Shown here piece after piece: positions 1 through 64,000 of a DNA stretch of 64,000 nt (position 1 is its first letter; each line of letters begins with the position of its first letter). The DNA comes from Bacteroidota bacterium. Lineage in GTDB: Bacteria; Bacteroidota; Ignavibacteria; Tepidaquicellales; Tepidaquicellaceae. The notes under the pieces are model-generated. The model was not told the origin of the DNA. It made no database searches and saw only the letters and a list, made by a program, of their open reading frames with translations. Both the position numbers and the translations under genes were made by a program. The stretch lies in assembly GCA_018266845.1 (NCBI GenBank), contig JAFDZO010000004.1, positions 1 to 64,000 of the forward strand, given 5' to 3'.

Positions 1-440
1 GATGGCATAGCAGATAAACCTAAAACAAAATATCTTAAAGTGTTTTTATCCTTTAAAATTGCAATGGATATAGGTGTAGGAACAGGTAATCCATTATTTT
101 CATTTTTTGTTAAATGAGGGAAATTTATTACAAAAAATTCATAAGACCTCAAGTTAATCATATCAAAAGAAATTAAATTCACATCATCTTTCTTAGGTAA
201 TTGTCCCATCTCTAAACAGCTTTCACTGAAAACAACTATTATTGCATGCTTTCCTCTTTTGTATAAATCTTGTATAAAGTTTTCAGGGTCATGAAATAGT
301 TTCTTGGGAAGAGTAACGCATGTTAATTTATAAAATTGCAAAGCACTATTACTAATCTTATCACTTTTTTCTTGTAATTCATTTAGTTTATCTAGTAAAG
401 TTACTTTCTTCTTTTTTTTAAAAAAATCAAAAAATCCCAT
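1..440 (-). CDS. Hypothetical protein, partial (3' end beyond window)
   Basis: Reading the minus strand from an ATG at 440, the frame stays open for 146 codons to the left edge, so the C-terminus is outside the window. The protein starts MGFFDFFKKKKK, a basic N-terminus, followed by a mixed alpha/beta-looking sequence with no motif I recognise. It lies on the same strand as the HTH gene at 564-1121, with about 120 bases between them, and shares its AT-rich composition. It probably belongs to the same accessory island. No function can be assigned. Confidence 0.6.
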   Translation of the reverse strand, partial: MGFFDFFKKKKKVTLLDKLNELQEKSDKISNSALQFYKLTCVTLPKKLFHDPENFIQDLYKRGKHAIIVVFSESCLEMGQLPKKDDVNLISFDMINLRSYEFFVINFPHLTKNENNGLPVPTPISIAILKDKNTLRYFVLGLSAMP

Positions 441-563
441 AAATTAAATTTTAGTTTTTATAAATTAGTTGAACAAATGCTTCAAAACTAAATATAGATG
501 AAGTTTCAGTAATTATATGTAAACTTTTTAGTATAGAGGTTCTGAAACGATAAAATCTAATGT

Positions 564-1121
564 CTACTTTCCTTTTGTTTGTAAATTGCTGATGGAAAAA
601 ATATACTTATCAGCTATTTTACCGATTTCAGATTTTGACTTTATCTTATTTGTCTTTAAAAAAATATCTACATCTTCCTTCATAAAAAAAACTCTTTTTC
701 CGCCAGGCTTTGAATATGCAATAAGATTTCTGTGAGTCATCTTATAAATGTAAGATTTTGACACTCCTAAATATTTAGACAGGGTTTCTATATTGAAGAT
801 AGTGTTTTCATTTTTATCAGTTTCGTTTAAGTGAGAGTCCATCTCAACATTGTTTTGTTTAGAAGTATTTGAGGCAAAACTTACTTTGTAATTTTTTGAT
901 TTTTTAAGCGCCTCTAAACGGTTCAACTCTAAATCAAGTAAATCCGGAATTGAATTTAATTCAGACCTAATCTCAGCATTAAATTCCTGCTCCCGTAAAT
1001 TTTGAAACATTCTTAATGAAACAATAAATTCTTTCCTAAACTGAAAATAGAAACTAATTCTATCATCAATTTTTTCAATATTATTTACTAACTCTGATAA
1101 TTTGTGAAATAATTTTAGCAT
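564..1121 (-). CDS. Helix-turn-helix (excisionase-type) DNA-binding protein
   Basis: This 185-residue protein has two parts. The N-terminal 90 residues are charged and helical, with no family I recognise. Residues about 107-158 are a HTH_17/MerR-like excisionase domain: a stretch reading TLSKYLGVSKSYIYKM, then a wing with a PGGKRVFF motif and a helix ending DIFLKTN. Such domains occur in Xis-type directionality factors and small regulators of Bacteroidota mobile elements. The gene lies in the island bounded on the right by the integrase and tRNA-Phe, which suggests a role in excision or local regulation. That role is inferred; the HTH fold is read directly. Confidence 0.7.
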   Translation of the reverse strand: MLKLFHKLSELVNNIEKIDDRISFYFQFRKEFIVSLRMFQNLREQEFNAEIRSELNSIPDLLDLELNRLEALKKSKNYKVSFASNTSKQNNVEMDSHLNETDKNENTIFNIETLSKYLGVSKSYIYKMTHRNLIAYSKPGGKRVFFMKEDVDIFLKTNKIKSKSEIGKIADKYIFSISNLQTKGK

Positions 1122-1510
1122 GATTTTAATTTAAGAATTATTTATAAAAATGGATTTTGGTAAGTCTTAATATTGAATTAAGTTAGGAGCAATCTCCTTT
1201 TAGGAATTGTCATTATTTCTTTGATTTCTTGTACAATTTTTTGTAAACTATTTTTATATACCTAAAGCATTACATTTGTAAAAACTGACATATATTGCGA
1301 AAAAAATTTTCTTTATATTTCTATTGGTTTGGCTTTTGTGTAAAGAATTGGTATTAAGTCTGATGAAATTTTAGGAGAGTACATTCTAAATTAATTTTAT
1401 TGTTTATAAGACAACATTATCTTACAACAATATTATACCTGATAAAACCCATTTTATGTTAAGGATAGATAAAATAAAGCGACTATAAATTACTGTCTTA
1501 CTAGTGTTAA
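1122..1510. other. AT-rich intergenic stretch with one copy of a dispersed repeat
   Basis: No credible gene is visible here. Bases 1347-1382 resemble 9334-9368: both contain TATTAAGTCT and, about 20 bases later, GAGAGTAC, followed further on by AATATTATACC. The rest is AT-rich with no clear hairpin terminator or promoter. Confidence 0.4.
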
Positions 1511-2566
1511 TTAAGCCATGGCTTCTTTTTCTAATTCAATAATTTCTTTTAATCGCAACGATATATTTCTCCAATTTGAATTAAGGTTAATTGTCCTGAT
1601 TTGTATTTTATGTTTATTGTATTTGAAATTTAAATTATAGTCAGTTTCAATTGTTGGATAAAGCAAAATACCCGTTGCATTTTGTGTTTTTAAATTTGTG
1701 TTTTGTTGGTTCAATAGATAGCTGAATAGCTGATATAAATTGGCAGATTTTATCCGTTCCTTATCATAATTTATTGTCATTGTCTCACGATAAAATTTTG
1801 CATCAATAATTATTTTTTCTTCGTCATTTTCTAATGTTATATCTGTTTTCATTTGAGGTAAAAATTGAAAACTATCAATGTCGGCGTTATCAAATTGCCA
1901 CTTAATAGTTTCCTTTTTTACTGTCTTGTATTTCTGTTGTTCGATTTTATAGAAGTTTCTAATAAACGATTCAAACAATTGATTCATTTTTTTATCATCC
2001 CTTGTGAAGTCCGAAAATTTATATTTTCCTTGTTCTTCGGATGGCAAGGTACTTTCATAAATAATTTGACAAACATTCATTACAAATCCATAGAAACGGT
2101 TGTTTCTATTCAGTTTTACTTGCTTAAAAAGTGAATTAGTAATTTCAATTTGCTCAATGTCTGAGAACATTCTTTGTAAACTAACCAATTCATTTTTTAG
2201 CTGCTTGTCAAGCCCTTTGGTTCTTGTAAGTCTATAAATGGTTGAAACTAAAATACGGTTCGAAATTATATTGGCGGAAAAATCGTCAAATGTGCAAATT
2301 GTTCTTTGCTTAAAAAGTAAATTGCTTTTCAATGTCTGACTAATTTGAATTTTACCTTTTACGCCTGCTAGTTCTTCAGTGTGGTCTATATAATTTTTAT
2401 CAATGCCTCTTTTCAAAAGCATTTTTGAAGCATTAATTAAAATCTTTGCAAAAAGGTCAAGAAGTTCCGTCTTATCGTCTATCGAAACATTTACACGTTC
2501 TTTCTCATCTAGCTTATTCCAAGCATAGCAAAGTAAGTAGTAAATATTTTCAATAGGTATTTGCAT
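1511..2566 (-). CDS. mcrC: McrC-family restriction endonuclease subunit
   Basis: The 351-residue protein opens with MQIPIENIYYLLCYAWNKL, typical of the McrC/LlaJI-type subunit. A PD-(D/E)XK nuclease core is visible around residues 238-258: an Asp in KTDITLEN, then IIIDAKFY. McrC is the DNA-cutting partner of the AAA+ GTPase McrB in modification-dependent restriction. The start lies 3 bases after the mcrB-like stop, so the two genes form one operon and are probably translated together. Length and motif order fit an intact enzyme. The target modification cannot be read from sequence. Confidence 0.88.
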   Translation of the reverse strand: MQIPIENIYYLLCYAWNKLDEKERVNVSIDDKTELLDLFAKILINASKMLLKRGIDKNYIDHTEELAGVKGKIQISQTLKSNLLFKQRTICTFDDFSANIISNRILVSTIYRLTRTKGLDKQLKNELVSLQRMFSDIEQIEITNSLFKQVKLNRNNRFYGFVMNVCQIIYESTLPSEEQGKYKFSDFTRDDKKMNQLFESFIRNFYKIEQQKYKTVKKETIKWQFDNADIDSFQFLPQMKTDITLENDEEKIIIDAKFYRETMTINYDKERIKSANLYQLFSYLLNQQNTNLKTQNATGILLYPTIETDYNLNFKYNKHKIQIRTINLNSNWRNISLRLKEIIELEKEAMA

Positions 2567-2569
2567 TAC

Positions 2570-5191
2570 TTATCTTGATAGTTGTTTTAAAACTTCTGAA
2601 ACTATTGTTGAATCATCGAACCATATTTCTTCAAGCAGAGGTTTCAATTCAAAACTTAAAATTTCATTCCACCATTTATTTTCATCTACATTCGTTGTAA
2701 AGGTGCAGAAATAACTGTGTCCAATTTGAAATCCTTCACCAAGATTAATATCCTCTTTTATTTTGCTGTTCACTTTTGTAACCGCCGAACAAATATGTTC
2801 AACCATTCCAGCAGTTAAACCTTTTGAAGCCAGGAATGAGCGGAAATTATTACCATAATCAGGTTGAAGCGTAATAAAAGCAAATCGTCTTCTTAAAGCA
2901 TAATCAACAATAGCTAATGAACGGTCTGCCGTGTTCATTGTTCCAATGATGTATAAATTTGATGGAACGTAAAAGCGGTCTTCTTCGTCTTCTGCGTAAG
3001 TTAGTTTTAGTGCAAATTTTTCTTCTCTTTTATCGGCTTCAATTAGCATCATCAATTCTCCGAATATTTTACTTAGATTCCCTCTGTTTATTTCATCAAT
3101 AATAAAAAAGAAAGGTCTGTCGGGATGTGCCAATGCTCTTTGACAGAATGAATAGAAAATTCCGTCCCTTAAATCAAAACCTCCTTTTTGTGTCGGTCTT
3201 AAACCTTGAATAAAATCTTCGTAGCTGTATGATTGGTGAAACTGCACCATTTCAATGTTTGCATCTTTTACTTCTTGCATTATTTCATAAGCCAATTTTC
3301 TGGCGATAAAAGTCTTTCCAACTCCCGGAGGACCCTGTAAAATAATATTCTTCTTTCTTTTTAATAAAGCAACGGTTTGTAAAAACTCTACTTCACTTAT
3401 AAAAGGCTTGTCGCTGTCGTTAGTAAACTTGTATTTTTTTATGTTACTGCTTTGAAGTAGTTTTTCGGTAATGATATTTTTGTTATCAATTATCTCACGA
3501 ATGATGTCGTATTCTTCTTCTGTGAGTTTGAATAAACTTCCTTGATTATTAATGAACACTTCGCAATGCTGCAATGCTGCATTATTTTTCAGGTCGTTCC
3601 AATGAACAGGAATTTCCAACTTCTCAACAAGTTCAAATTCTATTTCTTCTCCGTTGGCTGTGTTGTGAATACCTTTTGTTACCTCATAAATTGCTTTAAT
3701 TTGTTTGGTTGGTGTGCTTTCGTAACCAATAATTAAATCGCCTTCTTTAGCTGCTTCAAAGTACTTATATATTCTTCTTTTGTTTCCTTTTTCGTTGTGT
3801 GTTGTATAGGTTTGTCTTTGTCCTTCGGTGTGATTGCTAATACTCCAAATCTTTGGATTAGCATTTAGCCACCAAAAATTCAATGGTTCAGTTTCGTCAT
3901 TGGATTCGTCTAATTCCATTTCTGGTTCAGAAACGATAATATTAGAACCTAGTTTCTCTGTTGTGAATTTCAAATTATTTGCAGCAAAAATTGAAGCTAA
4001 TTCTGGATAAAGTCTTACATACTCATTCAATATAAACCCATATACATTAGTCGGGCTAAATGTATCGGGGCGGAAAAGGTTTTTGTAACTCTTTAAAGTG
4101 TTTGATTTGTATTGATAAACTTTATCTGTTATCCATTTTACTTTTCGTCTGTGATTAAAGTTGTCCCAAATGCCGTCAAAAAAGTAGCTGCCTTCAATTA
4201 TTCCAATTCCCAAGCAGGTATTTACTCCTTTAGTTGCAAAAACTACATCACCAATATTGGCTGTTTTAAAAAGCCAAAGATTCAAAGTTTTATTTGATTT
4301 GTAATCGTCTTTAAGTCCAATTTCTTTATTCATTTCTACTCGTGATTCGAACTTGTTTAAATCATCGAAATTGAAATCTATTGCAATTATATTTTCGTTA
4401 TGAAACCTTTCCCATTCAGATGCCTGACTACCTGGAGCAAACTTGAAATAATTGCGACTTTCCTTATTTAATTTTGTTATTTCAGGCTTTAGTTTTTGTA
4501 ATAAATTATAGGCATCAGCATAAGTAGCGATAGGTTTTAAATTATTTGGTTTGGGATCTTTTACTGACCAACCTGCAATCTGACCCGCCTCAGGTGAAGC
4601 TCCAAAGCGAACAAAAAATTGATAACTGTCTTTGTGAGATTCCTTGGTTATTGGATATAAGGCTATCCAACAGAAATCACTACCAAAATTAGTTGCTCCT
4701 TGAAAGTCAACTTTATGAAAAATATAATCTTTTAATTCTAATTTGCTTAATAAATCTTTTGCTATTTGTTCAAGATAGTTTAATACCGTTTCTCTTATTG
4801 TTCCTCTGTAAAAGTAACTATGAAAAATGCTCCATGGGTTTTGCCAATTGGCGAATAAGTCTCTCTTAAATAATTCATATTCTTGAATTTGTTTTAAGAA
4901 GTCTTCTTTATAATGATTGAAATAGTCAACGGTTTTATTTCTTATATTATCCTTTATTTCATTTACCAGTGCTTCGCTTGCTGTTTCACCTTGCAAAATT
5001 CTACGAGCAATTTCAGCACGTAATAAATTAACTGGTTTGAAATCACGTTCAGGGTCGCCATATTCTTTATAAATTTCTTCAACAATGTTTTTAGGTAAAC
5101 TATTAATTGCCGAATATAAGCTTATTGGTTTTACTGTGTATGCATGATATTGATTGGCTAAGTCTATTAAATATTTAAATTGTGTTTGCAT
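2570..5191 (-). CDS. mcrB: McrB-type AAA+ GTPase with DUF3578 and EVE-like N-terminal domains
   Basis: This 873-residue protein is the motor and specificity subunit of a McrBC-type system. The C-terminal AAA+ domain has a Walker A GPPGVGKT near residue 619, a Walker B FFFIIDEINRG near 692, and the McrB signature GTMNTADRS near 750, followed by an arginine-finger-like LRRRF. The N-terminal part resembles the DUF3578 (MrcB N) region. It is followed by two EVE/PUA-like segments: about 265-360, and a better one at about 435-560 beginning NFWWLNANPKIW. EVE folds bind modified bases, so this part probably reads modified cytosine or a related mark. It is followed after 3 bases by the McrC gene. Confidence 0.88.
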   Translation of the reverse strand: MQTQFKYLIDLANQYHAYTVKPISLYSAINSLPKNIVEEIYKEYGDPERDFKPVNLLRAEIARRILQGETASEALVNEIKDNIRNKTVDYFNHYKEDFLKQIQEYELFKRDLFANWQNPWSIFHSYFYRGTIRETVLNYLEQIAKDLLSKLELKDYIFHKVDFQGATNFGSDFCWIALYPITKESHKDSYQFFVRFGASPEAGQIAGWSVKDPKPNNLKPIATYADAYNLLQKLKPEITKLNKESRNYFKFAPGSQASEWERFHNENIIAIDFNFDDLNKFESRVEMNKEIGLKDDYKSNKTLNLWLFKTANIGDVVFATKGVNTCLGIGIIEGSYFFDGIWDNFNHRRKVKWITDKVYQYKSNTLKSYKNLFRPDTFSPTNVYGFILNEYVRLYPELASIFAANNLKFTTEKLGSNIIVSEPEMELDESNDETEPLNFWWLNANPKIWSISNHTEGQRQTYTTHNEKGNKRRIYKYFEAAKEGDLIIGYESTPTKQIKAIYEVTKGIHNTANGEEIEFELVEKLEIPVHWNDLKNNAALQHCEVFINNQGSLFKLTEEEYDIIREIIDNKNIITEKLLQSSNIKKYKFTNDSDKPFISEVEFLQTVALLKRKKNIILQGPPGVGKTFIARKLAYEIMQEVKDANIEMVQFHQSYSYEDFIQGLRPTQKGGFDLRDGIFYSFCQRALAHPDRPFFFIIDEINRGNLSKIFGELMMLIEADKREEKFALKLTYAEDEEDRFYVPSNLYIIGTMNTADRSLAIVDYALRRRFAFITLQPDYGNNFRSFLASKGLTAGMVEHICSAVTKVNSKIKEDINLGEGFQIGHSYFCTFTTNVDENKWWNEILSFELKPLLEEIWFDDSTIVSEVLKQLSR

Positions 5192-5483
5192 ATTGAGAAT
5201 TTGGTTTCTATTTTTCTTACTACTTTTCTTTTGTTGAGTTATTTGGCAGTACTAATTAATTGCCTAGATAATTCTATAATGAGATTTAAAATTGATCCAC
5301 CTCTATAAATTGTTTATACAATAAAATTTCCTAATAATAACAATATTATTTAGAATTTACTCGTTTACTTAATTATTACCTTCAACAATATTGAAGAGCT
5401 AATTTAATGTAATCGGTTTATGTTAAAAATCCTGCCAAAGGCTAATTAAAATTTTGTTAACTGAGAAAAGTATTAACCGAAGA
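5192..5483. other. Intergenic, nothing recognised
   Basis: AT-rich DNA between the 5' end of the McrB gene and the 3' end of the lipase-like gene. I see no gene, strong hairpin or repeat. The McrBC promoter must lie here because this is the region immediately upstream of mcrB on the minus strand. Confidence 0.3.
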
Positions 5484-8400
5484 TTATTTTAATAAAATCA
5501 TTTTCTTTACACTCTCAAATTTTTCTGTTTCTAATCTATAAAAATATATACCACTAGAGAGATTTAAACCACTAAAATCAACAAAATAATATCCAGATAA
5601 TTTCACTTCTTTATTAATCAGGATCATAATTTCTCTGCCTAATATATCATATACTATTAAAGTAACTTTTGAATCAATTGGAAGTGAATAATAAATCTTG
5701 GTGTTTGGATTAAAGGGATTTGGATAATTTTGGCTTAATTCAAATTTTATTGGTATTCCAATCTCAACTTCATTTTGTAAACTGTAATATTTAAAATTTC
5801 CATTGTAGTCTATTTGTTTTAATCTATAATTATATTTTCCGGAAGAAAGATTTCTGTCCGTAAAAGAAAAATCTTTTTTCTCATTACTATTTCCACTACC
5901 CTGTACAAATCCTACTTTGTTCCAATTGTTTTCACTTGTTAATTTTCTTTCAATGTCAAATCCAGAATTATTTTGTTCTGAAGAAGTTGCCCATTTAAGT
6001 TCAATATTATTTTTATCAATCAGTGATAAAAAACTAGTTAGTTGAACAGGGAGAACCTCATTATTCAGAGTAAATATTTCATTTTGTGATAAGACACGGT
6101 TATAAAATCTTATATCATCTATTTTTCCATTAAATGGGGCAAGTAAAAAATCAATACTATGAGAACCTATAACTAATATCGATGATGCTGGTAAATTATA
6201 AGGTGTAAGATTATTTTGAGAAGAAACAAGTGAACCATTAACATATAATTTCAAAGAATTGAGTGACCTAACTATTACAAAATGATACCATGTATTCTGA
6301 GTGAAATTACTTAATGGATAGTTAATTACACCATTATACCAAGAGCCAGTATAATCCTCCCATTCTAAAGCATTTGTTGTACTTTCGATATCAAAGGCAT
6401 ATCCTGCCCAACCATTATTGTTTACAGTTAAAATTTGTTCACGTGTTCCATCTAATACATTGAACTGTATCCATGTCGAGACGGAAAGTTCTGGACTATA
6501 AAGATTACTATTATAAGGAACTACAATATAATTGTTAATACCATTAAAACTATAAGCACTGTTTGGATTTTCAAAACGATCAGGAACACTTGAACAACCG
6601 TAAACTGTTCCATTATTGTTATTACCACTAGCATCATTTGCATTTCCATTAAATGGAAAATAAGCAAGAAGACCCGCATTAATATTTGATGTATAAATAG
6701 TAAAAACTGAAGACGATGTTGAATTTACTTCCTGATTAGAAGCATCACTAATTCGAATTTTACATGTTATAGAATTTATGTAAGGTACGGTCCATTGAAA
6801 ATTACCTAATGAAGCAGAATAATTATCAGATAAAGATGTCCAGTTATATCCATTGTTCGTAGAAAGTTCGATCTTTAGATTTGATACACCATACCCATTC
6901 CAGGTTATATTTTGCACAGAGCCAGCCTCAAAATTTTCATTCCCATTAGGTGCATTCAAACTTAAAGATTTATCGGGAGAATATAACAATCGTATTTCGT
7001 TATCTGAAAGTGTCCTGTTGTAAATACGAACATCATCAATGACACCTTGTAGTCTCGTTGACCAATATAATTGTTCCCTATTCCAATAATGTCTTCCAAT
7101 CGCGGCTCTCGGTTCACCTATTAAAACACTTTGATTTTTTTCACCAATGAAATTTCCATCAATGTAAGCTTTCAAAACTCCATTGCTATATGTCATAGTA
7201 TATAAAATAAAATGGGGAGAATAATTACCAGGAAATGGAACTCTAAAAGGAAAAATATTATATTCATCACTACCTACACAAAAATTAATTTCTTGGCTGT
7301 TGTTATCAGGATTATATAAATGGGAAATTCCGGCATAACCTAATGAATGATTTCCAAAAAAAATATATGAATCACCATGATAATGCGCCATACCTTCCTC
7401 CTTTACCCAAAGTGAAATTGTAAAATTTGAACATGAATTTAAATTTGTAGCTAATGATGCTGGTAATATAACACACTTTCCATTACCATACACAAAATCA
7501 GTCCCATATATTTTAACTCCATTACCAATTACGCCGTTTTCAAATGATGGTGAATTTTCTAGTGTACCATTATATCCATTTCCTGAATAATCACTAGCAT
7601 CATTATCCAAAGGATAGTAAGCAAGAAGCCCATTGTTTAATATTTGAGGGGTAAAAATTGTATTCAATCTATAACTATTAAAGTTCAGGTTTTCATCTCC
7701 TTGTCCTCTGACTCGAATAAAATAATCACCTGGATTTACCTGAAAATTAATAATTTCGGTTGTGTTGAGAATATTTTTTGAAACTAGAACTGAATTGTTT
7801 GCTAACAATGCAATTCCGGTTAATCCTGCATTTGTTCCACTAATTGTTACATTTAAGTTTCCGTTCTGAGGAACAGTGACTTTATAAAAATCTATGTCTA
7901 AAAGACTCCCAAATGGTTGAGTTGTGATAAAACCGCTGTAGGAAGTATTGAACTTTATAGGATAAGCAAAATTCACACTATCGGGTTCATCCAATCCTCT
8001 AATTATCGATTGGCTATCTTCGGTTTCCCGAAGATGATTTTTATTTGTAAGAATAGTATCCGCAATTCCAACAGGTGAAGGTGTTCCGCTTACATTTAAC
8101 CATTGTCTATTTGCATCTACAACTCCATCCCAGTCAAAGGAAAAAGGTCCAATTTCAAATTTTGAAACAATCCAAGTGTACAGAACATTTTGAGGTAGCG
8201 GCATTACGAGACTATAATTAGTGCCATAAGATAGCCCGTCAATAAAATCTACATTATTACCATTACAATTCACATCATTATTATAGAAATTTGACGGAAT
8301 ATTAGACTCTAGGTTACTGAACAGATATGGAGCATCAAAACCAGATAAATATGAATATCTTAAATCCCTCACTGCTTCACTATTATTATCAATATTAAAA

Positions 8401-9047
8401 GTTGGGTTAAAAGTAGATGCATTACTACCCAAATGTGGCGTCCCAATTGTTACTACTTTTGCAACTTTATGTCCATCTTCTTCATTTGGGTTCTGCCACC
8501 ATTTATAATTCCCGTTTTCTTTTCTTTGCAGATATTCTCTTATAGCTAATCCTCCCATAGAATGTCCAACTAAAATTACTTTTTCAGCCCCAGTAACTCT
8601 TAAAACTGAATCAATACAAATTTTCAAGGCATAACCTTGCTTAAAAATTGCAGATTGGTTGCTTGTAGATTCATTTACTCCTGGCGTACCCGAATTATAA
8701 AGATATATTCTAGGATCGGATGGATTCTGATTCCAAAAATTATTAAAATTTATTGAATACAAACTGGATTTTGTTATCTTGTTTACGATTGTTCCATCTT
8801 GGTCGATTAACGGAATTATTACATCTTGCAAATAATCTGTAACATTACTTTTGGCATTAAGTACAAAATGTAATTTATGGTTATTACTCGATTGCCACGT
8901 TTGACTTAATTGAGTGATGGTGTTATCCCAAGTCAGATCAGAAGAATTCAACCCATGCACAAAAATAATTGGATAAGGAGAATTTGATGGTTGTGAAAAA
9001 GCAATTTGCGTAGATACTAAAATTAAAAGAAGAAAAGTTTTTTTCAT
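5484..9047 (-). CDS. Secreted lipase/esterase-like protein with two LamG domains and T9SS sorting domain
   Basis: A modular exported protein of 1187 residues. Residues 1-18 are a signal peptide. Residues about 25-330 are an alpha/beta-hydrolase of the triacylglycerol-lipase/PGAP1-like kind: an oxyanion-type FVHGLNS near 29 and the nucleophile elbow VGHSMGG near 160. A linker of the pre-peptidase C-terminal type follows. Then come a LamG/concanavalin-like domain at about 475-690, an Ig-like segment at about 695-790, a second LamG domain at about 795-1005, and a type IX sorting domain at about 1105-1187 containing LSQNYPNPFNP and ending KKMILLK. The LamG modules suggest carbohydrate or surface binding. 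The real substrate is unknown. It lies inside the mobile-looking region. Confidence 0.85.
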   Translation of the reverse strand: MKKTFLLLILVSTQIAFSQPSNSPYPIIFVHGLNSSDLTWDNTITQLSQTWQSSNNHKLHFVLNAKSNVTDYLQDVIIPLIDQDGTIVNKITKSSLYSINFNNFWNQNPSDPRIYLYNSGTPGVNESTSNQSAIFKQGYALKICIDSVLRVTGAEKVILVGHSMGGLAIREYLQRKENGNYKWWQNPNEEDGHKVAKVVTIGTPHLGSNASTFNPTFNIDNNSEAVRDLRYSYLSGFDAPYLFSNLESNIPSNFYNNDVNCNGNNVDFIDGLSYGTNYSLVMPLPQNVLYTWIVSKFEIGPFSFDWDGVVDANRQWLNVSGTPSPVGIADTILTNKNHLRETEDSQSIIRGLDEPDSVNFAYPIKFNTSYSGFITTQPFGSLLDIDFYKVTVPQNGNLNVTISGTNAGLTGIALLANNSVLVSKNILNTTEIINFQVNPGDYFIRVRGQGDENLNFNSYRLNTIFTPQILNNGLLAYYPLDNDASDYSGNGYNGTLENSPSFENGVIGNGVKIYGTDFVYGNGKCVILPASLATNLNSCSNFTISLWVKEEGMAHYHGDSYIFFGNHSLGYAGISHLYNPDNNSQEINFCVGSDEYNIFPFRVPFPGNYSPHFILYTMTYSNGVLKAYIDGNFIGEKNQSVLIGEPRAAIGRHYWNREQLYWSTRLQGVIDDVRIYNRTLSDNEIRLLYSPDKSLSLNAPNGNENFEAGSVQNITWNGYGVSNLKIELSTNNGYNWTSLSDNYSASLGNFQWTVPYINSITCKIRISDASNQEVNSTSSSVFTIYTSNINAGLLAYFPFNGNANDASGNNNNGTVYGCSSVPDRFENPNSAYSFNGINNYIVVPYNSNLYSPELSVSTWIQFNVLDGTREQILTVNNNGWAGYAFDIESTTNALEWEDYTGSWYNGVINYPLSNFTQNTWYHFVIVRSLNSLKLYVNGSLVSSQNNLTPYNLPASSILVIGSHSIDFLLAPFNGKIDDIRFYNRVLSQNEIFTLNNEVLPVQLTSFLSLIDKNNIELKWATSSEQNNSGFDIERKLTSENNWNKVGFVQGSGNSNEKKDFSFTDRNLSSGKYNYRLKQIDYNGNFKYYSLQNEVEIGIPIKFELSQNYPNPFNPNTKIYYSLPIDSKVTLIVYDILGREIMILINKEVKLSGYYFVDFSGLNLSSGIYFYRLETEKFESVKKMILLK

Positions 9048-9496
9048 AATGGAAGGGTTAGATAACTTATTTTAGAGTAAAACAATAATTTTTTAAAGTC
9101 ATATAATTAGTATATTGATATATCAAGATTAAGTTTGAAAAATCGCTTTAGTACTTATAATCTATAATACATTGACGGTATTCGCAAATCCTCCACCACT
9201 AAATAAGCATATCCTTCGGGTGCATTGATTGAGGAATATCCTGCAAGAACTTTAACCTATAGATACACTCAAAGAATTGAGTCAACGATTTTCGTCATTG
9301 GTTTTTTGTTACTCTTCGCTATAACGTAAATAATTGATATTAAGTCTTTTCAAATTCTAAGAGAGTACGCTAAGGTTCATTTCTGAAGAATTGTTTTTGA
9401 AATGTATATTTTAGATTGAATAATATTATACCAAAGTTATATATATGTTTTCAATTTTTTCAATTGTATATTTCTCATTAATCAAATCAATTTATT
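9048..9496. other. Intergenic region with integrase remnant and dispersed repeat
   Basis: About 450 bases holding the integrase fragment at 9180-9272 and, at 9334-9368, the second copy of the short repeat also found at 1347-1382. The DUF2779 gene's promoter should lie in the AT-rich end near 9400-9490. No other gene is visible. Confidence 0.5.
9180..9272 (-). pseudogene. Fragment of a tyrosine integrase C-terminus
   Basis: Read on the minus strand, this stretch translates to something like VKVLAGYSSINAPEGYAYL followed by VVEDLR. It matches the C-terminal active-site segment of the intact integrase at 11651-12673, which reads VKVLAGHSSIKTTEGYAHL then IVEDLR. The histidine of the GHSS motif is Tyr here, and the frame is not continuous with any longer gene. 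It is therefore a decayed remnant of a related integrase, probably left by an earlier integration. Confidence 0.7.
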
Positions 9497-11437
9497 TTGG
9501 CAAATCCCCAATACCTTACAAAATCTTTATTTGTAAAAGCTGTTGAATGCCCAACAAAACTTTATTACTTAAATAAAGACGCTTATTCCAATCAGAAAAA
9601 TGACGATGCATTTCTTGAAGCATTAGCAAAGGGTGGGTTTCAAGTTGGAACATTAGCAAGATGCTATTATCCAGAAGGGGTATTGATAAAAGAAAGAGAT
9701 TACAAATCTTCAATCGCTAAAACTGAAGAGTTATTAAAAAGAGATAGAGTCGTAATTTTTGAAGCAGCTTTTTTATACAAAGATTGTTTTGTCAGAGTTG
9801 ATATTTTGATTAAAGAGGGTAAAAAGTTAAAGTTAGTAGAAGTGAAATCTAAATCATATGATAGTAACGAGGATGAATTCATGGGTAAGAGAGGTGGTTT
9901 AATTTCAAAATGGAAAAAATACATCTATGATATTTCATTTCAAAAATATGTGATTTCAAATGCTCATGATGAATTTGAAGTAGAAGCACATTTATACTTA
10001 GCTGACAAAAATAAAAAAACTTCCATTGATGGATTAAATCAGAAATTTGAAATAAAAAGAACAGATGGTTCATTTGAAGTTGTTATCAATGGCGATGTTA
10101 CGCCAACTTCATTAGGAAATTCTATTCTTACAATGGTTAACGTAGATAAAGAGATTGATTTAGTGTGGAAATGTGCCGATAACGAAGATTTACTAAATTT
10201 AAGCTTTGAAGAGTTTATAGACAGAGTATCACTTAATTATAATAGGGACGGAAAAATTAACCCGACAATCAAAAATAGATGCAAAAAATGTGAGTTCCAA
10301 ACTAATGAAATAGAAGAGAATGCGGTGAAAAAAAGTGGTTTCAAGGAATGTTGGGATGCAATATTTAGAAAACACAATACTGAATCTCTTGAAACAATAG
10401 TGTATAACATTTGGGATTTTAGATCAACAGATAAAGAGTTTTCCAAAGGTAATTATTTTATGTCTCAACTAGATGAATCTATTTTTACTGATAAGACGGC
10501 TTGTGGATACTTATCCCGTAAAGCTAGACAAAAGCTTCAGTATGAATCTGTAATTAATAAAACAAACGAAGAGTACTTTGATAAAGAAGGACTTAAAAAA
10601 GTAATGAAGACATGGAAATACCCTTTACATTTTATAGATTTTGAAACTTCAACAATTGCTATACCATTTAACAAAAATAGAAGACCCTATGAGTTAATTG
10701 CATTTCAGTTCTCACGTCACATAGTTCATGAAGATGGAAGAATTGAACATATAGGAGAATACATTAATACTGAACCTGGAAAGTTTCCTAACTTCGATTT
10801 TTTAATTGAATTAAAAAATCAACTGGATGGTGATTCCGGGACAATTTTTAGATATGCCTTACATGAGAAGACAGTTTTAAACTCTATTAAAAAAGAATTG
10901 AATGAAACAAGTGTTGATGAATTACCAAATAAGGAAGAACTAATAGAATGGATAGATAAAATTACAGATGGAGATAGAGCAATGGTAGATATGCTAGAAC
11001 TTGTTAAGAATTACTACTATTCACCTCGAATGAAAGGTTCAAATTCCTTGAAGGTTGTCCTTCCAACTATTCTAAATGAATCAAAATATCTTCAAGATAA
11101 ATATGATAAACCTATCTATGGAGGATCAGGTATACCCAGTAAAAATTTCAAAGAACCCATGATTTGGATTCAAAAAAATGGGTCTAAAATTCAAGACCCA
11201 TATAAATTACTTTCTCCTCTTGAATATGATTTTTCAGAAGAAGAGATAAATTTAATGTTTGATGGTGATGTTATTGCTGAAGGTGGTGCTGCAATGTTTG
11301 CCTATAACCAAATGCAGTTTTCTAATATGTCAGAGTCTGAAAGAAGCATGTTAACAGAGTCTCTATTGAAATATTGTGAATTGGATACCTTCGCAATGGT
11401 TCTTTTATGGGAGTTTTTTAATTATAAATGTTCTTGA
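9497..11437 (+). CDS. DUF2779 protein: Cas4-like nuclease fused to DEDD-type exonuclease
   Basis: A 646-residue DUF2779 protein beginning at TTG (9497). The N-terminal half looks like a Cas4/RecB-type nuclease: ECPTKLYY near residue 17, an acidic VRVDILI near 99, VEVKSKS near 114, then CKKCEF near 261 and a further Cys in KECW. Together these give the four cysteines of a possible Fe-S cluster. The C-terminal half begins HFIDFET near 378, an RNase H-like DEDD exonuclease motif I, and has a late acidic motif YCELDTFAMV near 630. The family often occurs in defence or mobile regions. It lies alone between the integrase remnant and the intact integrase. Enzymatic roles are inferred. Confidence 0.8.
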   Translation: MANPQYLTKSLFVKAVECPTKLYYLNKDAYSNQKNDDAFLEALAKGGFQVGTLARCYYPEGVLIKERDYKSSIAKTEELLKRDRVVIFEAAFLYKDCFVRVDILIKEGKKLKLVEVKSKSYDSNEDEFMGKRGGLISKWKKYIYDISFQKYVISNAHDEFEVEAHLYLADKNKKTSIDGLNQKFEIKRTDGSFEVVINGDVTPTSLGNSILTMVNVDKEIDLVWKCADNEDLLNLSFEEFIDRVSLNYNRDGKINPTIKNRCKKCEFQTNEIEENAVKKSGFKECWDAIFRKHNTESLETIVYNIWDFRSTDKEFSKGNYFMSQLDESIFTDKTACGYLSRKARQKLQYESVINKTNEEYFDKEGLKKVMKTWKYPLHFIDFETSTIAIPFNKNRRPYELIAFQFSRHIVHEDGRIEHIGEYINTEPGKFPNFDFLIELKNQLDGDSGTIFRYALHEKTVLNSIKKELNETSVDELPNKEELIEWIDKITDGDRAMVDMLELVKNYYYSPRMKGSNSLKVVLPTILNESKYLQDKYDKPIYGGSGIPSKNFKEPMIWIQKNGSKIQDPYKLLSPLEYDFSEEEINLMFDGDVIAEGGAAMFAYNQMQFSNMSESERSMLTESLLKYCELDTFAMVLLWEFFNYKCS

Positions 11438-11650
11438 TTTTTTTTACTATTTATCATTTTTTATTATTACTCAGCATCATTTTTTTTTCTTCTCTTTTTT
11501 TCTTTATATCTTATATTATATATTCCATTATAAAGTACTTATCTACATTAGCAAGCTTTACATATTTAAAGCATCCTTCAGATCTGATATTTGAATGTAA
11601 CAGTATCGTTGAGTTACGGTCAAGGAAGAGTTTTAATCAAACCTTTTTAT
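11438..11650. other. Very AT-rich spacer
   Basis: A T-rich stretch between the DUF2779 gene and the 3' end of the integrase. Long T runs near 11440-11510 follow the DUF2779 stop but no GC-rich hairpin precedes them. A short hydrophobic reading frame is a by-product of the base composition. Confidence 0.3.
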
Positions 11651-12673
11651 TCATAAAACATTAACTGCATTTCTTAAATCCTCAACTATTAAATGAGCAT
11701 ATCCTTCGGTCGTTTTAATTGAGGAATGTCCAGCTAGGACTTTAACCTTATAGATACTTATCCCTTTTCTCAATAGCTGTGTTATAAAGGTATGTCTTAA
11801 ATTATGAAAATGTAAATGGTCTGGTAAACCTGCTTTTATAACACATGATTTAAATTTTGTTGTTATAAAGCTTTTGTCAAAAGGTCTGTCAGTATAACTT
11901 TGAAATAAATATTTTTCACCGATATAGGTTCCTTTGTTTTCATTTTTCATGGCTAACATCACAGGATAAAGCTTTTCCGAAATCGGAATAGAACGAATTT
12001 TAGTAGTCTTAGTTCTGTGGTTCTCTTTATTTAAAACTTTAATGATTTTATCTTCTAATAGAATATCATTCCATTGAAGATTTAATATTTCCGCTAATCT
12101 CATCCCGGTATACAAACCTATCATTACAAAATTTTTCAGTAATGGAATATCAATATTCTTAATCAACAATAGAATTTCATCTTCGGTAAAAACCATTTTT
12201 TCTTTTTCAACAGTCTTAATCTGCTTTATATCCGTGAATGGATTATTGTAGGAGTGTTTGAACTTTCTTGCAAGATTATAACTGGACTTTAGATTGCGTA
12301 TTTCTATATTGAGTGTAACAGCACCAACAGAATTCAGCCGTACTTTCTTAAAGTACTCTATATCTTCTGCTGTTACGTCAAACGCAATTTTATTTCCGAC
12401 TATATTTATAAACTCTTTAAATGATCTTCTATATAGTTGTAGAGTTGATTTAGTGAAATTATTTTGAACGTAATCCAAAACGAATTCACTTAAAGATTTG
12501 ACGGTAAAGAACTTGCTTTTGTTTTGTTCGGTGAGAGTTGTTTCAAATTCGACTAACTTCTTTTGGGCTTCTTTATAATTTTTTGTTTTAGCAGAAACCT
12601 TTTTTGTTTGTCCCGATAGTTCATCTTTATAGAAGATGTAATAAACTCCGGATTTTCTTTTTGATAGAAACAT
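11651..12673 (-). CDS. Tyrosine recombinase/phage-type integrase
   Basis: The catalytic pattern of a tyrosine integrase is complete: Arg in YTGMRLAEI, the HNLRHTF box, the His of GHSSIKTTEGY and the tyrosine nucleophile in that same EGYAHL segment. The N-terminal part is an Arm/core-binding SAM-like domain. I choose the ATG at 12673 (340 residues, starting MFLSKRKSG) because GGAG lies 6 bases upstream. A longer TTG start at 12754 would lie inside the terminator hairpin of the tRNA gene. The gene runs away from the 3' end of tRNA-Phe, the classical arrangement for an element integrated in a tRNA. Confidence 0.9.
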   Translation of the reverse strand: MFLSKRKSGVYYIFYKDELSGQTKKVSAKTKNYKEAQKKLVEFETTLTEQNKSKFFTVKSLSEFVLDYVQNNFTKSTLQLYRRSFKEFINIVGNKIAFDVTAEDIEYFKKVRLNSVGAVTLNIEIRNLKSSYNLARKFKHSYNNPFTDIKQIKTVEKEKMVFTEDEILLLIKNIDIPLLKNFVMIGLYTGMRLAEILNLQWNDILLEDKIIKVLNKENHRTKTTKIRSIPISEKLYPVMLAMKNENKGTYIGEKYLFQSYTDRPFDKSFITTKFKSCVIKAGLPDHLHFHNLRHTFITQLLRKGISIYKVKVLAGHSSIKTTEGYAHLIVEDLRNAVNVL

Positions 12674-12740
12674 AATTACTCCATTTCTACCGGATACATA
12701 AAAGTTAGAAAATATATGCCCACTTGTATGCCCACTAAAT

Positions 12741-12773
12741 AAAAAACCACTCAAGAGTAACTCTTAAGTGGTT
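12741..12773 (-). terminator. Rho-independent terminator of tRNA-Phe
   Basis: A 13-base stem with one mismatch (arm 12745-12757, loop TAA, arm 12761-12773) is followed on the minus strand by TTTTTT. It lies 10 bases beyond the tRNA 3' end, so it ends the tRNA transcript and separates it from the integrase. Confidence 0.8.
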
Positions 12774-12783
12774 GTTATTACAG

Positions 12784-12856
12784 TGGACAGGGCCGGAATT
12801 GAACCGGCGACACACGGCTTTTCAGGCCGTTGCTCTACCAACTGAGCTACCTGTCC
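12784..12856 (-). tRNA. tRNA-Phe (GAA)
   Basis: The minus strand folds into a 73-base cloverleaf. The acceptor stem GGACAGG pairs perfectly with CCTGTCC, followed by discriminator A. The D loop contains AGCTCAGTTGGTAGAGC, the anticodon loop reads CTGAAAA giving anticodon GAA, and the T arm contains GGTTCAATTCC. CCA is not encoded. The 3' end faces the integrase, so this gene is the probable integration target of the island to its left. Confidence 0.95.
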
Positions 12857-13115
12857 TTACAAAAAATGTTTCTAAACTTTTTGTTTCAGACATTATCGAA
12901 AAAAATTAGCTCGATTGAACTGCTGTCTCTTAGAACGAATTAGTAAAATACCAATTTTTGGAAAGTTAATCAATTACAAAAATGGGAATTTTTTAAAAAT
13001 TGCAATTTATTTTTGTCTGACAGGTATTTTTTCATTTTATTATATCTCTTATAATGGTATTTTCATTTTTCCACACAATTAATCAGAAATATTTCAAAAA
13101 GAAATCATCAAAATT

Positions 13116-14093
13116 ATGAAAACCAGAGGTCCTATTTCAAAATTTATCGAACAAAACTTTCTCCATTTTAACGCTGCTGCTCTTATTGATGCGGCGAAGG
13201 GATATGAAGAACATCTTGATAACGGCGGTAAAATGCTGGTTTCTTTAGCGGGAGCAATGAGCACTGCCGAGCTTGGTATTTCTTTAGCAGAGATGATAAG
13301 ACAAGATAAAATTGCCATTATTAGCTGCACCGGCGCAAATCTCGAAGAAGATATTATGAATCTCGTGGCTCATTCGCACTATAAACGCATCCCGAATTAT
13401 AGGGATTTAAGCCCGCAGGAAGAGTGGGACTTGCTCGAAAATCACTACAACCGCGTAACTGATACCTGCATTCCTGAAGAAGAAGCTTTCAGACGCTTGC
13501 AGAAGCATATTCACAAATTATGGAAAGAAGCCGATGATAAGGGCGAACGTTATTTCCCCCATGAGTTTATGTTCAAAATGCTGAAAAGCGGAGTGCTTGA
13601 ACAATACTATGAAATTGATCCGAAAAATTCTTGGATGCTGGCTGCAATGGAAAAAAACTTACCGATTGTTGTTCCCGGCTGGGAAGACAGCACGATGGGT
13701 AATATCTTTGCTTCTTATGTAATCAAAGGCGAAATAAAGGCTTCCACAATGAAAAGCGGTATTGAGTATATGGCATGGCTTGCCGACTGGTACACGAAAA
13801 ATTCTGATGGCAAAGGAGTTGGATTTTTCCAAATCGGCGGCGGTATAGCAGGAGATTTTCCAATCTGCGTTGTGCCGATGCTCTATCAGGACATGGAAAT
13901 GCACGATGTTCCTTTCTGGAGCTACTTCTGCCAGATTTCCGATTCCACAACTTCATACGGCTCGTACTCAGGAGCAGTTCCGAATGAAAAAATTACATGG
14001 GGCAAGCTTGATATTCATACTCCAAAATTTATCGTTGAATCCGATGCAACAATTGTTGCGCCTCTTATATTCGCTTGGATTTTAGGAATGTAA
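13116..14093 (+). CDS. Deoxyhypusine synthase-like protein
   Basis: 325 residues similar to deoxyhypusine synthase throughout, an NAD-dependent enzyme that moves an aminobutyl group from spermidine. Visible family blocks are VSLAGAMSTAELG near 43, SCTGANLEED near 70, GGGIAGDFPI near 245, and NEKITWGKLDIH near 292. That last block holds the lysine equivalent to the catalytic Lys of eukaryotic enzymes. The GGGVPKHH block with the active-site histidine is replaced by GGGIAGDFPI, as in bacterial relatives. Bacteria lack the eIF5A substrate, so a polyamine-forming reaction or another target is likely. Plant homospermidine synthase arose from this family. Single gene, with its own terminator. Confidence 0.85.
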   Translation: MKTRGPISKFIEQNFLHFNAAALIDAAKGYEEHLDNGGKMLVSLAGAMSTAELGISLAEMIRQDKIAIISCTGANLEEDIMNLVAHSHYKRIPNYRDLSPQEEWDLLENHYNRVTDTCIPEEEAFRRLQKHIHKLWKEADDKGERYFPHEFMFKMLKSGVLEQYYEIDPKNSWMLAAMEKNLPIVVPGWEDSTMGNIFASYVIKGEIKASTMKSGIEYMAWLADWYTKNSDGKGVGFFQIGGGIAGDFPICVVPMLYQDMEMHDVPFWSYFCQISDSTTSYGSYSGAVPNEKITWGKLDIHTPKFIVESDATIVAPLIFAWILGM

Positions 14094-14126
14094 AAATTTT
14101 TTTCAAAATTCCATTCTGAATTTTTT

Positions 14127-14164
14127 AAGCCCGTCTAATTAATCTTATTAACGGGCTTTTTTTA
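14127..14164 (+). terminator. Rho-independent terminator
   Basis: The arms AAGCCCGT (14127-14134) and ACGGGCTT (14151-14158), extended by TAAT/ATTA inside the loop, are followed by a T run. It lies about 35 bases after the deoxyhypusine-synthase-like gene. Confidence 0.85.
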
Positions 14165-14208
14165 TTATAGAGGATAAATTATTTTGTGCAATAATCTCTT
14201 ATAACCTT

Positions 14209-15132
14209 ATGAAACTCAAAAAACATATTTCGTTAATCCTATTTTTGATTTCCTCGTTTATTTTTTCTTCATGCTCTTCAACTTTTATGGTCATTGATTC
14301 TCCGCGGACAATGCCTCCTCCAAGAAAGCTTGATAAAAAACCCCGTGTTGCCTTAGTACTGGGTGGCGGAGCTTTTCTGGGAATGGCGCATCTTGGCGCA
14401 TTAAAAGTTTTTGAAGAGAATAAAATACCGGTTGATTTAATCGTCGGTACAAGTGTAGGCAGTTTTGTCGGAGCGATGTATGCCAATAATCCGAACAGCG
14501 ATTCGCTTAGAAATCTTGCCTCAAAAATTAAATCAGAAGAAATTTTCAATGCTTCGCTTTTTAATTCAATGGTTGGTTTTGTTACGGGTGAAAATCTTCA
14601 GGCATATATTAAAGAGCATATCAAAACAAAAAATATTGAAGATTTAAAAATTCCGTTCGTTGCAATTACTTCCGATTTAATCAGCGGAAAAACTATTCCG
14701 CTTTCTTCGGGACCAATTGCCCCGTCCGTAAATTCTTCCTGCGCAATACCAATGGTGTTTGAACCTGTGAAGATGTATGGAATGGTTTTAGTTGATGGCG
14801 GAGTTTGGAATAACGTTGCTGTTGACATCGCAAAATCATACGAACCTGATGTTGTAATAGCAATTAATCTGATGTCCGTTCTTCCTTCCGTAAAAGCTGA
14901 TGATATAAAAACTTTCTTAGATGTTTACAGGAGAAGCGGACAGGTGAATGCAATTAATATCGGCAATCATAATGCAAGCTTAGCTGACGTTGTTTTAAAT
15001 CCGAAAGTTGACCAGTTTCCTCCATTAAGCGATCAGTACGATAAGCAGATTTATGATGCAGGATACAATGCTGCTAAAGAAAAAATTGATGAGATTAAAA
15101 AAATTATAGAAGAAAAAATAAAAGATAAATAA
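14209..15132 (+). CDS. Patatin-like phospholipase lipoprotein
   Basis: The first 22 residues are a lipoprotein signal ending in the lipobox FSSC, so the mature protein is probably acylated at Cys21 or Cys22 and membrane-attached. The patatin/RssA-type hydrolase follows. LGGGAFLGMAHLG near 50 is the oxyanion loop, VGTSVGSF near 84 carries the GxSxG nucleophile, and VDGGVWNN near 196 carries the Asp of the Ser-Asp dyad. A phospholipase or lysophospholipase role fits, but the substrate is unknown. The gene is monocistronic and converges on the hydrogenase-maturation cluster. Confidence 0.88.
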   Translation: MKLKKHISLILFLISSFIFSSCSSTFMVIDSPRTMPPPRKLDKKPRVALVLGGGAFLGMAHLGALKVFEENKIPVDLIVGTSVGSFVGAMYANNPNSDSLRNLASKIKSEEIFNASLFNSMVGFVTGENLQAYIKEHIKTKNIEDLKIPFVAITSDLISGKTIPLSSGPIAPSVNSSCAIPMVFEPVKMYGMVLVDGGVWNNVAVDIAKSYEPDVVIAINLMSVLPSVKADDIKTFLDVYRRSGQVNAINIGNHNASLADVVLNPKVDQFPPLSDQYDKQIYDAGYNAAKEKIDEIKKIIEEKIKDK

Positions 15133-15136
15133 ACCA

Positions 15137-15165
15137 AAAGCCTGCGTAAGCGGGCTTTGTTGTTT
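15137..15165 (+). terminator. Terminator between convergent transcripts
   Basis: AAAGCC (15137-15142) pairs with GGGCTTT (15152-15158) around a short GC-containing loop. A T-rich tract follows on the plus strand. It lies directly between the patatin stop and the hypE stop and may serve both. Confidence 0.65.
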
Positions 15166-16212
15166 TTAACAAATCCGCGGAAGCTGCTCGCCAGAAATCA
15201 TATCTAAAATTCTTTTTGTTCCTATTCTGCTAATAAGAGTTACGCCGTCATTATTTTTTTTACCAACGCAGCCTATTGCGTTTCCAAAACCATATTTGTT
15301 AAGAATTGTTAGAGCTTTTTCTTTATGTTTTTCCGGGATGAAAGAAATAAATCTTCCTTCGTTAGCTACATACATTGCATCGAATCCAAGAAGCTCGCAC
15401 GCTGCATTCACATCTTCCCTTACCGGAACATCTTTTTCATCAATGATGAATTCATATCCGCTTGCAGATGAAAGTTCAACCAGCGCGCTTACAAGTCCGC
15501 CGCGGGTTAAATCACGCATGCAATGAATTTCAACTCCTTCATTTAGTAAATCAGATACGACATGATTTAACGGCGCGCAGTCGCTTTCAATTTCAGTTTC
15601 AAATTCTAATCCTTCACGCTTAGCCATAATTGCAATTCCGTGTCTGCCAATATCGCCGTTAATAAAAATTAAATCTCCCTCATTTATCTTAGAAGGAGCT
15701 ATTGTAAAATTATGTTCGATGATTCCTATACCGCTAGTGTTAATAAAAATTCCGTCGCCTTTTCCTTTATCAACAACCTTTGTATCACCTGTAACAATTT
15801 TTACCCCTGCCCCATCGCAGTTTTTTTTAAGTGAAGTTACAATCTGCCATAGGGTTTCCATTGGCAAGCCTTCTTCGATTATTAATCCCAGACTTATATA
15901 CAACGGCTTTGCGCCGGACATTGATAAATCATTTACCGTTCCATTTACTGCAAGACTCGCAATATCTCCCCCGGGAAAAAATAAGGGCTTTACTACGTAT
16001 GAATCAGTTGTGAACGCAATTTTGTTTTTATCCAGATTCAATAAAACAGAATCACTTCTTTGCTCAAGGAAAGAATTTCCAAACGCAGCGAAAAACATTT
16101 TCTCGATTAATTGCTGCATCAGTCTTCCGCCTCCGCCGTGCGCCATTAGAACATGCGGATAATCTGAAATAGGTATGGGGCACAATAACGCAAAATCAAT
16201 TTCACTTTTCAT
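15166..16212 (-). CDS. hypE: Hydrogenase maturation protein HypE
   Basis: HypE (348 residues, AIRS/PurM-like) dehydrates the carbamoyl group received from HypF into the cyanide ligand of the [NiFe] centre. The protein contains [14 protein letters not shown] near 24, the ATP-binding TGDTKVVD near 140, [11 protein letters not shown] near 232, and the required C-terminal PRIC tail whose final cysteine carries the thiocyanate. Its start overlaps the hypD stop by 4 bases. It is the last gene of the long minus-strand cluster. Confidence 0.96.
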
Positions 16213-17306
16213 TTTGCTTTCATTTTGTTCCTATATTTGTAATAAGCAGCGCATGCTCCTTCAGTGGAAACCATCGTTGCTCCTAATGGATGTTCAGGTG
16301 TGCAGGTTTTGCCAAATGCTTCGCAGTCAAAAGGTTTTTTTACACCTTGTAATATCAGCCCGCTTATACATTCAGAAGGTTCTTCAACTTTAAAATCCAC
16401 AAGGTTAAATTTTCTTTCCGCATCATACTCAACGTAATCGTCGTTTAATCCTAAACCGCTTTGATAGATTTCTCCAATGCCGCGCCACTTCCTGTTTCTG
16501 ATTTTGAAAACTTCCTTAATAATATTTTGCGCATGAACATTGCCCGCTTCATCAACAACACGCGAATATTGATTTTCAACTTCCGCTCTTCCTTCTTCCA
16601 GCTGCTTTACTGCCATGTAAACTCCGCATAGAATATCAACAGGCTCAAATCCCGTAACAACAATTGGCACATTATATTTTTTTGCAATTGGATAATATTC
16701 TTCATAACCCATAATAGTGCAAACATGCCCCGCAGCGAGAAAAGCATTAATTTTATTTTGTGGAGAAGAAAGTATTGCTTCAATTGCCGGCGGGACAAGA
16801 ACGTGTGAGATAAGTATAGAAAAATTTTTTATACCTTGCTGCTTTGCCTGATATACTGACATTGCATTGGCGGGAGCAGTTGTCTCGAAACCCACAGCGA
16901 AAAAAATTATTTCCTTATGCGGATTTTCTTTCGCAATTTTCAACGCATCCATAGGTGAATACAAAATTCTTACATCACCTCCTTCGGCTTTTACAGAAAG
17001 CAAATCTTTTTTTGAGCCGGGCACTCTCAGCATGTCTCCGAAGGAACAAAAAATAACATCTTTTCGTGAAGCCAGCTCTATGGCTTTATCAATTTGCTCT
17101 AAGGGAGTAACACAAACGGGACAGCCGGGACCGTGAACAAGAGTTACTTCTTTTGGAAGCAGCTCATCAATTCCGAATTTTACAATTGAATGTGTCTGCC
17201 CGCCGCAGACCTCCATAATGTTCCACGGTTTTGTAACAATTTTTTTAATCTGCTTTCCGTACTTCAATACAGCTTCGGCATCCCTATATTCATCTAAATA
17301 TTTCAT
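16209..17306 (-). CDS. hypD: Hydrogenase maturation protein HypD
   Basis: HypD (365 residues) is the Fe-S scaffold on which the Fe(CN)2CO unit is built with HypC. Diagnostic blocks are [11 protein letters not shown] near 32, [11 protein letters not shown] near 58, the GFETTAPA block near 147, and the Fe-S cluster cysteines in EPSECISG and [12 protein letters not shown] near the C-terminus. It overlaps hypC and hypE by 4 bases each, which indicates coupled translation. Confidence 0.96.
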
Positions 17307-17560
17307 TTCTCTTCTTCGTTTAATTCATCAAGCTCATTCATTTGATTTAGATATTCAAAAACTTTTCCTGCTTCAGCTTCATCGAGTTTTTTTAAAGCAA
17401 AACCTACATGCACAATTACATAATCATTTATATTTGCTTCAGGCGTGTAAGATAAATTGACTTCCTTGATGATTCCGCCGAAGCTTACTTTTCCTGTTCG
17501 GGTAAAAGGACTTTCAGAATCATTTATGCTCACTATTTTTCCCGGAACCGCTAAGCACAT
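17303..17560 (-). CDS. hypC: Hydrogenase maturation chaperone HypC
   Basis: An 85-residue HypC/HupF protein. It starts with the invariant MCLAVPGKI, whose Cys2 binds the Fe(CN)2CO unit and docks on HypD and then on the hydrogenase large subunit. The body contains the usual small beta-barrel sequence ending in an acidic tail. It is separated from hypF by a single base and overlaps hypD by 4 bases. Confidence 0.96.
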
Positions 17561-17561
17561 T

Positions 17562-19811
17562 TTATTTTCTGTTTTTGTTTAAAAAATTATAATACATCAT
17601 TTGACCAAGTGATATGCCTCCATCGTTAATTGGTATTTCACTTTGCCAATAAACTTTGTACCCGTTATTTGTAAGCATATCAATTGATTTCTCCAATAAA
17701 AATTTATTCTGAAAACAACCACCTGAGAGAGCAATTTGCTGCATCCCTGATAAATTACAAACCTTTAGAATTAAATCAACCAGCGCATTATGAAATTTAG
17801 AAGAAATAGTTTCTTTTAAAATGCCATTTTTTAAATCGAAGAAAACTTCTTTAATCACATTTCTCCACTCGATGTCAAAATTGTTTTTTTGCGATTTTAT
17901 TAGTTCAAACTCGTAGCGTTCCTCTGAGTTTACATCAACAATATTTTCAAGCTGCATGGCAGCCTGTCCCTCGTAAGAAGAATATTGTGTCAGATTAATT
18001 ATTGATGATATTCCATCGAACAATCTTCCCATGCTTGATGTAAGAGGAGAATTTATTTTTTTTTCGATTAAATTCAAAATTGTATCAGCGTCATGCTTGC
18101 TGTAATAATTTTTTACCTCTTCTTTTGATTGAACTGAAGATAAAAGTGAAACTCCAGTTCTCCAGATTTCATTTATTGCTTTTTCTCCTCCGGGAAGTGG
18201 GAAATATTTCAAGTGAGCAAATCTCTCAAACTTATCTTCATTCACTTTTAAAAATTCTCCGCCCCATATATTGCCGTCAGTACCAAAGCCCGTTCCGTCC
18301 CAGCAGATGCCAAGAACCTCTCCCTCAATTTTATTTTCAGCTATGCATGAAAGCATGTGAGCATAGTGGTGCTGCACCTGAAAGTGATTTAAGCCAAGCT
18401 TCTCTGCAAATTTTGTTGAAACATAATCCGGGTGTAAATCGGAGATAACAGTTCCCGGTTTTACAGCGTAAAGGTTTTGAAAATCGTGTATGATTTTTTT
18501 AAATGCGCCAAATGCTTCTTTTGTATCTAAATCTCCTATGTGCTGGCTAATGAAAATATTTTTCCCTGAAGAAATTGCCACTGTATTTTTCAAGTGCCCT
18601 CCGGCTGCAATCGCGGGAGGAACTTCGCTATCTGTTATTACGGGGTAAGGGGCAAATCCTCTTGCGCGGCGAATCATAAACGGCTTTCCCTTTACAATTC
18701 TTGCTACGGAATCATCTACCTGTCTCACAATTTTTCTGTTGTGCACTAAAAAATAATCTGCAATGCCGCCGAGTTTTTCAAATGCCTCATCGTTATCAAT
18801 ACAAATCGGCTCATCTGAAATATTTCCGCTCGTCGCTGCAATTGGAGTATCTAAGACTTCCAATAAAATTTTATGCAGGGGAGTATAGGGCAGCATTACG
18901 CCATAGTAATTATTTTCAGGGGCAATGCTTTTAGCAATAAAGTTGTTTTCTTTTTTTCTTAATAGAACAATCGGCGCATGTGCGGAGCATAGTAATTTTT
19001 CTTCTTCACTGTTAACTTCGCAAAAATCTTTTACGTTTTCCAATGAAGGAAACATCATTGCTAAAGGTTTTTCTTCTCTGTGCTTTCTTTCTCTTAGTGT
19101 TTTAATTGCTTTTTCGTTAGAAGCATCTGCTAATAATTGAAATCCCCCTAATCCTTTAACCGCAACAATTTTCCCCTCACGAATAAATTGTGCTGCTTTT
19201 ACTATTGCTTCATGTCTCTCTGAAATAAGATTTTTTTCATTATCATAAAATGTAACCTGCGGCCCGCAATCAGGGCAAGCAATAGGCTCGGCGTGAAATC
19301 TTCTGTCAAAAGGATTTTCGTACTCCGCTTTGCACTTATCGCACATTTCAAATTCACGCATTGTCGTATTTGCTCTATCATAAGGAATAGCCTCAATTAT
19401 AGAAAATCTCGGTCCGCAGTTTGTGCAGTTTGTGAAAGGGTATAAATATCTTCTATCCTCAGGATTGAAAATTTCTTCTTCACAATCTTTGCATGCTGCA
19501 ATATCGGGCAGAATAAGGGCAGTCTTTTTTTGCGAGTTACTGCTTTGCCTGATTTCAAATAACTGAAAATATTTTACCGATGAGTCAATGAAGCTAAAAC
19601 TCGTTATAGATGAGTTAACGGGCTTTTCTTCTCGCAGCTTCAAAAGAAAATCATTTATATTTTTTTCTATTCCTTCAGCTTCGATTGTAACACCTTCTGA
19701 GGAGTTAACTATCCATCCTTTAATATTGAGTTCATTAGCAAGACGATATACGAACGGTCTGAACCCTACTCCCTGAACAGTTCCGTGAATATTTATTCTA
19801 ACGCTTTTCAT
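17562..19811 (-). CDS. hypF: Carbamoyltransferase HypF
   Basis: 749 residues with the complete HypF architecture. The N-terminal acylphosphatase domain has GTVQGVGFRPFVYRL. The zinc-finger region has CKDCEEEI, CTNCGPRF, CDKC and CPDCG motifs (residues about 105-190). Then come a YrdC-like domain beginning near 195 and a C-terminal Kae1-like domain with HHYAH near 469 and GGCFQN near 706. HypF turns carbamoyl phosphate into a carbamoyl-adenylate and passes it to HypE. A 140-base gap with hairpins separates it from hypB upstream, the only sizeable break in the cluster. Confidence 0.96.
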   Translation of the reverse strand: MKSVRINIHGTVQGVGFRPFVYRLANELNIKGWIVNSSEGVTIEAEGIEKNINDFLLKLREEKPVNSSITSFSFIDSSVKYFQLFEIRQSSNSQKKTALILPDIAACKDCEEEIFNPEDRRYLYPFTNCTNCGPRFSIIEAIPYDRANTTMREFEMCDKCKAEYENPFDRRFHAEPIACPDCGPQVTFYDNEKNLISERHEAIVKAAQFIREGKIVAVKGLGGFQLLADASNEKAIKTLRERKHREEKPLAMMFPSLENVKDFCEVNSEEEKLLCSAHAPIVLLRKKENNFIAKSIAPENNYYGVMLPYTPLHKILLEVLDTPIAATSGNISDEPICIDNDEAFEKLGGIADYFLVHNRKIVRQVDDSVARIVKGKPFMIRRARGFAPYPVITDSEVPPAIAAGGHLKNTVAISSGKNIFISQHIGDLDTKEAFGAFKKIIHDFQNLYAVKPGTVISDLHPDYVSTKFAEKLGLNHFQVQHHYAHMLSCIAENKIEGEVLGICWDGTGFGTDGNIWGGEFLKVNEDKFERFAHLKYFPLPGGEKAINEIWRTGVSLLSSVQSKEEVKNYYSKHDADTILNLIEKKINSPLTSSMGRLFDGISSIINLTQYSSYEGQAAMQLENIVDVNSEERYEFELIKSQKNNFDIEWRNVIKEVFFDLKNGILKETISSKFHNALVDLILKVCNLSGMQQIALSGGCFQNKFLLEKSIDMLTNNGYKVYWQSEIPINDGGISLGQMMYYNFLNKNRK

Positions 19812-19952
19812 ACAATCAAAAATAAAAGAAGTGTGATAAAAAATTTAGGCGGGAAATTTTCAAGCCGGATGCAACCGGTGCCTTCCTGAGGGGAAGGCAC
19901 GATTGTGTTTATAGCCGGAATGGCTAGCAACATTAAGGAGAAATGAAACTGA
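19812..19952 (-). other. Hairpin-bearing spacer between hypB and hypF
   Basis: The gap contains a 9-bp stem (19878-19886 with 19892-19900, arm GTGCCTTCC) and a small stem TAGCC (19912-19916) with GGCTA (19922-19926). Neither is followed by a clear T run in the minus direction. The spacer could be an mRNA-processing or stability element, or a remnant of a REP-like repeat. I see no second copy in this window. Confidence 0.45.
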
Positions 19953-20633
19953 TTAATATACAAGCTGAGTCTGATGAATGTACTTTCCTTTAACGTTTTC
20001 AATAAGCCAATTACACCACTCTTTTATTCCTTCACCGGAAGTGCAGCTTACTTCAAAAATTTTCAGTCCGGGATTTATAAGAAGAGCGTTGTCTTTCAGC
20101 TTAGAAATATCACAATTTACATAGGGAATTAAATCAATTTTATTGATAATCATAACGTCCGAATTTCTAAACATCTTCGGATACTTTAGCGGCTTATCAT
20201 CTCCTTCAGTAGTGCTTACAACTACGATTTTCATTTCCTCGCCTAAATCAAATCCCGCAGGGCAGACTAAATTACCGACGTTTTCAATAAACAAAAGCTC
20301 AGTCTTTGCAAGGTCAAGATTATTGATTGCATCCTGTACAAGTTTTGCTTCAAGGTGGCATGCGCCGTTTGTAACAATCGAAACAACAGGCACATTGTAA
20401 TTTGCGACACGTTCGGCATCAAGACTTGTTTGCACATCGCCTTCGATAACGGAAATATTTACTTTGCTTCCAATTAAAGAAATAGTCTTTTCGAGCAGGC
20501 TTGTTTTGCCTGAGCCGGGCGAACTTACAAGATTAATGGTGAAGACATCATTTTGTTTTAAAAGCTCTCTGTTTTGTTCTGCTATTTCGTCATTCTTTGC
20601 AAGAATTTTTCTTTCGACTGTAATTACGCTCAT
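19953..20633 (-). CDS. hypB: Hydrogenase nickel-insertion GTPase HypB
   Basis: A 226-residue SIMIBI-class GTPase. Walker A reads SSPGSGKTSLLE near 37, the metal-site region GACHLEAKLV near 94, and switch/Walker B FIENVGNLVCPAGFDLGE near 116. NKIDLIP near 160 confers guanine specificity. The N-terminal nickel-binding CxxCGC found in some HypB proteins is absent. HypB works with HypA to load Ni into the large subunit. It starts 6 bases after hypA. Confidence 0.95.
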   Translation of the reverse strand: MSVITVERKILAKNDEIAEQNRELLKQNDVFTINLVSSPGSGKTSLLEKTISLIGSKVNISVIEGDVQTSLDAERVANYNVPVVSIVTNGACHLEAKLVQDAINNLDLAKTELLFIENVGNLVCPAGFDLGEEMKIVVVSTTEGDDKPLKYPKMFRNSDVMIINKIDLIPYVNCDISKLKDNALLINPGLKIFEVSCTSGEGIKEWCNWLIENVKGKYIHQTQLVY

Positions 20634-20639
20634 TTGTTT

Positions 20640-20984
20640 TTAGTTTTTTAAAATTATTTCGGATACTAATAATTCATTTCCTGAAATTATTCCGGTATCA
20701 TTGCTTCCACATAGGGTGCACCGTACTATTCCTGCTTCATTGTTCGATTCCTTCCCGCAAGTATTGCATTTTACTATAAAGGGAACATTTATTACTTCGT
20801 ATCCTGCGTTTTCAAGTTCAGTATTGTTTGTAATTGCTTCAAGTGAAAATAAAAGCGAAGCCGGAACTACTCCCGATAAATCTCCGATTTTCAAAACCAC
20901 TTTGTCAACTTCTGAAAGGTCTTTCTCTTCTACCGATTCTTTTACTATTTCAATAATATTTTTTGCAATTGAAAGCTCGTGCAT
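20640..20984 (-). CDS. hypA: Hydrogenase nickel chaperone HypA
   Basis: 114 residues starting MHELSIAKNIIEIV; the N-terminal Met-His is the nickel site. A zinc domain is formed by CNTCG near 70 and CTLCG near 86 (CxxC pairs separated by 13 residues). It delivers nickel with HypB. It lies 2 bases after the protease gene and 6 bases before hypB. Confidence 0.95.
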   Translation of the reverse strand: MHELSIAKNIIEIVKESVEEKDLSEVDKVVLKIGDLSGVVPASLLFSLEAITNNTELENAGYEVINVPFIVKCNTCGKESNNEAGIVRCTLCGSNDTGIISGNELLVSEIILKN

Positions 20985-20986
20985 TG

Positions 20987-21448
20987 TTAATTTAAGCTGT
21001 ATTTCCCTTTGATAATTTGCGCAGTTTTTGCAGCAGCTTTTTCTATTTTAGGGGTGAGCTTTGTATCGAAATTAAAACTCTTACCCTCTATACCATATAC
21101 TGTTAATTTCTTCGGGAGTCTATTCATTACCTTTGAAATATTTATTGCTTCTGCCAGTCCGAATGCGTGAGAAGAGTAATTAAAAAAATCTGATTTTAAT
21201 TCATCTTCATTTGCATTTATCTCGTAAATATTTCCGGCGCTTCCGTTTTTCTTTACGGCATCTATAATTACAACATCATCGTAGCCGTTCCATGACTCAA
21301 TGATTTTCGCGCCTTCTCCGTCGAGAGTTTTTACATCAAAGTTCTCGATGTGCATTTGCTCGAGCATTTCAGCCGCAGCTATTCCCGCTCCGTCGTCGCA
21401 CCTGTATTTGTTGCCAATCCCAAGCACTAAGATTTTTTTATTCTCCAT
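20987..21448 (-). CDS. Hydrogenase maturation endopeptidase (HycI/HyaD family)
   Basis: 153 residues of the M52 hydrogenase-processing peptidase family: VLGIGNKYRCDDGAGIAAAE at the N-terminus (nickel-sensing Asp in DDG), VIIDAVKKNG near 57 and a SSHAFGLAEA block near 91. It removes the C-terminal peptide of the large subunit after nickel insertion. The large subunit, encoded 4 bases upstream, ends in a peptide of about 10 residues beyond its last metal-binding motif, which fits as the substrate. Confidence 0.92.
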   Translation of the reverse strand: MENKKILVLGIGNKYRCDDGAGIAAAEMLEQMHIENFDVKTLDGEGAKIIESWNGYDDVVIIDAVKKNGSAGNIYEINANEDELKSDFFNYSSHAFGLAEAINISKVMNRLPKKLTVYGIEGKSFNFDTKLTPKIEKAAAKTAQIIKGKYSLN

Positions 21449-21452
21449 TTTT

Positions 21453-22745
21453 TTAATCCTCTTTATCTAAATGCAGTTTCAAAAAATGTGTCGCGCAGGA
21501 AATGCACGGATCGTAGTTTCTTACAGCCTGTTCGCACTGCCAAACAAGCTTATCCTGCGGTAAATTTACCCGCGGAGGAATAAAATATTTCAAATCCTTC
21601 TCAATCGTTTTTTGATTTTGAGATGTCGGGGGCACTATTTTCGCATCCTGAATAATTCCGTCTTCATCAATCCTGTATCTGTGGTAAAGCATTCCGCGCG
21701 GAGCTTCAGATGCTCCGTAGCCTGTCGCTTCTCTTATTTTATAATCAATAGAAGGCGCATCGGGCATAACGTAGTTGTCAATAATTCTTATTGCTTCATC
21801 ACATGCGTATAATGTTTCGACACCTCTTACAATAATACTCTTGAAAGGATTATTGATGTATCTCGGCAAGTTCAAATCCGCTGCTGCCTGCTTTGCTATA
21901 TCTGATAACTTATCAAAGTTGAGATTGTATCTTGCAATGGGACCCAAAAAATAATTATCTCTTTCTCTTAGTTTAGAATGCAAAGCATGTGAGTACTCAA
22001 CATGTTCTTCAATAAAGTGAAAATCATATTCTTCGACAGATATATCCAATCCTTTATTTGATTTTATTCTGCCATCATTGAAAGGATATTCATCATCATG
22101 ACATAATGAAATGAATTCGTAGTCTTGCTCAAACTCAGGAAACTCAAGAGTGGACGTAAATTTCACAGTATCCAAAGCCGCATCTCTTGCCCAAAGTAAG
22201 TCTTCACGTAATTGTTTCAAATCATTTTTATGAGGCACTTTGTAAAATCCGCCAATCTTTACATTGATAGGATGGATTTCCCTTCCGCCGATAAGTTTTA
22301 CAATATCATTGCCGATTCTTTTCAGCTTCAATGCTTTTTCAACAACGGCAGGATGGTCTTTTGCCATGTGAACAACATCGGGATAACCTAGAAAATCAGG
22401 GGCGTGAAGCATATACAAATGAAGCGTATGACTCTCAATCCACTCACCGCAATAAATCAGTCTTCGCAATTCTCTTAGCTGACCGTCAAGTTTGAACCCG
22501 AAAGCATTCTCGACTGCATTCACCGCTGACATCTGGTAAGCTATGGGGCATATTCCGCAAATTCTCGCCGTAATATCCGGCGCTTCAGAATATTTTCTTC
22601 CTCTTAAAAAGGCTTCAAAAAATCTCGGAGGTTCAAAAATTTTAAGACGGACATTCTCGACTTCTCCGTTTTTTATTTTTACATACAATGCGCCTTCGCC
22701 TTCTACTCGGGCAAGATAATCAACTTTTATTGTCCTATTTTTCAT
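21453..22745 (-). CDS. [NiFe] hydrogenase group 3b, large (alpha) subunit
   Basis: The catalytic subunit, about 430 residues from the ATG at 22745 ([20 protein letters not shown]). This start overlaps the small-subunit stop by 11 bases and matches the family N-terminus better than the ATG 39 bases upstream. The active-site cysteine pairs are [12 protein letters not shown] near 63 and DPCISCATH near the end. The 10 residues after that His are the pro-peptide cut by the endopeptidase. Sequence and neighbours (delta, gamma, beta subunits) indicate a cytoplasmic, NADP(H)-linked bidirectional hydrogenase, sometimes called sulfhydrogenase. Electron flow direction in vivo is not readable from sequence. 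Confidence 0.94.
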
Positions 22746-23511
22746 ACGCTTCGCTTTCCTTTCTGAACGGCTCAGAGTAAGCATTAAAGCCTCTGAACGC
22801 TAACATTATGTCATACTTTGTTTCTCCTCTTGCCTCGATGTTTCGGGAAAGAGAAGAAGTATTCGGAGAGTCCATAGGTCCGAAGCATCCGTAACATCCT
22901 CTGTTATAAGAAGGGCATATTGCGCCGCAGCCCGTTTGTGTAACAGGACCAAGGCATGGAGTTCCGTGCGCTACCATAACGCAGACATTTCCTCTTTGCT
23001 TGCATTCCATACAAACAGAGTGAGTTGAGATATTCGGTTTTCTTTTGTTGAGAAACGCTACAATTACTTCTATTAGCTGATATTTGTTTACAGGGCATCC
23101 GCGAAGCTCGAAGTCAACGTGTATGAACGATGCAACGGGCATTGACCTGTCTAATGTAGAAATATATTGCGGGCTTGCATAAACAATTTTTGTAAACTCC
23201 TTTACGTCTTTCCAATTTCTTAATGCCTGAATTCCTCCCGCTGTTGCGCATGCGCCTATTGTTATTAATGTTTTGCAGTCTTTTCTTATCTGTCTTGTAA
23301 GTTCAACATCATGAGGAGTAGTAACGCTGCCTTCGATTAATCCTATGTCGTAAGGTCCTTTCAGCATTCTGCTGCTTGCCTCCGGGAAGTAAGCAATTTC
23401 AACTGCTCCCAATACTGCAAGCAATTCATCTTCCGCATCTAAAATTGAAAGCTGACATCCGTCGCATGATGATAATTTGAATATGGCTAATTTTGGTTTT
23501 GAATTTTTCAT
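22735..23511 (-). CDS. [NiFe] hydrogenase group 3b, small (delta) subunit
   Basis: 258 residues of the NADH:quinone oxidoreductase 20-kDa-like family, with no signal peptide, so cytoplasmic. The proximal cluster uses [14 protein letters not shown] near 12 and GACATAGG near 84. Further cysteines lie in [11 protein letters not shown] near 162 and in [20 protein letters not shown] near 190, supporting three Fe-S clusters that carry electrons from the NiFe site. It overlaps the alpha gene by 11 bases and follows gamma after 5 bases. Confidence 0.94.
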
Positions 23512-23516
23512 ATAAG

Positions 23517-24389
23517 CTATACCTCGTAAATATTAAAAATATCTTTTATATCCGAATAATTAAATACCGGTCCGTCTTTGCAGATGAATTTCGATGAGTA
23601 CTGGCAGTGCCCGCAGAAGCCTATGGCGCATTTCATGTTTCTTTCCATTGTGAGGAAAATATTTTTTTCGGCAACGCCTCTTTTTAATAATTCCTCAATG
23701 GAAAACTTCATCATAATTTCGGGACCACACACCATTGAGTATGTATTCATTGCATCGAGCTTGATGTATGAGAATAAATTTGTTACGACTCCGATATTTC
23801 CACGCCATGAACTGTCGCCTCTGTCTATGGTTGTTAAAATTTCAACGTTTTTTGTCTTCGACCACTGCTCCAGCTCAACACGGTAAAGCAAATCGAGAGC
23901 AGTTCTGGCTCCGTACAGGATGATTACCCTGTTAAATTTTTTTCTGTTTCTGAAAATAGAATATATCGCAGGACGCAGCGGCGCAAGCCCTATGCCCCCC
24001 ACAATAATTACTACATCTTTACCAATGAATTTATCAACATCCCAGTGGCTGCCGAATGGTCCCCGCAGTCCTATTGTATCCCCTTTTTTTAGCTGGGATA
24101 GCTTAGTTGTTACATTGCCGACCCTATGAATTGTGTGAGAGATTGTTTTATTCTTATATGGGTCTGAACAGATTGAAATGGCGGATTCTCCCAGTCCGAA
24201 AACATAAAGCATATTGAACTGACCGGGCATAAAGTTAAACGGAACTTTATCCTGCGATTCAATCTCTATCGTAAATGTATCGTCAGTTTCCCAGAATATT
24301 TTTTTTATAGTAAACAGCGAAGGTATCATCGGGTCTGCCGTAACTTTACTTTCTTCTGTAAGTAATTTTGTTTCGTCGGTTAGTGTCAT
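23517..24389 (-). CDS. Hydrogenase group 3b, FAD/NAD(P)-binding gamma subunit
   Basis: 290 residues of the ferredoxin-NADP reductase type. A flavin-binding SAISICSDP is near 94, a nucleotide-binding [15 protein letters not shown] near 151, and a C-terminal [2Fe-2S] set [13 protein letters not shown] with a fourth Cys in FICKDGP near 260-275. It exchanges electrons with NADP(H) for the hydrogenase. It lies 6 bases after the cyclic-nucleotide-binding gene. Confidence 0.93.
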
Positions 24390-24395
24390 AAAAAA

Positions 24396-24866
24396 TCAGT
24401 TAAGTTCTTTTTTGTAAACATCTATCAGCTGCATTCTTGTAGCTTTTAATCTTGCTTCAAGCAGCTCCGAAAATCTTTTTAGAAGCTCATAGCCCAGGTC
24501 ATGATTCTGCTCGCATTTATTTCTTAAGCATTCTCCGTCTAAAGCTACAGCTCTTACATCGTCAATGGCATACGCATCGAAGTGCCACAAATATGGCGAT
24601 ACAAGCCACGACCACCCCAGAACCTGCCCCGGTCCGAGAGTTAAAATTCTTATTGAGCCTTTTTCTCTGCCGTTAATTTCTACCGCCACTTTTCCGGTTC
24701 TGACAAGATAAAATTTCTTTGCTTCCTCGCCCTCGCTGAAAATTTTTGTCCCGTCTTTAAAATATACATTAGAAGCGCAGGATAAAATCAAATCAATATA
24801 TTCGGGTTTTAAATCCTCTAGAAACGAATGATTCTTTAGAAGTGTTGAAATATCTTCAGTGTGCAT
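24396..24866 (-). CDS. Cyclic-nucleotide-binding domain protein in hydrogenase operon
   Basis: 156 residues made up almost wholly of a CNB (Crp-type sensory) fold: DGTKIFSEGEEAKKFYLVRTGKVAV near 38-62, then LGPGQVLGWSWLV near 78-90. There is no C-terminal helix-turn-helix, so this is not a Crp-type transcription factor. The canonical phosphate-binding cassette (GExA..R) is not evident, and the ligand is uncertain. Its position between the beta and gamma genes suggests it binds to or modulates the hydrogenase. A similar gene occurs in green sulfur bacterial sulfhydrogenase clusters. Confidence 0.85.
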   Translation of the reverse strand: MHTEDISTLLKNHSFLEDLKPEYIDLILSCASNVYFKDGTKIFSEGEEAKKFYLVRTGKVAVEINGREKGSIRILTLGPGQVLGWSWLVSPYLWHFDAYAIDDVRAVALDGECLRNKCEQNHDLGYELLKRFSELLEARLKATRMQLIDVYKKELN

Positions 24867-24891
24867 TTTATTTCTCCTCCTTAATTAAAAA

Positions 24892-26016
24892 TTAATTTAC
24901 AGGATTATCTTTTATTGCTTTTACTTCTTTTGTAATATCTATTCCGACAGGACACCATGTAATGCACCTTCCGCATCCGACACAGCCTGAGGTTCCAAAC
25001 TGGTCTATCCAGGCAGCAAGTTTGTGAGTCATCCATTGACGGTAGCGCGCCTTCGGTGAAGTCCTGAAATTTCCTCCGGCTACTTTTGAGTAATCCAAAC
25101 TGAAGCATGAATCCCATTTCCGCCACCTTGCAGTATGCTCTCCGCTTATGTCGTTAATATCCTCAATATTGCTGCAGAAGCAGGTAGGGCATACCATAGT
25201 GCAGTTTGCGCACGTCAGGCATCTGGATGCAGCATCATTCCATTGGGGATGCTCCATATTATTCAGCAGCAGCTCTTTTATCCCGTCCGTTTCGAGCATT
25301 CGCCCCATATTATCTGCGGCAGATTTTATTCCTTCTTCAGCCATAGCAATCTGCTCTTCGGATGCAGGCTCGGTTTCCAGCATACTGAGAACTTCTTCAC
25401 CTTTATTGCTTCCGCTTTCTATTGTGAAAAAGTGGCCGGAATTATTAATTACTTCGGTTATTGATAAATCGAAACCATTGTCTGCTTTAGGACCGGAATT
25501 CATCGAAACACAAAAGCAGGTTTTACCTGCCTGCGTACAGTTTGTTGTAACAATAAAAATTCTTTCTCTCAATAAAGAATAGTTCGGTTCGGAAAAATCT
25601 TCATTGTTGAAAACCCTGTCCTGAATTTTTATTGCAGCCAGTTCGCATGGTTTCACACCGATAAAAGCGTATTTGGTTTTATCCGGCGCTGCCGGTTTTA
25701 TTTCAAACGTTCTTCCGTCTTTTACTGCCTGAAACAATTGAAGTTTTGGCGGGAAGAGGAATTTTTTCCACGAATGCGGACCCACATTGTAGCCAAACAG
25801 CGCGTTGTCATTTCTTTTTTTGATTGTGTAATGCCCTGCTTCCTGAATGTCAGTCCAGCCGGCAGGAAGATTTGAAGTGTTTTCTATTTCATCGTAAGTT
25901 ATCGCGCCGTCGCGAATGGCAGGAGCAATTGTAAGATAGTTTTGGCTTTTAAGGAGTGAGATAAGAGCATCTATGGCAGTTCTGTTTGCAGCCCTTATGC
26001 GTTTTTTATCTTTCAT
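24892..26016 (-). CDS. Hydrogenase group 3b, Fe-S beta subunit
   Basis: 374 residues matching the sulfhydrogenase beta subunit, an electron-transfer protein. The C-terminal third has two [4Fe-4S] motifs of ferredoxin type, CLTCANCTMVCPTC near 266 and CVGCGRCITWCPVG near 345. Additional cysteines lie in the middle (VKPCELAA near 121 and CTQAGKTCFC near 159). It is the first gene of the hydrogenase cluster, whose transcript would run from about 26.03 kb to 15.17 kb with only one gap above 30 bases. Confidence 0.92.
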   Translation of the reverse strand: MKDKKRIRAANRTAIDALISLLKSQNYLTIAPAIRDGAITYDEIENTSNLPAGWTDIQEAGHYTIKKRNDNALFGYNVGPHSWKKFLFPPKLQLFQAVKDGRTFEIKPAAPDKTKYAFIGVKPCELAAIKIQDRVFNNEDFSEPNYSLLRERIFIVTTNCTQAGKTCFCVSMNSGPKADNGFDLSITEVINNSGHFFTIESGSNKGEEVLSMLETEPASEEQIAMAEEGIKSAADNMGRMLETDGIKELLLNNMEHPQWNDAASRCLTCANCTMVCPTCFCSNIEDINDISGEHTARWRKWDSCFSLDYSKVAGGNFRTSPKARYRQWMTHKLAAWIDQFGTSGCVGCGRCITWCPVGIDITKEVKAIKDNPVN

Positions 26017-26040
26017 ATTGTGTTATTCCTTATATGTGCT

Positions 26041-26059
26041 TATAGTACGTACAGCTATA
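26041..26059. promoter_or_regulatory. Possible palindromic site upstream of hydrogenase operon
   Basis: TATAG and CTATA arms enclose the 8-bp palindrome GTACGTAC (26045-26052). The site is 25-43 bases upstream of the beta-subunit start codon. It could be an operator or overlap the promoter. The arms are short, so this is tentative. Confidence 0.25.
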
Positions 26060-26418
26060 AAAATTACACCTTTTTTGTTCTTAATTGCTGTATAAAATTA
26101 AGAAAAATTTAGAAATTTACCTATGATTAATATCATATTTTTTGAACTTTTTTAGAAAAAAACACAGGACTTTCTCACCACACGACAAAAAATTTGTAAC
26201 ACATCCTTTAGAGACAGTGCTAAAAGTCCGCTTTTCTCCTTGCGAAGCTCCTGCTTCGCTAGGAATATGTTTTATGAAGCCCTGCTTCATTGCAAAACGG
26301 AGTTTTGCGGATACTTTCCGTCCCAAACGGGGTTTGGGACGGAGAACCTCAAAAACACAGGATTTTGGATGCAGATTTTATGAATTTTTTGTTCGCTAAT
26401 ATAAGTTTAAATTAGCGG
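26060..26418. other. Repeat-bearing intergenic region between divergent genes
   Basis: This region separates the hydrogenase operon from psuK and must hold both promoters. It contains a 20-21-base motif at 26175-26195 shared with 31066-31086, then four successive hairpins between 26238 and 26342. No gene is supported. Confidence 0.6.
26238..26342. repeat. Array of four small palindromic hairpins
   Basis: Four perfect stem-loops follow one another. They are GCGAAG-CTCCTG-CTTCGC (26242-26259); arm ATGAAGC, loop CCT (26274-26290); arm GCAAAAC, loop GGA (26292-26308); and arm CCGTCCCAAAC, loop GGG (26318-26342). The first has the CTCCTG loop shared by hairpins at 29.4, 35.1 and 39.5 kb. They lie in the intergenic region only. 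Confidence 0.75.
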
Positions 26419-27363
26419 ATGAAAAATTTTGTTTCCGTCATAGGCGGAATTAATCTCGATGTAAAGGGAATATCCGAAAAAGAAAATCTAAGCGCAGATT
26501 CATACATAGGGAGAATAAAATTTTCTCCCGGCGGAGTTGCAAGAAACATTTCCGAAAATCTTGCAAGACTGAACATTCCCGTTTATCTTTTTGGCTGCGC
26601 GGGAACTGATGCAAACGGACAGTTTGTCATAGATAAAACCCACAGCGCAGGAGTAAATACTGACCACATAAAAGCAGCAGATAAAATTCCAACATCCTGT
26701 TATCTTTCAATTTCCGATAATAGCGGAAACCTTGTTTCTGCCGTTAATGATATGAGGGATTCGCTAAACCTTGTTTCACCTGAATACATTGAAGAGAAAA
26801 AAGAAATTTTAGAGAAAAGCAAAATTATAGTTGCAGATACGAACCTTCAAAAGGAAACCCTTGAAAAAGTAATCACAATAGGAAACGAAAATAATATACC
26901 GGTTTTTATTGATACAGTTTCATCGGAGAAATCGTTATCTGTAAATGAAGTTGAGGGCAGGATAGATTTGCTATCCCCAAATGAAAACGAGTACAAGAAA
27001 ATTTTCGGCGAGTTTAATGTTGATAAGGTTGCCCTTGAATTGGATATGCTGAAATACAAAAAATTCAAATCAATTATATTAAAGCGGGGCGAAAAGGGGG
27101 TTGTATTTATTGATACTGAAAAAATGAAAGTAAAATTTTTTAATTCAATTAAGCTCGAAGCAATTGAGCCGAACGGAGCAGGAGATGCCTTTAATGCGGG
27201 ATTTTTATACGGCGTTATGAATAAATATGATTATTATGATTGTGTTGAATTGGGAATTTGCGCTTCATACTTTGCTTTAAAATCCGAAAATTCAGTCCCG
27301 GAAAATTTAACAGAAGAAAATTTATTGAAATTATACAAAAGGAAAATTCAAAATGAGTTTTAA
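26419..27363 (+). CDS. psuK: Pseudouridine kinase (PfkB family)
   Basis: 314 residues of the PfkB sugar-kinase family. The N-terminal SVIGGINLDVKG and SPGGVARNISENLARL blocks are typical of PsuK-type members. EPNGAGDAFNAGF near 253 is the C-terminal PfkB signature with the catalytic Asp. The next gene is pseudouridine-5-phosphate glycosidase and overlaps by 11 bases, which makes pseudouridine the probable substrate. The pair converts pseudouridine to uracil and ribose 5-phosphate. Confidence 0.9.
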   Translation: MKNFVSVIGGINLDVKGISEKENLSADSYIGRIKFSPGGVARNISENLARLNIPVYLFGCAGTDANGQFVIDKTHSAGVNTDHIKAADKIPTSCYLSISDNSGNLVSAVNDMRDSLNLVSPEYIEEKKEILEKSKIIVADTNLQKETLEKVITIGNENNIPVFIDTVSSEKSLSVNEVEGRIDLLSPNENEYKKIFGEFNVDKVALELDMLKYKKFKSIILKRGEKGVVFIDTEKMKVKFFNSIKLEAIEPNGAGDAFNAGFLYGVMNKYDYYDCVELGICASYFALKSENSVPENLTEENLLKLYKRKIQNEF

Positions 27364-28261
27364 CAAATACTTGAAAATATCGCAGGAAGTGCAATCAGCT
27401 CTTGATGAAAAAAAGCCGGTTGTTGCATTGGAGTCAACCATTATCTCACACGGAATGCCCTATCCCCAGAATTATGAGACGGCTAAAAAAGTGGAAGATA
27501 AAGTCAGAGAATACGGAGCCGTGCCGGCAACAATTGCTATCCTTGACGGATTAATAAAGGTTGGGCTGACGGAAGATGATTTGCTGAAACTATCCGGCGA
27601 AGGCAATATTCTCAAAGCCTCGCGAAGAGATATTCCGGTGATAGTTTCGGAAAAATTGAATGCTGCTACAACAGTTTCTGCCACTATGATTTGCGCCGCT
27701 ATGGCAGGATTAAAAATTTTCGCTACGGGAGGCATCGGCGGCGTGCACAGAAAGGGAAATGAGTCTTTCGATATTTCCGCAGATTTGACCGAGCTTGCCC
27801 AAACCAATATTGCCGTTGTTTCGGCGGGGGTAAAATCAATTTTAGATATTGGTTTAACTCTTGAGTATCTTGAAACGCTTGGAGTACCTGTTCTCGGTTA
27901 TGGCACGGATGAGTTTCCTGCATTTTATACGAGGCAGTCGGGATTCAAAGTAAACTACAGATTAGATACCCCCGGCCAAATAGGCTCGATGATAAAAACC
28001 AAATGGGAGCTGGGTTTGAACGGAGGAGTGATAGTAGCGAATCCTATTCCCGAAAAATTTTCAATGGATAAAAAAATTATAGATGAAGCCATAGAAAATG
28101 CCTTAAAAAAAGCTGATGAAAAAAATGTTAAAGGAAAAGACGTTACGCCGTTTTTACTGGGAGAAATCAAAAACATCACGGGAGGTTCCAGCTTAGATTC
28201 TAACATAAAACTCGTATTGAATAACGCAAAGTTAGCTGCGGAGATTTCGCAATTTTTGTAA
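27353..28261 (+). CDS. psuG: Pseudouridine-5'-phosphate glycosidase
   Basis: 302 residues matching PsuG along the full length. Visible blocks are VALESTIISHGMPYPQN near 24, AILDGLIKVG near 61, FATGGIGGVHRKG near 122, and VVSAGVKSILDIG near 155. The enzyme cleaves the C-C glycosidic bond of pseudouridine 5'-phosphate to uracil and ribose 5-phosphate. It is translationally coupled to psuK through an 11-base overlap. Confidence 0.95.
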   Translation: MSFNKYLKISQEVQSALDEKKPVVALESTIISHGMPYPQNYETAKKVEDKVREYGAVPATIAILDGLIKVGLTEDDLLKLSGEGNILKASRRDIPVIVSEKLNAATTVSATMICAAMAGLKIFATGGIGGVHRKGNESFDISADLTELAQTNIAVVSAGVKSILDIGLTLEYLETLGVPVLGYGTDEFPAFYTRQSGFKVNYRLDTPGQIGSMIKTKWELGLNGGVIVANPIPEKFSMDKKIIDEAIENALKKADEKNVKGKDVTPFLLGEIKNITGGSSLDSNIKLVLNNAKLAAEISQFL

Positions 28262-28323
28262 TAATTATTTTATGGAATCTTTACCTTAATTAGACTAATT
28301 TTATTTTCAAAAAACTAACCATA

Positions 28324-29139
28324 ATGAAAATTTCCAAAGTTTTAATTGTTGTATTTGTTGTTATTTCTTCTTTTGTATTGTATCAATCACTCGAAGCTTT
28401 CAGCAGCGGAATAACGGGGCGGACCAAAAAAAACGGAGACGGATGCACTTGCCATGGAAGTACTCCTACAGCAGGTGTAAGCGCTATTATTTCAGGTCCT
28501 GCTTCAGTTAAAGCGGGTGATACAGCAACTTACAGGCTAAAACTATTCGGCGGACCGTTAGTAGGCGGCGGATGTAATATAGCTGCGCAAACCGGAACGT
28601 TGATGACAAGCTTTCTTGAGTCCCAGCTTCAGCTTATTTCGGGCGAACTGACCCATACCTCACCCAAGCTTTCAGTCGGCGGAGATACAATCAGATGGGC
28701 TTTTAAATACAAAGCTCCTAATGCTCCTAATACAAAGGATTCGATTTTTGCTAACGGCAATTCTGTGAACATGTTAGCGGGTTCAAGCGGAGATGCGTGG
28801 AATTTTGCCAATAATTTTGTCATAAATATTACTCCGGCGACCTCGATTGAGAAAAACAGCGAAATTGTTAAGGAATTCAAGCTTTCGCAAAACTATCCTA
28901 ATCCTTTCAATCCGGCTACAAAAATCAACTTTTCCGTGCTGAAAAGCGGTTTTGTAACCCTAAGGGTTTTTGATAACTTAGGCAGGGAAAGAGCAAGCTT
29001 AGTAAACGAAAACCTCAATTCCGGCAGTTATTCTTATGTTTTGGATGCCAATGCTTACGGGCTGGCAAGCGGTATGTATTATTATAAGTTAGAGACGGAC
29101 GGGTTTTCAGATACTAAAAAAATGATACTTGCGAAGTAG
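28324..29139 (+). CDS. Secreted 'choice-of-anchor V'-like protein with T9SS sorting domain
   Basis: 271 residues. A signal peptide covers residues 1-25. It is followed by GITGRTKKNGDGCTCHG, the start of the choice-of-anchor V region, then a beta-sandwich-like domain. The C-terminal type IX sorting domain runs from about residue 187 (LSQNYPNPFNPATK) to the final KKMILAK. The family usually has a CxxCH heme-like motif at the N-terminus; here the spacing is CTCH, one residue shorter, so heme attachment is doubtful. Likely surface-exposed, function unknown. A terminator follows. Confidence 0.8.
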   Translation: MKISKVLIVVFVVISSFVLYQSLEAFSSGITGRTKKNGDGCTCHGSTPTAGVSAIISGPASVKAGDTATYRLKLFGGPLVGGGCNIAAQTGTLMTSFLESQLQLISGELTHTSPKLSVGGDTIRWAFKYKAPNAPNTKDSIFANGNSVNMLAGSSGDAWNFANNFVINITPATSIEKNSEIVKEFKLSQNYPNPFNPATKINFSVLKSGFVTLRVFDNLGRERASLVNENLNSGSYSYVLDANAYGLASGMYYYKLETDGFSDTKKMILAK

Positions 29140-29160
29140 TTTTCATTTTCTTGAAATTTT

Positions 29161-29198
29161 AAGCGGAATTTGGCTTTTTGCCGGGTTCCGCTTTTTTT
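29161..29198 (+). terminator. Rho-independent terminator
   Basis: AAGCGGAA (29161-29168) pairs with TTCCGCTT (29186-29193), followed by a run of T. It ends the transcript of the T9SS-sorted protein. Confidence 0.85.
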
Positions 29199-29199
29199 A

Positions 29200-29726
29200 T
29201 GGACTAAATTGCTGATTTTTTATAGGGCAAAACTTACGCCCCCTCGTAAGTTTTGGGGTAAATTATTGTTTTAACAAGTTTATGGTATCGAGTGGGAAAT
29301 GGTAAGTATAAAGTAAACAAATATTTGTGGATTTCAAATTTAGCGATTAAATTTTTTATTTTATCTTCGTTGCTACGCTCCTGCGTAGCAACGGAGACTT
29401 TTTACCCTTTCCCACGCTCCCGCCTTTAGCGGGACTAGTATCGCGTAGGAACGAGAGGTGAAACCGATATACTCCTTTTTGCTGCGCTCCCGCGTATCAA
29501 TATAAAATTTTTTACTTATTTGGGCATCAGGGTTGTTAGTAGAGACGCATAGTAATATGTCTCTACAGTACGAGAAGTATAACTTCAAATGTACTTATAC
29601 TCCGTCCCAAACCCCCGTTTGGGACGGAAGTAAGTTCGTAAACATTCCCAAACAGGGGTTTGGGAATGAGAAATACTGTAGAGACCCCGCCAAGTCGGAA
29701 AAGCAGTTGGGCAGTAGTTCAAAATT
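29200..29726. repeat. Intergenic hairpin-rich region (left part)
   Basis: No gene is seen. Hairpins include 29368-29393 (arm CGTTGCTACG, loop CTCCTG), whose 26 bases recur identically at 35076-35101. Others are a degenerate one at 29418-29434, GTAGAGAC/GTCTCTAC arms at 29539-29566, 29601-29628 (arm TCCGTCCCAAAC) and 29643-29668 (arm CATTCCCAAAC). A 12-bp inverted repeat, 29559-29570 with 29674-29685, encloses the last two. Confidence 0.75.
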
Positions 29727-29949
29727 CTCCCCTTGAGGGCAGGGCTGTTAAGTTCTCAAGAAAATTAGAAGAACTCCGTCCCAAACTCCTGTTTGGGACG
29801 GAAAGAGTGAGCGGAACTCTGTTCCGCTTTTGTATGCGAAACGAAGTTTCGCCCCATATTCTCCTTACCAAACAGAGTTTGGTAAGGAGAATATGGGAGA
29901 ATATATTTAAGTGAACATCAGAACTTAACAGCCCTGCCCTTGAGGGGAG
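29727..29949. mobile_element. MITE-like element with 30-bp terminal inverted repeats and nested hairpins
   Basis: The ends 29727-29756 and 29920-29949 are inverted repeats of 30 bases with two mismatches, containing AACTTAACAGCCCTGCCCT. Inside lie hairpins 29775-29802, 29811-29827, 29836-29852 and a 21-bp perfect stem at 29853-29897 with loop AGA. There is no coding capacity. A related, shorter inverted copy lies at 34911-35044. Small size, terminal repeats and second copy suggest a non-autonomous mobile element, although target duplications are not evident. Confidence 0.6.
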
Positions 29950-29969
29950 TACCCGCGAAGCGGGGAGAG

Positions 29970-30019
29970 GGGTGTTTGAACGAACACCCTCCGTCTCGCC
30001 GTTGGCTCGCCACCTCCCT
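29970..30019 (+). repeat. 50-bp repeat, copy 1
   Basis: This 50-base unit, containing GGTGTTTGAACGAACACC (itself a hairpin) and CCTCCGTCTCGCC, recurs in reverse orientation at 34815-34864 with few differences. It lies just beyond the MITE-like element in both places, so element and repeat form one composite unit. Confidence 0.75.
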
Positions 30020-30050
30020 CAATGGAGGAATAAAAATTCACTTCTACATC

Positions 30051-30980
30051 CTAAAACCTTGCCTTATACTCAAGCGATAGAGCAAATTTACGAGTAAGTC
30101 CGTCAGGTCTTATTGTTCTTGATTTCATCGGAGCGCCGAAGCTAAGCTCAATGGAATTTTTCTTGCTGACTTCATAAACTAAAAATAAATTTCCGTTAAG
30201 CGTTACGCCTTGCGAGCCGTCTATGCTTTGCTCAATGCCGTTTGCATCAGTGTATTTATCATTTGCTAAGTGAAAGATAGGCAGAATGCCGGGAGTGATT
30301 TTAAATTTCCCGTTATCAATATCAAAAGTATATGCAGCTCTTAGAAGCACATCGCCGCTTCTTTTATAATTTTTTGTTGACTGATATAGCTGCGCCTCAG
30401 AGCCGGCGGGATAAAGATTTGCAGAAAAAGTATTTTTGTTTTGTGTGAGCGGCTGCTGAAGAGCGGCGGTGAATTCAAACTTATCGTGCGAGTGATTTAT
30501 TCCTGCAATAATATCAAGCGTTCCCAAACTTGTTTGATATGCCATAGGAAGAGAGAGATTATTGATGGCTGAATTGCCGTCGTTGAAAGGGATTTTAAAT
30601 CCTAAAGTAAGCCCTGTATTGTTGCCGGCGGAGTAGCTTGCGCTAATAAATCCATCCGACATTCCGCTTACGTCTCCTAAGTCTCCTTTTACAGACGTAA
30701 ACAAAATTTTACCGGAGATACTAAGACAGGAATTTAAGTTTCTCGTGTACTCAAGATAAGGAGAAATTATTTTAACGCTGTTCTCTCCTCTGCCGTATGA
30801 GATGCCTGCTTTAACCTGATTCAGTAAAACGCTTTCTGTATGCTCATCCGGCTTTAATGAGTGGATGGAGCAGAAACCTGCATCACTGCATCCTTGCGCT
30901 TTTAGGTTTTTGGTAATTGCAAATACAATTGTAAAGCAAAAAAAGAGAAGGGCGAAAGAAAGGGCTTTGGCTGATTTCAT
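30051..30980 (-). CDS. Outer-membrane beta-barrel protein, unknown function
   Basis: 309 residues with a signal peptide (cleavage probably after LKAQ, near residue 29). A short cysteine-containing segment GCSDAGFCSI follows, then alternating amphipathic strands and a C-terminal aromatic residue (EYKARF). This pattern is typical of outer-membrane barrels. The N-terminal two-cysteine segment recurs in a Bacteroidota family of unassigned barrel proteins, as I recall it. The gene stands alone between repeats. The cargo or role cannot be read from the sequence. Confidence 0.65.
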   Translation of the reverse strand: MKSAKALSFALLFFCFTIVFAITKNLKAQGCSDAGFCSIHSLKPDEHTESVLLNQVKAGISYGRGENSVKIISPYLEYTRNLNSCLSISGKILFTSVKGDLGDVSGMSDGFISASYSAGNNTGLTLGFKIPFNDGNSAINNLSLPMAYQTSLGTLDIIAGINHSHDKFEFTAALQQPLTQNKNTFSANLYPAGSEAQLYQSTKNYKRSGDVLLRAAYTFDIDNGKFKITPGILPIFHLANDKYTDANGIEQSIDGSQGVTLNGNLFLVYEVSKKNSIELSFGAPMKSRTIRPDGLTRKFALSLEYKARF

Positions 30981-31550
30981 TTATTATTTTATGCGGGGTA
31001 TAACAGCGAAGATAAAAAATAAGTTCAATTGTTGCCAGATAATTAAACGAAGTGAAAATGATGACTCACCACACGACAAAAAATTTTTATAACTTGTAAA
31101 TATGAATTTAACCGCAAAGAACGCAAAATATGACAGCAAAGTTCGCAAAGACCTTAAAGACTGACACAAAATATAATTTCTCAAACTCGAGATTGTTCTG
31201 CCAAACAGACATTAAAGCGCAGTTAGTTTTATGTTTGAGATATTGAGGAAAAATATCTTATATTTTTTGCGTGCTTTGCATCTTTGCGGTTAAGTTCAAT
31301 TTTTAAGAAAAATTTTTGGCGTGTGATAAGAAATGATGAAAGAATAAACAGCGAGTTCCCCCTCAAAAATTAAATCAACAAAATAATTGAAGGGGCAAAA
31401 ACTCGCAGTATTGGTACTTTTGTATTGCTAAAATAAAACCCTGCCGGATTTTTTTGCGTGAGAGAGAGGACATACTGCTTTAACTCAATCATTAAATGGA
31501 AACGGTATGCGCCGCATTAAAATCAAAAGCAGGGAACTTAAATTGTAACT
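30981..31550. other. Intergenic region with inverted-repeat element
   Basis: About 570 bases without a gene. It contains the inverted-repeat element at 31061-31338. Further right, GCGAGTT..CCCC and GGGG..AACTCGC arms at about 31350-31405 form an imperfect stem. The promoter of the barrel protein gene should lie at the left end. Confidence 0.55.
31061..31338. mobile_element. MITE-like inverted-repeat element, about 278 bp
   Basis: The left end (31061-31095) and the right end (31306-31338, complement) share TCA..ACACG.CAAAAA.TTTTT. An inner inverted pair carries AACCGCAAAGA and ACGCAAAA (31104-31130 against 31261-31297, with an 8-base insertion in the latter). The left-end motif also occurs at 26175-26195 without the rest. 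No coding capacity. A non-autonomous element or its remnant is the simplest reading. Confidence 0.5.
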
Positions 31551-32963
31551 CTATTTTAATAAAGTCATCTTTTTTACGGATAAAAAATTATCTGCTTCAA
31601 GTTTGTAAAAATAAACTCCGCTGGGAAAACCGGCTGCATTCCACTTGTACGAATACGTTCCGCTTTGCAGTTTTCCTTCAAAGATATTTTGCGCTAAAAC
31701 ACCAATCGAATTATAAACACTTAACCTTACGCTGCTCTGCTTGGGGAGAGAAAAATTAATACTCGTTTCGGGATTAAACGGATTAGGAAAATTTTGTTGT
31801 AAGTCGTAGCCTGCCGGGTTTTCCGCCGAAATATTTTGAATCCCTACGGGGCGGAGTGTAATAACTTTGTTCATAAAATTTACGGAAATCGGACCGGTAT
31901 CAGCATCCTGATTTATCATTAAAGATATACTTATGCTGTCAACGGGATAATACATATACATGCAGGAGTAACCGAACAGGTTTCCTCCGTGCCCGTAGCA
32001 AGGTCTTCCCATAACATTGTATCTGAAAGTTCCAAGCCCGTAGCCGTTAACACCGCTTAATGCAGCCGGAACAAATGAAATTAATTTATTCATTGATGCC
32101 TGAGTTAAAAGCGAACCTTCGAACAAAGCTCTTGACCATCGTATAAGATTTTCGGGATTAGCTACAACTCCGCTTGAACCTATTGTAGAGCTAAACAGAG
32201 CGGTTCTTGGAATAAAAAAGGCATCTTCCGGCACTCCGTCTCCATTCAAATCTACCCAGTTGTGAGCGTAAGGACCGGATACTGTATCCTGCGGTTCAAA
32301 AAAGGAACGGTTCATTCCCAGCGGAGTATAGAATCTGCTCCTTAGCTGTTCTGCAAGGTTTGTCCCCGTTATTTTAGAAATAATCATTCCCAATAAAACA
32401 AAATTTGTATTAGAGTATCGCCATGAGGTACCGGGGTTAAAATAAGGGGCGAGTACATACTGCGAAACTACCTCTTCGGGTGTCCAATAGCGGTTCCAGT
32501 TTGAAGTAATGGCAGTACTGAACGAGGGGTGGTCGGTAAAGCTGTATATACCGCTTGTATGATTTAGTAACTGCTTTATTGTAATATTGCTATCAATGTT
32601 ATTATATCTTGGCAGCCACTTATATAGCGGGTCGTCAATGCTTAAGCTGTCTGCTTCTTCCAGTTGTAAAATCATAACAGCGACAAAATTTTTCATAATA
32701 CTTCCCGTCAAAAAAGCGTGGTTTGGGGTAAGGTTTTGCCCGGCAGAAGAAATACCGGAGACTCCCTGCCAAAGCCCCTGTCCGGGGACGTAAACAGCGG
32801 CGGAAATTCCAACTAGACTATTATTTGAGCGCAAAGTGTTTATAGCATCCTGCAGCTTTCTGGCGTAAGCTGTGTCAAAGGTCTGAGCGTCAGAATCTTT
32901 AAAAAGAAAAAATAAAATTATTAATAATTGTACTATGTATAATCCTAAAGATTTTTTGCTCAT
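31551..32963 (-). CDS. Secreted CubicO/class C beta-lactamase-like serine hydrolase with T9SS sorting domain
   Basis: 470 residues. After a signal peptide (1-26) comes a penicillin-binding/class C fold: SxxK in TGSIMKNFVAV near 87, the YxN motif as YSNTNF near 183, and an HGG motif in YGHGGNLFGYS near 323, which replaces the KTG of true class C enzymes. The C-terminal type IX sorting domain begins LQQNFPNPFNPETSINFSL near 388 and ends KKMTLLK. Probably an esterase, D-aminopeptidase or DD-peptidase-like enzyme at the cell surface. It lies 20 bases after the TetR gene and is probably cotranscribed with it. Confidence 0.88.
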   Translation of the reverse strand: MSKKSLGLYIVQLLIILFFLFKDSDAQTFDTAYARKLQDAINTLRSNNSLVGISAAVYVPGQGLWQGVSGISSAGQNLTPNHAFLTGSIMKNFVAVMILQLEEADSLSIDDPLYKWLPRYNNIDSNITIKQLLNHTSGIYSFTDHPSFSTAITSNWNRYWTPEEVVSQYVLAPYFNPGTSWRYSNTNFVLLGMIISKITGTNLAEQLRSRFYTPLGMNRSFFEPQDTVSGPYAHNWVDLNGDGVPEDAFFIPRTALFSSTIGSSGVVANPENLIRWSRALFEGSLLTQASMNKLISFVPAALSGVNGYGLGTFRYNVMGRPCYGHGGNLFGYSCMYMYYPVDSISISLMINQDADTGPISVNFMNKVITLRPVGIQNISAENPAGYDLQQNFPNPFNPETSINFSLPKQSSVRLSVYNSIGVLAQNIFEGKLQSGTYSYKWNAAGFPSGVYFYKLEADNFLSVKKMTLLK

Positions 32964-32983
32964 AATATTTAGTTAGTTGCGGG

Positions 32984-33580
32984 TTATGTTTCTATTTGCT
33001 TTATATAGCTTTCTATAAGCTTGTATAATTTTTTAAGAGTGTTATAATTTGAATTCGATTGGTTGAACCTAAGATACACGCCTCCTATTAAGCTGAATAT
33101 AGTATATGCAGCTTCACCTGCATCAACGTTTTTTTTTATCTTTCTTTCAGCTTGCGCCTGCTTAATAAGAAGGGTAATATTTTTTGTATAAGTTTTCCCT
33201 ATGTTTCTATTGTCGCCGAATTTTAAATAATAATTATATATATCCATTTTGAGCCGCGCAAAATTTTTCATTTCAGCTCTGGTTTTGAAAACCGGAAAAT
33301 GCACCGAAACCATATTGTATATCTTTTCAAGCGGAGATGCATCCGAAGTCATAATAATATCCATAATCTCAAGAGACTCTATGTCTTTTGTCTTTATAAG
33401 ATAATCAAGTAAATCTTCTTTATTATTAAAGTGCCAGTAGATAGCTCCGCGTGTTACTCCGGCTTTTGCGGCTATGTTTTCGAGTGTAACATTCTCGAAG
33501 CCGTTTTTTACTAATTGCCGTAAGGCAATATTTAATAATTTTTTCTTTGTGAGTTCTGCTTCTTCTTTTGTTCTTTTCAT
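32984..33580 (-). CDS. TetR/AcrR-family transcriptional repressor
   Basis: The N-terminal HTH reads KKKLLNIALRQLVKNGFENV, then AAKAGVTRGAIYWHFNNKEDLL, the TetR signature. The C-terminal ligand domain is helical and resembles AcrR. I prefer the ATG at 33580 (MKRTKEEAE, about 198 residues), which matches family N-termini. The ATG at 33601 lies inside the palindrome at 33599-33627. That palindrome is probably its own operator. Its target likely includes itself and the serine hydrolase 20 bases downstream. Confidence 0.9.
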   Translation of the reverse strand: MKRTKEEAELTKKKLLNIALRQLVKNGFENVTLENIAAKAGVTRGAIYWHFNNKEDLLDYLIKTKDIESLEIMDIIMTSDASPLEKIYNMVSVHFPVFKTRAEMKNFARLKMDIYNYYLKFGDNRNIGKTYTKNITLLIKQAQAERKIKKNVDAGEAAYTIFSLIGGVYLRFNQSNSNYNTLKKLYKLIESYIKQIET

Positions 33581-33598
33581 AGTGATAATTTGAAAAAG

Positions 33599-33627
33599 CA
33601 TTTTACATACACACTGTATGTAAAATG
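33599..33627. promoter_or_regulatory. 29-bp palindromic operator, probable TetR site
   Basis: Two perfect 13-base arms (CATTTTACATACA and TGTATGTAAAATG) flank the spacer CAC. It lies 19 bases upstream of the preferred TetR start. TACATACA/TGTATGTA half-sites resemble those bound by AcrR- and TtgR-type repressors, so autoregulation is likely. Confidence 0.75.
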
Positions 33628-33821
33628 AAAAATATGTATAATTTTGTCAAGTGAAATATTGCAGGCAGCGCTGCTCTGCTAAAATTTTATTTTTTTGCTT
33701 AGTATTTTTTCCCCGCTGCTGAGCAGAACATATCCCGAGCATCGGAACAGGCAATTTTAATTTTATCCGGCTCTGTATGTAGCGGGGCAGCGTGATAAAA
33801 AAACTGTCAGTTCCTCACTTC

Positions 33822-34667
33822 TCACTTCTTATCAAACTTTACAACTCCCATTTCTTCAAAGCAGTTTTTCATTATTGAAAATCTTTCTTCGAACTTCCAG
33901 TCGTCTTCGGTAATATCAACATTAAGAGCGAAGAGATATACATTCTCTTTCACTGTCAGGTAGCCGACGAGCCAGCCGACTTTCGAGTCATCGTTTACTG
34001 CCGTTCCGGTTTTTAATCTCAAAATATAATCTGCGCCTTTTTCATTTATCATAATGTCTTTTAGTATGTCAATATTCCTTTGCTTGAAGGGGATTTTGTT
34101 TTCATAAATTTTTCTTTGCAGGCCGAGCTGTTCCATAGCAGTTATGCGCATCTTTCCTTTCAGCCAGAACATATCTACTCCCTCTGAAATATCTTTGCTG
34201 CCATAGTTAAGCGTATCAACAAATTTTCTCATTTGCTCCAGTCCCATTCTTCGTGCGCATTCCTGATAAAACCACACGGCAGAATATTTGTATGCCTCGC
34301 GGAGGTTGAGGTCTTTGTTCCATTCTTCGCGCCAGCGCTTCTCCCCGTCCCATTTGATGATTTCGTTTTCATCTTTTAACACGCCTGACTCCAGAAAGAA
34401 AAGGGAGTTCGGGATTTTGAAAGTTGATGCCGGGAGAAATCCGCGATAGCACCGGGCAGAATCGTGATAATAATGCCTGTCATTTTTATAATCGTAAATC
34501 ACAATGCAGCCGGTTGTTGTATCGGCATCGAAAAATTTTTTAAAATTTATTTGATTGGCAGATTTTGTCTTAACTGTATCAGATTGTGTCTGAGTGCCTG
34601 CATTTTTTTTGCCGCATGCAAAAACTGCGAGTATTAATAACGGAAGCAGAATGAAAAATTTTTTCAT
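33822..34667 (-). CDS. Class D beta-lactamase-like lipoprotein
   Basis: 281 residues from the ATG at 34667. The signal MKKFFILLPLLILAVFAC is a lipobox, so the protein is probably lipid-anchored. Class D motifs are present: STFK near 69, SAV in YSAVWFYQ near 117, a YGS in place of YGN in LNYGSKD, KTG in RLKTGTAV near 222, and W in WLVGYL. It may hydrolyse beta-lactams or act as a related penicillin-recognising protein. A 65-residue upstream extension in frame is encoded partly by the non-coding repeat unit and is rejected. It lies upstream of the TetR gene on the same strand, about 240 bases away. Confidence 0.88.
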   Translation of the reverse strand: MKKFFILLPLLILAVFACGKKNAGTQTQSDTVKTKSANQINFKKFFDADTTTGCIVIYDYKNDRHYYHDSARCYRGFLPASTFKIPNSLFFLESGVLKDENEIIKWDGEKRWREEWNKDLNLREAYKYSAVWFYQECARRMGLEQMRKFVDTLNYGSKDISEGVDMFWLKGKMRITAMEQLGLQRKIYENKIPFKQRNIDILKDIMINEKGADYILRLKTGTAVNDDSKVGWLVGYLTVKENVYLFALNVDITEDDWKFEERFSIMKNCFEEMGVVKFDKK

Positions 34668-34814
34668 GGATAAAATTTGCAATAATTTTTTGAGTAGTTT
34701 GGATTGGTAAGATAATTTGGCAGATAGGGAAACTTGTTTCAAGTCGGGATGCTGTGGATTTTCTGCGAAATTGGGGGAAAACTCCTCCCTTCGTAAGTCC
34801 AGCTTTAGCGGGAG

Positions 34815-34864
34815 AGGGAGGTGTCGAACCAAGGGCGAGACGGAGGGTGTTCGTTCAAACACCC
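34815..34864 (-). repeat. 50-bp repeat, copy 2 (inverted)
   Basis: Reverse-complement copy of 29970-30019, sharing the GGTGTTTGAACGAACACC hairpin and CCTCCGTCTCGCC with several differences near the outer end. Confidence 0.75.
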
Positions 34865-34910
34865 TTCCCGATCCCGCAATAAATGCTGGACTAGCTCTAA
34901 AGGTCGGACT

Positions 34911-35044
34911 TCCCTCAAGGGCAGGGATGTTAAGCTCGAAGCTATTTTGTTCAATTCATGTGCGAACTCTTTCCCAAGCTGGAGCATGGGAAGGAGAAAT
35001 TTGTATCTATAATAGAACTTAACAAGCCCTGCCCTCAAGGGGAG
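34911..35044. mobile_element. MITE-like element, second inverted shorter copy
   Basis: The ends 34911-34936 and 35014-35044 are inverted and match the terminal repeats of 29727-29949 (ACTTAACA(A)GCCCTGCCCT). The interior is shorter and has one TTCCCA/TGGGAA hairpin near 34971-34992. Together with the 50-bp repeat at 34815, this is a reverse copy of the left composite unit. Confidence 0.55.
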
Positions 35045-35075
35045 AATTGTGTACCAGGAATGGAGAATTTTTCCT

Positions 35076-35101
35076 CGTTGCTACGCTCCTGCGTAGCAAC
35101 G
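35076..35101. repeat. CTCCTG-loop hairpin (identical to 29368-29393)
   Basis: Arms CGTTGCTACG and CGTAGCAACG flank the loop CTCCTG. All 26 bases are identical to those at 29368-29393, and similar DNA follows both copies. Confidence 0.85.
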
Positions 35102-35372
35102 TAGGCAGTTTACTCGTTCCCACGCTGGAGCGCCGGAACGAGGGGATAGTTTCTTATCTATACTCCGTCTAAATAATAAGCCGTGTCAAGAACGAAATAA
35201 TATCCCAGTATATTCTTAATTTTTCTCTTACTACTTAAAATTATTTTTTGTAGTTTTATGGCTTATAACTTTACTTCTGCAAAACAAGATTTACTAAAAG
35301 CGGTTTTTCCCTATAATAAAAACGCTTTTGAGAAATTTTGTAAATCAAAAATAAATACGTAAAAAATTTTTA

Positions 35373-35975
35373 ATGAAAAAATTTTTACAGGATTATAATC
35401 TAAAAGTCCGCCTGCCTATAATTGTTTTCGTAGCAGCTTCAGTTTTCACACTTACATACTACTCTACATTTGCCGAAAGAAACAACATCGGTTACACACC
35501 TGAACAGCCCATTAAATATTCCCATAAGCTTCATGCGGGAACAATGAAAATTGACTGTCAGTACTGCCACGTCGGAGTAGAAAAATCCAGATATGCAAGC
35601 GTTCCATCGGCAGATGTATGTATGAACTGCCATACCCTTGCAAGAAAGGATAAGCCTGAAATAGTAAAGCTGACGGAATACTATGAAAAAAATATTCCGA
35701 TTCCATGGAAGAGGATTCACCGCCTTCCTGATTTTGCATACTTCAACCACTCATCTCACGTAAATCAGGGAATAGACTGTCAGAATTGCCACGGCAATAT
35801 GAGAGAAACCGAAGTTGTAGGTCAAGTGAAGTCTCTTACAATGGGCGCCTGCCTTCAGTGCCACAAAGCGCCGGAAGAAAATGTCAGTGTTATAAATCCC
35901 AACAATACGAATAATATTACAAAAGCAAATCAACTTAATAAGGGTCCTGAGAATTGCTCAACTTGCCACAGATAG
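35373..35975 (+). CDS. actA: Alternative complex III subunit A, pentaheme cytochrome c (ActA)
   Basis: 200 residues with one N-terminal membrane anchor (about 15-32) and five CxxCH heme-binding sites: CQYCH, CMNCH, CQNCH, CLQCH and CSTCH. This is the heme content expected of ActA, the electron-transfer subunit of alternative complex III. It opens the respiratory cluster. A gap of 27 bases precedes the small Tat-like protein. Confidence 0.93.
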   Translation: MKKFLQDYNLKVRLPIIVFVAASVFTLTYYSTFAERNNIGYTPEQPIKYSHKLHAGTMKIDCQYCHVGVEKSRYASVPSADVCMNCHTLARKDKPEIVKLTEYYEKNIPIPWKRIHRLPDFAYFNHSSHVNQGIDCQNCHGNMRETEVVGQVKSLTMGACLQCHKAPEENVSVINPNNTNNITKANQLNKGPENCSTCHR

Positions 35976-36002
35976 GGAGCCTTTATTAATATTATTTTCA
36001 AT

Positions 36003-36215
36003 ATGAAAGAAAATACAAATTCTTCTTCTAAAAAGATTACAAGAAAAAAGTTTTTTATATACGCAGGAGCGGCTGCTGCAGGAGTTTATTCTCTCACAAA
36101 GCTTCCGTTTGAGATTTTCAAATCAAAAGTAGAAAACTCTCAGGCAAAGGAAGTGAAGTTCAAAGAAAACTCGCTTGCAGTCAAAAGAACAATAAACACA
36201 AAGTCTAATGGATAA
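36003..36215 (+). CDS. Small Tat-signal-like protein between actA and actB
   Basis: A 70-residue protein: a basic ITRKKFF (Tat-like, though RKK rather than RR), a hydrophobic AGAAAAGVYSL stretch, then a short charged tail with ENSLAVKR. Its last 8 bases overlap the actB start, so it is translated with it. It may be a small membrane or periplasmic accessory of the complex. I do not recognise a named family, and function is inferred only from position. Confidence 0.65.
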   Translation: MKENTNSSSKKITRKKFFIYAGAAAAGVYSLTKLPFEIFKSKVENSQAKEVKFKENSLAVKRTINTKSNG

Positions 36216-39200
36216 AAAAATATTCGACATCAGTGATAAGATAAAGAAGGATGATGAGATACAATTAGTGCCACAGGGCGATATTGAGCCAAAGGGCGAA
36301 GTTAATTATTGGAGAAGCTTTAAAGAGCTTTACAGAGACCCTGAATTTATAAAAGCAAAGAAATCTGAGTTCACAAAAGAACAGCTTGAAAAGCCCGATG
36401 TATCAAAAATGGGCGGCTTATCGAGAAGAAAATTTCTTGCTCTTTTTTCTGCTTCGGCAGCATTAGCGGCAGCAGGATGCAACGATTACAGGGATAAAGG
36501 AGAAATTATCCCTTACAATAAGAAGCCGGAAGAAGTAACAGTCGGCAGACCGAATTTCTACGCTTCTGCATGCGCAGGATGCAGCGCAGGGTGCGGCACA
36601 TTAATTAGAACACGCGAAGGAAGACCGGTGAAAGTTGACGGAAATCCAGAGCATCCGGTCAATCAGGGAAAAATCTGCGCAATCGGGCAGGCAAGCATTA
36701 TGAGCTTGTACGATCCTGAAAGATTGAAAGAGCCGACGGTAAAAGGTTCAAAGGCAAAATGGGCAGATGTTGATGATAAGATATTGGCAGACTTAAAAAA
36801 TGCGAAACAAATTGCAGTTGTGGCAAACGCAATTACCTCACCGACTTTCAAAAAAGTTATGGATGAGTTCGTTGCCGCATATCCAAATACAAAAATTTAT
36901 TCATACGAAGTATTCGATAACTCTACAAGAAAATCTGCATGGCAGAAATGCTACGGCACAAGAAATATGCCTGTAGTTAAGCTGGAAGAAGCGAAGATTA
37001 TTCTTGCGCTTGAATCGGACTTCCTCGATACTGATGAAGGACACATTGAGAACTTAAGAAAATTTGCTTATAACAGAGATGTTATGAGTGATAGAGAGTT
37101 CAACAGATTATATGCTGTTGAGGGGGCAATGACTGTAACGGGAATGAATGCAGATTACAGAATGAGATTAAAATCAGATTTAATCGAAGAGTTTGTTCAT
37201 TGCTTAATCAGCGAGCTTCTCGGAAAGAAAAAAATCTCAAACTATGCAACTGACGGAAGGCTTACTCCGATTTTCGGAAGAAGTATTCTTGATGACTTTG
37301 CGAAGAAGAATAATCTCGATAAAAAGATTGTAGAAAATTTAGTGAACGACTTAAGCAAAGCTCAGGGCGAATCAATTGTTATTGCCGGAGACAAAATGCC
37401 TGAGTCAACTCACATAGCTGTAAATTTCTTAAATGAAATTCTCGGTAATACTAAATTATATTCAACCGAAGCACAGGGATTTGAAGTGATGGCTCTTTCT
37501 TCAAAAGATGATATGAACGCCCTTGTGAATGATATGAGAAGCAAAAAGATTGATGTTGTGATTCACCTTGATGTAAATCCTGCATTCAATCTTGCTAAGA
37601 ATTACAAATACGATGAAGCATTAAAGAACGTAAACACAAGAGTTGCATTCAGCGAATCAGCGAATGAAACAACTGCTTTATGCGATTATGTTCTTCCGGT
37701 TCATACATCATTTGAAGGATGGGGCGATTACAAAACAAGAACAGGCGTAATGACGCTTCAGCAGCCTGTTGTAAATCCTCTATATAATACCAGACAAAAA
37801 GAAGCAGTAATGCTTGTATGGGTTTCCGGTAAAAAGGAATCATACAGAGATACTTTATATCACGAATATCTGATGGATAACTGGGAGAAGAATGTTTACA
37901 CTTCCATTAAGCCTTCAATTGATTTCAAGCGTTACTGGTTTGCAGCTTTGCAGGACGGATTTGTATCGTATGCTGAAAAGCCGGCTGCTAATCCTGCATT
38001 CATCACAGAGACATTCGTGAACAACGCAAGAACAAATTCTACAAATGATTTTGTTCTTCTTCTCCAGAAGCACCATTCGTTGGGAGACGGAAAGCACGCT
38101 AATAACGGCTGGCTGCAGGAGCTTCCAAATCCGATCTCAAAAATCGTCTGGGATAACTATGCGGCAATTTCGATTGCATCTGCAAAAGAGCTTGGCGTAA
38201 AAGATAACGATAAGATAAAAATTACAAACGGCGGACTTTCACTTGAAGTGCCTGTTTTCATTCAGGCGGGGCTTGCCGATAAAGTTATTTCAATTGAGCT
38301 TGGCGGAGGAAGAAAAACCGGCGGCACAATCGGAACTGGTAACGGATTCGATACCTATTCATTAATGAGCGCTGCAGGAACATCTGCATTCCTCTATAAT
38401 AATGTAAAGGTAGAAAAAGGCAGCGGAACATATGAGCTTGTTTCTACTCAAGAGCATCATGCTGTAGATGATCCTGTTACAAAAGATATACAATATAAGA
38501 GAGATATTATAAGAGAAGGCACTTATGAAGAGTATAGAAAGAAACCGAAATTTTTGCAAAAGGACGATGAAATTCATGGAATAAGGTTAGACAGTTTTCC
38601 GAGTATTAACGAAAGCACAAAAGAGCATCCTTACTATACAGGCGTAAAGTGGGCGATGGTTCTTGATATGAATAAATGTACGGGCTGTAACTATTGCACA
38701 ATTGCATGTAATGTTGAGAATAATATTCCTGTTGTCGGAAAAGATCAGGTAAAGGTTAACCGCGAAATGCACTGGATAAGAATTGACAGATACTATGCGG
38801 GAACACCTGATGCTCCGCGAGCAAACTTCCAGCCGATGCTCTGCCAGCACTGCGATAACGCTCCTTGCGAAAACGTATGTCCGGTAGCGGCAACTACTCA
38901 TAGTACAGACGGTATTAACGGAATGGCTTACAACAGATGCGTGGGAACAAGGTACTGCGCAAATAACTGCCCTTATAAAGTAAGAAGATTCAATTATTTC
39001 AACTGGAGAGACAGAGTCGGCGACGGCTTCTATCAGACTGACCCGATGAACTATATGTATAATCCTGAGGTAACTGTTCGTTCAAGAGGGGTTATGGAAA
39101 AATGTACATTCTGCTTGCAGAGAATTATGGATGCAAAGGGAGTTGCAAGTTATGAAGGAAGAAGGGTGAAAGGCAGCGATGTTAAAACTGCTTGTCAGGA

Positions 39201-39429
39201 AGCATGTCCTGCTAATGCAATTTCGTTTGGCGATATGAATGACAAGAAATCCGAATTCTATCAACAGAGAATGCACCCGCTCGGATACGGAGTACTAGAA
39301 GATATAAAGGTAAAACCAAATGTAACATATATTTCGAAATTAAGAAATATTTTAGAGCCGCTGGGAATAGAAGGAATGGGTGAAGAGAAACCCGGAAAAG
39401 ACGAGAAGAAAGAAGAGAAGAAGCATTAA
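36208..39429 (+). CDS. actB: Alternative complex III subunit B, molybdopterin-like and ferredoxin domains (ActB)
   Basis: 1073 residues. An N-terminal extension of about 70 residues precedes the Tat motif LSRRKFLALF and the lipobox-like AAAGC (Cys91). A molybdopterin-oxidoreductase fold with CAGCSAGCG near 123 follows to about residue 790; in this family it is not expected to bind Mo. A four-cluster ferredoxin domain ends the protein, with motifs CTGCNYCTIAC near 829, CQHCDNAPCENVCP near 889, CVGTRYCANNCP near 911 and CTFCLQRI near 965. ActB passes electrons across the periplasmic side of the complex. It overlaps the upstream small gene by 8 bases. Confidence 0.93.
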   Translation: MDKKIFDISDKIKKDDEIQLVPQGDIEPKGEVNYWRSFKELYRDPEFIKAKKSEFTKEQLEKPDVSKMGGLSRRKFLALFSASAALAAAGCNDYRDKGEIIPYNKKPEEVTVGRPNFYASACAGCSAGCGTLIRTREGRPVKVDGNPEHPVNQGKICAIGQASIMSLYDPERLKEPTVKGSKAKWADVDDKILADLKNAKQIAVVANAITSPTFKKVMDEFVAAYPNTKIYSYEVFDNSTRKSAWQKCYGTRNMPVVKLEEAKIILALESDFLDTDEGHIENLRKFAYNRDVMSDREFNRLYAVEGAMTVTGMNADYRMRLKSDLIEEFVHCLISELLGKKKISNYATDGRLTPIFGRSILDDFAKKNNLDKKIVENLVNDLSKAQGESIVIAGDKMPESTHIAVNFLNEILGNTKLYSTEAQGFEVMALSSKDDMNALVNDMRSKKIDVVIHLDVNPAFNLAKNYKYDEALKNVNTRVAFSESANETTALCDYVLPVHTSFEGWGDYKTRTGVMTLQQPVVNPLYNTRQKEAVMLVWVSGKKESYRDTLYHEYLMDNWEKNVYTSIKPSIDFKRYWFAALQDGFVSYAEKPAANPAFITETFVNNARTNSTNDFVLLLQKHHSLGDGKHANNGWLQELPNPISKIVWDNYAAISIASAKELGVKDNDKIKITNGGLSLEVPVFIQAGLADKVISIELGGGRKTGGTIGTGNGFDTYSLMSAAGTSAFLYNNVKVEKGSGTYELVSTQEHHAVDDPVTKDIQYKRDIIREGTYEEYRKKPKFLQKDDEIHGIRLDSFPSINESTKEHPYYTGVKWAMVLDMNKCTGCNYCTIACNVENNIPVVGKDQVKVNREMHWIRIDRYYAGTPDAPRANFQPMLCQHCDNAPCENVCPVAATTHSTDGINGMAYNRCVGTRYCANNCPYKVRRFNYFNWRDRVGDGFYQTDPMNYMYNPEVTVRSRGVMEKCTFCLQRIMDAKGVASYEGRRVKGSDVKTACQEACPANAISFGDMNDKKSEFYQQRMHPLGYGVLEDIKVKPNVTYISKLRNILEPLGIEGMGEEKPGKDEKKEEKKH

Positions 39430-39440
39430 AGTAATTTTCC

Positions 39441-39609
39441 TCCTTCCCAAGCTCCTGCTTGGGAAGGAAATTCGTTACCACTCAGGAGCGTAGTAACGAA
39501 TTAGCGTTCCAACGCAGGAGCGTTGGAACGAGTTCAAAAAAGAGTTTTTTTCCCATTCCCACGCTCCTGCGTGGGAATGGACAGTGTTACTACGAAAGAG
39601 TGTAGTAAC
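39441..39609. repeat. Array of five hairpins between actB and actC
   Basis: The hairpins are 39441-39468 (arm TCCTTCCCAAG, loop CTCCTG); 39471-39500 (TTCGTTAC / GTAACGAA around CAGGAG); 39505-39530 (arm CGTTCCAACG, loop CAGGAG); 39553-39580 (arm CCATTCCCACG, loop CTCCTG); and 39586-39609 (GTTACTAC / GTAGTAAC). The arms differ but all are perfectly paired or nearly so. They lie inside the respiratory operon. Confidence 0.9.
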
Positions 39610-39667
39610 GAGTTCAGGAGTTTAGTTCAGATATAAAATTTAAAATTTAATTTACTGAAAATTTCTA

Positions 39668-41050
<1,383 letters not shown>

Positions 41051-41056
41051 TAGTAT

Positions 41057-42244
41057 ATGCTTAAAAAGATTTTAAAATTAGACGAAGATTTAGCAAAGGA
41101 CGGACCAAGGTCAAGCAAGGTTCACTCCGTTGCTGCTTTATTCGATACGCCTGATGAGATTATCCATGCCGCTGCGGAAACATCCAATGCCGGTTACGAT
41201 AAGTATGATGTTTATACACCATATCCGGTTCACGGAATGGACGCTGCAATGAGAATGAAGGAAACCGTCATCGGTAAATTCGCATTTCTCGCGGGCTTCA
41301 CGGGTGTTTCTCTTGCAGTTGCAATGATTGGTTACATGTCAGGCTTTGATTACAAGAATATCATAGGAGGAAAGCCGTTCTTTAATCTTCCTGCCTCTAT
41401 TCCGATTATGTTCGAGCTGACCGTTTTGATTTCCGGTTTGTTCTGCGTATTCGGTATGCTTTTATTGTGGAATAAACTTCCGCAAATCAGCAATCCGCTC
41501 CACGATACTAATTTTATGAAATATACATCGAGCACAAGATTCGGTGTTGCAATAGAAGCATCAGATGCGCAGTTCGATGTTGATAAAGTGAAATCATTTT
41601 TAGCGGGAGTAGGCGGAAAAGACATCGAGGTTGTATATTATCCCGAAGAAAATATTGTACCGCAGACTCCTATATTCAACAGGCAGTTTATTTATACCTT
41701 AATATTGGTAGCAATCGTTACTGCTCTCGGCACTTACGGAGCAATAGGGAAGTTAGTGAACATTCTTCCTTTCGACTGGATGCACAACCAGTTTAAAGTA
41801 AATCCTCAGAATACCTCAACTCTTTTTAAAGACGGACGTTCAATGCAGCGCCCTGTTGACGGAACTGTTGCAAGAGGATATATGCCTTATGAATATACAG
41901 GAATGCCTGATTCACTTGTAAAGCTGTTATCGAACCCCGTTCCGATGGATGAGAAATCCATTACAAGAGGAAAGAAGCAGTATAATACTTATTGTTCACC
42001 CTGTCACGGATATTTTGGCGCAGGAGACAGCAGACTAAACGGGCAGTTCCCGAATCCGCCGACGCTTCATTCAAAGAAAGTACGCGAATGGGCTGACGGA
42101 AATATTTACAATGTGATGACTAACGGTCAGAATACAATGCCGAGCTATGCAAAACAGATTTCAAGGGATGACAGATGGGCAATTGTAAACTATATAAGAG
42201 TATTGCAAAGAGCAGAAAATGCCAAGGATACGGATTTGCCGTAA
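41057..42244 (+). CDS. Fusion of ActD (DUF3341) with a monoheme cytochrome c (ActE-like)
   Basis: 395 residues. The first 200 are a DUF3341/ActD domain (ALFDTPDEIIHAAAETSNAGY near 28, two transmembrane segments near 73-93 and 110-132). A further transmembrane helix near 212-232 follows. A cytochrome c domain ends the protein, with CSPCH near residue 313 and a candidate axial Met in TMPSYAKQ near 361. In many genomes ActD and ActE are separate. A second ActE-like cytochrome is encoded at 43487-44431. It starts 6 bases after actC. Confidence 0.88.
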   Translation: MLKKILKLDEDLAKDGPRSSKVHSVAALFDTPDEIIHAAAETSNAGYDKYDVYTPYPVHGMDAAMRMKETVIGKFAFLAGFTGVSLAVAMIGYMSGFDYKNIIGGKPFFNLPASIPIMFELTVLISGLFCVFGMLLLWNKLPQISNPLHDTNFMKYTSSTRFGVAIEASDAQFDVDKVKSFLAGVGGKDIEVVYYPEENIVPQTPIFNRQFIYTLILVAIVTALGTYGAIGKLVNILPFDWMHNQFKVNPQNTSTLFKDGRSMQRPVDGTVARGYMPYEYTGMPDSLVKLLSNPVPMDEKSITRGKKQYNTYCSPCHGYFGAGDSRLNGQFPNPPTLHSKKVREWADGNIYNVMTNGQNTMPSYAKQISRDDRWAIVNYIRVLQRAENAKDTDLP

Positions 42245-42286
42245 TTGATATAAAATTCAATTAAAAGAAAATTAAAATTTTTAACA

Positions 42287-43447
42287 TTGGATACAGTAAA
42301 TAAACCAATATCTGATAAAGTTTCAAAGCTCGGATATGCACTAACGGGCATCGGATTGCTGATAATCGTAGCATCGTTTTTAACGAACAAGCAAAGAGGG
42401 GCTTTCGATTACTTATGGATTTATATGTTCCTCACAAGCGTGGGTATCGGCGGTCTTGCCTTGACTGCGCTTGAGTACCTTGTGGGAGCAACATGGAGCG
42501 TGCCGTTCAGAAGAGTATGCGAATTCCTTGCGGGAATTATTCCGCTTCTCATTATTCTTGTCGTGCCGCTTATCTTCACTATGGGAGATTTGTTTCACTG
42601 GCTGCATCCTGAACCGGGTGATGAAATTTTAGCAGCGAAGAAACCTTATCTTAATATGAATTTCTTCCTGATAAGAGTTGCCTTCTGTATAGTGGTTTGG
42701 TTTATTTTCTATTTCTTCTTTACAAGAAATTCCAAAAAGCAGGATACAACAAAAGAACCCGGCTTGACCAGAACGAATATAAAATTATCTGTAGTATTTG
42801 CTCCGTTGTTTTTTATTTCAATGACTATGGCAGCTATTGACTGGATGATGAGCTTAGAGCCGCATTGGTACTCGACAATTTACGGAGTTTATTACTTTGC
42901 AGGAACTATTGTCTGCACGCTTGCAATAGTTACATTTATTTCAATTCACTTAAAAGAAAACGGATACTTAAATCCAAGAGTAAGCAACGACCATTTTTAT
43001 TCACTCGGCACATTGCTCTTCGGTTTCAATATCTTCTGGGCATATATCGCTTTCTCACAATTCGTGCTTGTATGGTATGCGGATATTCCTGAAGAAACAG
43101 TCTGGTATATGCAGAGATGGCATCACGGCTGGCAGTATGTTTCGCTTGGTCTGCTGTTCTTCCACTTTGTAATTCCGTTCCTTATTCTTCTTCCGAGAAG
43201 CATAAAGGTAAACCTGAAGGTATTAAAGGTGATGAGCGTCTGGATGGTGCTTGCTCATATGCTTGACTTGTACTGGCTGATAATGCCTACATACAGCAGC
43301 AGCCCTGTATTCGGATGGCAGGAGCTTGGAATGCTTCTTTTTGCCCCGGGACTGATTATTGTTGTGTTTACAATGAAAGCAAACAAAGAAAATATTACAC
43401 CTGTCGGCGACCCGAAGCTGGAAGCAGGATTGAATTTCACATTATAA
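42287..43447 (+). CDS. actF: Alternative complex III subunit F (ActF)
   Basis: 386 residues with about ten membrane segments, homologous to the smaller NrfD-like subunit ActF (PF/ActC paralogue). The start is a TTG at 42287 that gives MDTVNKPISDKV. Typical blocks are SVGIGGLALTALEYLVGATWSVPFRR near 46 and HWYSTIYGVYYFAGT near 192. It supports the proton-translocation or structural core of the complex. It begins 42 bases after the ActDE fusion. Confidence 0.9.
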   Translation: MDTVNKPISDKVSKLGYALTGIGLLIIVASFLTNKQRGAFDYLWIYMFLTSVGIGGLALTALEYLVGATWSVPFRRVCEFLAGIIPLLIILVVPLIFTMGDLFHWLHPEPGDEILAAKKPYLNMNFFLIRVAFCIVVWFIFYFFFTRNSKKQDTTKEPGLTRTNIKLSVVFAPLFFISMTMAAIDWMMSLEPHWYSTIYGVYYFAGTIVCTLAIVTFISIHLKENGYLNPRVSNDHFYSLGTLLFGFNIFWAYIAFSQFVLVWYADIPEETVWYMQRWHHGWQYVSLGLLFFHFVIPFLILLPRSIKVNLKVLKVMSVWMVLAHMLDLYWLIMPTYSSSPVFGWQELGMLLFAPGLIIVVFTMKANKENITPVGDPKLEAGLNFTL

Positions 43448-43486
43448 TTTTTACAGTTATAACTCAAGAAAGAACAAGTTTAATAT

Positions 43487-44431
43487 ATGGAACAAGATAA
43501 TAAACAAGAATATTCATCAAGGTTAATAAGCTCTCTGCCTTACTACGGAGTTATATATATCTTCGTGATTGTTGCATTGATAACAGCAGGGTATGTTTAT
43601 TTCAAGAATATTGATTTCATCACGATGAATTCAAAGAACATACTACCTAAGCAGCTTGATTCTGCGCAGGCTTTCATGCTTGATATTGCTGTGAAAAAAG
43701 GAGTAACTTCTCCTCCCGTTGATGTTTATAAATTATCTGTTTCTACGCCTGAGTTAGTTGCAAAGGGAAAAGGATTGTATGAATCAACATGCTCACCATG
43801 CCATGGACCTGACGGAAAAGGCGACGGACCGGCTGGAGCTAACTTAAATCCAAAGCCGAGAAATTTCCACGAGCTAACCGGATGGACAAACGGACCTTCA
43901 TTTGATAAGATATACCTTACTTTGCAGGAAGGCATTACAAACAGAGGCATGGCAAGCTATGCTAATATTCCGCCGGAAGACAGAATAGCGATTATTCAAT
44001 ATATAAGAAGTTTAAATCCTGGGTATCCTGCAATCTCTCAGGACGGATTGAAAGCTCTTGATGCGGCTTACAGCTTATCACAAGGTGTAAAGCAGCCCAA
44101 TCAGATTCCGGTTAAGACAGCAATTCAAAAAATTCTTAATGATGAAAAAGGCAGAGATAGTTTGATTAATAAGATAAAGATGGATATTACCGCTAACACA
44201 ACTGATGCCGGCGCTGTTATATTTAAAAACAAAACAAGAAGCCAGAGCAGGGCGGTGAATTTCCTTGCAGATAATATGAAATGGAATGATAACAAAAATG
44301 ACCTTGCAAAACTAATCATGAGCGACCCCTATTCTGCCGGCTTTAAGACAGAGATAGTCAGCTTATCGGATGAAGAGTGGAATCAGTTGTATTCGTATCT
44401 CAAAAATGTTTTTAGCGCAATAAAAGTTTAA
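43487..44431 (+). CDS. actE: Membrane-anchored monoheme cytochrome c (ActE-like)
   Basis: 314 residues: one N-terminal membrane anchor (about 18-40), then a class I cytochrome c domain with CSPCH near residue 102 and the candidate axial Met in RGMASYANIPP near 150. A C-terminal region of about 130 residues has no recognised domain. It lies directly between actF and sco, so it most likely serves as ActE or as electron carrier between the complex and the oxidase. Confidence 0.85.
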   Translation: MEQDNKQEYSSRLISSLPYYGVIYIFVIVALITAGYVYFKNIDFITMNSKNILPKQLDSAQAFMLDIAVKKGVTSPPVDVYKLSVSTPELVAKGKGLYESTCSPCHGPDGKGDGPAGANLNPKPRNFHELTGWTNGPSFDKIYLTLQEGITNRGMASYANIPPEDRIAIIQYIRSLNPGYPAISQDGLKALDAAYSLSQGVKQPNQIPVKTAIQKILNDEKGRDSLINKIKMDITANTTDAGAVIFKNKTRSQSRAVNFLADNMKWNDNKNDLAKLIMSDPYSAGFKTEIVSLSDEEWNQLYSYLKNVFSAIKV

Positions 44432-44442
44432 GTAAAGGATTT

Positions 44443-45258
44443 ATGAAAAAAGTAAACACTCTGTGTTTGCTTTTATTAGTTTCGTTTTTATTTGTAGCAG
44501 TTGTAAAAGCTGATGAAAGCAATACAGGCAGCGGTAAGAAAGAAGTCGGCATTGATGAAAAGACAGGGCAGTTTGTCCCATTAGACATCGTGCTTTTTGA
44601 TGAAAAGGGCGAGCCGCACCCTTTGAAAGATTATTTAAACGGAAAGCCGACAATAATATCTCTAATTTATTTTCGGTGTCCGGGAATATGCAGTCCGCTC
44701 TCTAATGGGCTTGCAGAAGTAGTTGACCGGGTTGATTTAGAGGCAGGCAAAGATTACAATATAATTTCCGTAAGTTTTAATCCGCTGGAAAATTATATAA
44801 TGGCTTCAGAGAAGAAACAAAACTACTATAAAACTCTGAAGACGCAGCTTCCGCAAAATGGCTGGCAGTTTCTCACGGCGGATAGTGTTAATATTGCTAA
44901 GATATGTGATGCTTTAGGGTTTTATGTAAAGAAAGAAGGAAATGATTTTGCTCATGGCGCTGCAATTATGGCTGTTTCGCCTGACGGAAAAATCGCAAGA
45001 TATTTATTCGGCACTGAGTTTAATCCTTTCGATTTCAAGCTTGCAATTATGGAAGCATCGGAAGGCAGAACAGGAACTTCAATTGCCAAGATTGTTCAGT
45101 TTTGTTTCAGCTATAATCCTGATGCTAAAGGATACGTTCTTAATATAACAAGAGTAGCGGGCGGTGGAATACTGCTTCTGCTGATAATTTTTTCGAGTAT
45201 TCTTTTTCTTAAAAAGAAAAAAACAAATTTAATAATAGAGGATAAAACAAATGGCTAA
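44443..45258 (+). CDS. SCO1/SenC-family copper chaperone
   Basis: 271 residues, with a signal peptide, a thioredoxin-fold SCO domain and a C-terminal transmembrane helix (about 233-253). The copper site is FRCPGICSPLS near 77 (CxxxC) and the distal His lies in DFAHGAAIM near 168. SCO proteins deliver copper to the CuA site of cytochrome oxidase subunit II, encoded 2.7 kb downstream. Its stop overlaps the coxI start by 8 bases, which suggests coupled expression. Confidence 0.92.
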   Translation: MKKVNTLCLLLLVSFLFVAVVKADESNTGSGKKEVGIDEKTGQFVPLDIVLFDEKGEPHPLKDYLNGKPTIISLIYFRCPGICSPLSNGLAEVVDRVDLEAGKDYNIISVSFNPLENYIMASEKKQNYYKTLKTQLPQNGWQFLTADSVNIAKICDALGFYVKKEGNDFAHGAAIMAVSPDGKIARYLFGTEFNPFDFKLAIMEASEGRTGTSIAKIVQFCFSYNPDAKGYVLNITRVAGGGILLLLIIFSSILFLKKKKTNLIIEDKTNG

Positions 45259-46897
45259 CGGTTCAATTGCAGTCCCTGCAGGCAGGGAAGAAGTAGTTGA
45301 CTTTTACAAGCACGAAAGCAAACACAAAGGAATTATGTCGTGGCTGCTCACAGTTGACCACAAGAGAATCGGCTTGATGTATTTGGTGGTAATGATAGGT
45401 TTTTTCTTGACTGCCATGACATTAGGCTTTTTCATGAGACTTGAAATGCTTACACCCGGGCAGACACTTATGAAGCCCCAGACATATAATACACTCTTTA
45501 CTCTGCACGGAGTAATTATGGTGTTTTTGTTTATTATTCCGGGCGTTCCGGCAGTGTTCGGAAATTTTATAATGCCTATACAAATCGGCGCAAAAGACGT
45601 TATTTTCCCTAGACTGAATTTACTTTCATGGTATCTTTATATCTTCGGAGGTATTCTTGCTCTTATTTCCATTTTTACAGGAGCGGCTGATACGGGCTGG
45701 ACTTTCTACGTTCCTTACAGCATCAGAACTACCACTAATGTTTCGCTTACAGTTTTCGCAGCATTTGTCCTTGGATTCTCTTCTATCTTAACGGGTTTAA
45801 ACTTTGTAACAACAATTCACAGAATGCGCGCTCCGGGCATGACATTCTTTAAGATGCCGTTGTTCGTATGGGGTATTTATGCTACTGCGTGGATTCAGAT
45901 TTTAGCTACTCCGGTTGTCGGTATTACCCTTGTTCTTGTTATACTCGAAAGAACTTTAGGTATTGGTGTCTTTGACCCGGCGTTAGGAGGCGACCCGATT
46001 CTTTACCAGCATTTGTTCTGGATTTATTCGCACCCTGCGGTGTATATCATGATTCTTCCTGCGATGGGTGTCGTTTCTGATATTATTGCAACGTTTTCCA
46101 AAAAGCCGATTTTCGGATATACTCCTATTGCAATGTCTTCCCTTGCAATTGCTCTTGTTGGTTACCTTGTATGGGGACACCACATGTTTACATCAGGGAT
46201 GAGTGATACTTCCAGAGTAATTTTTTCACTCCTGACATTCCTTGTTGCAATACCGACAGGAGTTAAAGTTTTCAACTGGGTTGCATCGTTATACAGAGGT
46301 TCGATAGAAATTACTGCGCCGATGCTTTATACGCTTTGCTTTATTTTTGTTTTCTCAATCGGAGGTTTGACAGGATTAGTGCTCGGAACATTAAACACCG
46401 ATATTCACTTAACGGATACATACTTTGTTGTCGCACACTTCCATTATGTTATGTTCGGAGGTATGGGACTTTTATTTTTTGCGTCGCTTCATTACTGGTT
46501 CCCGAAAATGTTTGGCAGAATGTACAACGAAAAAATTGCGAAGCTCGCATGTATTATTTTTGTAATCGGATTCAACGGCTTATATTTCCCGATGTTTATC
46601 ATGGGTTATCTTGGAATGCCGAGAAGATATTACGATTACCTTCCTGAATTCCAAACTTATCACGTTATTGCTACAGTCAGTTCATGGATTATGATTTCAG
46701 GTATTCTTCTGATGCTTGCAAATCTTTTGAGAGGCTTAAGACATGGTTCTACTGCACCTGAAAATCCTTGGGATGCAACAACTCTTGAGTGGACAGTGCC
46801 TTCACCTCCTCCTATGGAAAATTTTGACGAGATTCCGGTTGTAACAAAAGGACCTTATGACAGGGAAGGATTGAAGGAAGCATCATTAAAGCACTAA
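45251..46897 (+). CDS. ctaD: Cytochrome c oxidase subunit I
   Basis: 548 residues with twelve transmembrane segments. Heme and copper ligands are visible: FTLHGVIMVF, WIYSHPAVYIMILP (the His-Tyr crosslink pair), GHHMFTSG (CuB histidines) and VVAHFHYVMFGG (hemes a and a3). The YSHPAVY motif in place of GHPEVY marks an A2-type oxidase, which uses Tyr-Ser instead of Glu at the end of the D channel. The K-channel lysine is in PTGVKVFNW. It is coupled to sco (8-base overlap) and followed by coxIII. Confidence 0.95.
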   Translation: MANGSIAVPAGREEVVDFYKHESKHKGIMSWLLTVDHKRIGLMYLVVMIGFFLTAMTLGFFMRLEMLTPGQTLMKPQTYNTLFTLHGVIMVFLFIIPGVPAVFGNFIMPIQIGAKDVIFPRLNLLSWYLYIFGGILALISIFTGAADTGWTFYVPYSIRTTTNVSLTVFAAFVLGFSSILTGLNFVTTIHRMRAPGMTFFKMPLFVWGIYATAWIQILATPVVGITLVLVILERTLGIGVFDPALGGDPILYQHLFWIYSHPAVYIMILPAMGVVSDIIATFSKKPIFGYTPIAMSSLAIALVGYLVWGHHMFTSGMSDTSRVIFSLLTFLVAIPTGVKVFNWVASLYRGSIEITAPMLYTLCFIFVFSIGGLTGLVLGTLNTDIHLTDTYFVVAHFHYVMFGGMGLLFFASLHYWFPKMFGRMYNEKIAKLACIIFVIGFNGLYFPMFIMGYLGMPRRYYDYLPEFQTYHVIATVSSWIMISGILLMLANLLRGLRHGSTAPENPWDATTLEWTVPSPPPMENFDEIPVVTKGPYDREGLKEASLKH

Positions 46898-46945
46898 TAG
46901 TTAGTTTTAAAACGAATATTTAAAATTAGAAAATAATAATTTTCA

Positions 46946-47608
46946 ATGTCTCAAAATTCAGATTTAACCCTTCATCAGCAGCATGTTCACGAAGCTCATG
47001 CGCATGTTGGCGAGCATACACACCGAGATGATGTAGGCTCGAAAATGGGTATGTGGCTGTTTTTGTTTACTGAAGTTCTTCTTTTCGGAGGAATGTTTAT
47101 ACTATATGCGTCGTATAGATTTATGTACAGCGATGCTTTTAAAGTAGCGGCTGAGCACCTTGACACATATGTAGGGGCAATTAATACAATTATTCTGCTT
47201 GCCAGCAGCTGCGCAGTTGTGTTGGCAATAGTTTCTCTTCAGAAAAAAAATAAAAGATTGTGTCTCGGTTTTTTATGGTTCACGCTTGCATGCGGCGCTG
47301 CATTTATGGTGAACAAATATTTTGAATGGGGGCATAAAATTGAGATTGGTATATATCCGAAAGGTCCAGCTCTTGCAGAAATGAGCGAAGGCGAAGTGTT
47401 ATTCTTCGGCTTGTATTATGTAATGACCGGTCTTCACGGACTGCATATCATCATAGGTATGATTTTTATAGGCGTGATAATGGCTATGATTCAGAAGAAT
47501 AAAATTACCCATGATAATTTCCAAAAGCTGGAAAACTCAGGGCTTTACTGGCACTTAGTTGACGTAATCTGGATTTTCCTTTTCCCGTTATTCTATTTAA
47601 TTCACTAA
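46946..47608 (+). CDS. Cytochrome c oxidase subunit III
   Basis: 220 residues with five transmembrane segments. Typical subunit III blocks are SKMGMWLFLFTEVLLFGGMF near 32, ALAEMSEGEVLFFGLYYVMTGLHGLHIIIG near 140 and GLYWHLVDVIWIFLFPLFYLI at the C-terminus. His-rich residues at the N-terminus (HQQHVHEAHAH) are unusual but not necessarily functional. It follows coxI by 48 bases. Confidence 0.93.
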   Translation: MSQNSDLTLHQQHVHEAHAHVGEHTHRDDVGSKMGMWLFLFTEVLLFGGMFILYASYRFMYSDAFKVAAEHLDTYVGAINTIILLASSCAVVLAIVSLQKKNKRLCLGFLWFTLACGAAFMVNKYFEWGHKIEIGIYPKGPALAEMSEGEVLFFGLYYVMTGLHGLHIIIGMIFIGVIMAMIQKNKITHDNFQKLENSGLYWHLVDVIWIFLFPLFYLIH

Positions 47609-47637
47609 GAGATAAAAAATAAATTTTAAATTATAAA

Positions 47638-47946
47638 ATGGATTCAGAAAAAGAAAAAGCAATACATGAACACGAGAGCCACTCGCACGAATACGGAGTA
47701 TATATCCTTGTGTTCTTTGGTTTGCTTGCTTTGACTGCAATTACAGTTTCTATTGCGGGATTAAATCTCGGCTCATTGACGTTAACTGTTGCTCTTGTAA
47801 TCGCTACAATAAAAACTTGTCTTGTGGCAAACTACTTTATGCACGTAAAATTCGATTCGCCTATATTTAAAGTTTTTATTGCAGTCTGTATTGTTATTTT
47901 CGCAACAATGATTGGCTTAACATTTTTTGATTTAATTTTCAGATAA
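47638..47946 (+). CDS. Cytochrome c oxidase subunit IV
   Basis: 102 residues, three transmembrane segments, of the prokaryotic COX4 family: EYGVYILVFFGLLALTAITV near 19 and VATIKTCLVANYFMHVKF near 60 match its signature. It is a small accessory subunit of bacterial aa3-type oxidases. It lies between subunit III and subunit II genes, 29 and 8 bases away. Confidence 0.88.
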   Translation: MDSEKEKAIHEHESHSHEYGVYILVFFGLLALTAITVSIAGLNLGSLTLTVALVIATIKTCLVANYFMHVKFDSPIFKVFIAVCIVIFATMIGLTFFDLIFR

Positions 47947-47954
47947 CCAATTTT

Positions 47955-48713
47955 ATGAGACCTAATATAATTTCACAAACCGACGGCACAATGCTCTTTA
48001 TTATTGCTTGTTCAATAATACTGCTTCTGCTTGTTACGGTTGCTATGATTTATTTTTGTATAAAGTACAGCAGGAAAAATCACCCTGTTGCAGAAAATAT
48101 TCACGGCAATACTACGCTCGAAGTAACATGGACAGTGCTTCCTACTATTCTTGTTATGGTGATGTTCTTCTATGGATACATGGGGTTCAAAAATCTCCGT
48201 GATATTCCTGCCGATGCCTATACTGTAAAAGTAACGGGGCAAATGTGGAAATGGACTTTTGAATATCCTGAAACTAAAAAGAAAAGCGATACACTTTACG
48301 TTCCTGTCGGAAAAGACATTAAGATGGAAATACATGCTAATGATGTTAATCACAGCTTTTTTATTCCTGCTCTTAGAGTGAAAGAAGATGCTGTGCCGGG
48401 AAGAACAAACTATCTTTGGTTCAATGCTGAAAAAGAAGGAAGATATGATATTGCCTGCGCAGAATATTGCGGAATGAATCACTCTTATATGTATGCCGTT
48501 CTTATGGTAATCCCACAGCAAAAGTTTGATGATTGGGTGAAAGTAACCCCTGCCGCAGACACGACAAAAAAAGCAACTGACTCATTAAAAACAACCGGTA
48601 AAGATTCGTTAAAAACTTCTGCTCCGGTAGTTGATACCACTAAGAAAGAAGTAAAACAGGTCCCGGATGCTACCAAAAAAGAAGAAACCAAAAAAGATTC
48701 AGTTAAAAAATAA
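47955..48713 (+). CDS. ctaC: Cytochrome c oxidase subunit II
   Basis: 252 residues: two N-terminal membrane helices, then the periplasmic cupredoxin domain with the CuA ligands in VNHSFFIP and CAEYCGMNHSYM near 174 (Cys-x3-Cys-x3-His-x2-Met). No cytochrome c domain is fused. The tail of about 55 residues is Lys/Thr/Asp-rich with imperfect TTKK repeats, low complexity, and probably disordered. Placement after subunits I, III and IV is unusual compared with the classical II-I order. Confidence 0.93.
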   Translation: MRPNIISQTDGTMLFIIACSIILLLLVTVAMIYFCIKYSRKNHPVAENIHGNTTLEVTWTVLPTILVMVMFFYGYMGFKNLRDIPADAYTVKVTGQMWKWTFEYPETKKKSDTLYVPVGKDIKMEIHANDVNHSFFIPALRVKEDAVPGRTNYLWFNAEKEGRYDIACAEYCGMNHSYMYAVLMVIPQQKFDDWVKVTPAADTTKKATDSLKTTGKDSLKTSAPVVDTTKKEVKQVPDATKKEETKKDSVKK

Positions 48714-48796
48714 ATTTTAGAATAATCGAAGCATTAAACGCAAATAAGGAATCGTTAGCGGTAAAAGAAAATCTCGCTTCGTCATCAGCCGTTTCT

Positions 48797-49657
48797 ATGG
48801 TAAAGGTTCTGCTTGATTTATGTAAAGTGAAAATTACCTTGTTCGTTGCAATGACAACAGCGTTGGGATTTATCACAGGCTCTTATATGTTTGGCGCCGG
48901 TATTCTTTTTCCCGTTATCGGTATTTTTCTTTTAGCTTGCGGAGCTTCTGCTTTGAATCAGGTTCAGGAAGCAGATTCCGATATTCTGATGGATAGGACA
49001 AAACACCGCCCTATTCCGGCAGGATTAATTTCCCGCAAAGCAGCGTTTGTTGTTTCACTCGCCATTATAGTTCTGGGCAGTGCAGTAATTCTGCTCGGCT
49101 CTAATATAGAATGTCTTATTATAGGACTCATTACTTTATTCTGGTATAACGGAATTTATACACCGCTAAAAAAAGTTACACCGTTTGCCATTATCCCCGG
49201 CGCGCTTGTAGGAGCATTGCCACCCGTAGCAGGATGGGTTGCCAGCGGCGCTAATATTTTAAGTCCGCAAATCTGGCTTCTGGCATTGTACATGTTTATG
49301 TGGCAGATCCCTCACTTCTGGATTTTAGTGATGATTTATGGCGATGATTACGAAAAAGGTGGATACCCTACATTAAAAAGCAAGTTTTCAGCGGAGCAGT
49401 TGAAAAAAATTACTTTCTTTTGGATTTTACCGACAGTAAGCGTTGCGCTGCTGATTCCGGTTTCAGGGATTTTGAATTTTAATATAACAAGTTTTATAAT
49501 TTTTGCTCTTTCGGTTTGGTTTATTTTTGAGTCATATAAGTTTTTAAAAGCGCCATCTGAAAAGAAAAATTTATTTAATACTTTTGTCAGGATTAATATT
49601 TATACTCTTGTAATTATTACATCTGTTTCAATAGATAAATTAGTAAAAATACTATAA
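48797..49657 (+). CDS. ctaB: Protoheme IX farnesyltransferase (heme O synthase)
   Basis: 286 residues of the UbiA family with about nine membrane segments. The Asp-rich allylic motif is NQVQEADSDILMDRTKHRP near 53, and a second lies near 190 in YGDDYEKGGYPT. It farnesylates heme b to heme O, needed for the oxidase heme a/a3. I use ATG 48797 as start. The frame remains open upstream for about 27 codons without an ATG, GTG or TTG, so a slightly longer protein using a rare start cannot be excluded. Confidence 0.92.
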   Translation: MVKVLLDLCKVKITLFVAMTTALGFITGSYMFGAGILFPVIGIFLLACGASALNQVQEADSDILMDRTKHRPIPAGLISRKAAFVVSLAIIVLGSAVILLGSNIECLIIGLITLFWYNGIYTPLKKVTPFAIIPGALVGALPPVAGWVASGANILSPQIWLLALYMFMWQIPHFWILVMIYGDDYEKGGYPTLKSKFSAEQLKKITFFWILPTVSVALLIPVSGILNFNITSFIIFALSVWFIFESYKFLKAPSEKKNLFNTFVRINIYTLVIITSVSIDKLVKIL

Positions 49658-49681
49658 AAGTTTTTTGAAAGGATTTAATTA

Positions 49682-51040
49682 ATGGATTTTCTAAGCGAAA
49701 TCGTAATACCACCGAATGAAACACATCTGCAGGTCTTAAGGTTTGTTCTGTTTATATCGCTTGCATTGTTTTTCCCTTATATGGGCGCGACAATAGGCGC
49801 AACTATGTTTTCGGTTTATTTTAACCGTAAGGGAAGAAATAGCAGGGGCAGTATCTATTACAGGTTTGCCTGCGATATAATGGATAAGCTGATTTTCAGC
49901 AAAGGAGTGGGCTTAGGGCTTGGAGTAGTGCCTGTTCTCTCTGCTACTTTTGTTTACATGCAGTTTATGTATGAAACAAAATCGGCAGTTGTAGGAATGA
50001 TGATTACCGCATCGTTGTTGTATTATCTCGGTATTACGCTGATTTACAAGTATAAGGCAAATTTTGATATAGAAGAGGTAGTTGATACTCTGAAGGCAGT
50101 AATTAATGAGGATAAAGAGAAGAAGCAAATCCCGGAAGAAATTGAAGAGTATGAAGCCGGATTGAAGGCATCGAAAACAACTTTCGGCGGATGGGGTTTA
50201 GTCTGCCTTATGGTAGCATCATTATTTTTTGTAGGCGGAACCTCGCTAATTACAAATCCGGGTGAATGGGCGCACGCCTCACCGTTAATTTATATGTTTT
50301 CTGTTCCTGTTTTGATAAACTATTGCTTTTTTATCTGCGCCGGGCTTGCATTTACAGGTATTGCAATTTTATTCTATTTCTTCGGATGGAACGGCGGAAT
50401 CAAAAACAGAAGCGATAATTATAAAATTTATGTGAAAAGATTTGCAGGTTCTTTAGCTTTTTACTCAATAATTATTTTACCTGTTTTATTTCTTTCGAGT
50501 TTTCTAACTTATCATTCGCACGCATTTTCCGCTTCGCTGTTTGTAATAGGCGCTCTTGCTCTTATTATAATTCTTTTAACGGCGAACTTCCTATATGCTT
50601 TGATAAGAAACTCTGAAATTAAATACTCGGGAGCTATGTTCTATTTAATGATAGTATCGTTCTCGCTGATTTCATTAAAAGATGTTTCTGCGATAAATGC
50701 AGCCTTAAAAGAGCAGTTTGAAAAAGTTCATTTGCTTGCAGAAGAATATCAGAAAAAGCATAACAAAATTGAAGTAAAAGATACCGGCATCAGCGGGGAA
50801 GATATTTTCAATGCTAAATGTTCAGCGTGCCATAAGTTCGATACGAAGTTAGTAGGTCCTGCTTATAAAGACGTTCTGCCGAAATATAATGACAATGTTA
50901 AAAAATTAGCTGCCTTTGTTTACAATCCTGTAAAGGTTAATCCTGATTTTCCTCCAATGCCGAATCAGGGTTTGAAACCTAAAGAAGCAGAAGCTGTTGC
51001 GCAGTATATTTTAACAAAAGTCAAAGATTACGCAAAATAG
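49682..51040 (+). CDS. Membrane protein with C-terminal cytochrome c domain
   Basis: 452 residues: about nine hydrophobic segments in the first 340 residues, a charged segment, then a class I cytochrome c domain with CSACH near residue 380. The candidate axial Met lies in FPPMPNQGLKP near 424. It is the last gene of the respiratory cluster, 24 bases after ctaB, and has its own terminator. The position and heme suggest an electron carrier or anchor associated with the oxidase or complex III. I know no established name for the membrane part. Confidence 0.8.
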   Translation: MDFLSEIVIPPNETHLQVLRFVLFISLALFFPYMGATIGATMFSVYFNRKGRNSRGSIYYRFACDIMDKLIFSKGVGLGLGVVPVLSATFVYMQFMYETKSAVVGMMITASLLYYLGITLIYKYKANFDIEEVVDTLKAVINEDKEKKQIPEEIEEYEAGLKASKTTFGGWGLVCLMVASLFFVGGTSLITNPGEWAHASPLIYMFSVPVLINYCFFICAGLAFTGIAILFYFFGWNGGIKNRSDNYKIYVKRFAGSLAFYSIIILPVLFLSSFLTYHSHAFSASLFVIGALALIIILLTANFLYALIRNSEIKYSGAMFYLMIVSFSLISLKDVSAINAALKEQFEKVHLLAEEYQKKHNKIEVKDTGISGEDIFNAKCSACHKFDTKLVGPAYKDVLPKYNDNVKKLAAFVYNPVKVNPDFPPMPNQGLKPKEAEAVAQYILTKVKDYAK

Positions 51041-51066
51041 AATTTATTAAATACAGTTTTTCTTTG

Positions 51067-51103
51067 AAACCGTAAAATTTAATAGATTTTACGGTTTTTT
51101 TAT
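51067..51103 (+). terminator. Rho-independent terminator of the respiratory operon
   Basis: The arms AAACCGTAAAAT (51067-51078) and ATTTTACGGTTT (51086-51097) form a 12-bp stem followed by a T run. It ends the long respiratory transcript. Confidence 0.9.
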
Positions 51104-51119
51104 TTAAAACTATTCCAAA

Positions 51120-51965
51120 ATGAACAAAGTGAGCTTAACTCATCCTCAGCTTTATTCTCTTTACTCAAATGGTATGAGAATAGACAGGAAAATAATTGAG
51201 GAAATTCTTGAGCTTCCAAGAGAAACGCTGGTTAACGATTTAGAAGCAATCGTTAAGGCAAGCATAGATAATTATGATTATTACAAGTCGCAGAATCTCT
51301 CATTATCGAAACGCTCGTTTCCCATACATGCGTTTTTTATTTTGTCTGAATTAAAATCAGAGTCAAGCCTATATACTGTTCTTGCATTTCTATCCCAGTC
51401 AAAAGATGCGCTGGAATTCTGGTGCGGCAAATATACAAAGGAGCTTCTATGGGAAGTTGTTTACAATTTAGGCAGCAACTCCCTTGAGTTTCTTAAAAAA
51501 TATATTCTCAACGGAATTAATAATATTGAAACTAACAGGGCAATTTTAAAAGCAGTCTCGCAGATTGCCGTTCACCAGCCTCGCCGGCGTGATGAGGTAA
51601 TAAAGTGGTACAAAGAAATTATTTACTACATAATGCAGGCAAGGTATGATGATTACCATTATCCGTTTGCTTTAACGGGAACTGTAGTTTCGGGTATTCT
51701 TGATTTTAAAGGTGTGGAACTCTTCAACGAGGTAAGAATTTTGTATGATATGAATAAAGTAAATAAGTTAATCTGCGGCGATATGGAAGATTTTACAACG
51801 GAACTGAGAACTGAGCTGCAGAGGGATTTTAAAAGCAGGCTTTACAATATATATGAGCGGTATGAGTTTATCCTCAATGACAGGGAGTATTATTATAAAA
51901 TGGAAGATTTAAAAGAATTGAAGGAAGATTCAAAGAAGAAGACAAACCAACATCAGAAGAATTGA
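51120..51965 (+). CDS. Helical protein, possibly DUF1186-like
   Basis: 281 residues, almost entirely helical. It resembles DUF1186-type or HEAT-like repeats, with repeated bilobed segments such as IHAFFILSELKSESSLYTVLAFL near 72-95 and ETNRAILKAVSQIAVHQP near 138. The C-terminus is basic and low in complexity. No catalytic motif is visible. The stop overlaps the TTG start of the sirtuin gene by 4 bases, so the two are probably coupled. Assignment to DUF1186 is tentative. Confidence 0.5.
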   Translation: MNKVSLTHPQLYSLYSNGMRIDRKIIEEILELPRETLVNDLEAIVKASIDNYDYYKSQNLSLSKRSFPIHAFFILSELKSESSLYTVLAFLSQSKDALEFWCGKYTKELLWEVVYNLGSNSLEFLKKYILNGINNIETNRAILKAVSQIAVHQPRRRDEVIKWYKEIIYYIMQARYDDYHYPFALTGTVVSGILDFKGVELFNEVRILYDMNKVNKLICGDMEDFTTELRTELQRDFKSRLYNIYERYEFILNDREYYYKMEDLKELKEDSKKKTNQHQKN

Positions 51966-52648
51966 AAAAGAAGCTCGTTGTTTTAAGCGGAGCAGGGATT
52001 TCTGCCGAATCAGGGATTTCAACATTCAGAGATTCCGGCGGACTTTGGGAAGGATACGATGTTACCGAAGTTGCCTCACCGCAGGGATGGCGAAACAATA
52101 AAGAGCTTGTACTTGAATTCTATAATCAAAGGCGCAGACAGATTTTAAAAGCAAAACCTAACTCTGCCCACACTGCGCTTGCCTCTCTTGAAAAAGACTA
52201 CGATGTTACAATCATCACTCAAAATATAGACGACCTTCACGAGCGCGGCGGCTCATCTTACGTAATACACCTTCACGGAGAAATAAAAAAATCAAGAAGC
52301 ACTTTTGACAGCAGCCTGATTTATGATATTGAGGGAAGTGAACTTAATCTTGGAGATAAATGTGAAAAAGGCTCTCAGCTAAGACCGCATATCGTTTGGT
52401 TTGGTGAGGCTGTGCCTATGATAGAGACGGCAATCCGATACTGCTTTACCGCTGATATTTTTATTGTAATCGGAACATCAATGGTTGTTTATCCTGCAGC
52501 AAGCTTAATTGAGTTTGTACCGCCGGATTGCGCAAAATATATTATTGACCCTAAGAAACCCGATATTTTTTACCCTCCGCCTAATACAATTTACATTGAG
52601 AAATCAGCAACGGAGGGTATGAAAGAGCTTACGGAAATGCTAAAATAA
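51962..52648 (+). CDS. cobB: Sir2-family NAD-dependent protein deacylase
   Basis: 228 residues starting at TTG (51962), overlapping the upstream stop. The sirtuin NAD site is LSGAGISAESGISTFRDSGG near 8, followed by ITQNIDDLHERGG near 82. The catalytic His lies in VIHLHGE near 100, and RPHIVWFGE near 142 closes the domain. Between HGE and RPH there is only one cysteine, so the usual four-Cys zinc site is absent, as in a Bacteroidota subclade. It probably removes acyl groups from lysines, substrate unknown. Confidence 0.9.
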   Translation: MKKKLVVLSGAGISAESGISTFRDSGGLWEGYDVTEVASPQGWRNNKELVLEFYNQRRRQILKAKPNSAHTALASLEKDYDVTIITQNIDDLHERGGSSYVIHLHGEIKKSRSTFDSSLIYDIEGSELNLGDKCEKGSQLRPHIVWFGEAVPMIETAIRYCFTADIFIVIGTSMVVYPAASLIEFVPPDCAKYIIDPKKPDIFYPPPNTIYIEKSATEGMKELTEMLK

Positions 52649-52681
52649 AAAAACCTCTTCCGCATTTGCAGAAAGAGGTTT
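52649..52681 (-). terminator. Rho-independent terminator
   Basis: AAACCTCTT (52651-52659) and AAGAGGTTT (52673-52681) form a stem whose T run lies on the minus strand. It therefore ends the sigma-factor operon rather than the sirtuin transcript. Confidence 0.8.
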
Positions 52682-52704
52682 GGGAGATAAATATTTTGCT
52701 GAAG

Positions 52705-53688
52705 TTACTTGCCGAGTTTTAGCTCAATTTTTCTATCTTTCTTCATGTTTTTATCATCCTGTTTGTTTTCAAATTTTACCTGAACTTTACCATCTGCGCT
52801 TCTTTCAATTTTCAAATCTTCAGGTTTTACATCAACTCCGTTTTTCTTTAAATCTTCAATTATAGTTTTTCTTATTTCGTCATCTGACTTTCCATCCAGA
52901 TTTAAAGTTCCGTCTGATTTATTTTGAGTTTTCAGGAACTGCTGATTGTTGCCGTCAGTTACATTCATTTCAAAATCTCTATTGTGGTTTCCATTCTTGT
53001 CTTTTAGCCCGCTTTCCACCGGCTCCATCTTGAGCAGACGGTTGCCGTTTTCGTCTCTCTGAAAATCTATTTTAATATCGGTAACTCCGGCTTCCTTTAG
53101 CTGGCGTTGTAATTCCTCTTTTACCTGCGCATCACTTTTATTAGTTGCATCAATATCAACTCTAAAAAATGAATGTAATGCTGCCGCATAAAGAGGCACT
53201 TTTGTTGTCTGGTTTAGAGGGAATATCTGAACTGAGTTTATGCCGGCAATATCTTTTAATCCGTTCATATATCCGTCAGCTTCATCTTTTGATTTTGAAT
53301 CAAGGACGAGACTATAATTTAAAAAATCTCTTCCATCTTCATTTGTTTCTTTTATGGAAAGTTTTGATTTGTCAATCCATGAAAGTGAATTAATTTTTTC
53401 AACTGCTTCTGTGCTTGATTTTGAAACCTTCCATGATAGAGCATGTCCTATGGTTTCGTTTTGTGTTACAGGCATATTGCAGGCTGCAAATACGACTGCA
53501 AGTAAGATAAATGAGTATGCAAGCTTAAATTTATTAAAAGCAAAAAAGTTTTTCATTCTCTGAATTTTGTTTGAGTTGTAAGATGAATTTTCAGAATTCA
53601 GATTATTTACCCATTGCTCAACTTGCGGAAAAGTTTTGCTGTAGTCTTCGGCTTTTAATTCCTTCCAGTATTTTTCGCAGCTATTCAT
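52705..53688 (-). CDS. Membrane protein downstream of sigma factor, likely anti-sigma-related
   Basis: About 327 residues from ATG 53688, whose start overlaps the sigma-factor stop by 8 bases; a longer ATG start at 53721 is possible. An N-terminal cytoplasmic segment of about 55 residues begins MNSCEKYWKELKAEDYSKTF. It is followed by one transmembrane helix ending in a lipobox-like VVFAACN and a long extracytoplasmic part. That part has two related segments, SDAQVKEELQRQLKEAGVTD near 180 and SDDEIRKTIIEDLKKNGVD near 266. Layout and position suggest an anti-sigma factor or sensor. No known anti-sigma domain is evident. Confidence 0.6.
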   Translation of the reverse strand: MNSCEKYWKELKAEDYSKTFPQVEQWVNNLNSENSSYNSNKIQRMKNFFAFNKFKLAYSFILLAVVFAACNMPVTQNETIGHALSWKVSKSSTEAVEKINSLSWIDKSKLSIKETNEDGRDFLNYSLVLDSKSKDEADGYMNGLKDIAGINSVQIFPLNQTTKVPLYAAALHSFFRVDIDATNKSDAQVKEELQRQLKEAGVTDIKIDFQRDENGNRLLKMEPVESGLKDKNGNHNRDFEMNVTDGNNQQFLKTQNKSDGTLNLDGKSDDEIRKTIIEDLKKNGVDVKPEDLKIERSADGKVQVKFENKQDDKNMKKDRKIELKLGK

Positions 53689-54289
53689 GTTTGAATTCTG
53701 AGATAAGTTTGAGAGTTTCATTTTCTAAATCTCCTAAATTTTTCGGATTTATTTTTTTGAAACGAATTTCCTGAGACAATTCAATCTCCGTTATTCGCTC
53801 CCTCAATTTTGACCGCGCGCGGCTTAACCTTGACTTTACTGCCGAAAGACTTTTTTCGTTCTGAATTTTTCTGATTTCTTCAATAGAAAATTCAGCCAGC
53901 TCGAAAAGCAAAATGCAAATGCGTTCTTTGCTGCTTAGCTCTGATAATGCTTTGTAGAGTGCAGCGTTTCTTTCAGTTTGTTCAATCTGCTCATATATCT
54001 CCGGCATTTTGGAATGCTTAACATTTTCATCCATCGGAAGAAATTTCCTCCAGAATGCCCTTCTTGTTTGATTGATAAACTCGTTAGTAATTATTTTAAA
54101 GAACCAGCTTTTGAATTTTTCTTTCTCATTCAGCTTAGGAAAATTTTCTAATCCCTTTAGAACTGACTGTTGAAATAAATCTTCCGCATCGTCTATAGAG
54201 ACGCGAAAAGTCAAAGCCCTGCAATATTTTACTGCATCATTATAATGAGGGCGCAGGTGCTCAAGAAAAATATCTGTATCGCGATACAT
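53681..54289 (-). CDS. ECF-type RNA polymerase sigma factor
   Basis: 202 residues with region 2 (AEDLFQQSVLKGLENFPKL, then FKSWFFKIITNEFINQTRR near 62-80) and region 4 (LSSKERICILLFELAEFSIEEIRKI near 120, then SAVKSRLSRARSKLRE near 150). The protein lacks region 1 and 3, as ECF sigma factors do. It overlaps the downstream membrane protein by 8 bases, which is how sigma/anti-sigma pairs are often arranged. Targets cannot be read here. Confidence 0.9.
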   Translation of the reverse strand: MYRDTDIFLEHLRPHYNDAVKYCRALTFRVSIDDAEDLFQQSVLKGLENFPKLNEKEKFKSWFFKIITNEFINQTRRAFWRKFLPMDENVKHSKMPEIYEQIEQTERNAALYKALSELSSKERICILLFELAEFSIEEIRKIQNEKSLSAVKSRLSRARSKLRERITEIELSQEIRFKKINPKNLGDLENETLKLISEFKHE

Positions 54290-54369
54290 TTATTACAATC
54301 AGGAATTAAAATATTTTAATACTTATTAGACGAAAGAAATTGGAAAAAGTCGCAAATTTCAGAAATAAA

Positions 54370-54400
54370 AAAACCTGCCCGAAAAAATCGGGCAGGTTTT
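54370..54400 (-). terminator. Rho-independent terminator
   Basis: The arms AAAACCTGCCCGA (54370-54382) and TCGGGCAGGTTTT (54388-54400) form a 13-bp stem followed by T on the minus strand. It ends the lipoprotein transcript at 54426, and the stem is symmetrical enough to act in both directions. Confidence 0.85.
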
Positions 54401-54425
54401 CGTTACAATTTTTTATAAAATAAGA

Positions 54426-55973
54426 TTAGTTACAGTTGTTAATTGTAAAGGAGAACGTTGGGTTTGTCGTATTTATTGCTACATTTGATGCAACAAGCGC
54501 CGAGCCATTATAGAATGTCATAAAATCATAGGTCCCGAACTCACCGCAGTATTGTGTCAGACTGCCGTTTACCATATATCCGAGATAATACCATGTTGCA
54601 TTGCCCGATTTCCTGTAATATACAGGGAAGCTGGGATGAACTACAACGTTCGGGTTATTGCTGCAAACTCCTGTAACAGTTCCTGTAATTGCCTGTAGTG
54701 TCGGCACTGTATAACTTAAAGTTAAATCTCCGGTACTGCAAAGATTTACTGTTCCGCTTGTGTAAACAAGGTTTCCATTATAATAAAGCTTTATCTTCAT
54801 ATTTGCCGAAGGTGCATAATAGAAAGTCATTGTGTTATCGGAAGCGGACTTGATAATGCTCTTGTAGTATATTTCAGAGCCGCCGGCTACAAAATACAGT
54901 TTTACTTCCAGCGGAACTGAAGCGCATCCGCCGGTCTGATTGAATATAATTTTTCTGCTGACGGTGCAATTAGCTCCGTTGAGATAATCGAGATTCCAGT
55001 AAGACAGATGGGAAGTATTGAATTTAATAGCATTGTTACTGTTGCCTCCCGCAACTACTACTCCCATAGGTTCATGTTTCCAGACACCATCTAATGTTTC
55101 ATAGCTGAATACGGGTATTGCATCGCCAATCTGAATCGGAGAGCCTTGCGGATTTACTGCATTGGAAGGAATTTCAATTGTAACTTCCGGCTGTGCAGCA
55201 GGGAATTTTTTAGCTTCTCTTCCTGACGCATCTTTAATATCAAATAATGCAAAACCTGCGCTGAACATAGAAGTATCGTTTATGTTAAATCCGCCGGGGA
55301 AGCATCTTAAAGCGGTTTCCTTAGTCGGGTCAAAGTATGCAATAGTTGCTGAAAGTGTTCCATTAAGATTAATCGGTGTTGGGGAATTATCTGTTATAAT
55401 TGTTCCTGCGGGAAGACGGATTTTGCACACGCCTCCTGTTCCGTTTGTCAGGGTTGTCGTTAGGTTTACTTCAGAAGCAAGCACACCGTTACTACAGGTG
55501 CCTGCATTGCTGTATTGCGCAATGGAAACTCCGTCCGGCGGATTTGCAATATTCACCATATACATATTGAAAGCGGAATATCCTTGTGAAGTAATTTTTA
55601 TCGGCATGCTTGTTGTAAGAAAGCCGTTTGCCGAAATCAAAACCGAAACATCAAGCGGTAGAGTTGTTCCCTCTGCTAATCCGAAAGAAATTACTCCGCT
55701 GCTCGAAGTGAAAGATGTTATTGTATTTTTTCCAAGGTCGGTAATTTTACCTGCGTTAGAGCCGATAAATTTCACTGTAACATTGGGAGATGAAATCATT
55801 GATGCAGTTCTTGCATCAAAAAATGATATGGAGCCGCCGGTTGTCGGACCATCAGTATTGAACAAAACCTGAACGTTTTCTGTCGGGCTTTTTATATCGC
55901 AGCTTTGTAAATAAAGTACGGAAGCCGAAATAAGTATCAGTGTAAAAACTGTAAGTGATATTTTTTTTATCAT
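54426..55973 (-). CDS. Secreted lipoprotein, unknown function
   Basis: 515 residues. The first 25 form a lipoprotein signal ending LYLQSC, followed by beta-rich Ig-like sequence throughout. Segments such as PAGTIITDNSPTPINLNGTL near 195 and YETLDGVWKHEPMGV near 290 have the look of a carboxypeptidase-regulatory-like or Ig-type surface protein. No catalytic motif is recognised. It is transcribed alone from near 56.0 kb, next to another exported protein on the same strand. Confidence 0.65.
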   Translation of the reverse strand: MIKKISLTVFTLILISASVLYLQSCDIKSPTENVQVLFNTDGPTTGGSISFFDARTASMISSPNVTVKFIGSNAGKITDLGKNTITSFTSSSGVISFGLAEGTTLPLDVSVLISANGFLTTSMPIKITSQGYSAFNMYMVNIANPPDGVSIAQYSNAGTCSNGVLASEVNLTTTLTNGTGGVCKIRLPAGTIITDNSPTPINLNGTLSATIAYFDPTKETALRCFPGGFNINDTSMFSAGFALFDIKDASGREAKKFPAAQPEVTIEIPSNAVNPQGSPIQIGDAIPVFSYETLDGVWKHEPMGVVVAGGNSNNAIKFNTSHLSYWNLDYLNGANCTVSRKIIFNQTGGCASVPLEVKLYFVAGGSEIYYKSIIKSASDNTMTFYYAPSANMKIKLYYNGNLVYTSGTVNLCSTGDLTLSYTVPTLQAITGTVTGVCSNNPNVVVHPSFPVYYRKSGNATWYYLGYMVNGSLTQYCGEFGTYDFMTFYNGSALVASNVAINTTNPTFSFTINNCN

Positions 55974-56024
55974 GCTAATGTTTTAAAGTTAAATATTTTT
56001 AGCAGTAACTTTAACCAAAATTTT

Positions 56025-56696
56025 TTAATTAAATTTATATGTTAAGCCGAACATAACTACCGGATATGCTTTAAACCAGCTAATATTGCTTTGAACTGTG
56101 CCGGCTTGAGTTTCAGTTGGTTTGATTAGACCGGTACCGGACATCGTAACCTGAGGTTCGAATTGGTACATTGTTCCCAGATCCATTGTAAAACCAAATT
56201 TTTTATAATTTAAAGGATTACCTATACCAATCCCCAAGTATGGATTTACTTTCGTAAATTCTGTTGTTGTAGTTATATCTCCTAAATTGGATTTATCATA
56301 CGTCTTTCCATTAACTACATAACTTTGCCCGGGAACTAATTTTGTTTCAACTTTATTAAGATTTAAAAGTAATCCTCCGCTAATTTTAAAAATCGAACCG
56401 CCAGGGAAATAATCAACTAAAGCAGAGAATGAAAGAAGCTTTGTTTCCGCAGTATAGAGAAAGTCATCTCCGGTTTTACCCCCATTGACGTTAAAAGCAA
56501 AAAACTGCCCTCCTACTCTTGCATTAAGATTTTTTGAAATATTCGTGGAGCCGTCTAAGCCGATTCCGAGCGAGCTGAACTTTAAAGTTAAAGCATAGCT
56601 TTGGGAAGAAGAAACAGGAACTGTTTTAGGCTGCGAAAATGCTGTTCCTGTAAGAACTAATGACAGAATTACTAAAAGGTACTTTGCTTTTATCAT
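56025..56696 (-). CDS. Outer-membrane beta-barrel protein
   Basis: 223 residues: a signal peptide of about 21 residues (cleavage near TAFSQ), then eight or so alternating amphipathic strands, ending GLTYKFN. The pattern is that of a small outer-membrane barrel. The sequence is glycine-rich with many aromatic residues near the strand ends. It is separated by 51 bases from the upstream lipoprotein gene on the same strand; the role is unknown. Confidence 0.65.
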   Translation of the reverse strand: MIKAKYLLVILSLVLTGTAFSQPKTVPVSSSQSYALTLKFSSLGIGLDGSTNISKNLNARVGGQFFAFNVNGGKTGDDFLYTAETKLLSFSALVDYFPGGSIFKISGGLLLNLNKVETKLVPGQSYVVNGKTYDKSNLGDITTTTEFTKVNPYLGIGIGNPLNYKKFGFTMDLGTMYQFEPQVTMSGTGLIKPTETQAGTVQSNISWFKAYPVVMFGLTYKFN

Positions 56697-56942
56697 AATT
56701 TGTTCTTGTTAGAAAGTTATTATTAATTACAAATTAATTTAAAATATGTTGCAATTCAAATTATAAAAATTTTCTGAGAATAATAGAAAAAAAATTGGGA
56801 GCCGGAACCGAGAAAGTATTGGAATCAATACTAAAAAAATTGAAAGGAATGAACGATGGAATAAGATTGTTATAAAATATTGCATACGCAATACCAAAAA
56901 AAATTCTTTATTATTCTGCAAAATAATAATTAATTTATAAAG

Positions 56943-59900
56943 ATGTCTAAGGAATTTATTCACCTCCATAATCATACTCACTACTCGCTTTTAGATGCTA
57001 TTTCTACCGTTGACGGCTTGGTAAACGCAGCAGTAGAAAATAATATGAAAGCCGTTGCGCTTACTGACCACGGAGTTATGTACGGCGTGATGGATTTTTA
57101 TAATAAGGCGCGTAAAAAAGGCGTTAAGCCTATAATCGGCTGTGAAGTTTACGTAGCTCAGGCAGGTTCACGTTTCGATAAGGTTAAGAAAAATGTTATA
57201 AAAAAAATAGAACCTGAAGACGAGCCTGAAGGAACTCCTGACGGTCTTACTTCCTCAAGCATAAATTATGCCCACCTGATTCTTCTAGCAAAAGATGAAA
57301 CCGGTTACAGAAATTTAATAAAACTTTGTTCCATTGGGCATACGGAAGGTTATTATTATAAGCCGAGAATTGATATTGAAACCCTGAACAAATACAGAGA
57401 AGGGCTTGTATGCACAACTGCATGCGCAGGCGGAGTTATATCGTGCTATATTACCCGTGGAGATATGGAAACTGCGCGAAGGATGACGGGCGTTTATAAA
57501 GATATTTTCGGAGAAGATTTGTATCTGGAGATTCAAGACCATAAGATGATAAACTCCGATGCCGAGCGCAAAGTTATGAACGCAATGCCTAAGCTTGCGA
57601 AGGAATTCGGGTTAAAACTCATTGCAACGAACGATGTCCATTATATTAAAAAAGAAGATGCAGTTGCTCACAATATATATCTGCACTTAAGCGCTAAGCA
57701 ATCAAAGCTTTCAAATGATATTGACCTTACCCGTGATTTTCGCTACGGAACTGACCAGATTTATTTTAAGTCAACACAGGAGATGTGCGACTTATTCAGG
57801 GATTTTCCAGAGGCGATACAATCAACGCTTGAAGTAACGGAAAAATGTAATCTCGTTCTGGATACATCAACTAACTTCATGCCGAAGTATCCTATCCCTA
57901 AAGAAGAAAAAGTTGATACGTTAGATGATTATCTTGAGAAGCTTTCTTTTGAAGGATTGAAAAAACGGGTGCCGGATTTTGATGACAGCTACATTGAAAG
58001 AATGAAGTACGAGCTTGGTGTTATTAAAAAGATGGAGTTCTCTGGGTATTTTTTAATCGTGCAAGATTTTATCAATACTGCAAAGGAGCGCGGCATACTC
58101 GTCGGTCCCGGAAGGGGAAGCTGCGCGGGTAGTCTAGTGTGTTACGCAGTTGGGATTACTGATGTTGACCCCATGCTCTACGGCTTGCTGTTTGAAAGAT
58201 TTTTGAATCCTGAAAGAATTTCAATGCCTGATATTGATATTGATTTTCAGGATGACAGAAGGGATGAAGTTATTCAATATGCAAAGGAAAAGTATGGTGA
58301 TGAATCAGTAGCTCAGATTGTAACATTTAACCGTCTTGCCCCGCGCGGTGTTTTGAAAGACGTAGGAAGAGTTTTGAATTTCCCATTCAATGAAATAAAC
58401 GAGTTAACGAAACATATTCCGATTATATTCGGCAAAGTGAAAAAGCTTTCCGAGTGTATGGAAGAAGTGCCCGACTTCAAAAAATATTTTGAAACAGGTA
58501 CAGCCGAACAAAAGGCAGCGAAGAAAAAATTGTTTGACTATGCGCGAACGCTTGAGAACTTAAATAAAAATTCCTCCATACATGCCTCAGGAGTGGTAAT
58601 AGCTCCGTCAAACATAACAGATTACGTTCCGCTTTCAAAAGTTACCGGTGAAGAAAACGTATTCTGCACACAGTTCGATATGAAGCTTCTTGAAGACGCG
58701 GGTATGATTAAGATGGACTTCCTTGGTTTAAAGGAGTTGAAAATCATAGGAAAAATTCTTTCGCTCGTAAATGAAAAGTATAATCTTGACTTGACCACGG
58801 ATAAAATTCCACTAGATGACCCGAAGACTTACGAATTATTTTCCGCAGGCTCTACCATTGGTATTTTTCAGTTTTCGAAAAGCAAGATGCGCGAGTATCT
58901 TTCAAAAATGAAACCGAAAAATATCAACGACCTCGCTGCAATGAATGCTCTGTACCGCCCGGGTCCGATGAAGCTTATTCCTGATTTTATTGATAAAAGA
59001 TTCGGCAAAAAGCCGATAACTTATTTACATCCCGTACTTGAAAATTCTCTGAAAGAAACATACGGAATCATTGTGTATCAGGAGCAGGTAATGCAGATTG
59101 CAAGAGAGTTCTCAGGGTTTTCGATGGCAGAAGCTGACAATATGAGAAAAGCTATGGGTAAGAAGGATAAAGAAAAGATGAAAGAGGTAAAGGCAAAGTT
59201 CGTAAAAGGCGCGCTTGAAAATAAGATGAGCAGGAAAATTGCAGAGGAGCTTTTTAAATTAATCGAAGACTTTGCGGATTACGGGTTTAATAAATCCCAC
59301 GGAGTAGCTTATTCAATACTTGCTTTTTACACTGCATATCTGAAGGCGCATTTTCCGCTTGAGTTTCTTGCTGTTTCTATGGAGTGCAGAAAAGATGACG
59401 AGCACGAGCTTCAGCTTTTTGCAAATGAATGCAAGAAGATGAAAATTGATTTGAAGCAGCCCGATATAAATAAAAGCTTTATGGATTTCTCCATAAATTA
59501 TAATCAGACGGATAAATATATAGGGGAAATCCGTTACGGACTCAGTGCGCTGAAAAATGTAGGCGAGAAGGCTGCTATAAATATTGTTAACGAAAGAAAA
59601 GAAAAAGGACCGTATAAATCATTTGTAGATTTTCTTATAAGAGTTGACCTCCGTCTTGTAAACAAAAAAACAATTGAAAGCTTGATTCATGCCGGCGCAT
59701 TTGATTCAATGGAGCCGAATAGAAATAAATTATATCTAAATGCAGAAGCTGCCGCTATTTACGCCTCTCGGCATAAAAATGATGCTGAAGTAATCGGGCA
59801 GGAATCTATGTTTGGCGCTGAACTTTCTCAGCCTGACGGTTACAGGTGGAGAGATTTTCCAGAATACAGCGATGCTGAAAAATTCAATCTTGAAAAGCAG

Positions 59901-60506
59901 TCGCTTGGTTTTTATCTCACAGGGCACCCGCTCGATAAGTATGAGAAAGAAATTAACCAGTATGTAAGCCTTACTTTTGGTGAAGAAATTTCCGAAATTG
60001 ATTTTACCAAGCTTCAAAAAGTAAGAATGGCAGGGGTTATAACCGGAGTAGATGTGAAACTTTCTAAGAAAGGAAAACGTTTTGTAGTATTTACGCTGGT
60101 AGATTTTACGGGTGATGGTGAGTGCGTAGCTTTTTCTGATTTGTTTGAAGCAAAAAATCATTTATTTCAGAACGAATCTCTTGTAATAGTGGAAGGCAAG
60201 CCCGATGAAAACGGCGATAAAATAAAGCTTACAGTTGAAAAGATATATCCAATACAAAGTCTTCACGAAATTTGTTCAAAGAACCTGATGTTAATACTAG
60301 ATGAAAAAACTTTTGACAGCTCAAAACTTATAAAAATTCATGAGCTTGTAGAAGCGAACGAAGGAAACTGTAATGTCTTTTTCCAGATAAGAAATAACGG
60401 AAATTCCAAAATACTGCGCGCTCGCGGAAGCAGGGTAAGACCTCACTCGGAACTAATTTCCAACTTGAAACAAATTGTCGGGGAAGATAATTTATTACTA
60501 AATTGA
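56943..60506 (+). CDS. dnaE: DNA polymerase III alpha subunit
   Basis: 1187 residues, the full length of DnaE. The N-terminal PHP domain starts FIHLHNHTHYSLLDAIS with the metal-ligand histidines. The palm contains GPGRGSCAGSLV near 386 and PDIDIDFQDDRRDEV near 424, where the catalytic Asp residues lie. The SIHASGV motif is near 544, and an OB domain near 1000-1080 (VRMAGVITGVDVKLSKKGKRF) precedes the C-terminal tail. It is the replicative polymerase. The upstream 246-base divergent spacer must carry its promoter. Confidence 0.96.
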   Translation: MSKEFIHLHNHTHYSLLDAISTVDGLVNAAVENNMKAVALTDHGVMYGVMDFYNKARKKGVKPIIGCEVYVAQAGSRFDKVKKNVIKKIEPEDEPEGTPDGLTSSSINYAHLILLAKDETGYRNLIKLCSIGHTEGYYYKPRIDIETLNKYREGLVCTTACAGGVISCYITRGDMETARRMTGVYKDIFGEDLYLEIQDHKMINSDAERKVMNAMPKLAKEFGLKLIATNDVHYIKKEDAVAHNIYLHLSAKQSKLSNDIDLTRDFRYGTDQIYFKSTQEMCDLFRDFPEAIQSTLEVTEKCNLVLDTSTNFMPKYPIPKEEKVDTLDDYLEKLSFEGLKKRVPDFDDSYIERMKYELGVIKKMEFSGYFLIVQDFINTAKERGILVGPGRGSCAGSLVCYAVGITDVDPMLYGLLFERFLNPERISMPDIDIDFQDDRRDEVIQYAKEKYGDESVAQIVTFNRLAPRGVLKDVGRVLNFPFNEINELTKHIPIIFGKVKKLSECMEEVPDFKKYFETGTAEQKAAKKKLFDYARTLENLNKNSSIHASGVVIAPSNITDYVPLSKVTGEENVFCTQFDMKLLEDAGMIKMDFLGLKELKIIGKILSLVNEKYNLDLTTDKIPLDDPKTYELFSAGSTIGIFQFSKSKMREYLSKMKPKNINDLAAMNALYRPGPMKLIPDFIDKRFGKKPITYLHPVLENSLKETYGIIVYQEQVMQIAREFSGFSMAEADNMRKAMGKKDKEKMKEVKAKFVKGALENKMSRKIAEELFKLIEDFADYGFNKSHGVAYSILAFYTAYLKAHFPLEFLAVSMECRKDDEHELQLFANECKKMKIDLKQPDINKSFMDFSINYNQTDKYIGEIRYGLSALKNVGEKAAINIVNERKEKGPYKSFVDFLIRVDLRLVNKKTIESLIHAGAFDSMEPNRNKLYLNAEAAAIYASRHKNDAEVIGQESMFGAELSQPDGYRWRDFPEYSDAEKFNLEKQSLGFYLTGHPLDKYEKEINQYVSLTFGEEISEIDFTKLQKVRMAGVITGVDVKLSKKGKRFVVFTLVDFTGDGECVAFSDLFEAKNHLFQNESLVIVEGKPDENGDKIKLTVEKIYPIQSLHEICSKNLMLILDEKTFDSSKLIKIHELVEANEGNCNVFFQIRNNGNSKILRARGSRVRPHSELISNLKQIVGEDNLLLN

Positions 60507-60567
60507 TTCTCTCCTCATTAAAAAATATACTTAAATAATAGTAAACAATAGAAAGGATATAAATAAA

Positions 60568-60897
60568 ATGGCTCTTGAAATAACAGATGCTAACTTCGAT
60601 GCTGAAGTTATAAATTCGGATAAACCTGTATTAATAGATTTTTGGGCAGTATGGTGCGGACCATGCAAATTGATTGCGCCTACTGTTGAAGAAGTTGCTA
60701 AAGAATACGATGGGAAATTCAAAGTAGGAAAGATGGATATTGATAATAATCCAAATGTCGCTATGAAATACGGAATAAGAAGCATCCCTACATTATTAAT
60801 CTTCAAAGACGGTAAAGTAGTTGACCAGATAGTCGGCGCAGTTCCAAAAAATGTAATCACTTCAAAAATGGATGCTCATGTCGGCGTAACAGCTTAA
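60568..60897 (+). CDS. trxA: Thioredoxin
   Basis: 109 residues with the thioredoxin fold and the redox motif WAVWCGPCK near 27-35; the cis-Pro lies in RSIPTLLIF near 72. It has no signal peptide, so it is cytoplasmic. It is separated from dnaE by 61 bases and followed by a terminator. Confidence 0.96.
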   Translation: MALEITDANFDAEVINSDKPVLIDFWAVWCGPCKLIAPTVEEVAKEYDGKFKVGKMDIDNNPNVAMKYGIRSIPTLLIFKDGKVVDQIVGAVPKNVITSKMDAHVGVTA

Positions 60898-60908
60898 TTT
60901 TTTTCCAG

Positions 60909-60936
60909 CGGCAGGCATTGCGCCTGCCGTTTTTTA
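60909..60936 (+). terminator. Rho-independent terminator
   Basis: CGGCAGGC (60909-60916) pairs with GCCTGCCG (60922-60929), followed by a T run. It ends trxA. Confidence 0.9.
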
Positions 60937-60964
60937 TTTATCATTTCATAATTAAAACACTTCA

Positions 60965-61648
60965 ATGAAAACTTTTAACAGATTTTCTATAGTGTTGTTA
61001 ATTTTCTCGCTGGTTCTCCTTACCTCATGCGGGAAAAAAGATTCTCCGTCCACCGATTCCAAATCTTCCGACACTAAAACGTCCTCTGATAGCAAAAGCG
61101 AATCTTCAGGCAATAAAGAAGTAACAGCAGCCGGCGACTTCACTATCAAGTATGAATTATCAGGCAAAGTGAAAGGCGATGTGACGACTTACAAAAAAGG
61201 CAAACGTGTAAAGCAGGAAATGACTATGGATGTAAAAGGAGCAAAGATGACCACGAATAATTACTACGACGATAACTTTGTTTACACTGTTATGGATATT
61301 ATGGGAAAAAAAGTCGGCACTAAGATTGATATTTCTAAGTACAAATCAGAAGGAGCTAACGAGGGAAAAGATTTGGACTACAGAGATATGGAAAACTATT
61401 TGAAGGATAAAAAGAAAGTCGGCACAGAAACAATATTAGGAAAAGAATGCGATATTTATGAAACAGGTAAAGGGGTAAAAATTTCTGTTACAAAGCAGTA
61501 TATCCCTCTTAAAATTCAAACCGAACCTATGACAATGCTTGCAGTCAGTTTTGATAATAAAGTAAATATTTCAGATGAGGCGATGGAAGTTCCGAAGGAT
61601 GTGAATTTTTCCGATATGGGCGGAATGATGAAAAATCTGAAAAAATAG
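60965..61648 (+). CDS. Lipoprotein, unknown function
   Basis: 227 residues. The signal MKTFNRFSIVLLIFSLVLLTSC is a lipobox; the mature protein starts with a Ser/Asp/Lys-rich linker (about 23-55) and then a beta-rich domain with short charged strands. Sequence such as KGDVTTYKKGKRVKQEMTMD near 75 resembles DUF4412-type proteins, without certainty. No catalytic motif is seen. A terminator follows. Confidence 0.65.
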   Translation: MKTFNRFSIVLLIFSLVLLTSCGKKDSPSTDSKSSDTKTSSDSKSESSGNKEVTAAGDFTIKYELSGKVKGDVTTYKKGKRVKQEMTMDVKGAKMTTNNYYDDNFVYTVMDIMGKKVGTKIDISKYKSEGANEGKDLDYRDMENYLKDKKKVGTETILGKECDIYETGKGVKISVTKQYIPLKIQTEPMTMLAVSFDNKVNISDEAMEVPKDVNFSDMGGMMKNLKK

Positions 61649-61679
61649 TTTTAATGCAGTGTTACATGTAAAAATTTTT

Positions 61680-61709
61680 AAAGGCGTTATTTTATTAACG
61701 CCTTTTTTA
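61680..61709 (+). terminator. Terminator between convergent genes
   Basis: AAAGGCGTTA (61680-61689) pairs with TAACGCCTTT (61696-61705), followed by T. It separates the lipoprotein from the convergent YjbQ-family gene. Confidence 0.85.
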
Positions 61710-62123
61710 TTCACCAATAATTTTCACAAGCGCTCTCTTTTTTCTTTTGCCGTCAAATTCGCCATAGAAAACCTGCTCCCACGGACCGAAATCCATCTTG
61801 CCGTTTGTAATTGCTATCACAACTTCGCGCCCCATAATAGTTCGCTTTAGATGCGCATCGGCATTATCTTCATAGCCATTGTGCTTATATTGGGAGTATG
61901 GTTTTTCTGGAGCAAGTTTTTCAAGCCACACTTCAAAATCGTGATGCAGCCCGCTCTCATCGTCATTTATAAAAACACTTGCAGTAATGTGCATCGCATT
62001 GCATAAGAGAATGCCTTCTTTAATACCGCTTTCACGAAGACAGTCCTCAAGAACCGGAGTTATGTTTATCAGTTTTCTTCTATTTTTGATTTCAAACCAG
62101 AGTTCTTTTCTGTAACTTTTCAT
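61707..62123 (-). CDS. YjbQ/UPF0047-family protein
   Basis: 138 residues with the family blocks [20 protein letters not shown] near 38, HHDFEVWL near 60, [12 protein letters not shown] near 87 and [13 protein letters not shown] near 113. Members of this family have been reported to show weak thiamine-phosphate synthase activity, but the true role is unsettled. It lies 3 bases downstream of the propeller-like protein, so the two are probably coexpressed. Confidence 0.9.
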
Positions 62124-62126
62124 TAT

Positions 62127-63179
62127 TTATTGAAATGGATTTTTATATTTATACAAAACAGGAATCAGCTTTGTTATATTTATTTTCTCCTCTTCGCTCA
62201 ATAGAGCCTTCGGAGTCAAGTCGGGTTTATACAGGTCAGACCACGGGTCAACATCTGTGTAAATGTTCCCCTCATCGTCAACTGCAATCGCCTCTACACC
62301 GGTCATTTTATCCATTGAGAAATCGGGATGCTGGGGCATAGGTAAATCAAATGATTTATCTTTATGTTCTTTGATAGAAAAGTCAGGATTGAATTTTATA
62401 TAAAATATTTTTTTCGATTCGCGGTCAACTCCATACAAAGTAAGATCATCTTTTGCGCACAGTCCGGTAATCGAGCGTACATTAAACAGCTTGCTTGATA
62501 TTTTTTTTATAGCCCTCGTATTTCTATCCATTATATACAAATAGGTGCTATCGGAAAATTGCGAATTCACATCAGTGATGTTCTCAAGCCCGAGATATAT
62601 ATAGTTATCGGTGATTGCAAATCCCTCAAAAGTTACGTTATCATTGGTGTAAAGAAAAAGTTCTTCGGGCAATGGAATCTTTTTTACTTTTTTTAGTGTA
62701 TCGCAATCTAAGATAGTTTTGTTGAATTCGAGCTCGTATAAACCTTCAGTTTTTTGATATGAGACTCTTCTCGGCGGTACGAAATCGGAATTTCCCTCTA
62801 TGGAAACTAAAATCCTATTGGTTACTTTATCGTAAACAATATCTTCAAAATCCATTTTCGCCAACTCAGCAAAAAATTTTGCAGTTGAGGCAACTTCAAA
62901 ATGTAAAACCTGCACATCAAATTTAGGAGGAGAAAATGATTCATCTAAAGAAATTCTGTCTATCCTGCCGTTATCATTTGCGCTGAGAAAAAATTTTTTC
63001 TGCCCCTGCCTGCCAAGATAAAACAGTCCTGATGTCTGAAGCGAAAACTTGCCCTCTGGACTTTTCATCCAGATTGGATAACCTTCTGCCGGTTCAATTT
63101 TCTTATCGGTCAAATGTGAGGCGGCAATATATATTACTATTAATAAGAGCGGAGTTAATATTTTTATTAGTTGTCTCAA
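62127..63179 (-). CDS. Exported beta-propeller-like protein (phytase-esterase-like)
   Basis: 350 residues with an N-terminal signal or anchor (about 5-22). The body has repeated strand blocks such as FEGFAITDNYIYLGLENI near 199, RSITGLCAKDDLTLYGVD near 237, and KMTGVEAIAVDDEGNIYTDVD near 292. This is the style of the esterase-like-phytase and SdiA-regulated propeller families. Catalysis is unproven. It lies 2 bases after the MFS gene and 3 bases before the YjbQ gene, all on the minus strand. Confidence 0.6.
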   Translation of the reverse strand: MRQLIKILTPLLLIVIYIAASHLTDKKIEPAEGYPIWMKSPEGKFSLQTSGLFYLGRQGQKKFFLSANDNGRIDRISLDESFSPPKFDVQVLHFEVASTAKFFAELAKMDFEDIVYDKVTNRILVSIEGNSDFVPPRRVSYQKTEGLYELEFNKTILDCDTLKKVKKIPLPEELFLYTNDNVTFEGFAITDNYIYLGLENITDVNSQFSDSTYLYIMDRNTRAIKKISSKLFNVRSITGLCAKDDLTLYGVDRESKKIFYIKFNPDFSIKEHKDKSFDLPMPQHPDFSMDKMTGVEAIAVDDEGNIYTDVDPWSDLYKPDLTPKALLSEEEKINITKLIPVLYKYKNPFQ

Positions 63180-63181
63180 AT

Positions 63182-64000
63182 TTAAGAGCGTTTGCTTTCC
63201 GCAAGCATTAAAATACCGGATGCGCCGAATAATATTGATGATAATATTAAAGCCGTTTCAATAGAAAAAGTCTGCATGATGATATAGCCGAGCGCAGGAG
63301 AAAACAATCCTCTTACGCCGGTAAGGGTTACATGCACACCTTGATAATTTGAAACTTCATTATGGGGAGCGTAATAAATCGAGCTTAAATTCCATGCTAT
63401 TGTAACACCGCTCATTGCAGAGCCGAAAAGAAAAAATGTGAAAAATAAAATTTCCACAGGTGAACTGTAAATACCCCACAATGGAAAATACTTTGCTGAA
63501 AGAAGCGAAAGAGGAAACAAAACCAAAATCAAAAACATATACCCGGAAAATTTCGTTGGGTTATTTGTGCCAAGAATTTTTCCTGAAATTGGAGTAAATA
63601 TAATAAGCGCAGAATGAAATATTAATCCCTTCGCAAATGATATGGGAGTGTATGCAAGGTGCAGCCCGTCAACAAGAAAAACAGGAACGGCGGGGCTGGA
63701 AATCATAAATGCCATTCCGTAAACGAAAAAATTTATTTCAAATATTAAAAATCTTCTGTTGGTTTTTAAAATTCTTATTGAGTTTCTTATGGGAAGAATC
63801 AGAATATCTTTAAATAGCCTGAAATCCATTTTAAAGCTTCGCTGAACTGTTTCTTTTTCTCCTTTGAATGAAAAATTCAGCATTTTCATCAGATTAAAAT
63901 ACATTACTATCCCGAGTATCCCCGCAGCCGGAAAAAATAATTTATACAAGTCGTGGTTAAAGTCAAGAAAATATCCGAATAAAGTTGTTGTGCTTAGCAG
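63182..64000 (-). CDS. MFS transporter, partial (5' end beyond window)
   Basis: The frame is open from 63182 to the right window edge, so the N-terminus is missing. The visible 270 residues hold about six to seven transmembrane helices and a cytoplasmic loop (FKGEKETVQRSFKMDFRLF). This corresponds to the second half of a major facilitator superfamily permease. The cargo is unknown. A TTG at 63949 is not a credible start because the open frame continues beyond it with membrane-like sequence. Confidence 0.8.
   Translation of the reverse strand: MLSTTTLFGYFLDFNHDLYKLFFPAAGILGIVMYFNLMKMLNFSFKGEKETVQRSFKMDFRLFKDILILPIRNSIRILKTNRRFLIFEINFFVYGMAFMISSPAVPVFLVDGLHLAYTPISFAKGLIFHSALIIFTPISGKILGTNNPTKFSGYMFLILVLFPLSLLSAKYFPLWGIYSSPVEILFFTFFLFGSAMSGVTIAWNLSSIYYAPHNEVSNYQGVHVTLTGVRGLFSPALGYIIMQTFSIETALILSSILFGASGILMLAESKRS

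Follow-up and report, generated by a model that had tools for sequence, protein, structure and literature searches.

A DUF2779 protein with predicted Cas4/EXO5-like and DEDDy exonuclease domains in a probable tRNA-Phe island: a possible accessory defence nuclease

What role might a protein with two nuclease-like regions play when its gene lies between an integrase and McrBC? This question is raised by an open reading frame in the window, a 64,000-nucleotide stretch of DNA from a Bacteroidota bacterium (assembly GCA_018266845.1, contig JAFDZO010000004.1). A sequence-only reading of this locus had proposed that N-terminal cysteines with an EVK motif and a later FIDFET/YCELDT pair mark two nuclease domains in a single chain, with a function in defence or element maintenance. 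Residues 378-517 of the encoded protein matched DUF2779 (PF11074) in Pfam with an E-value of 4.6e-24 and 85.5 bits, against a gathering cut-off of 23.3, and this was the sole DUF2779 match in the host genome. The position of its TTG start agrees with the starts of homologues, a few residues ahead of YLTKS.

Other searches with the protein gave little. No NCBIfam model matched it, the match in PHROGs was at chance level, and a search of PDB by sequence gave a best E-value of 1.2 with the single sequence and no match with a profile. The sole PADLOC match was a weak one to Cas4 (residues 59-125, E 0.005), and the protein fit no PADLOC model of a named anti-phage system. According to the accessible text of a 2014 survey (PMC3985635), DUF2779 is family F.17 of the RNase H-like superfamily, includes a DUF83 region that resembles PD-(D/E)XK nucleases, and is presumed to have 3'-5' exonuclease activity. 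The window protein belongs to this cluster and shares its DUF83-type plus RNase H-like composition; the accessible text describes neither a function nor neighbours or an island setting for the family. Because the two-nuclease architecture was already published, the fusion itself is known; what is new here is the defence-type linkage and the island context. No biochemical test of any DUF2779 protein was found in the literature searched. Coordinates of all features are collected in Table 1.

Table 1. Features of the DUF2779 protein and of the surrounding island in the window
Feature	Position	Strand	Support
HTH/excisionase-like protein	564..1121	-	TIGR01764 above cut-off
McrC	1511..2566	-	PRK09736 above cut-off; PF10117
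McrB-like AAA+ protein with EVE domain	2570..5191	-	Pfam; under NCBIfam McrB cut-off
Secreted lipase-like protein, 1187 aa, laminin-G domains and Por secretion tail; island cargo	5484..9047	-	Pfam
DUF2779 protein, long form	9497..11437	+	646 aa, TTG start; ORF call and Pfam
N-terminal part, residues 1-372; predicted Cas4/EXO5-like PD-(D/E)XK nuclease domain over about 1-294	9497..10612	+	Model and structural alignment
C18, first putative Fe-S ligand	9548..9550	+	Cys in 95/98 long homologues, remaining 3 gaps
D102 ... E115-V-K117, nuclease active-site motif	9800..9847	+	All three in 97/98 long homologues
C262-x2-C265-x19-C285, other putative Fe-S ligands	10280..10351	+	97, 97 and 98 of 98 long homologues
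C-terminal DEDDy exonuclease domain, residues 374-646	10616..11434	+	Fold and DUF2779 match
Exo I motif D381-F-E383, within FIDFET 379-384	10637..10645	+	Each 98/98
E457, place of Exo II aspartate	10865..10867	+	98/98; Exo II assignment inferred from motif order
D498, invariant acidic residue	10988..10990	+	98/98 long, 24/24 other rows
Exo III motif Y626-x3-D630, within YCELDT 626-631	11372..11386	+	Y 93/98, D 94/98; 4 gaps
Tyrosine integrase	11651..12754	-	PF00589, E 2.2e-33
44-bp att core, tRNA 3' half	12783..12826	+	Exact copy at C10:129890-129933, same genome, same orientation
tRNA-Phe (GAA), intact; probable attachment gene of island	12783..12856	-	tRNA search, Rfam

Two predicted nuclease domains in one chain

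The full-length model, for which 63 sequences were aligned, had a mean pLDDT of 91.5 and a pTM of 0.91. Both nuclease folds were present in it. Residues 2-294 of this model aligned with the Cas4 chain in a complex of Cas4, Cas1 and Cas2 (Z 11.9, rmsd 4.7, 196 residues), and residues 1-372 modelled separately (pLDDT 88.4) again had Cas4 as the best structural alignment (Z 12.1, rmsd 5.0, 198 residues). Cas4 chains filled the first five places of the fold list for this domain, with Z from 12.1 down to 9.9, and human EXO5 (9.7) and AdnAB (9.4) came next; Pfam gave no match for the N-terminal domain. Residues 374-646 aligned best with the exonuclease domain of family B DNA polymerases (Z 13.0, rmsd 2.6, 174 residues). 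Foldseek against PDB returned nothing at E <=0.001 (best values 5.4e-3 and 2.1e-3), and the fold assignment thus depends on structural alignments and motifs.

To assess residue conservation, 98 long homologues were aligned together with 24 other rows, the latter mostly short forms; the long set was grouped by locus, and four of its proteins are truncated or lie at a contig edge (L003, L024, L031 and L093). The D102/E115/K117 set was complete in 97 of the 98 long homologues and in 18 of the 24 other rows, and all four cysteines were present in 94 and 20, respectively. The five acidic residues of the C-terminal domain (D381, E383, E457, D498 and D630) were found together in 94 long homologues, the other four having gaps and no substitution, and in all 24 other rows. 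All 12 predicted iron-ligand and catalytic residues were retained in 90 of the 98. Predicted structure and conservation therefore both bear out the idea of two nuclease domains in one chain, and the family-wide loss of acidic residues that would have counted against it was not seen. The EVK, FIDFET and YCELDT motifs stood as read; regarding the N-terminal cysteines, C18 is the only conserved one near the N-terminus, and the others lie at C262, C265 and C285.

The N-terminal domain resembles Cas4 (7mi4, 8d3l, 4ic1) in its fold over residues 1-294, its D and E-x-K motif, and its arrangement of one N-terminal and three C-terminal cysteines. Cas4 has a conserved active-site His, whereas no column of residues 1-372 had His in at least half of the 98 rows. 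Because this His is missing, the protein was not filed as Cas4; it also differs from Cas4 in being fused to an exonuclease and in having no link to Cas1 or CRISPR. The nuclease domains of human EXO5 (Z 9.7) and AdnAB (Z 9.4) share the PD-(D/E)XK fold and carry an Fe-S cluster; neither enzyme is known to have a DEDD-type nuclease domain in addition. By analogy with Cas4 and EXO5, the N-terminal domain may hold an Fe-S cluster and act on single-stranded DNA ends.

The C-terminal domain has the features of a DEDDy exonuclease: an RNase H-like exonuclease fold, a DxE motif, an acidic residue (Glu) at Exo II and a YxxxD motif. It differs from family B DNA polymerases in that the polymerase part is absent and that Glu replaces Asp at Exo II, as assigned by motif order. 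This domain may remove 3' nucleotides in the way of a proofreading exonuclease, a suggestion made by analogy.

Two further families invite comparison. UvrD-Cas4 fusions likewise join a Cas4-like domain to a second DNA enzyme and occur in defence contexts with WYL regulators; in the accessible text their partner is a helicase, whereas that of DUF2779 is an exonuclease (PMC5704561). TM0106/COG2251 (TIGR03491) is also described, in the part of PMC3985635 available, as DUF83 plus RNase H-like. Membership in this family was rejected: the DUF2779 protein had no NCBIfam match, TIGR03491 had 0 matches in the host genome, and a profile comparison with a single member, a partial ORF in L133, gave no significant match (E 0.1).

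A probable island at tRNA-Phe

The gene does lie between the integrase and McrBC, as had been stated, with the lipase-like gene separating it from the latter. The 3' end of the tRNA-Phe is 28 bp from the start of the integrase ORF. On the island side of the tRNA the G+C content is 0.26-0.33, whereas outside the island most values are 0.36-0.42. The 44 bases at the tRNA end have exactly one further copy in the genome, on contig C10. No complete tRNA was found at that copy; it is adjoined by a run of N, and G+C drops there from about 0.40 to 0.30. C10 ends at 157855, and the window starts at base 1 of its own contig, C41. Since repeat orientation and base composition fit, we infer that the two contigs join in a single island: the C10 arm of about 28 kb, an unsequenced junction and 12.8 kb in the window would probably form one island at least some 41 kb long. 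An integrase beside a tRNA, a direct repeat of the tRNA end and a composition shift are thus all present, and the DUF2779 gene is probably cargo of this tRNA-Phe island.

Pfam matches in the C10 arm identify HsdM and HsdS of a type I system, a protein with a PLD domain, another of the PD-(D/E)XK kind, a methylase resembling M.Eco57I, a histidine-kinase-type ATPase and ThiF; an HsdR-like ORF was recognised by eye. No Pfam match was obtained for L131:12212-13546, L131:17498-18610 or L132:17920-18972, and Rfam found nothing besides the tRNA over positions 1-13000 of the window.

Several other observations were made in these regions. Amid restriction genes at L132:10734-13980 lies a protein in which the histidine-kinase-type ATPase domain occurs twice; the ORF after it resembles a response regulator, as judged by eye. 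At the contig end of the C10 arm (L132:17920-19793), a ThiF protein adjoins a JAB-like protein, the latter recognised by eye only. Positions 15166-24389 of the window appear, from translations only, to hold a hydrogenase maturation and structural cluster (HypE/HypD/HypF-like proteins and NiFe hydrogenase subunits).

Relatives and their genomic neighbours

Among genome contigs, 572 relatives were confirmed, of which the best 80 were kept. DUF2779 was above cut-off in 58 of 395 genomes of the phylum. Two lengths occur there, one near 500 aa (short form) and one near 650 aa (long form), and their profiles align end to end; among the phylum genomes sampled, DUF2779 occurred in 0 of 3 of the same family or order. 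In a tree of 96 sequences, most of them long forms, from which the contig-edge rows L024, L031 and L033 were left out, the 78 with a named phylum represented 17 phyla and showed 20 label changes against a minimum of 16. The family is widespread yet largely clustered by phylum, and rampant transfer between phyla is unsupported by this tree.

Relatives were present in 31 plasmid records, and a DUF2779 gene on an Arcobacter plasmid is listed in the part of the literature available. Carriage by phages was considered and set aside: no relative was found among 50,697 phage records, a single-sequence scan of viral contigs confirmed none, and an alignment scan of viral contigs gave 8, of which at least one (L119) has a BrxL-cluster gene next but one. 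Foldseek against the viral structure library gave 25 matches at E <=0.001. Two giant-virus proteins in BFVD, A0A3G4ZWN9 of Faunusvirus (E 1.1e-11) and A0A5K0U8I2 of Yasminevirus (E 6.2e-10), matched the model over its whole length with a TM of 0.51 by query length. This suggests that giant viruses have the two-domain arrangement too.

No universal partner of DUF2779 was detected across 85 loci, and most loci had no recurrent partner. The commonest neighbour cluster, found at 21 of the 85, is represented by a WYL-WCX regulator; representatives of other clusters are McrB, McrC, BrxL, an Eco57I-type methylase, HipA, DUF2130 and an NT5C-like phosphatase. A total of 136 neighbours from the 85 loci were scanned; these were mechanically called, complete ORFs of 120-1300 aa that lie directly beside DUF2779 and no more than 2.5 kb away. 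WYL was the top Pfam family (10 proteins), NT5C was present in 3 and BrxL in 2, and PADLOC found BrxL as well as BrxHI, the latter in 2.

Proximity was evaluated in 39 genomes with 43 DUF2779 places (2 of them short forms), drawn from the 80 genome-contig loci for longer flanks, with whole-genome family matches as background. Compared with Poisson expectations that ignore relatedness, three families were enriched within 10 kb of DUF2779: WYL (10 of 46 matches, 0.27 expected), NT5C-like nucleotidase (5 of 15, 0.09 expected) and McrBC (2 of 7, 0.04 expected; 3 of 7 within 15 kb). HSDR_N was without clear excess (1 of 48 at 10 kb, 0.28 expected; 3 of 48 at 15 kb), and Cas1 was absent (0 of 10, 0.06 expected). 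There was no excess of TetR, with at least 1 among the matches listed within 10 kb and about 0.86 expected, a value that assumes about 150 rows (estimated by eye) and only TetR on contigs also bearing DUF2779.

All five NT5C-like genes are on the same strand as DUF2779, with gaps of -4, 60, 69, 726 and 1065 bp. Short NT5C-like HAD phosphatase genes were noted beside DUF2779 at L084:9537-9995, L085:9479-9922, L074:12020-12493, L036:8432-8920 and L047:12686-13132, above background. At three loci (L084:11959-12315, L085:11970-12314 and L095:3772-4131), members of a family of 114-119 aa proteins abut the DUF2779 3' end; the one member scanned had no Pfam match. In L067, an HD-domain gene is immediately downstream.

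Possible functions

Taken as a whole, both folds, the retention of residues, an island with restriction cargo, the proximity of WYL, NT5C and McrBC, and the BrxL and BrxHI neighbours suggest a defence role. Our working interpretation, to which we give an even chance, is that the DUF2779 protein is a dual nuclease with an accessory defence function, degrading DNA ends as cargo of a tRNA-Phe-integrated defence island. Of the two roles proposed from the sequence, the cross-genome neighbour statistics suggest defence, and element maintenance is disfavoured. An enzyme serving excision or transfer of an integrated element would be consistent with the integrase and tRNA that adjoin here and with plasmid-borne homologues; however, integrase genes do not recur close to DUF2779 (1 within 10 kb among the matches listed) and neighbours differ widely among loci, which leaves this explanation improbable. 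The nearest solved folds of the N-terminal domain are Cas4 of adaptation complexes, which recalls CRISPR adaptation, where Cas4 paired with a DnaQ-like trimmer would process prespacers. However, Cas1 is missing from the host genome and from 31 of 40 genomes searched, and no CRISPR-like array was present in any DUF2779 locus scanned. With the Cas1 proximity and array searches both negative, this candidate was set aside as close to refuted.

A more serious competitor, though in our view still unlikely, is a DNA repair or recombination nuclease that works as AdnAB/RecB or EXO5 do and is found in islands only because islands gather such genes. EXO5 and AdnAB come after Cas4 in the fold list, and one of the Mycoplasma bovis mutants that showed a growth defect with host cells had its transposon in the DUF2779 gene (PMC7373297, in the text available), a phenotype that points to a housekeeping-like role and counts against defence. 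According to the accessible part of PMC9122589, WYL proteins regulate BREX and CRISPR loci and also DNA-damage responses, so context alone cannot separate defence from repair. What speaks against repair is the patchy occurrence within the phylum, including absence from the three genomes of the same family or order, and the linkage to McrBC and BREX parts. RNases do occur in the DEDD exonuclease clade (PMC3985635, same text), and the C-terminal domain might instead act on RNA 3' ends in RNA processing or degradation; since its top folds are exonuclease domains of DNA polymerases and the N-terminal domain resembles DNA nucleases, we give this option little chance. The defence reading itself has several points against it: the tree, clustered by phylum, has less of the patchiness expected of a defence gene that moves freely, HSDR_N is not clearly in excess, recurrent partners are mostly missing, the N-terminal domain has no conserved His, and Foldseek E-values against PDB are weak.

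Under the defence reading, the N-terminal domain would bind and cut single-stranded DNA ends, as Cas4 and EXO5 do, and the C-terminal domain would strip nucleotides off 3' ends, as proofreading exonucleases do. With Cas4/EXO5-like and proofreading-like domains together, one chain could degrade DNA ends of both polarities. The substrate would probably be foreign DNA already cut by other enzymes, here McrBC and the type I system. A WYL sensor may set expression in a subset of genomes, and in another subset the linked nucleotidase may dephosphorylate the dNMP products. UvrD-Cas4 fusions have been assigned to defence from context, WYL neighbours included, in the part of PMC5704561 available. A more specific and rather doubtful version is that long-form DUF2779 is a single-chain, helicase-free effector, induced through WYL, that degrades foreign DNA from both ends and that in some lineages is coupled to an NT5C-like nucleotidase, blocking the recycling of dNMPs for phage replication.

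If the defence reading is true, a widespread nuclease missing from the PADLOC version used could be assigned. In addition, the nuclease-nucleotidase pairing would tie DNA degradation to nucleotide depletion.
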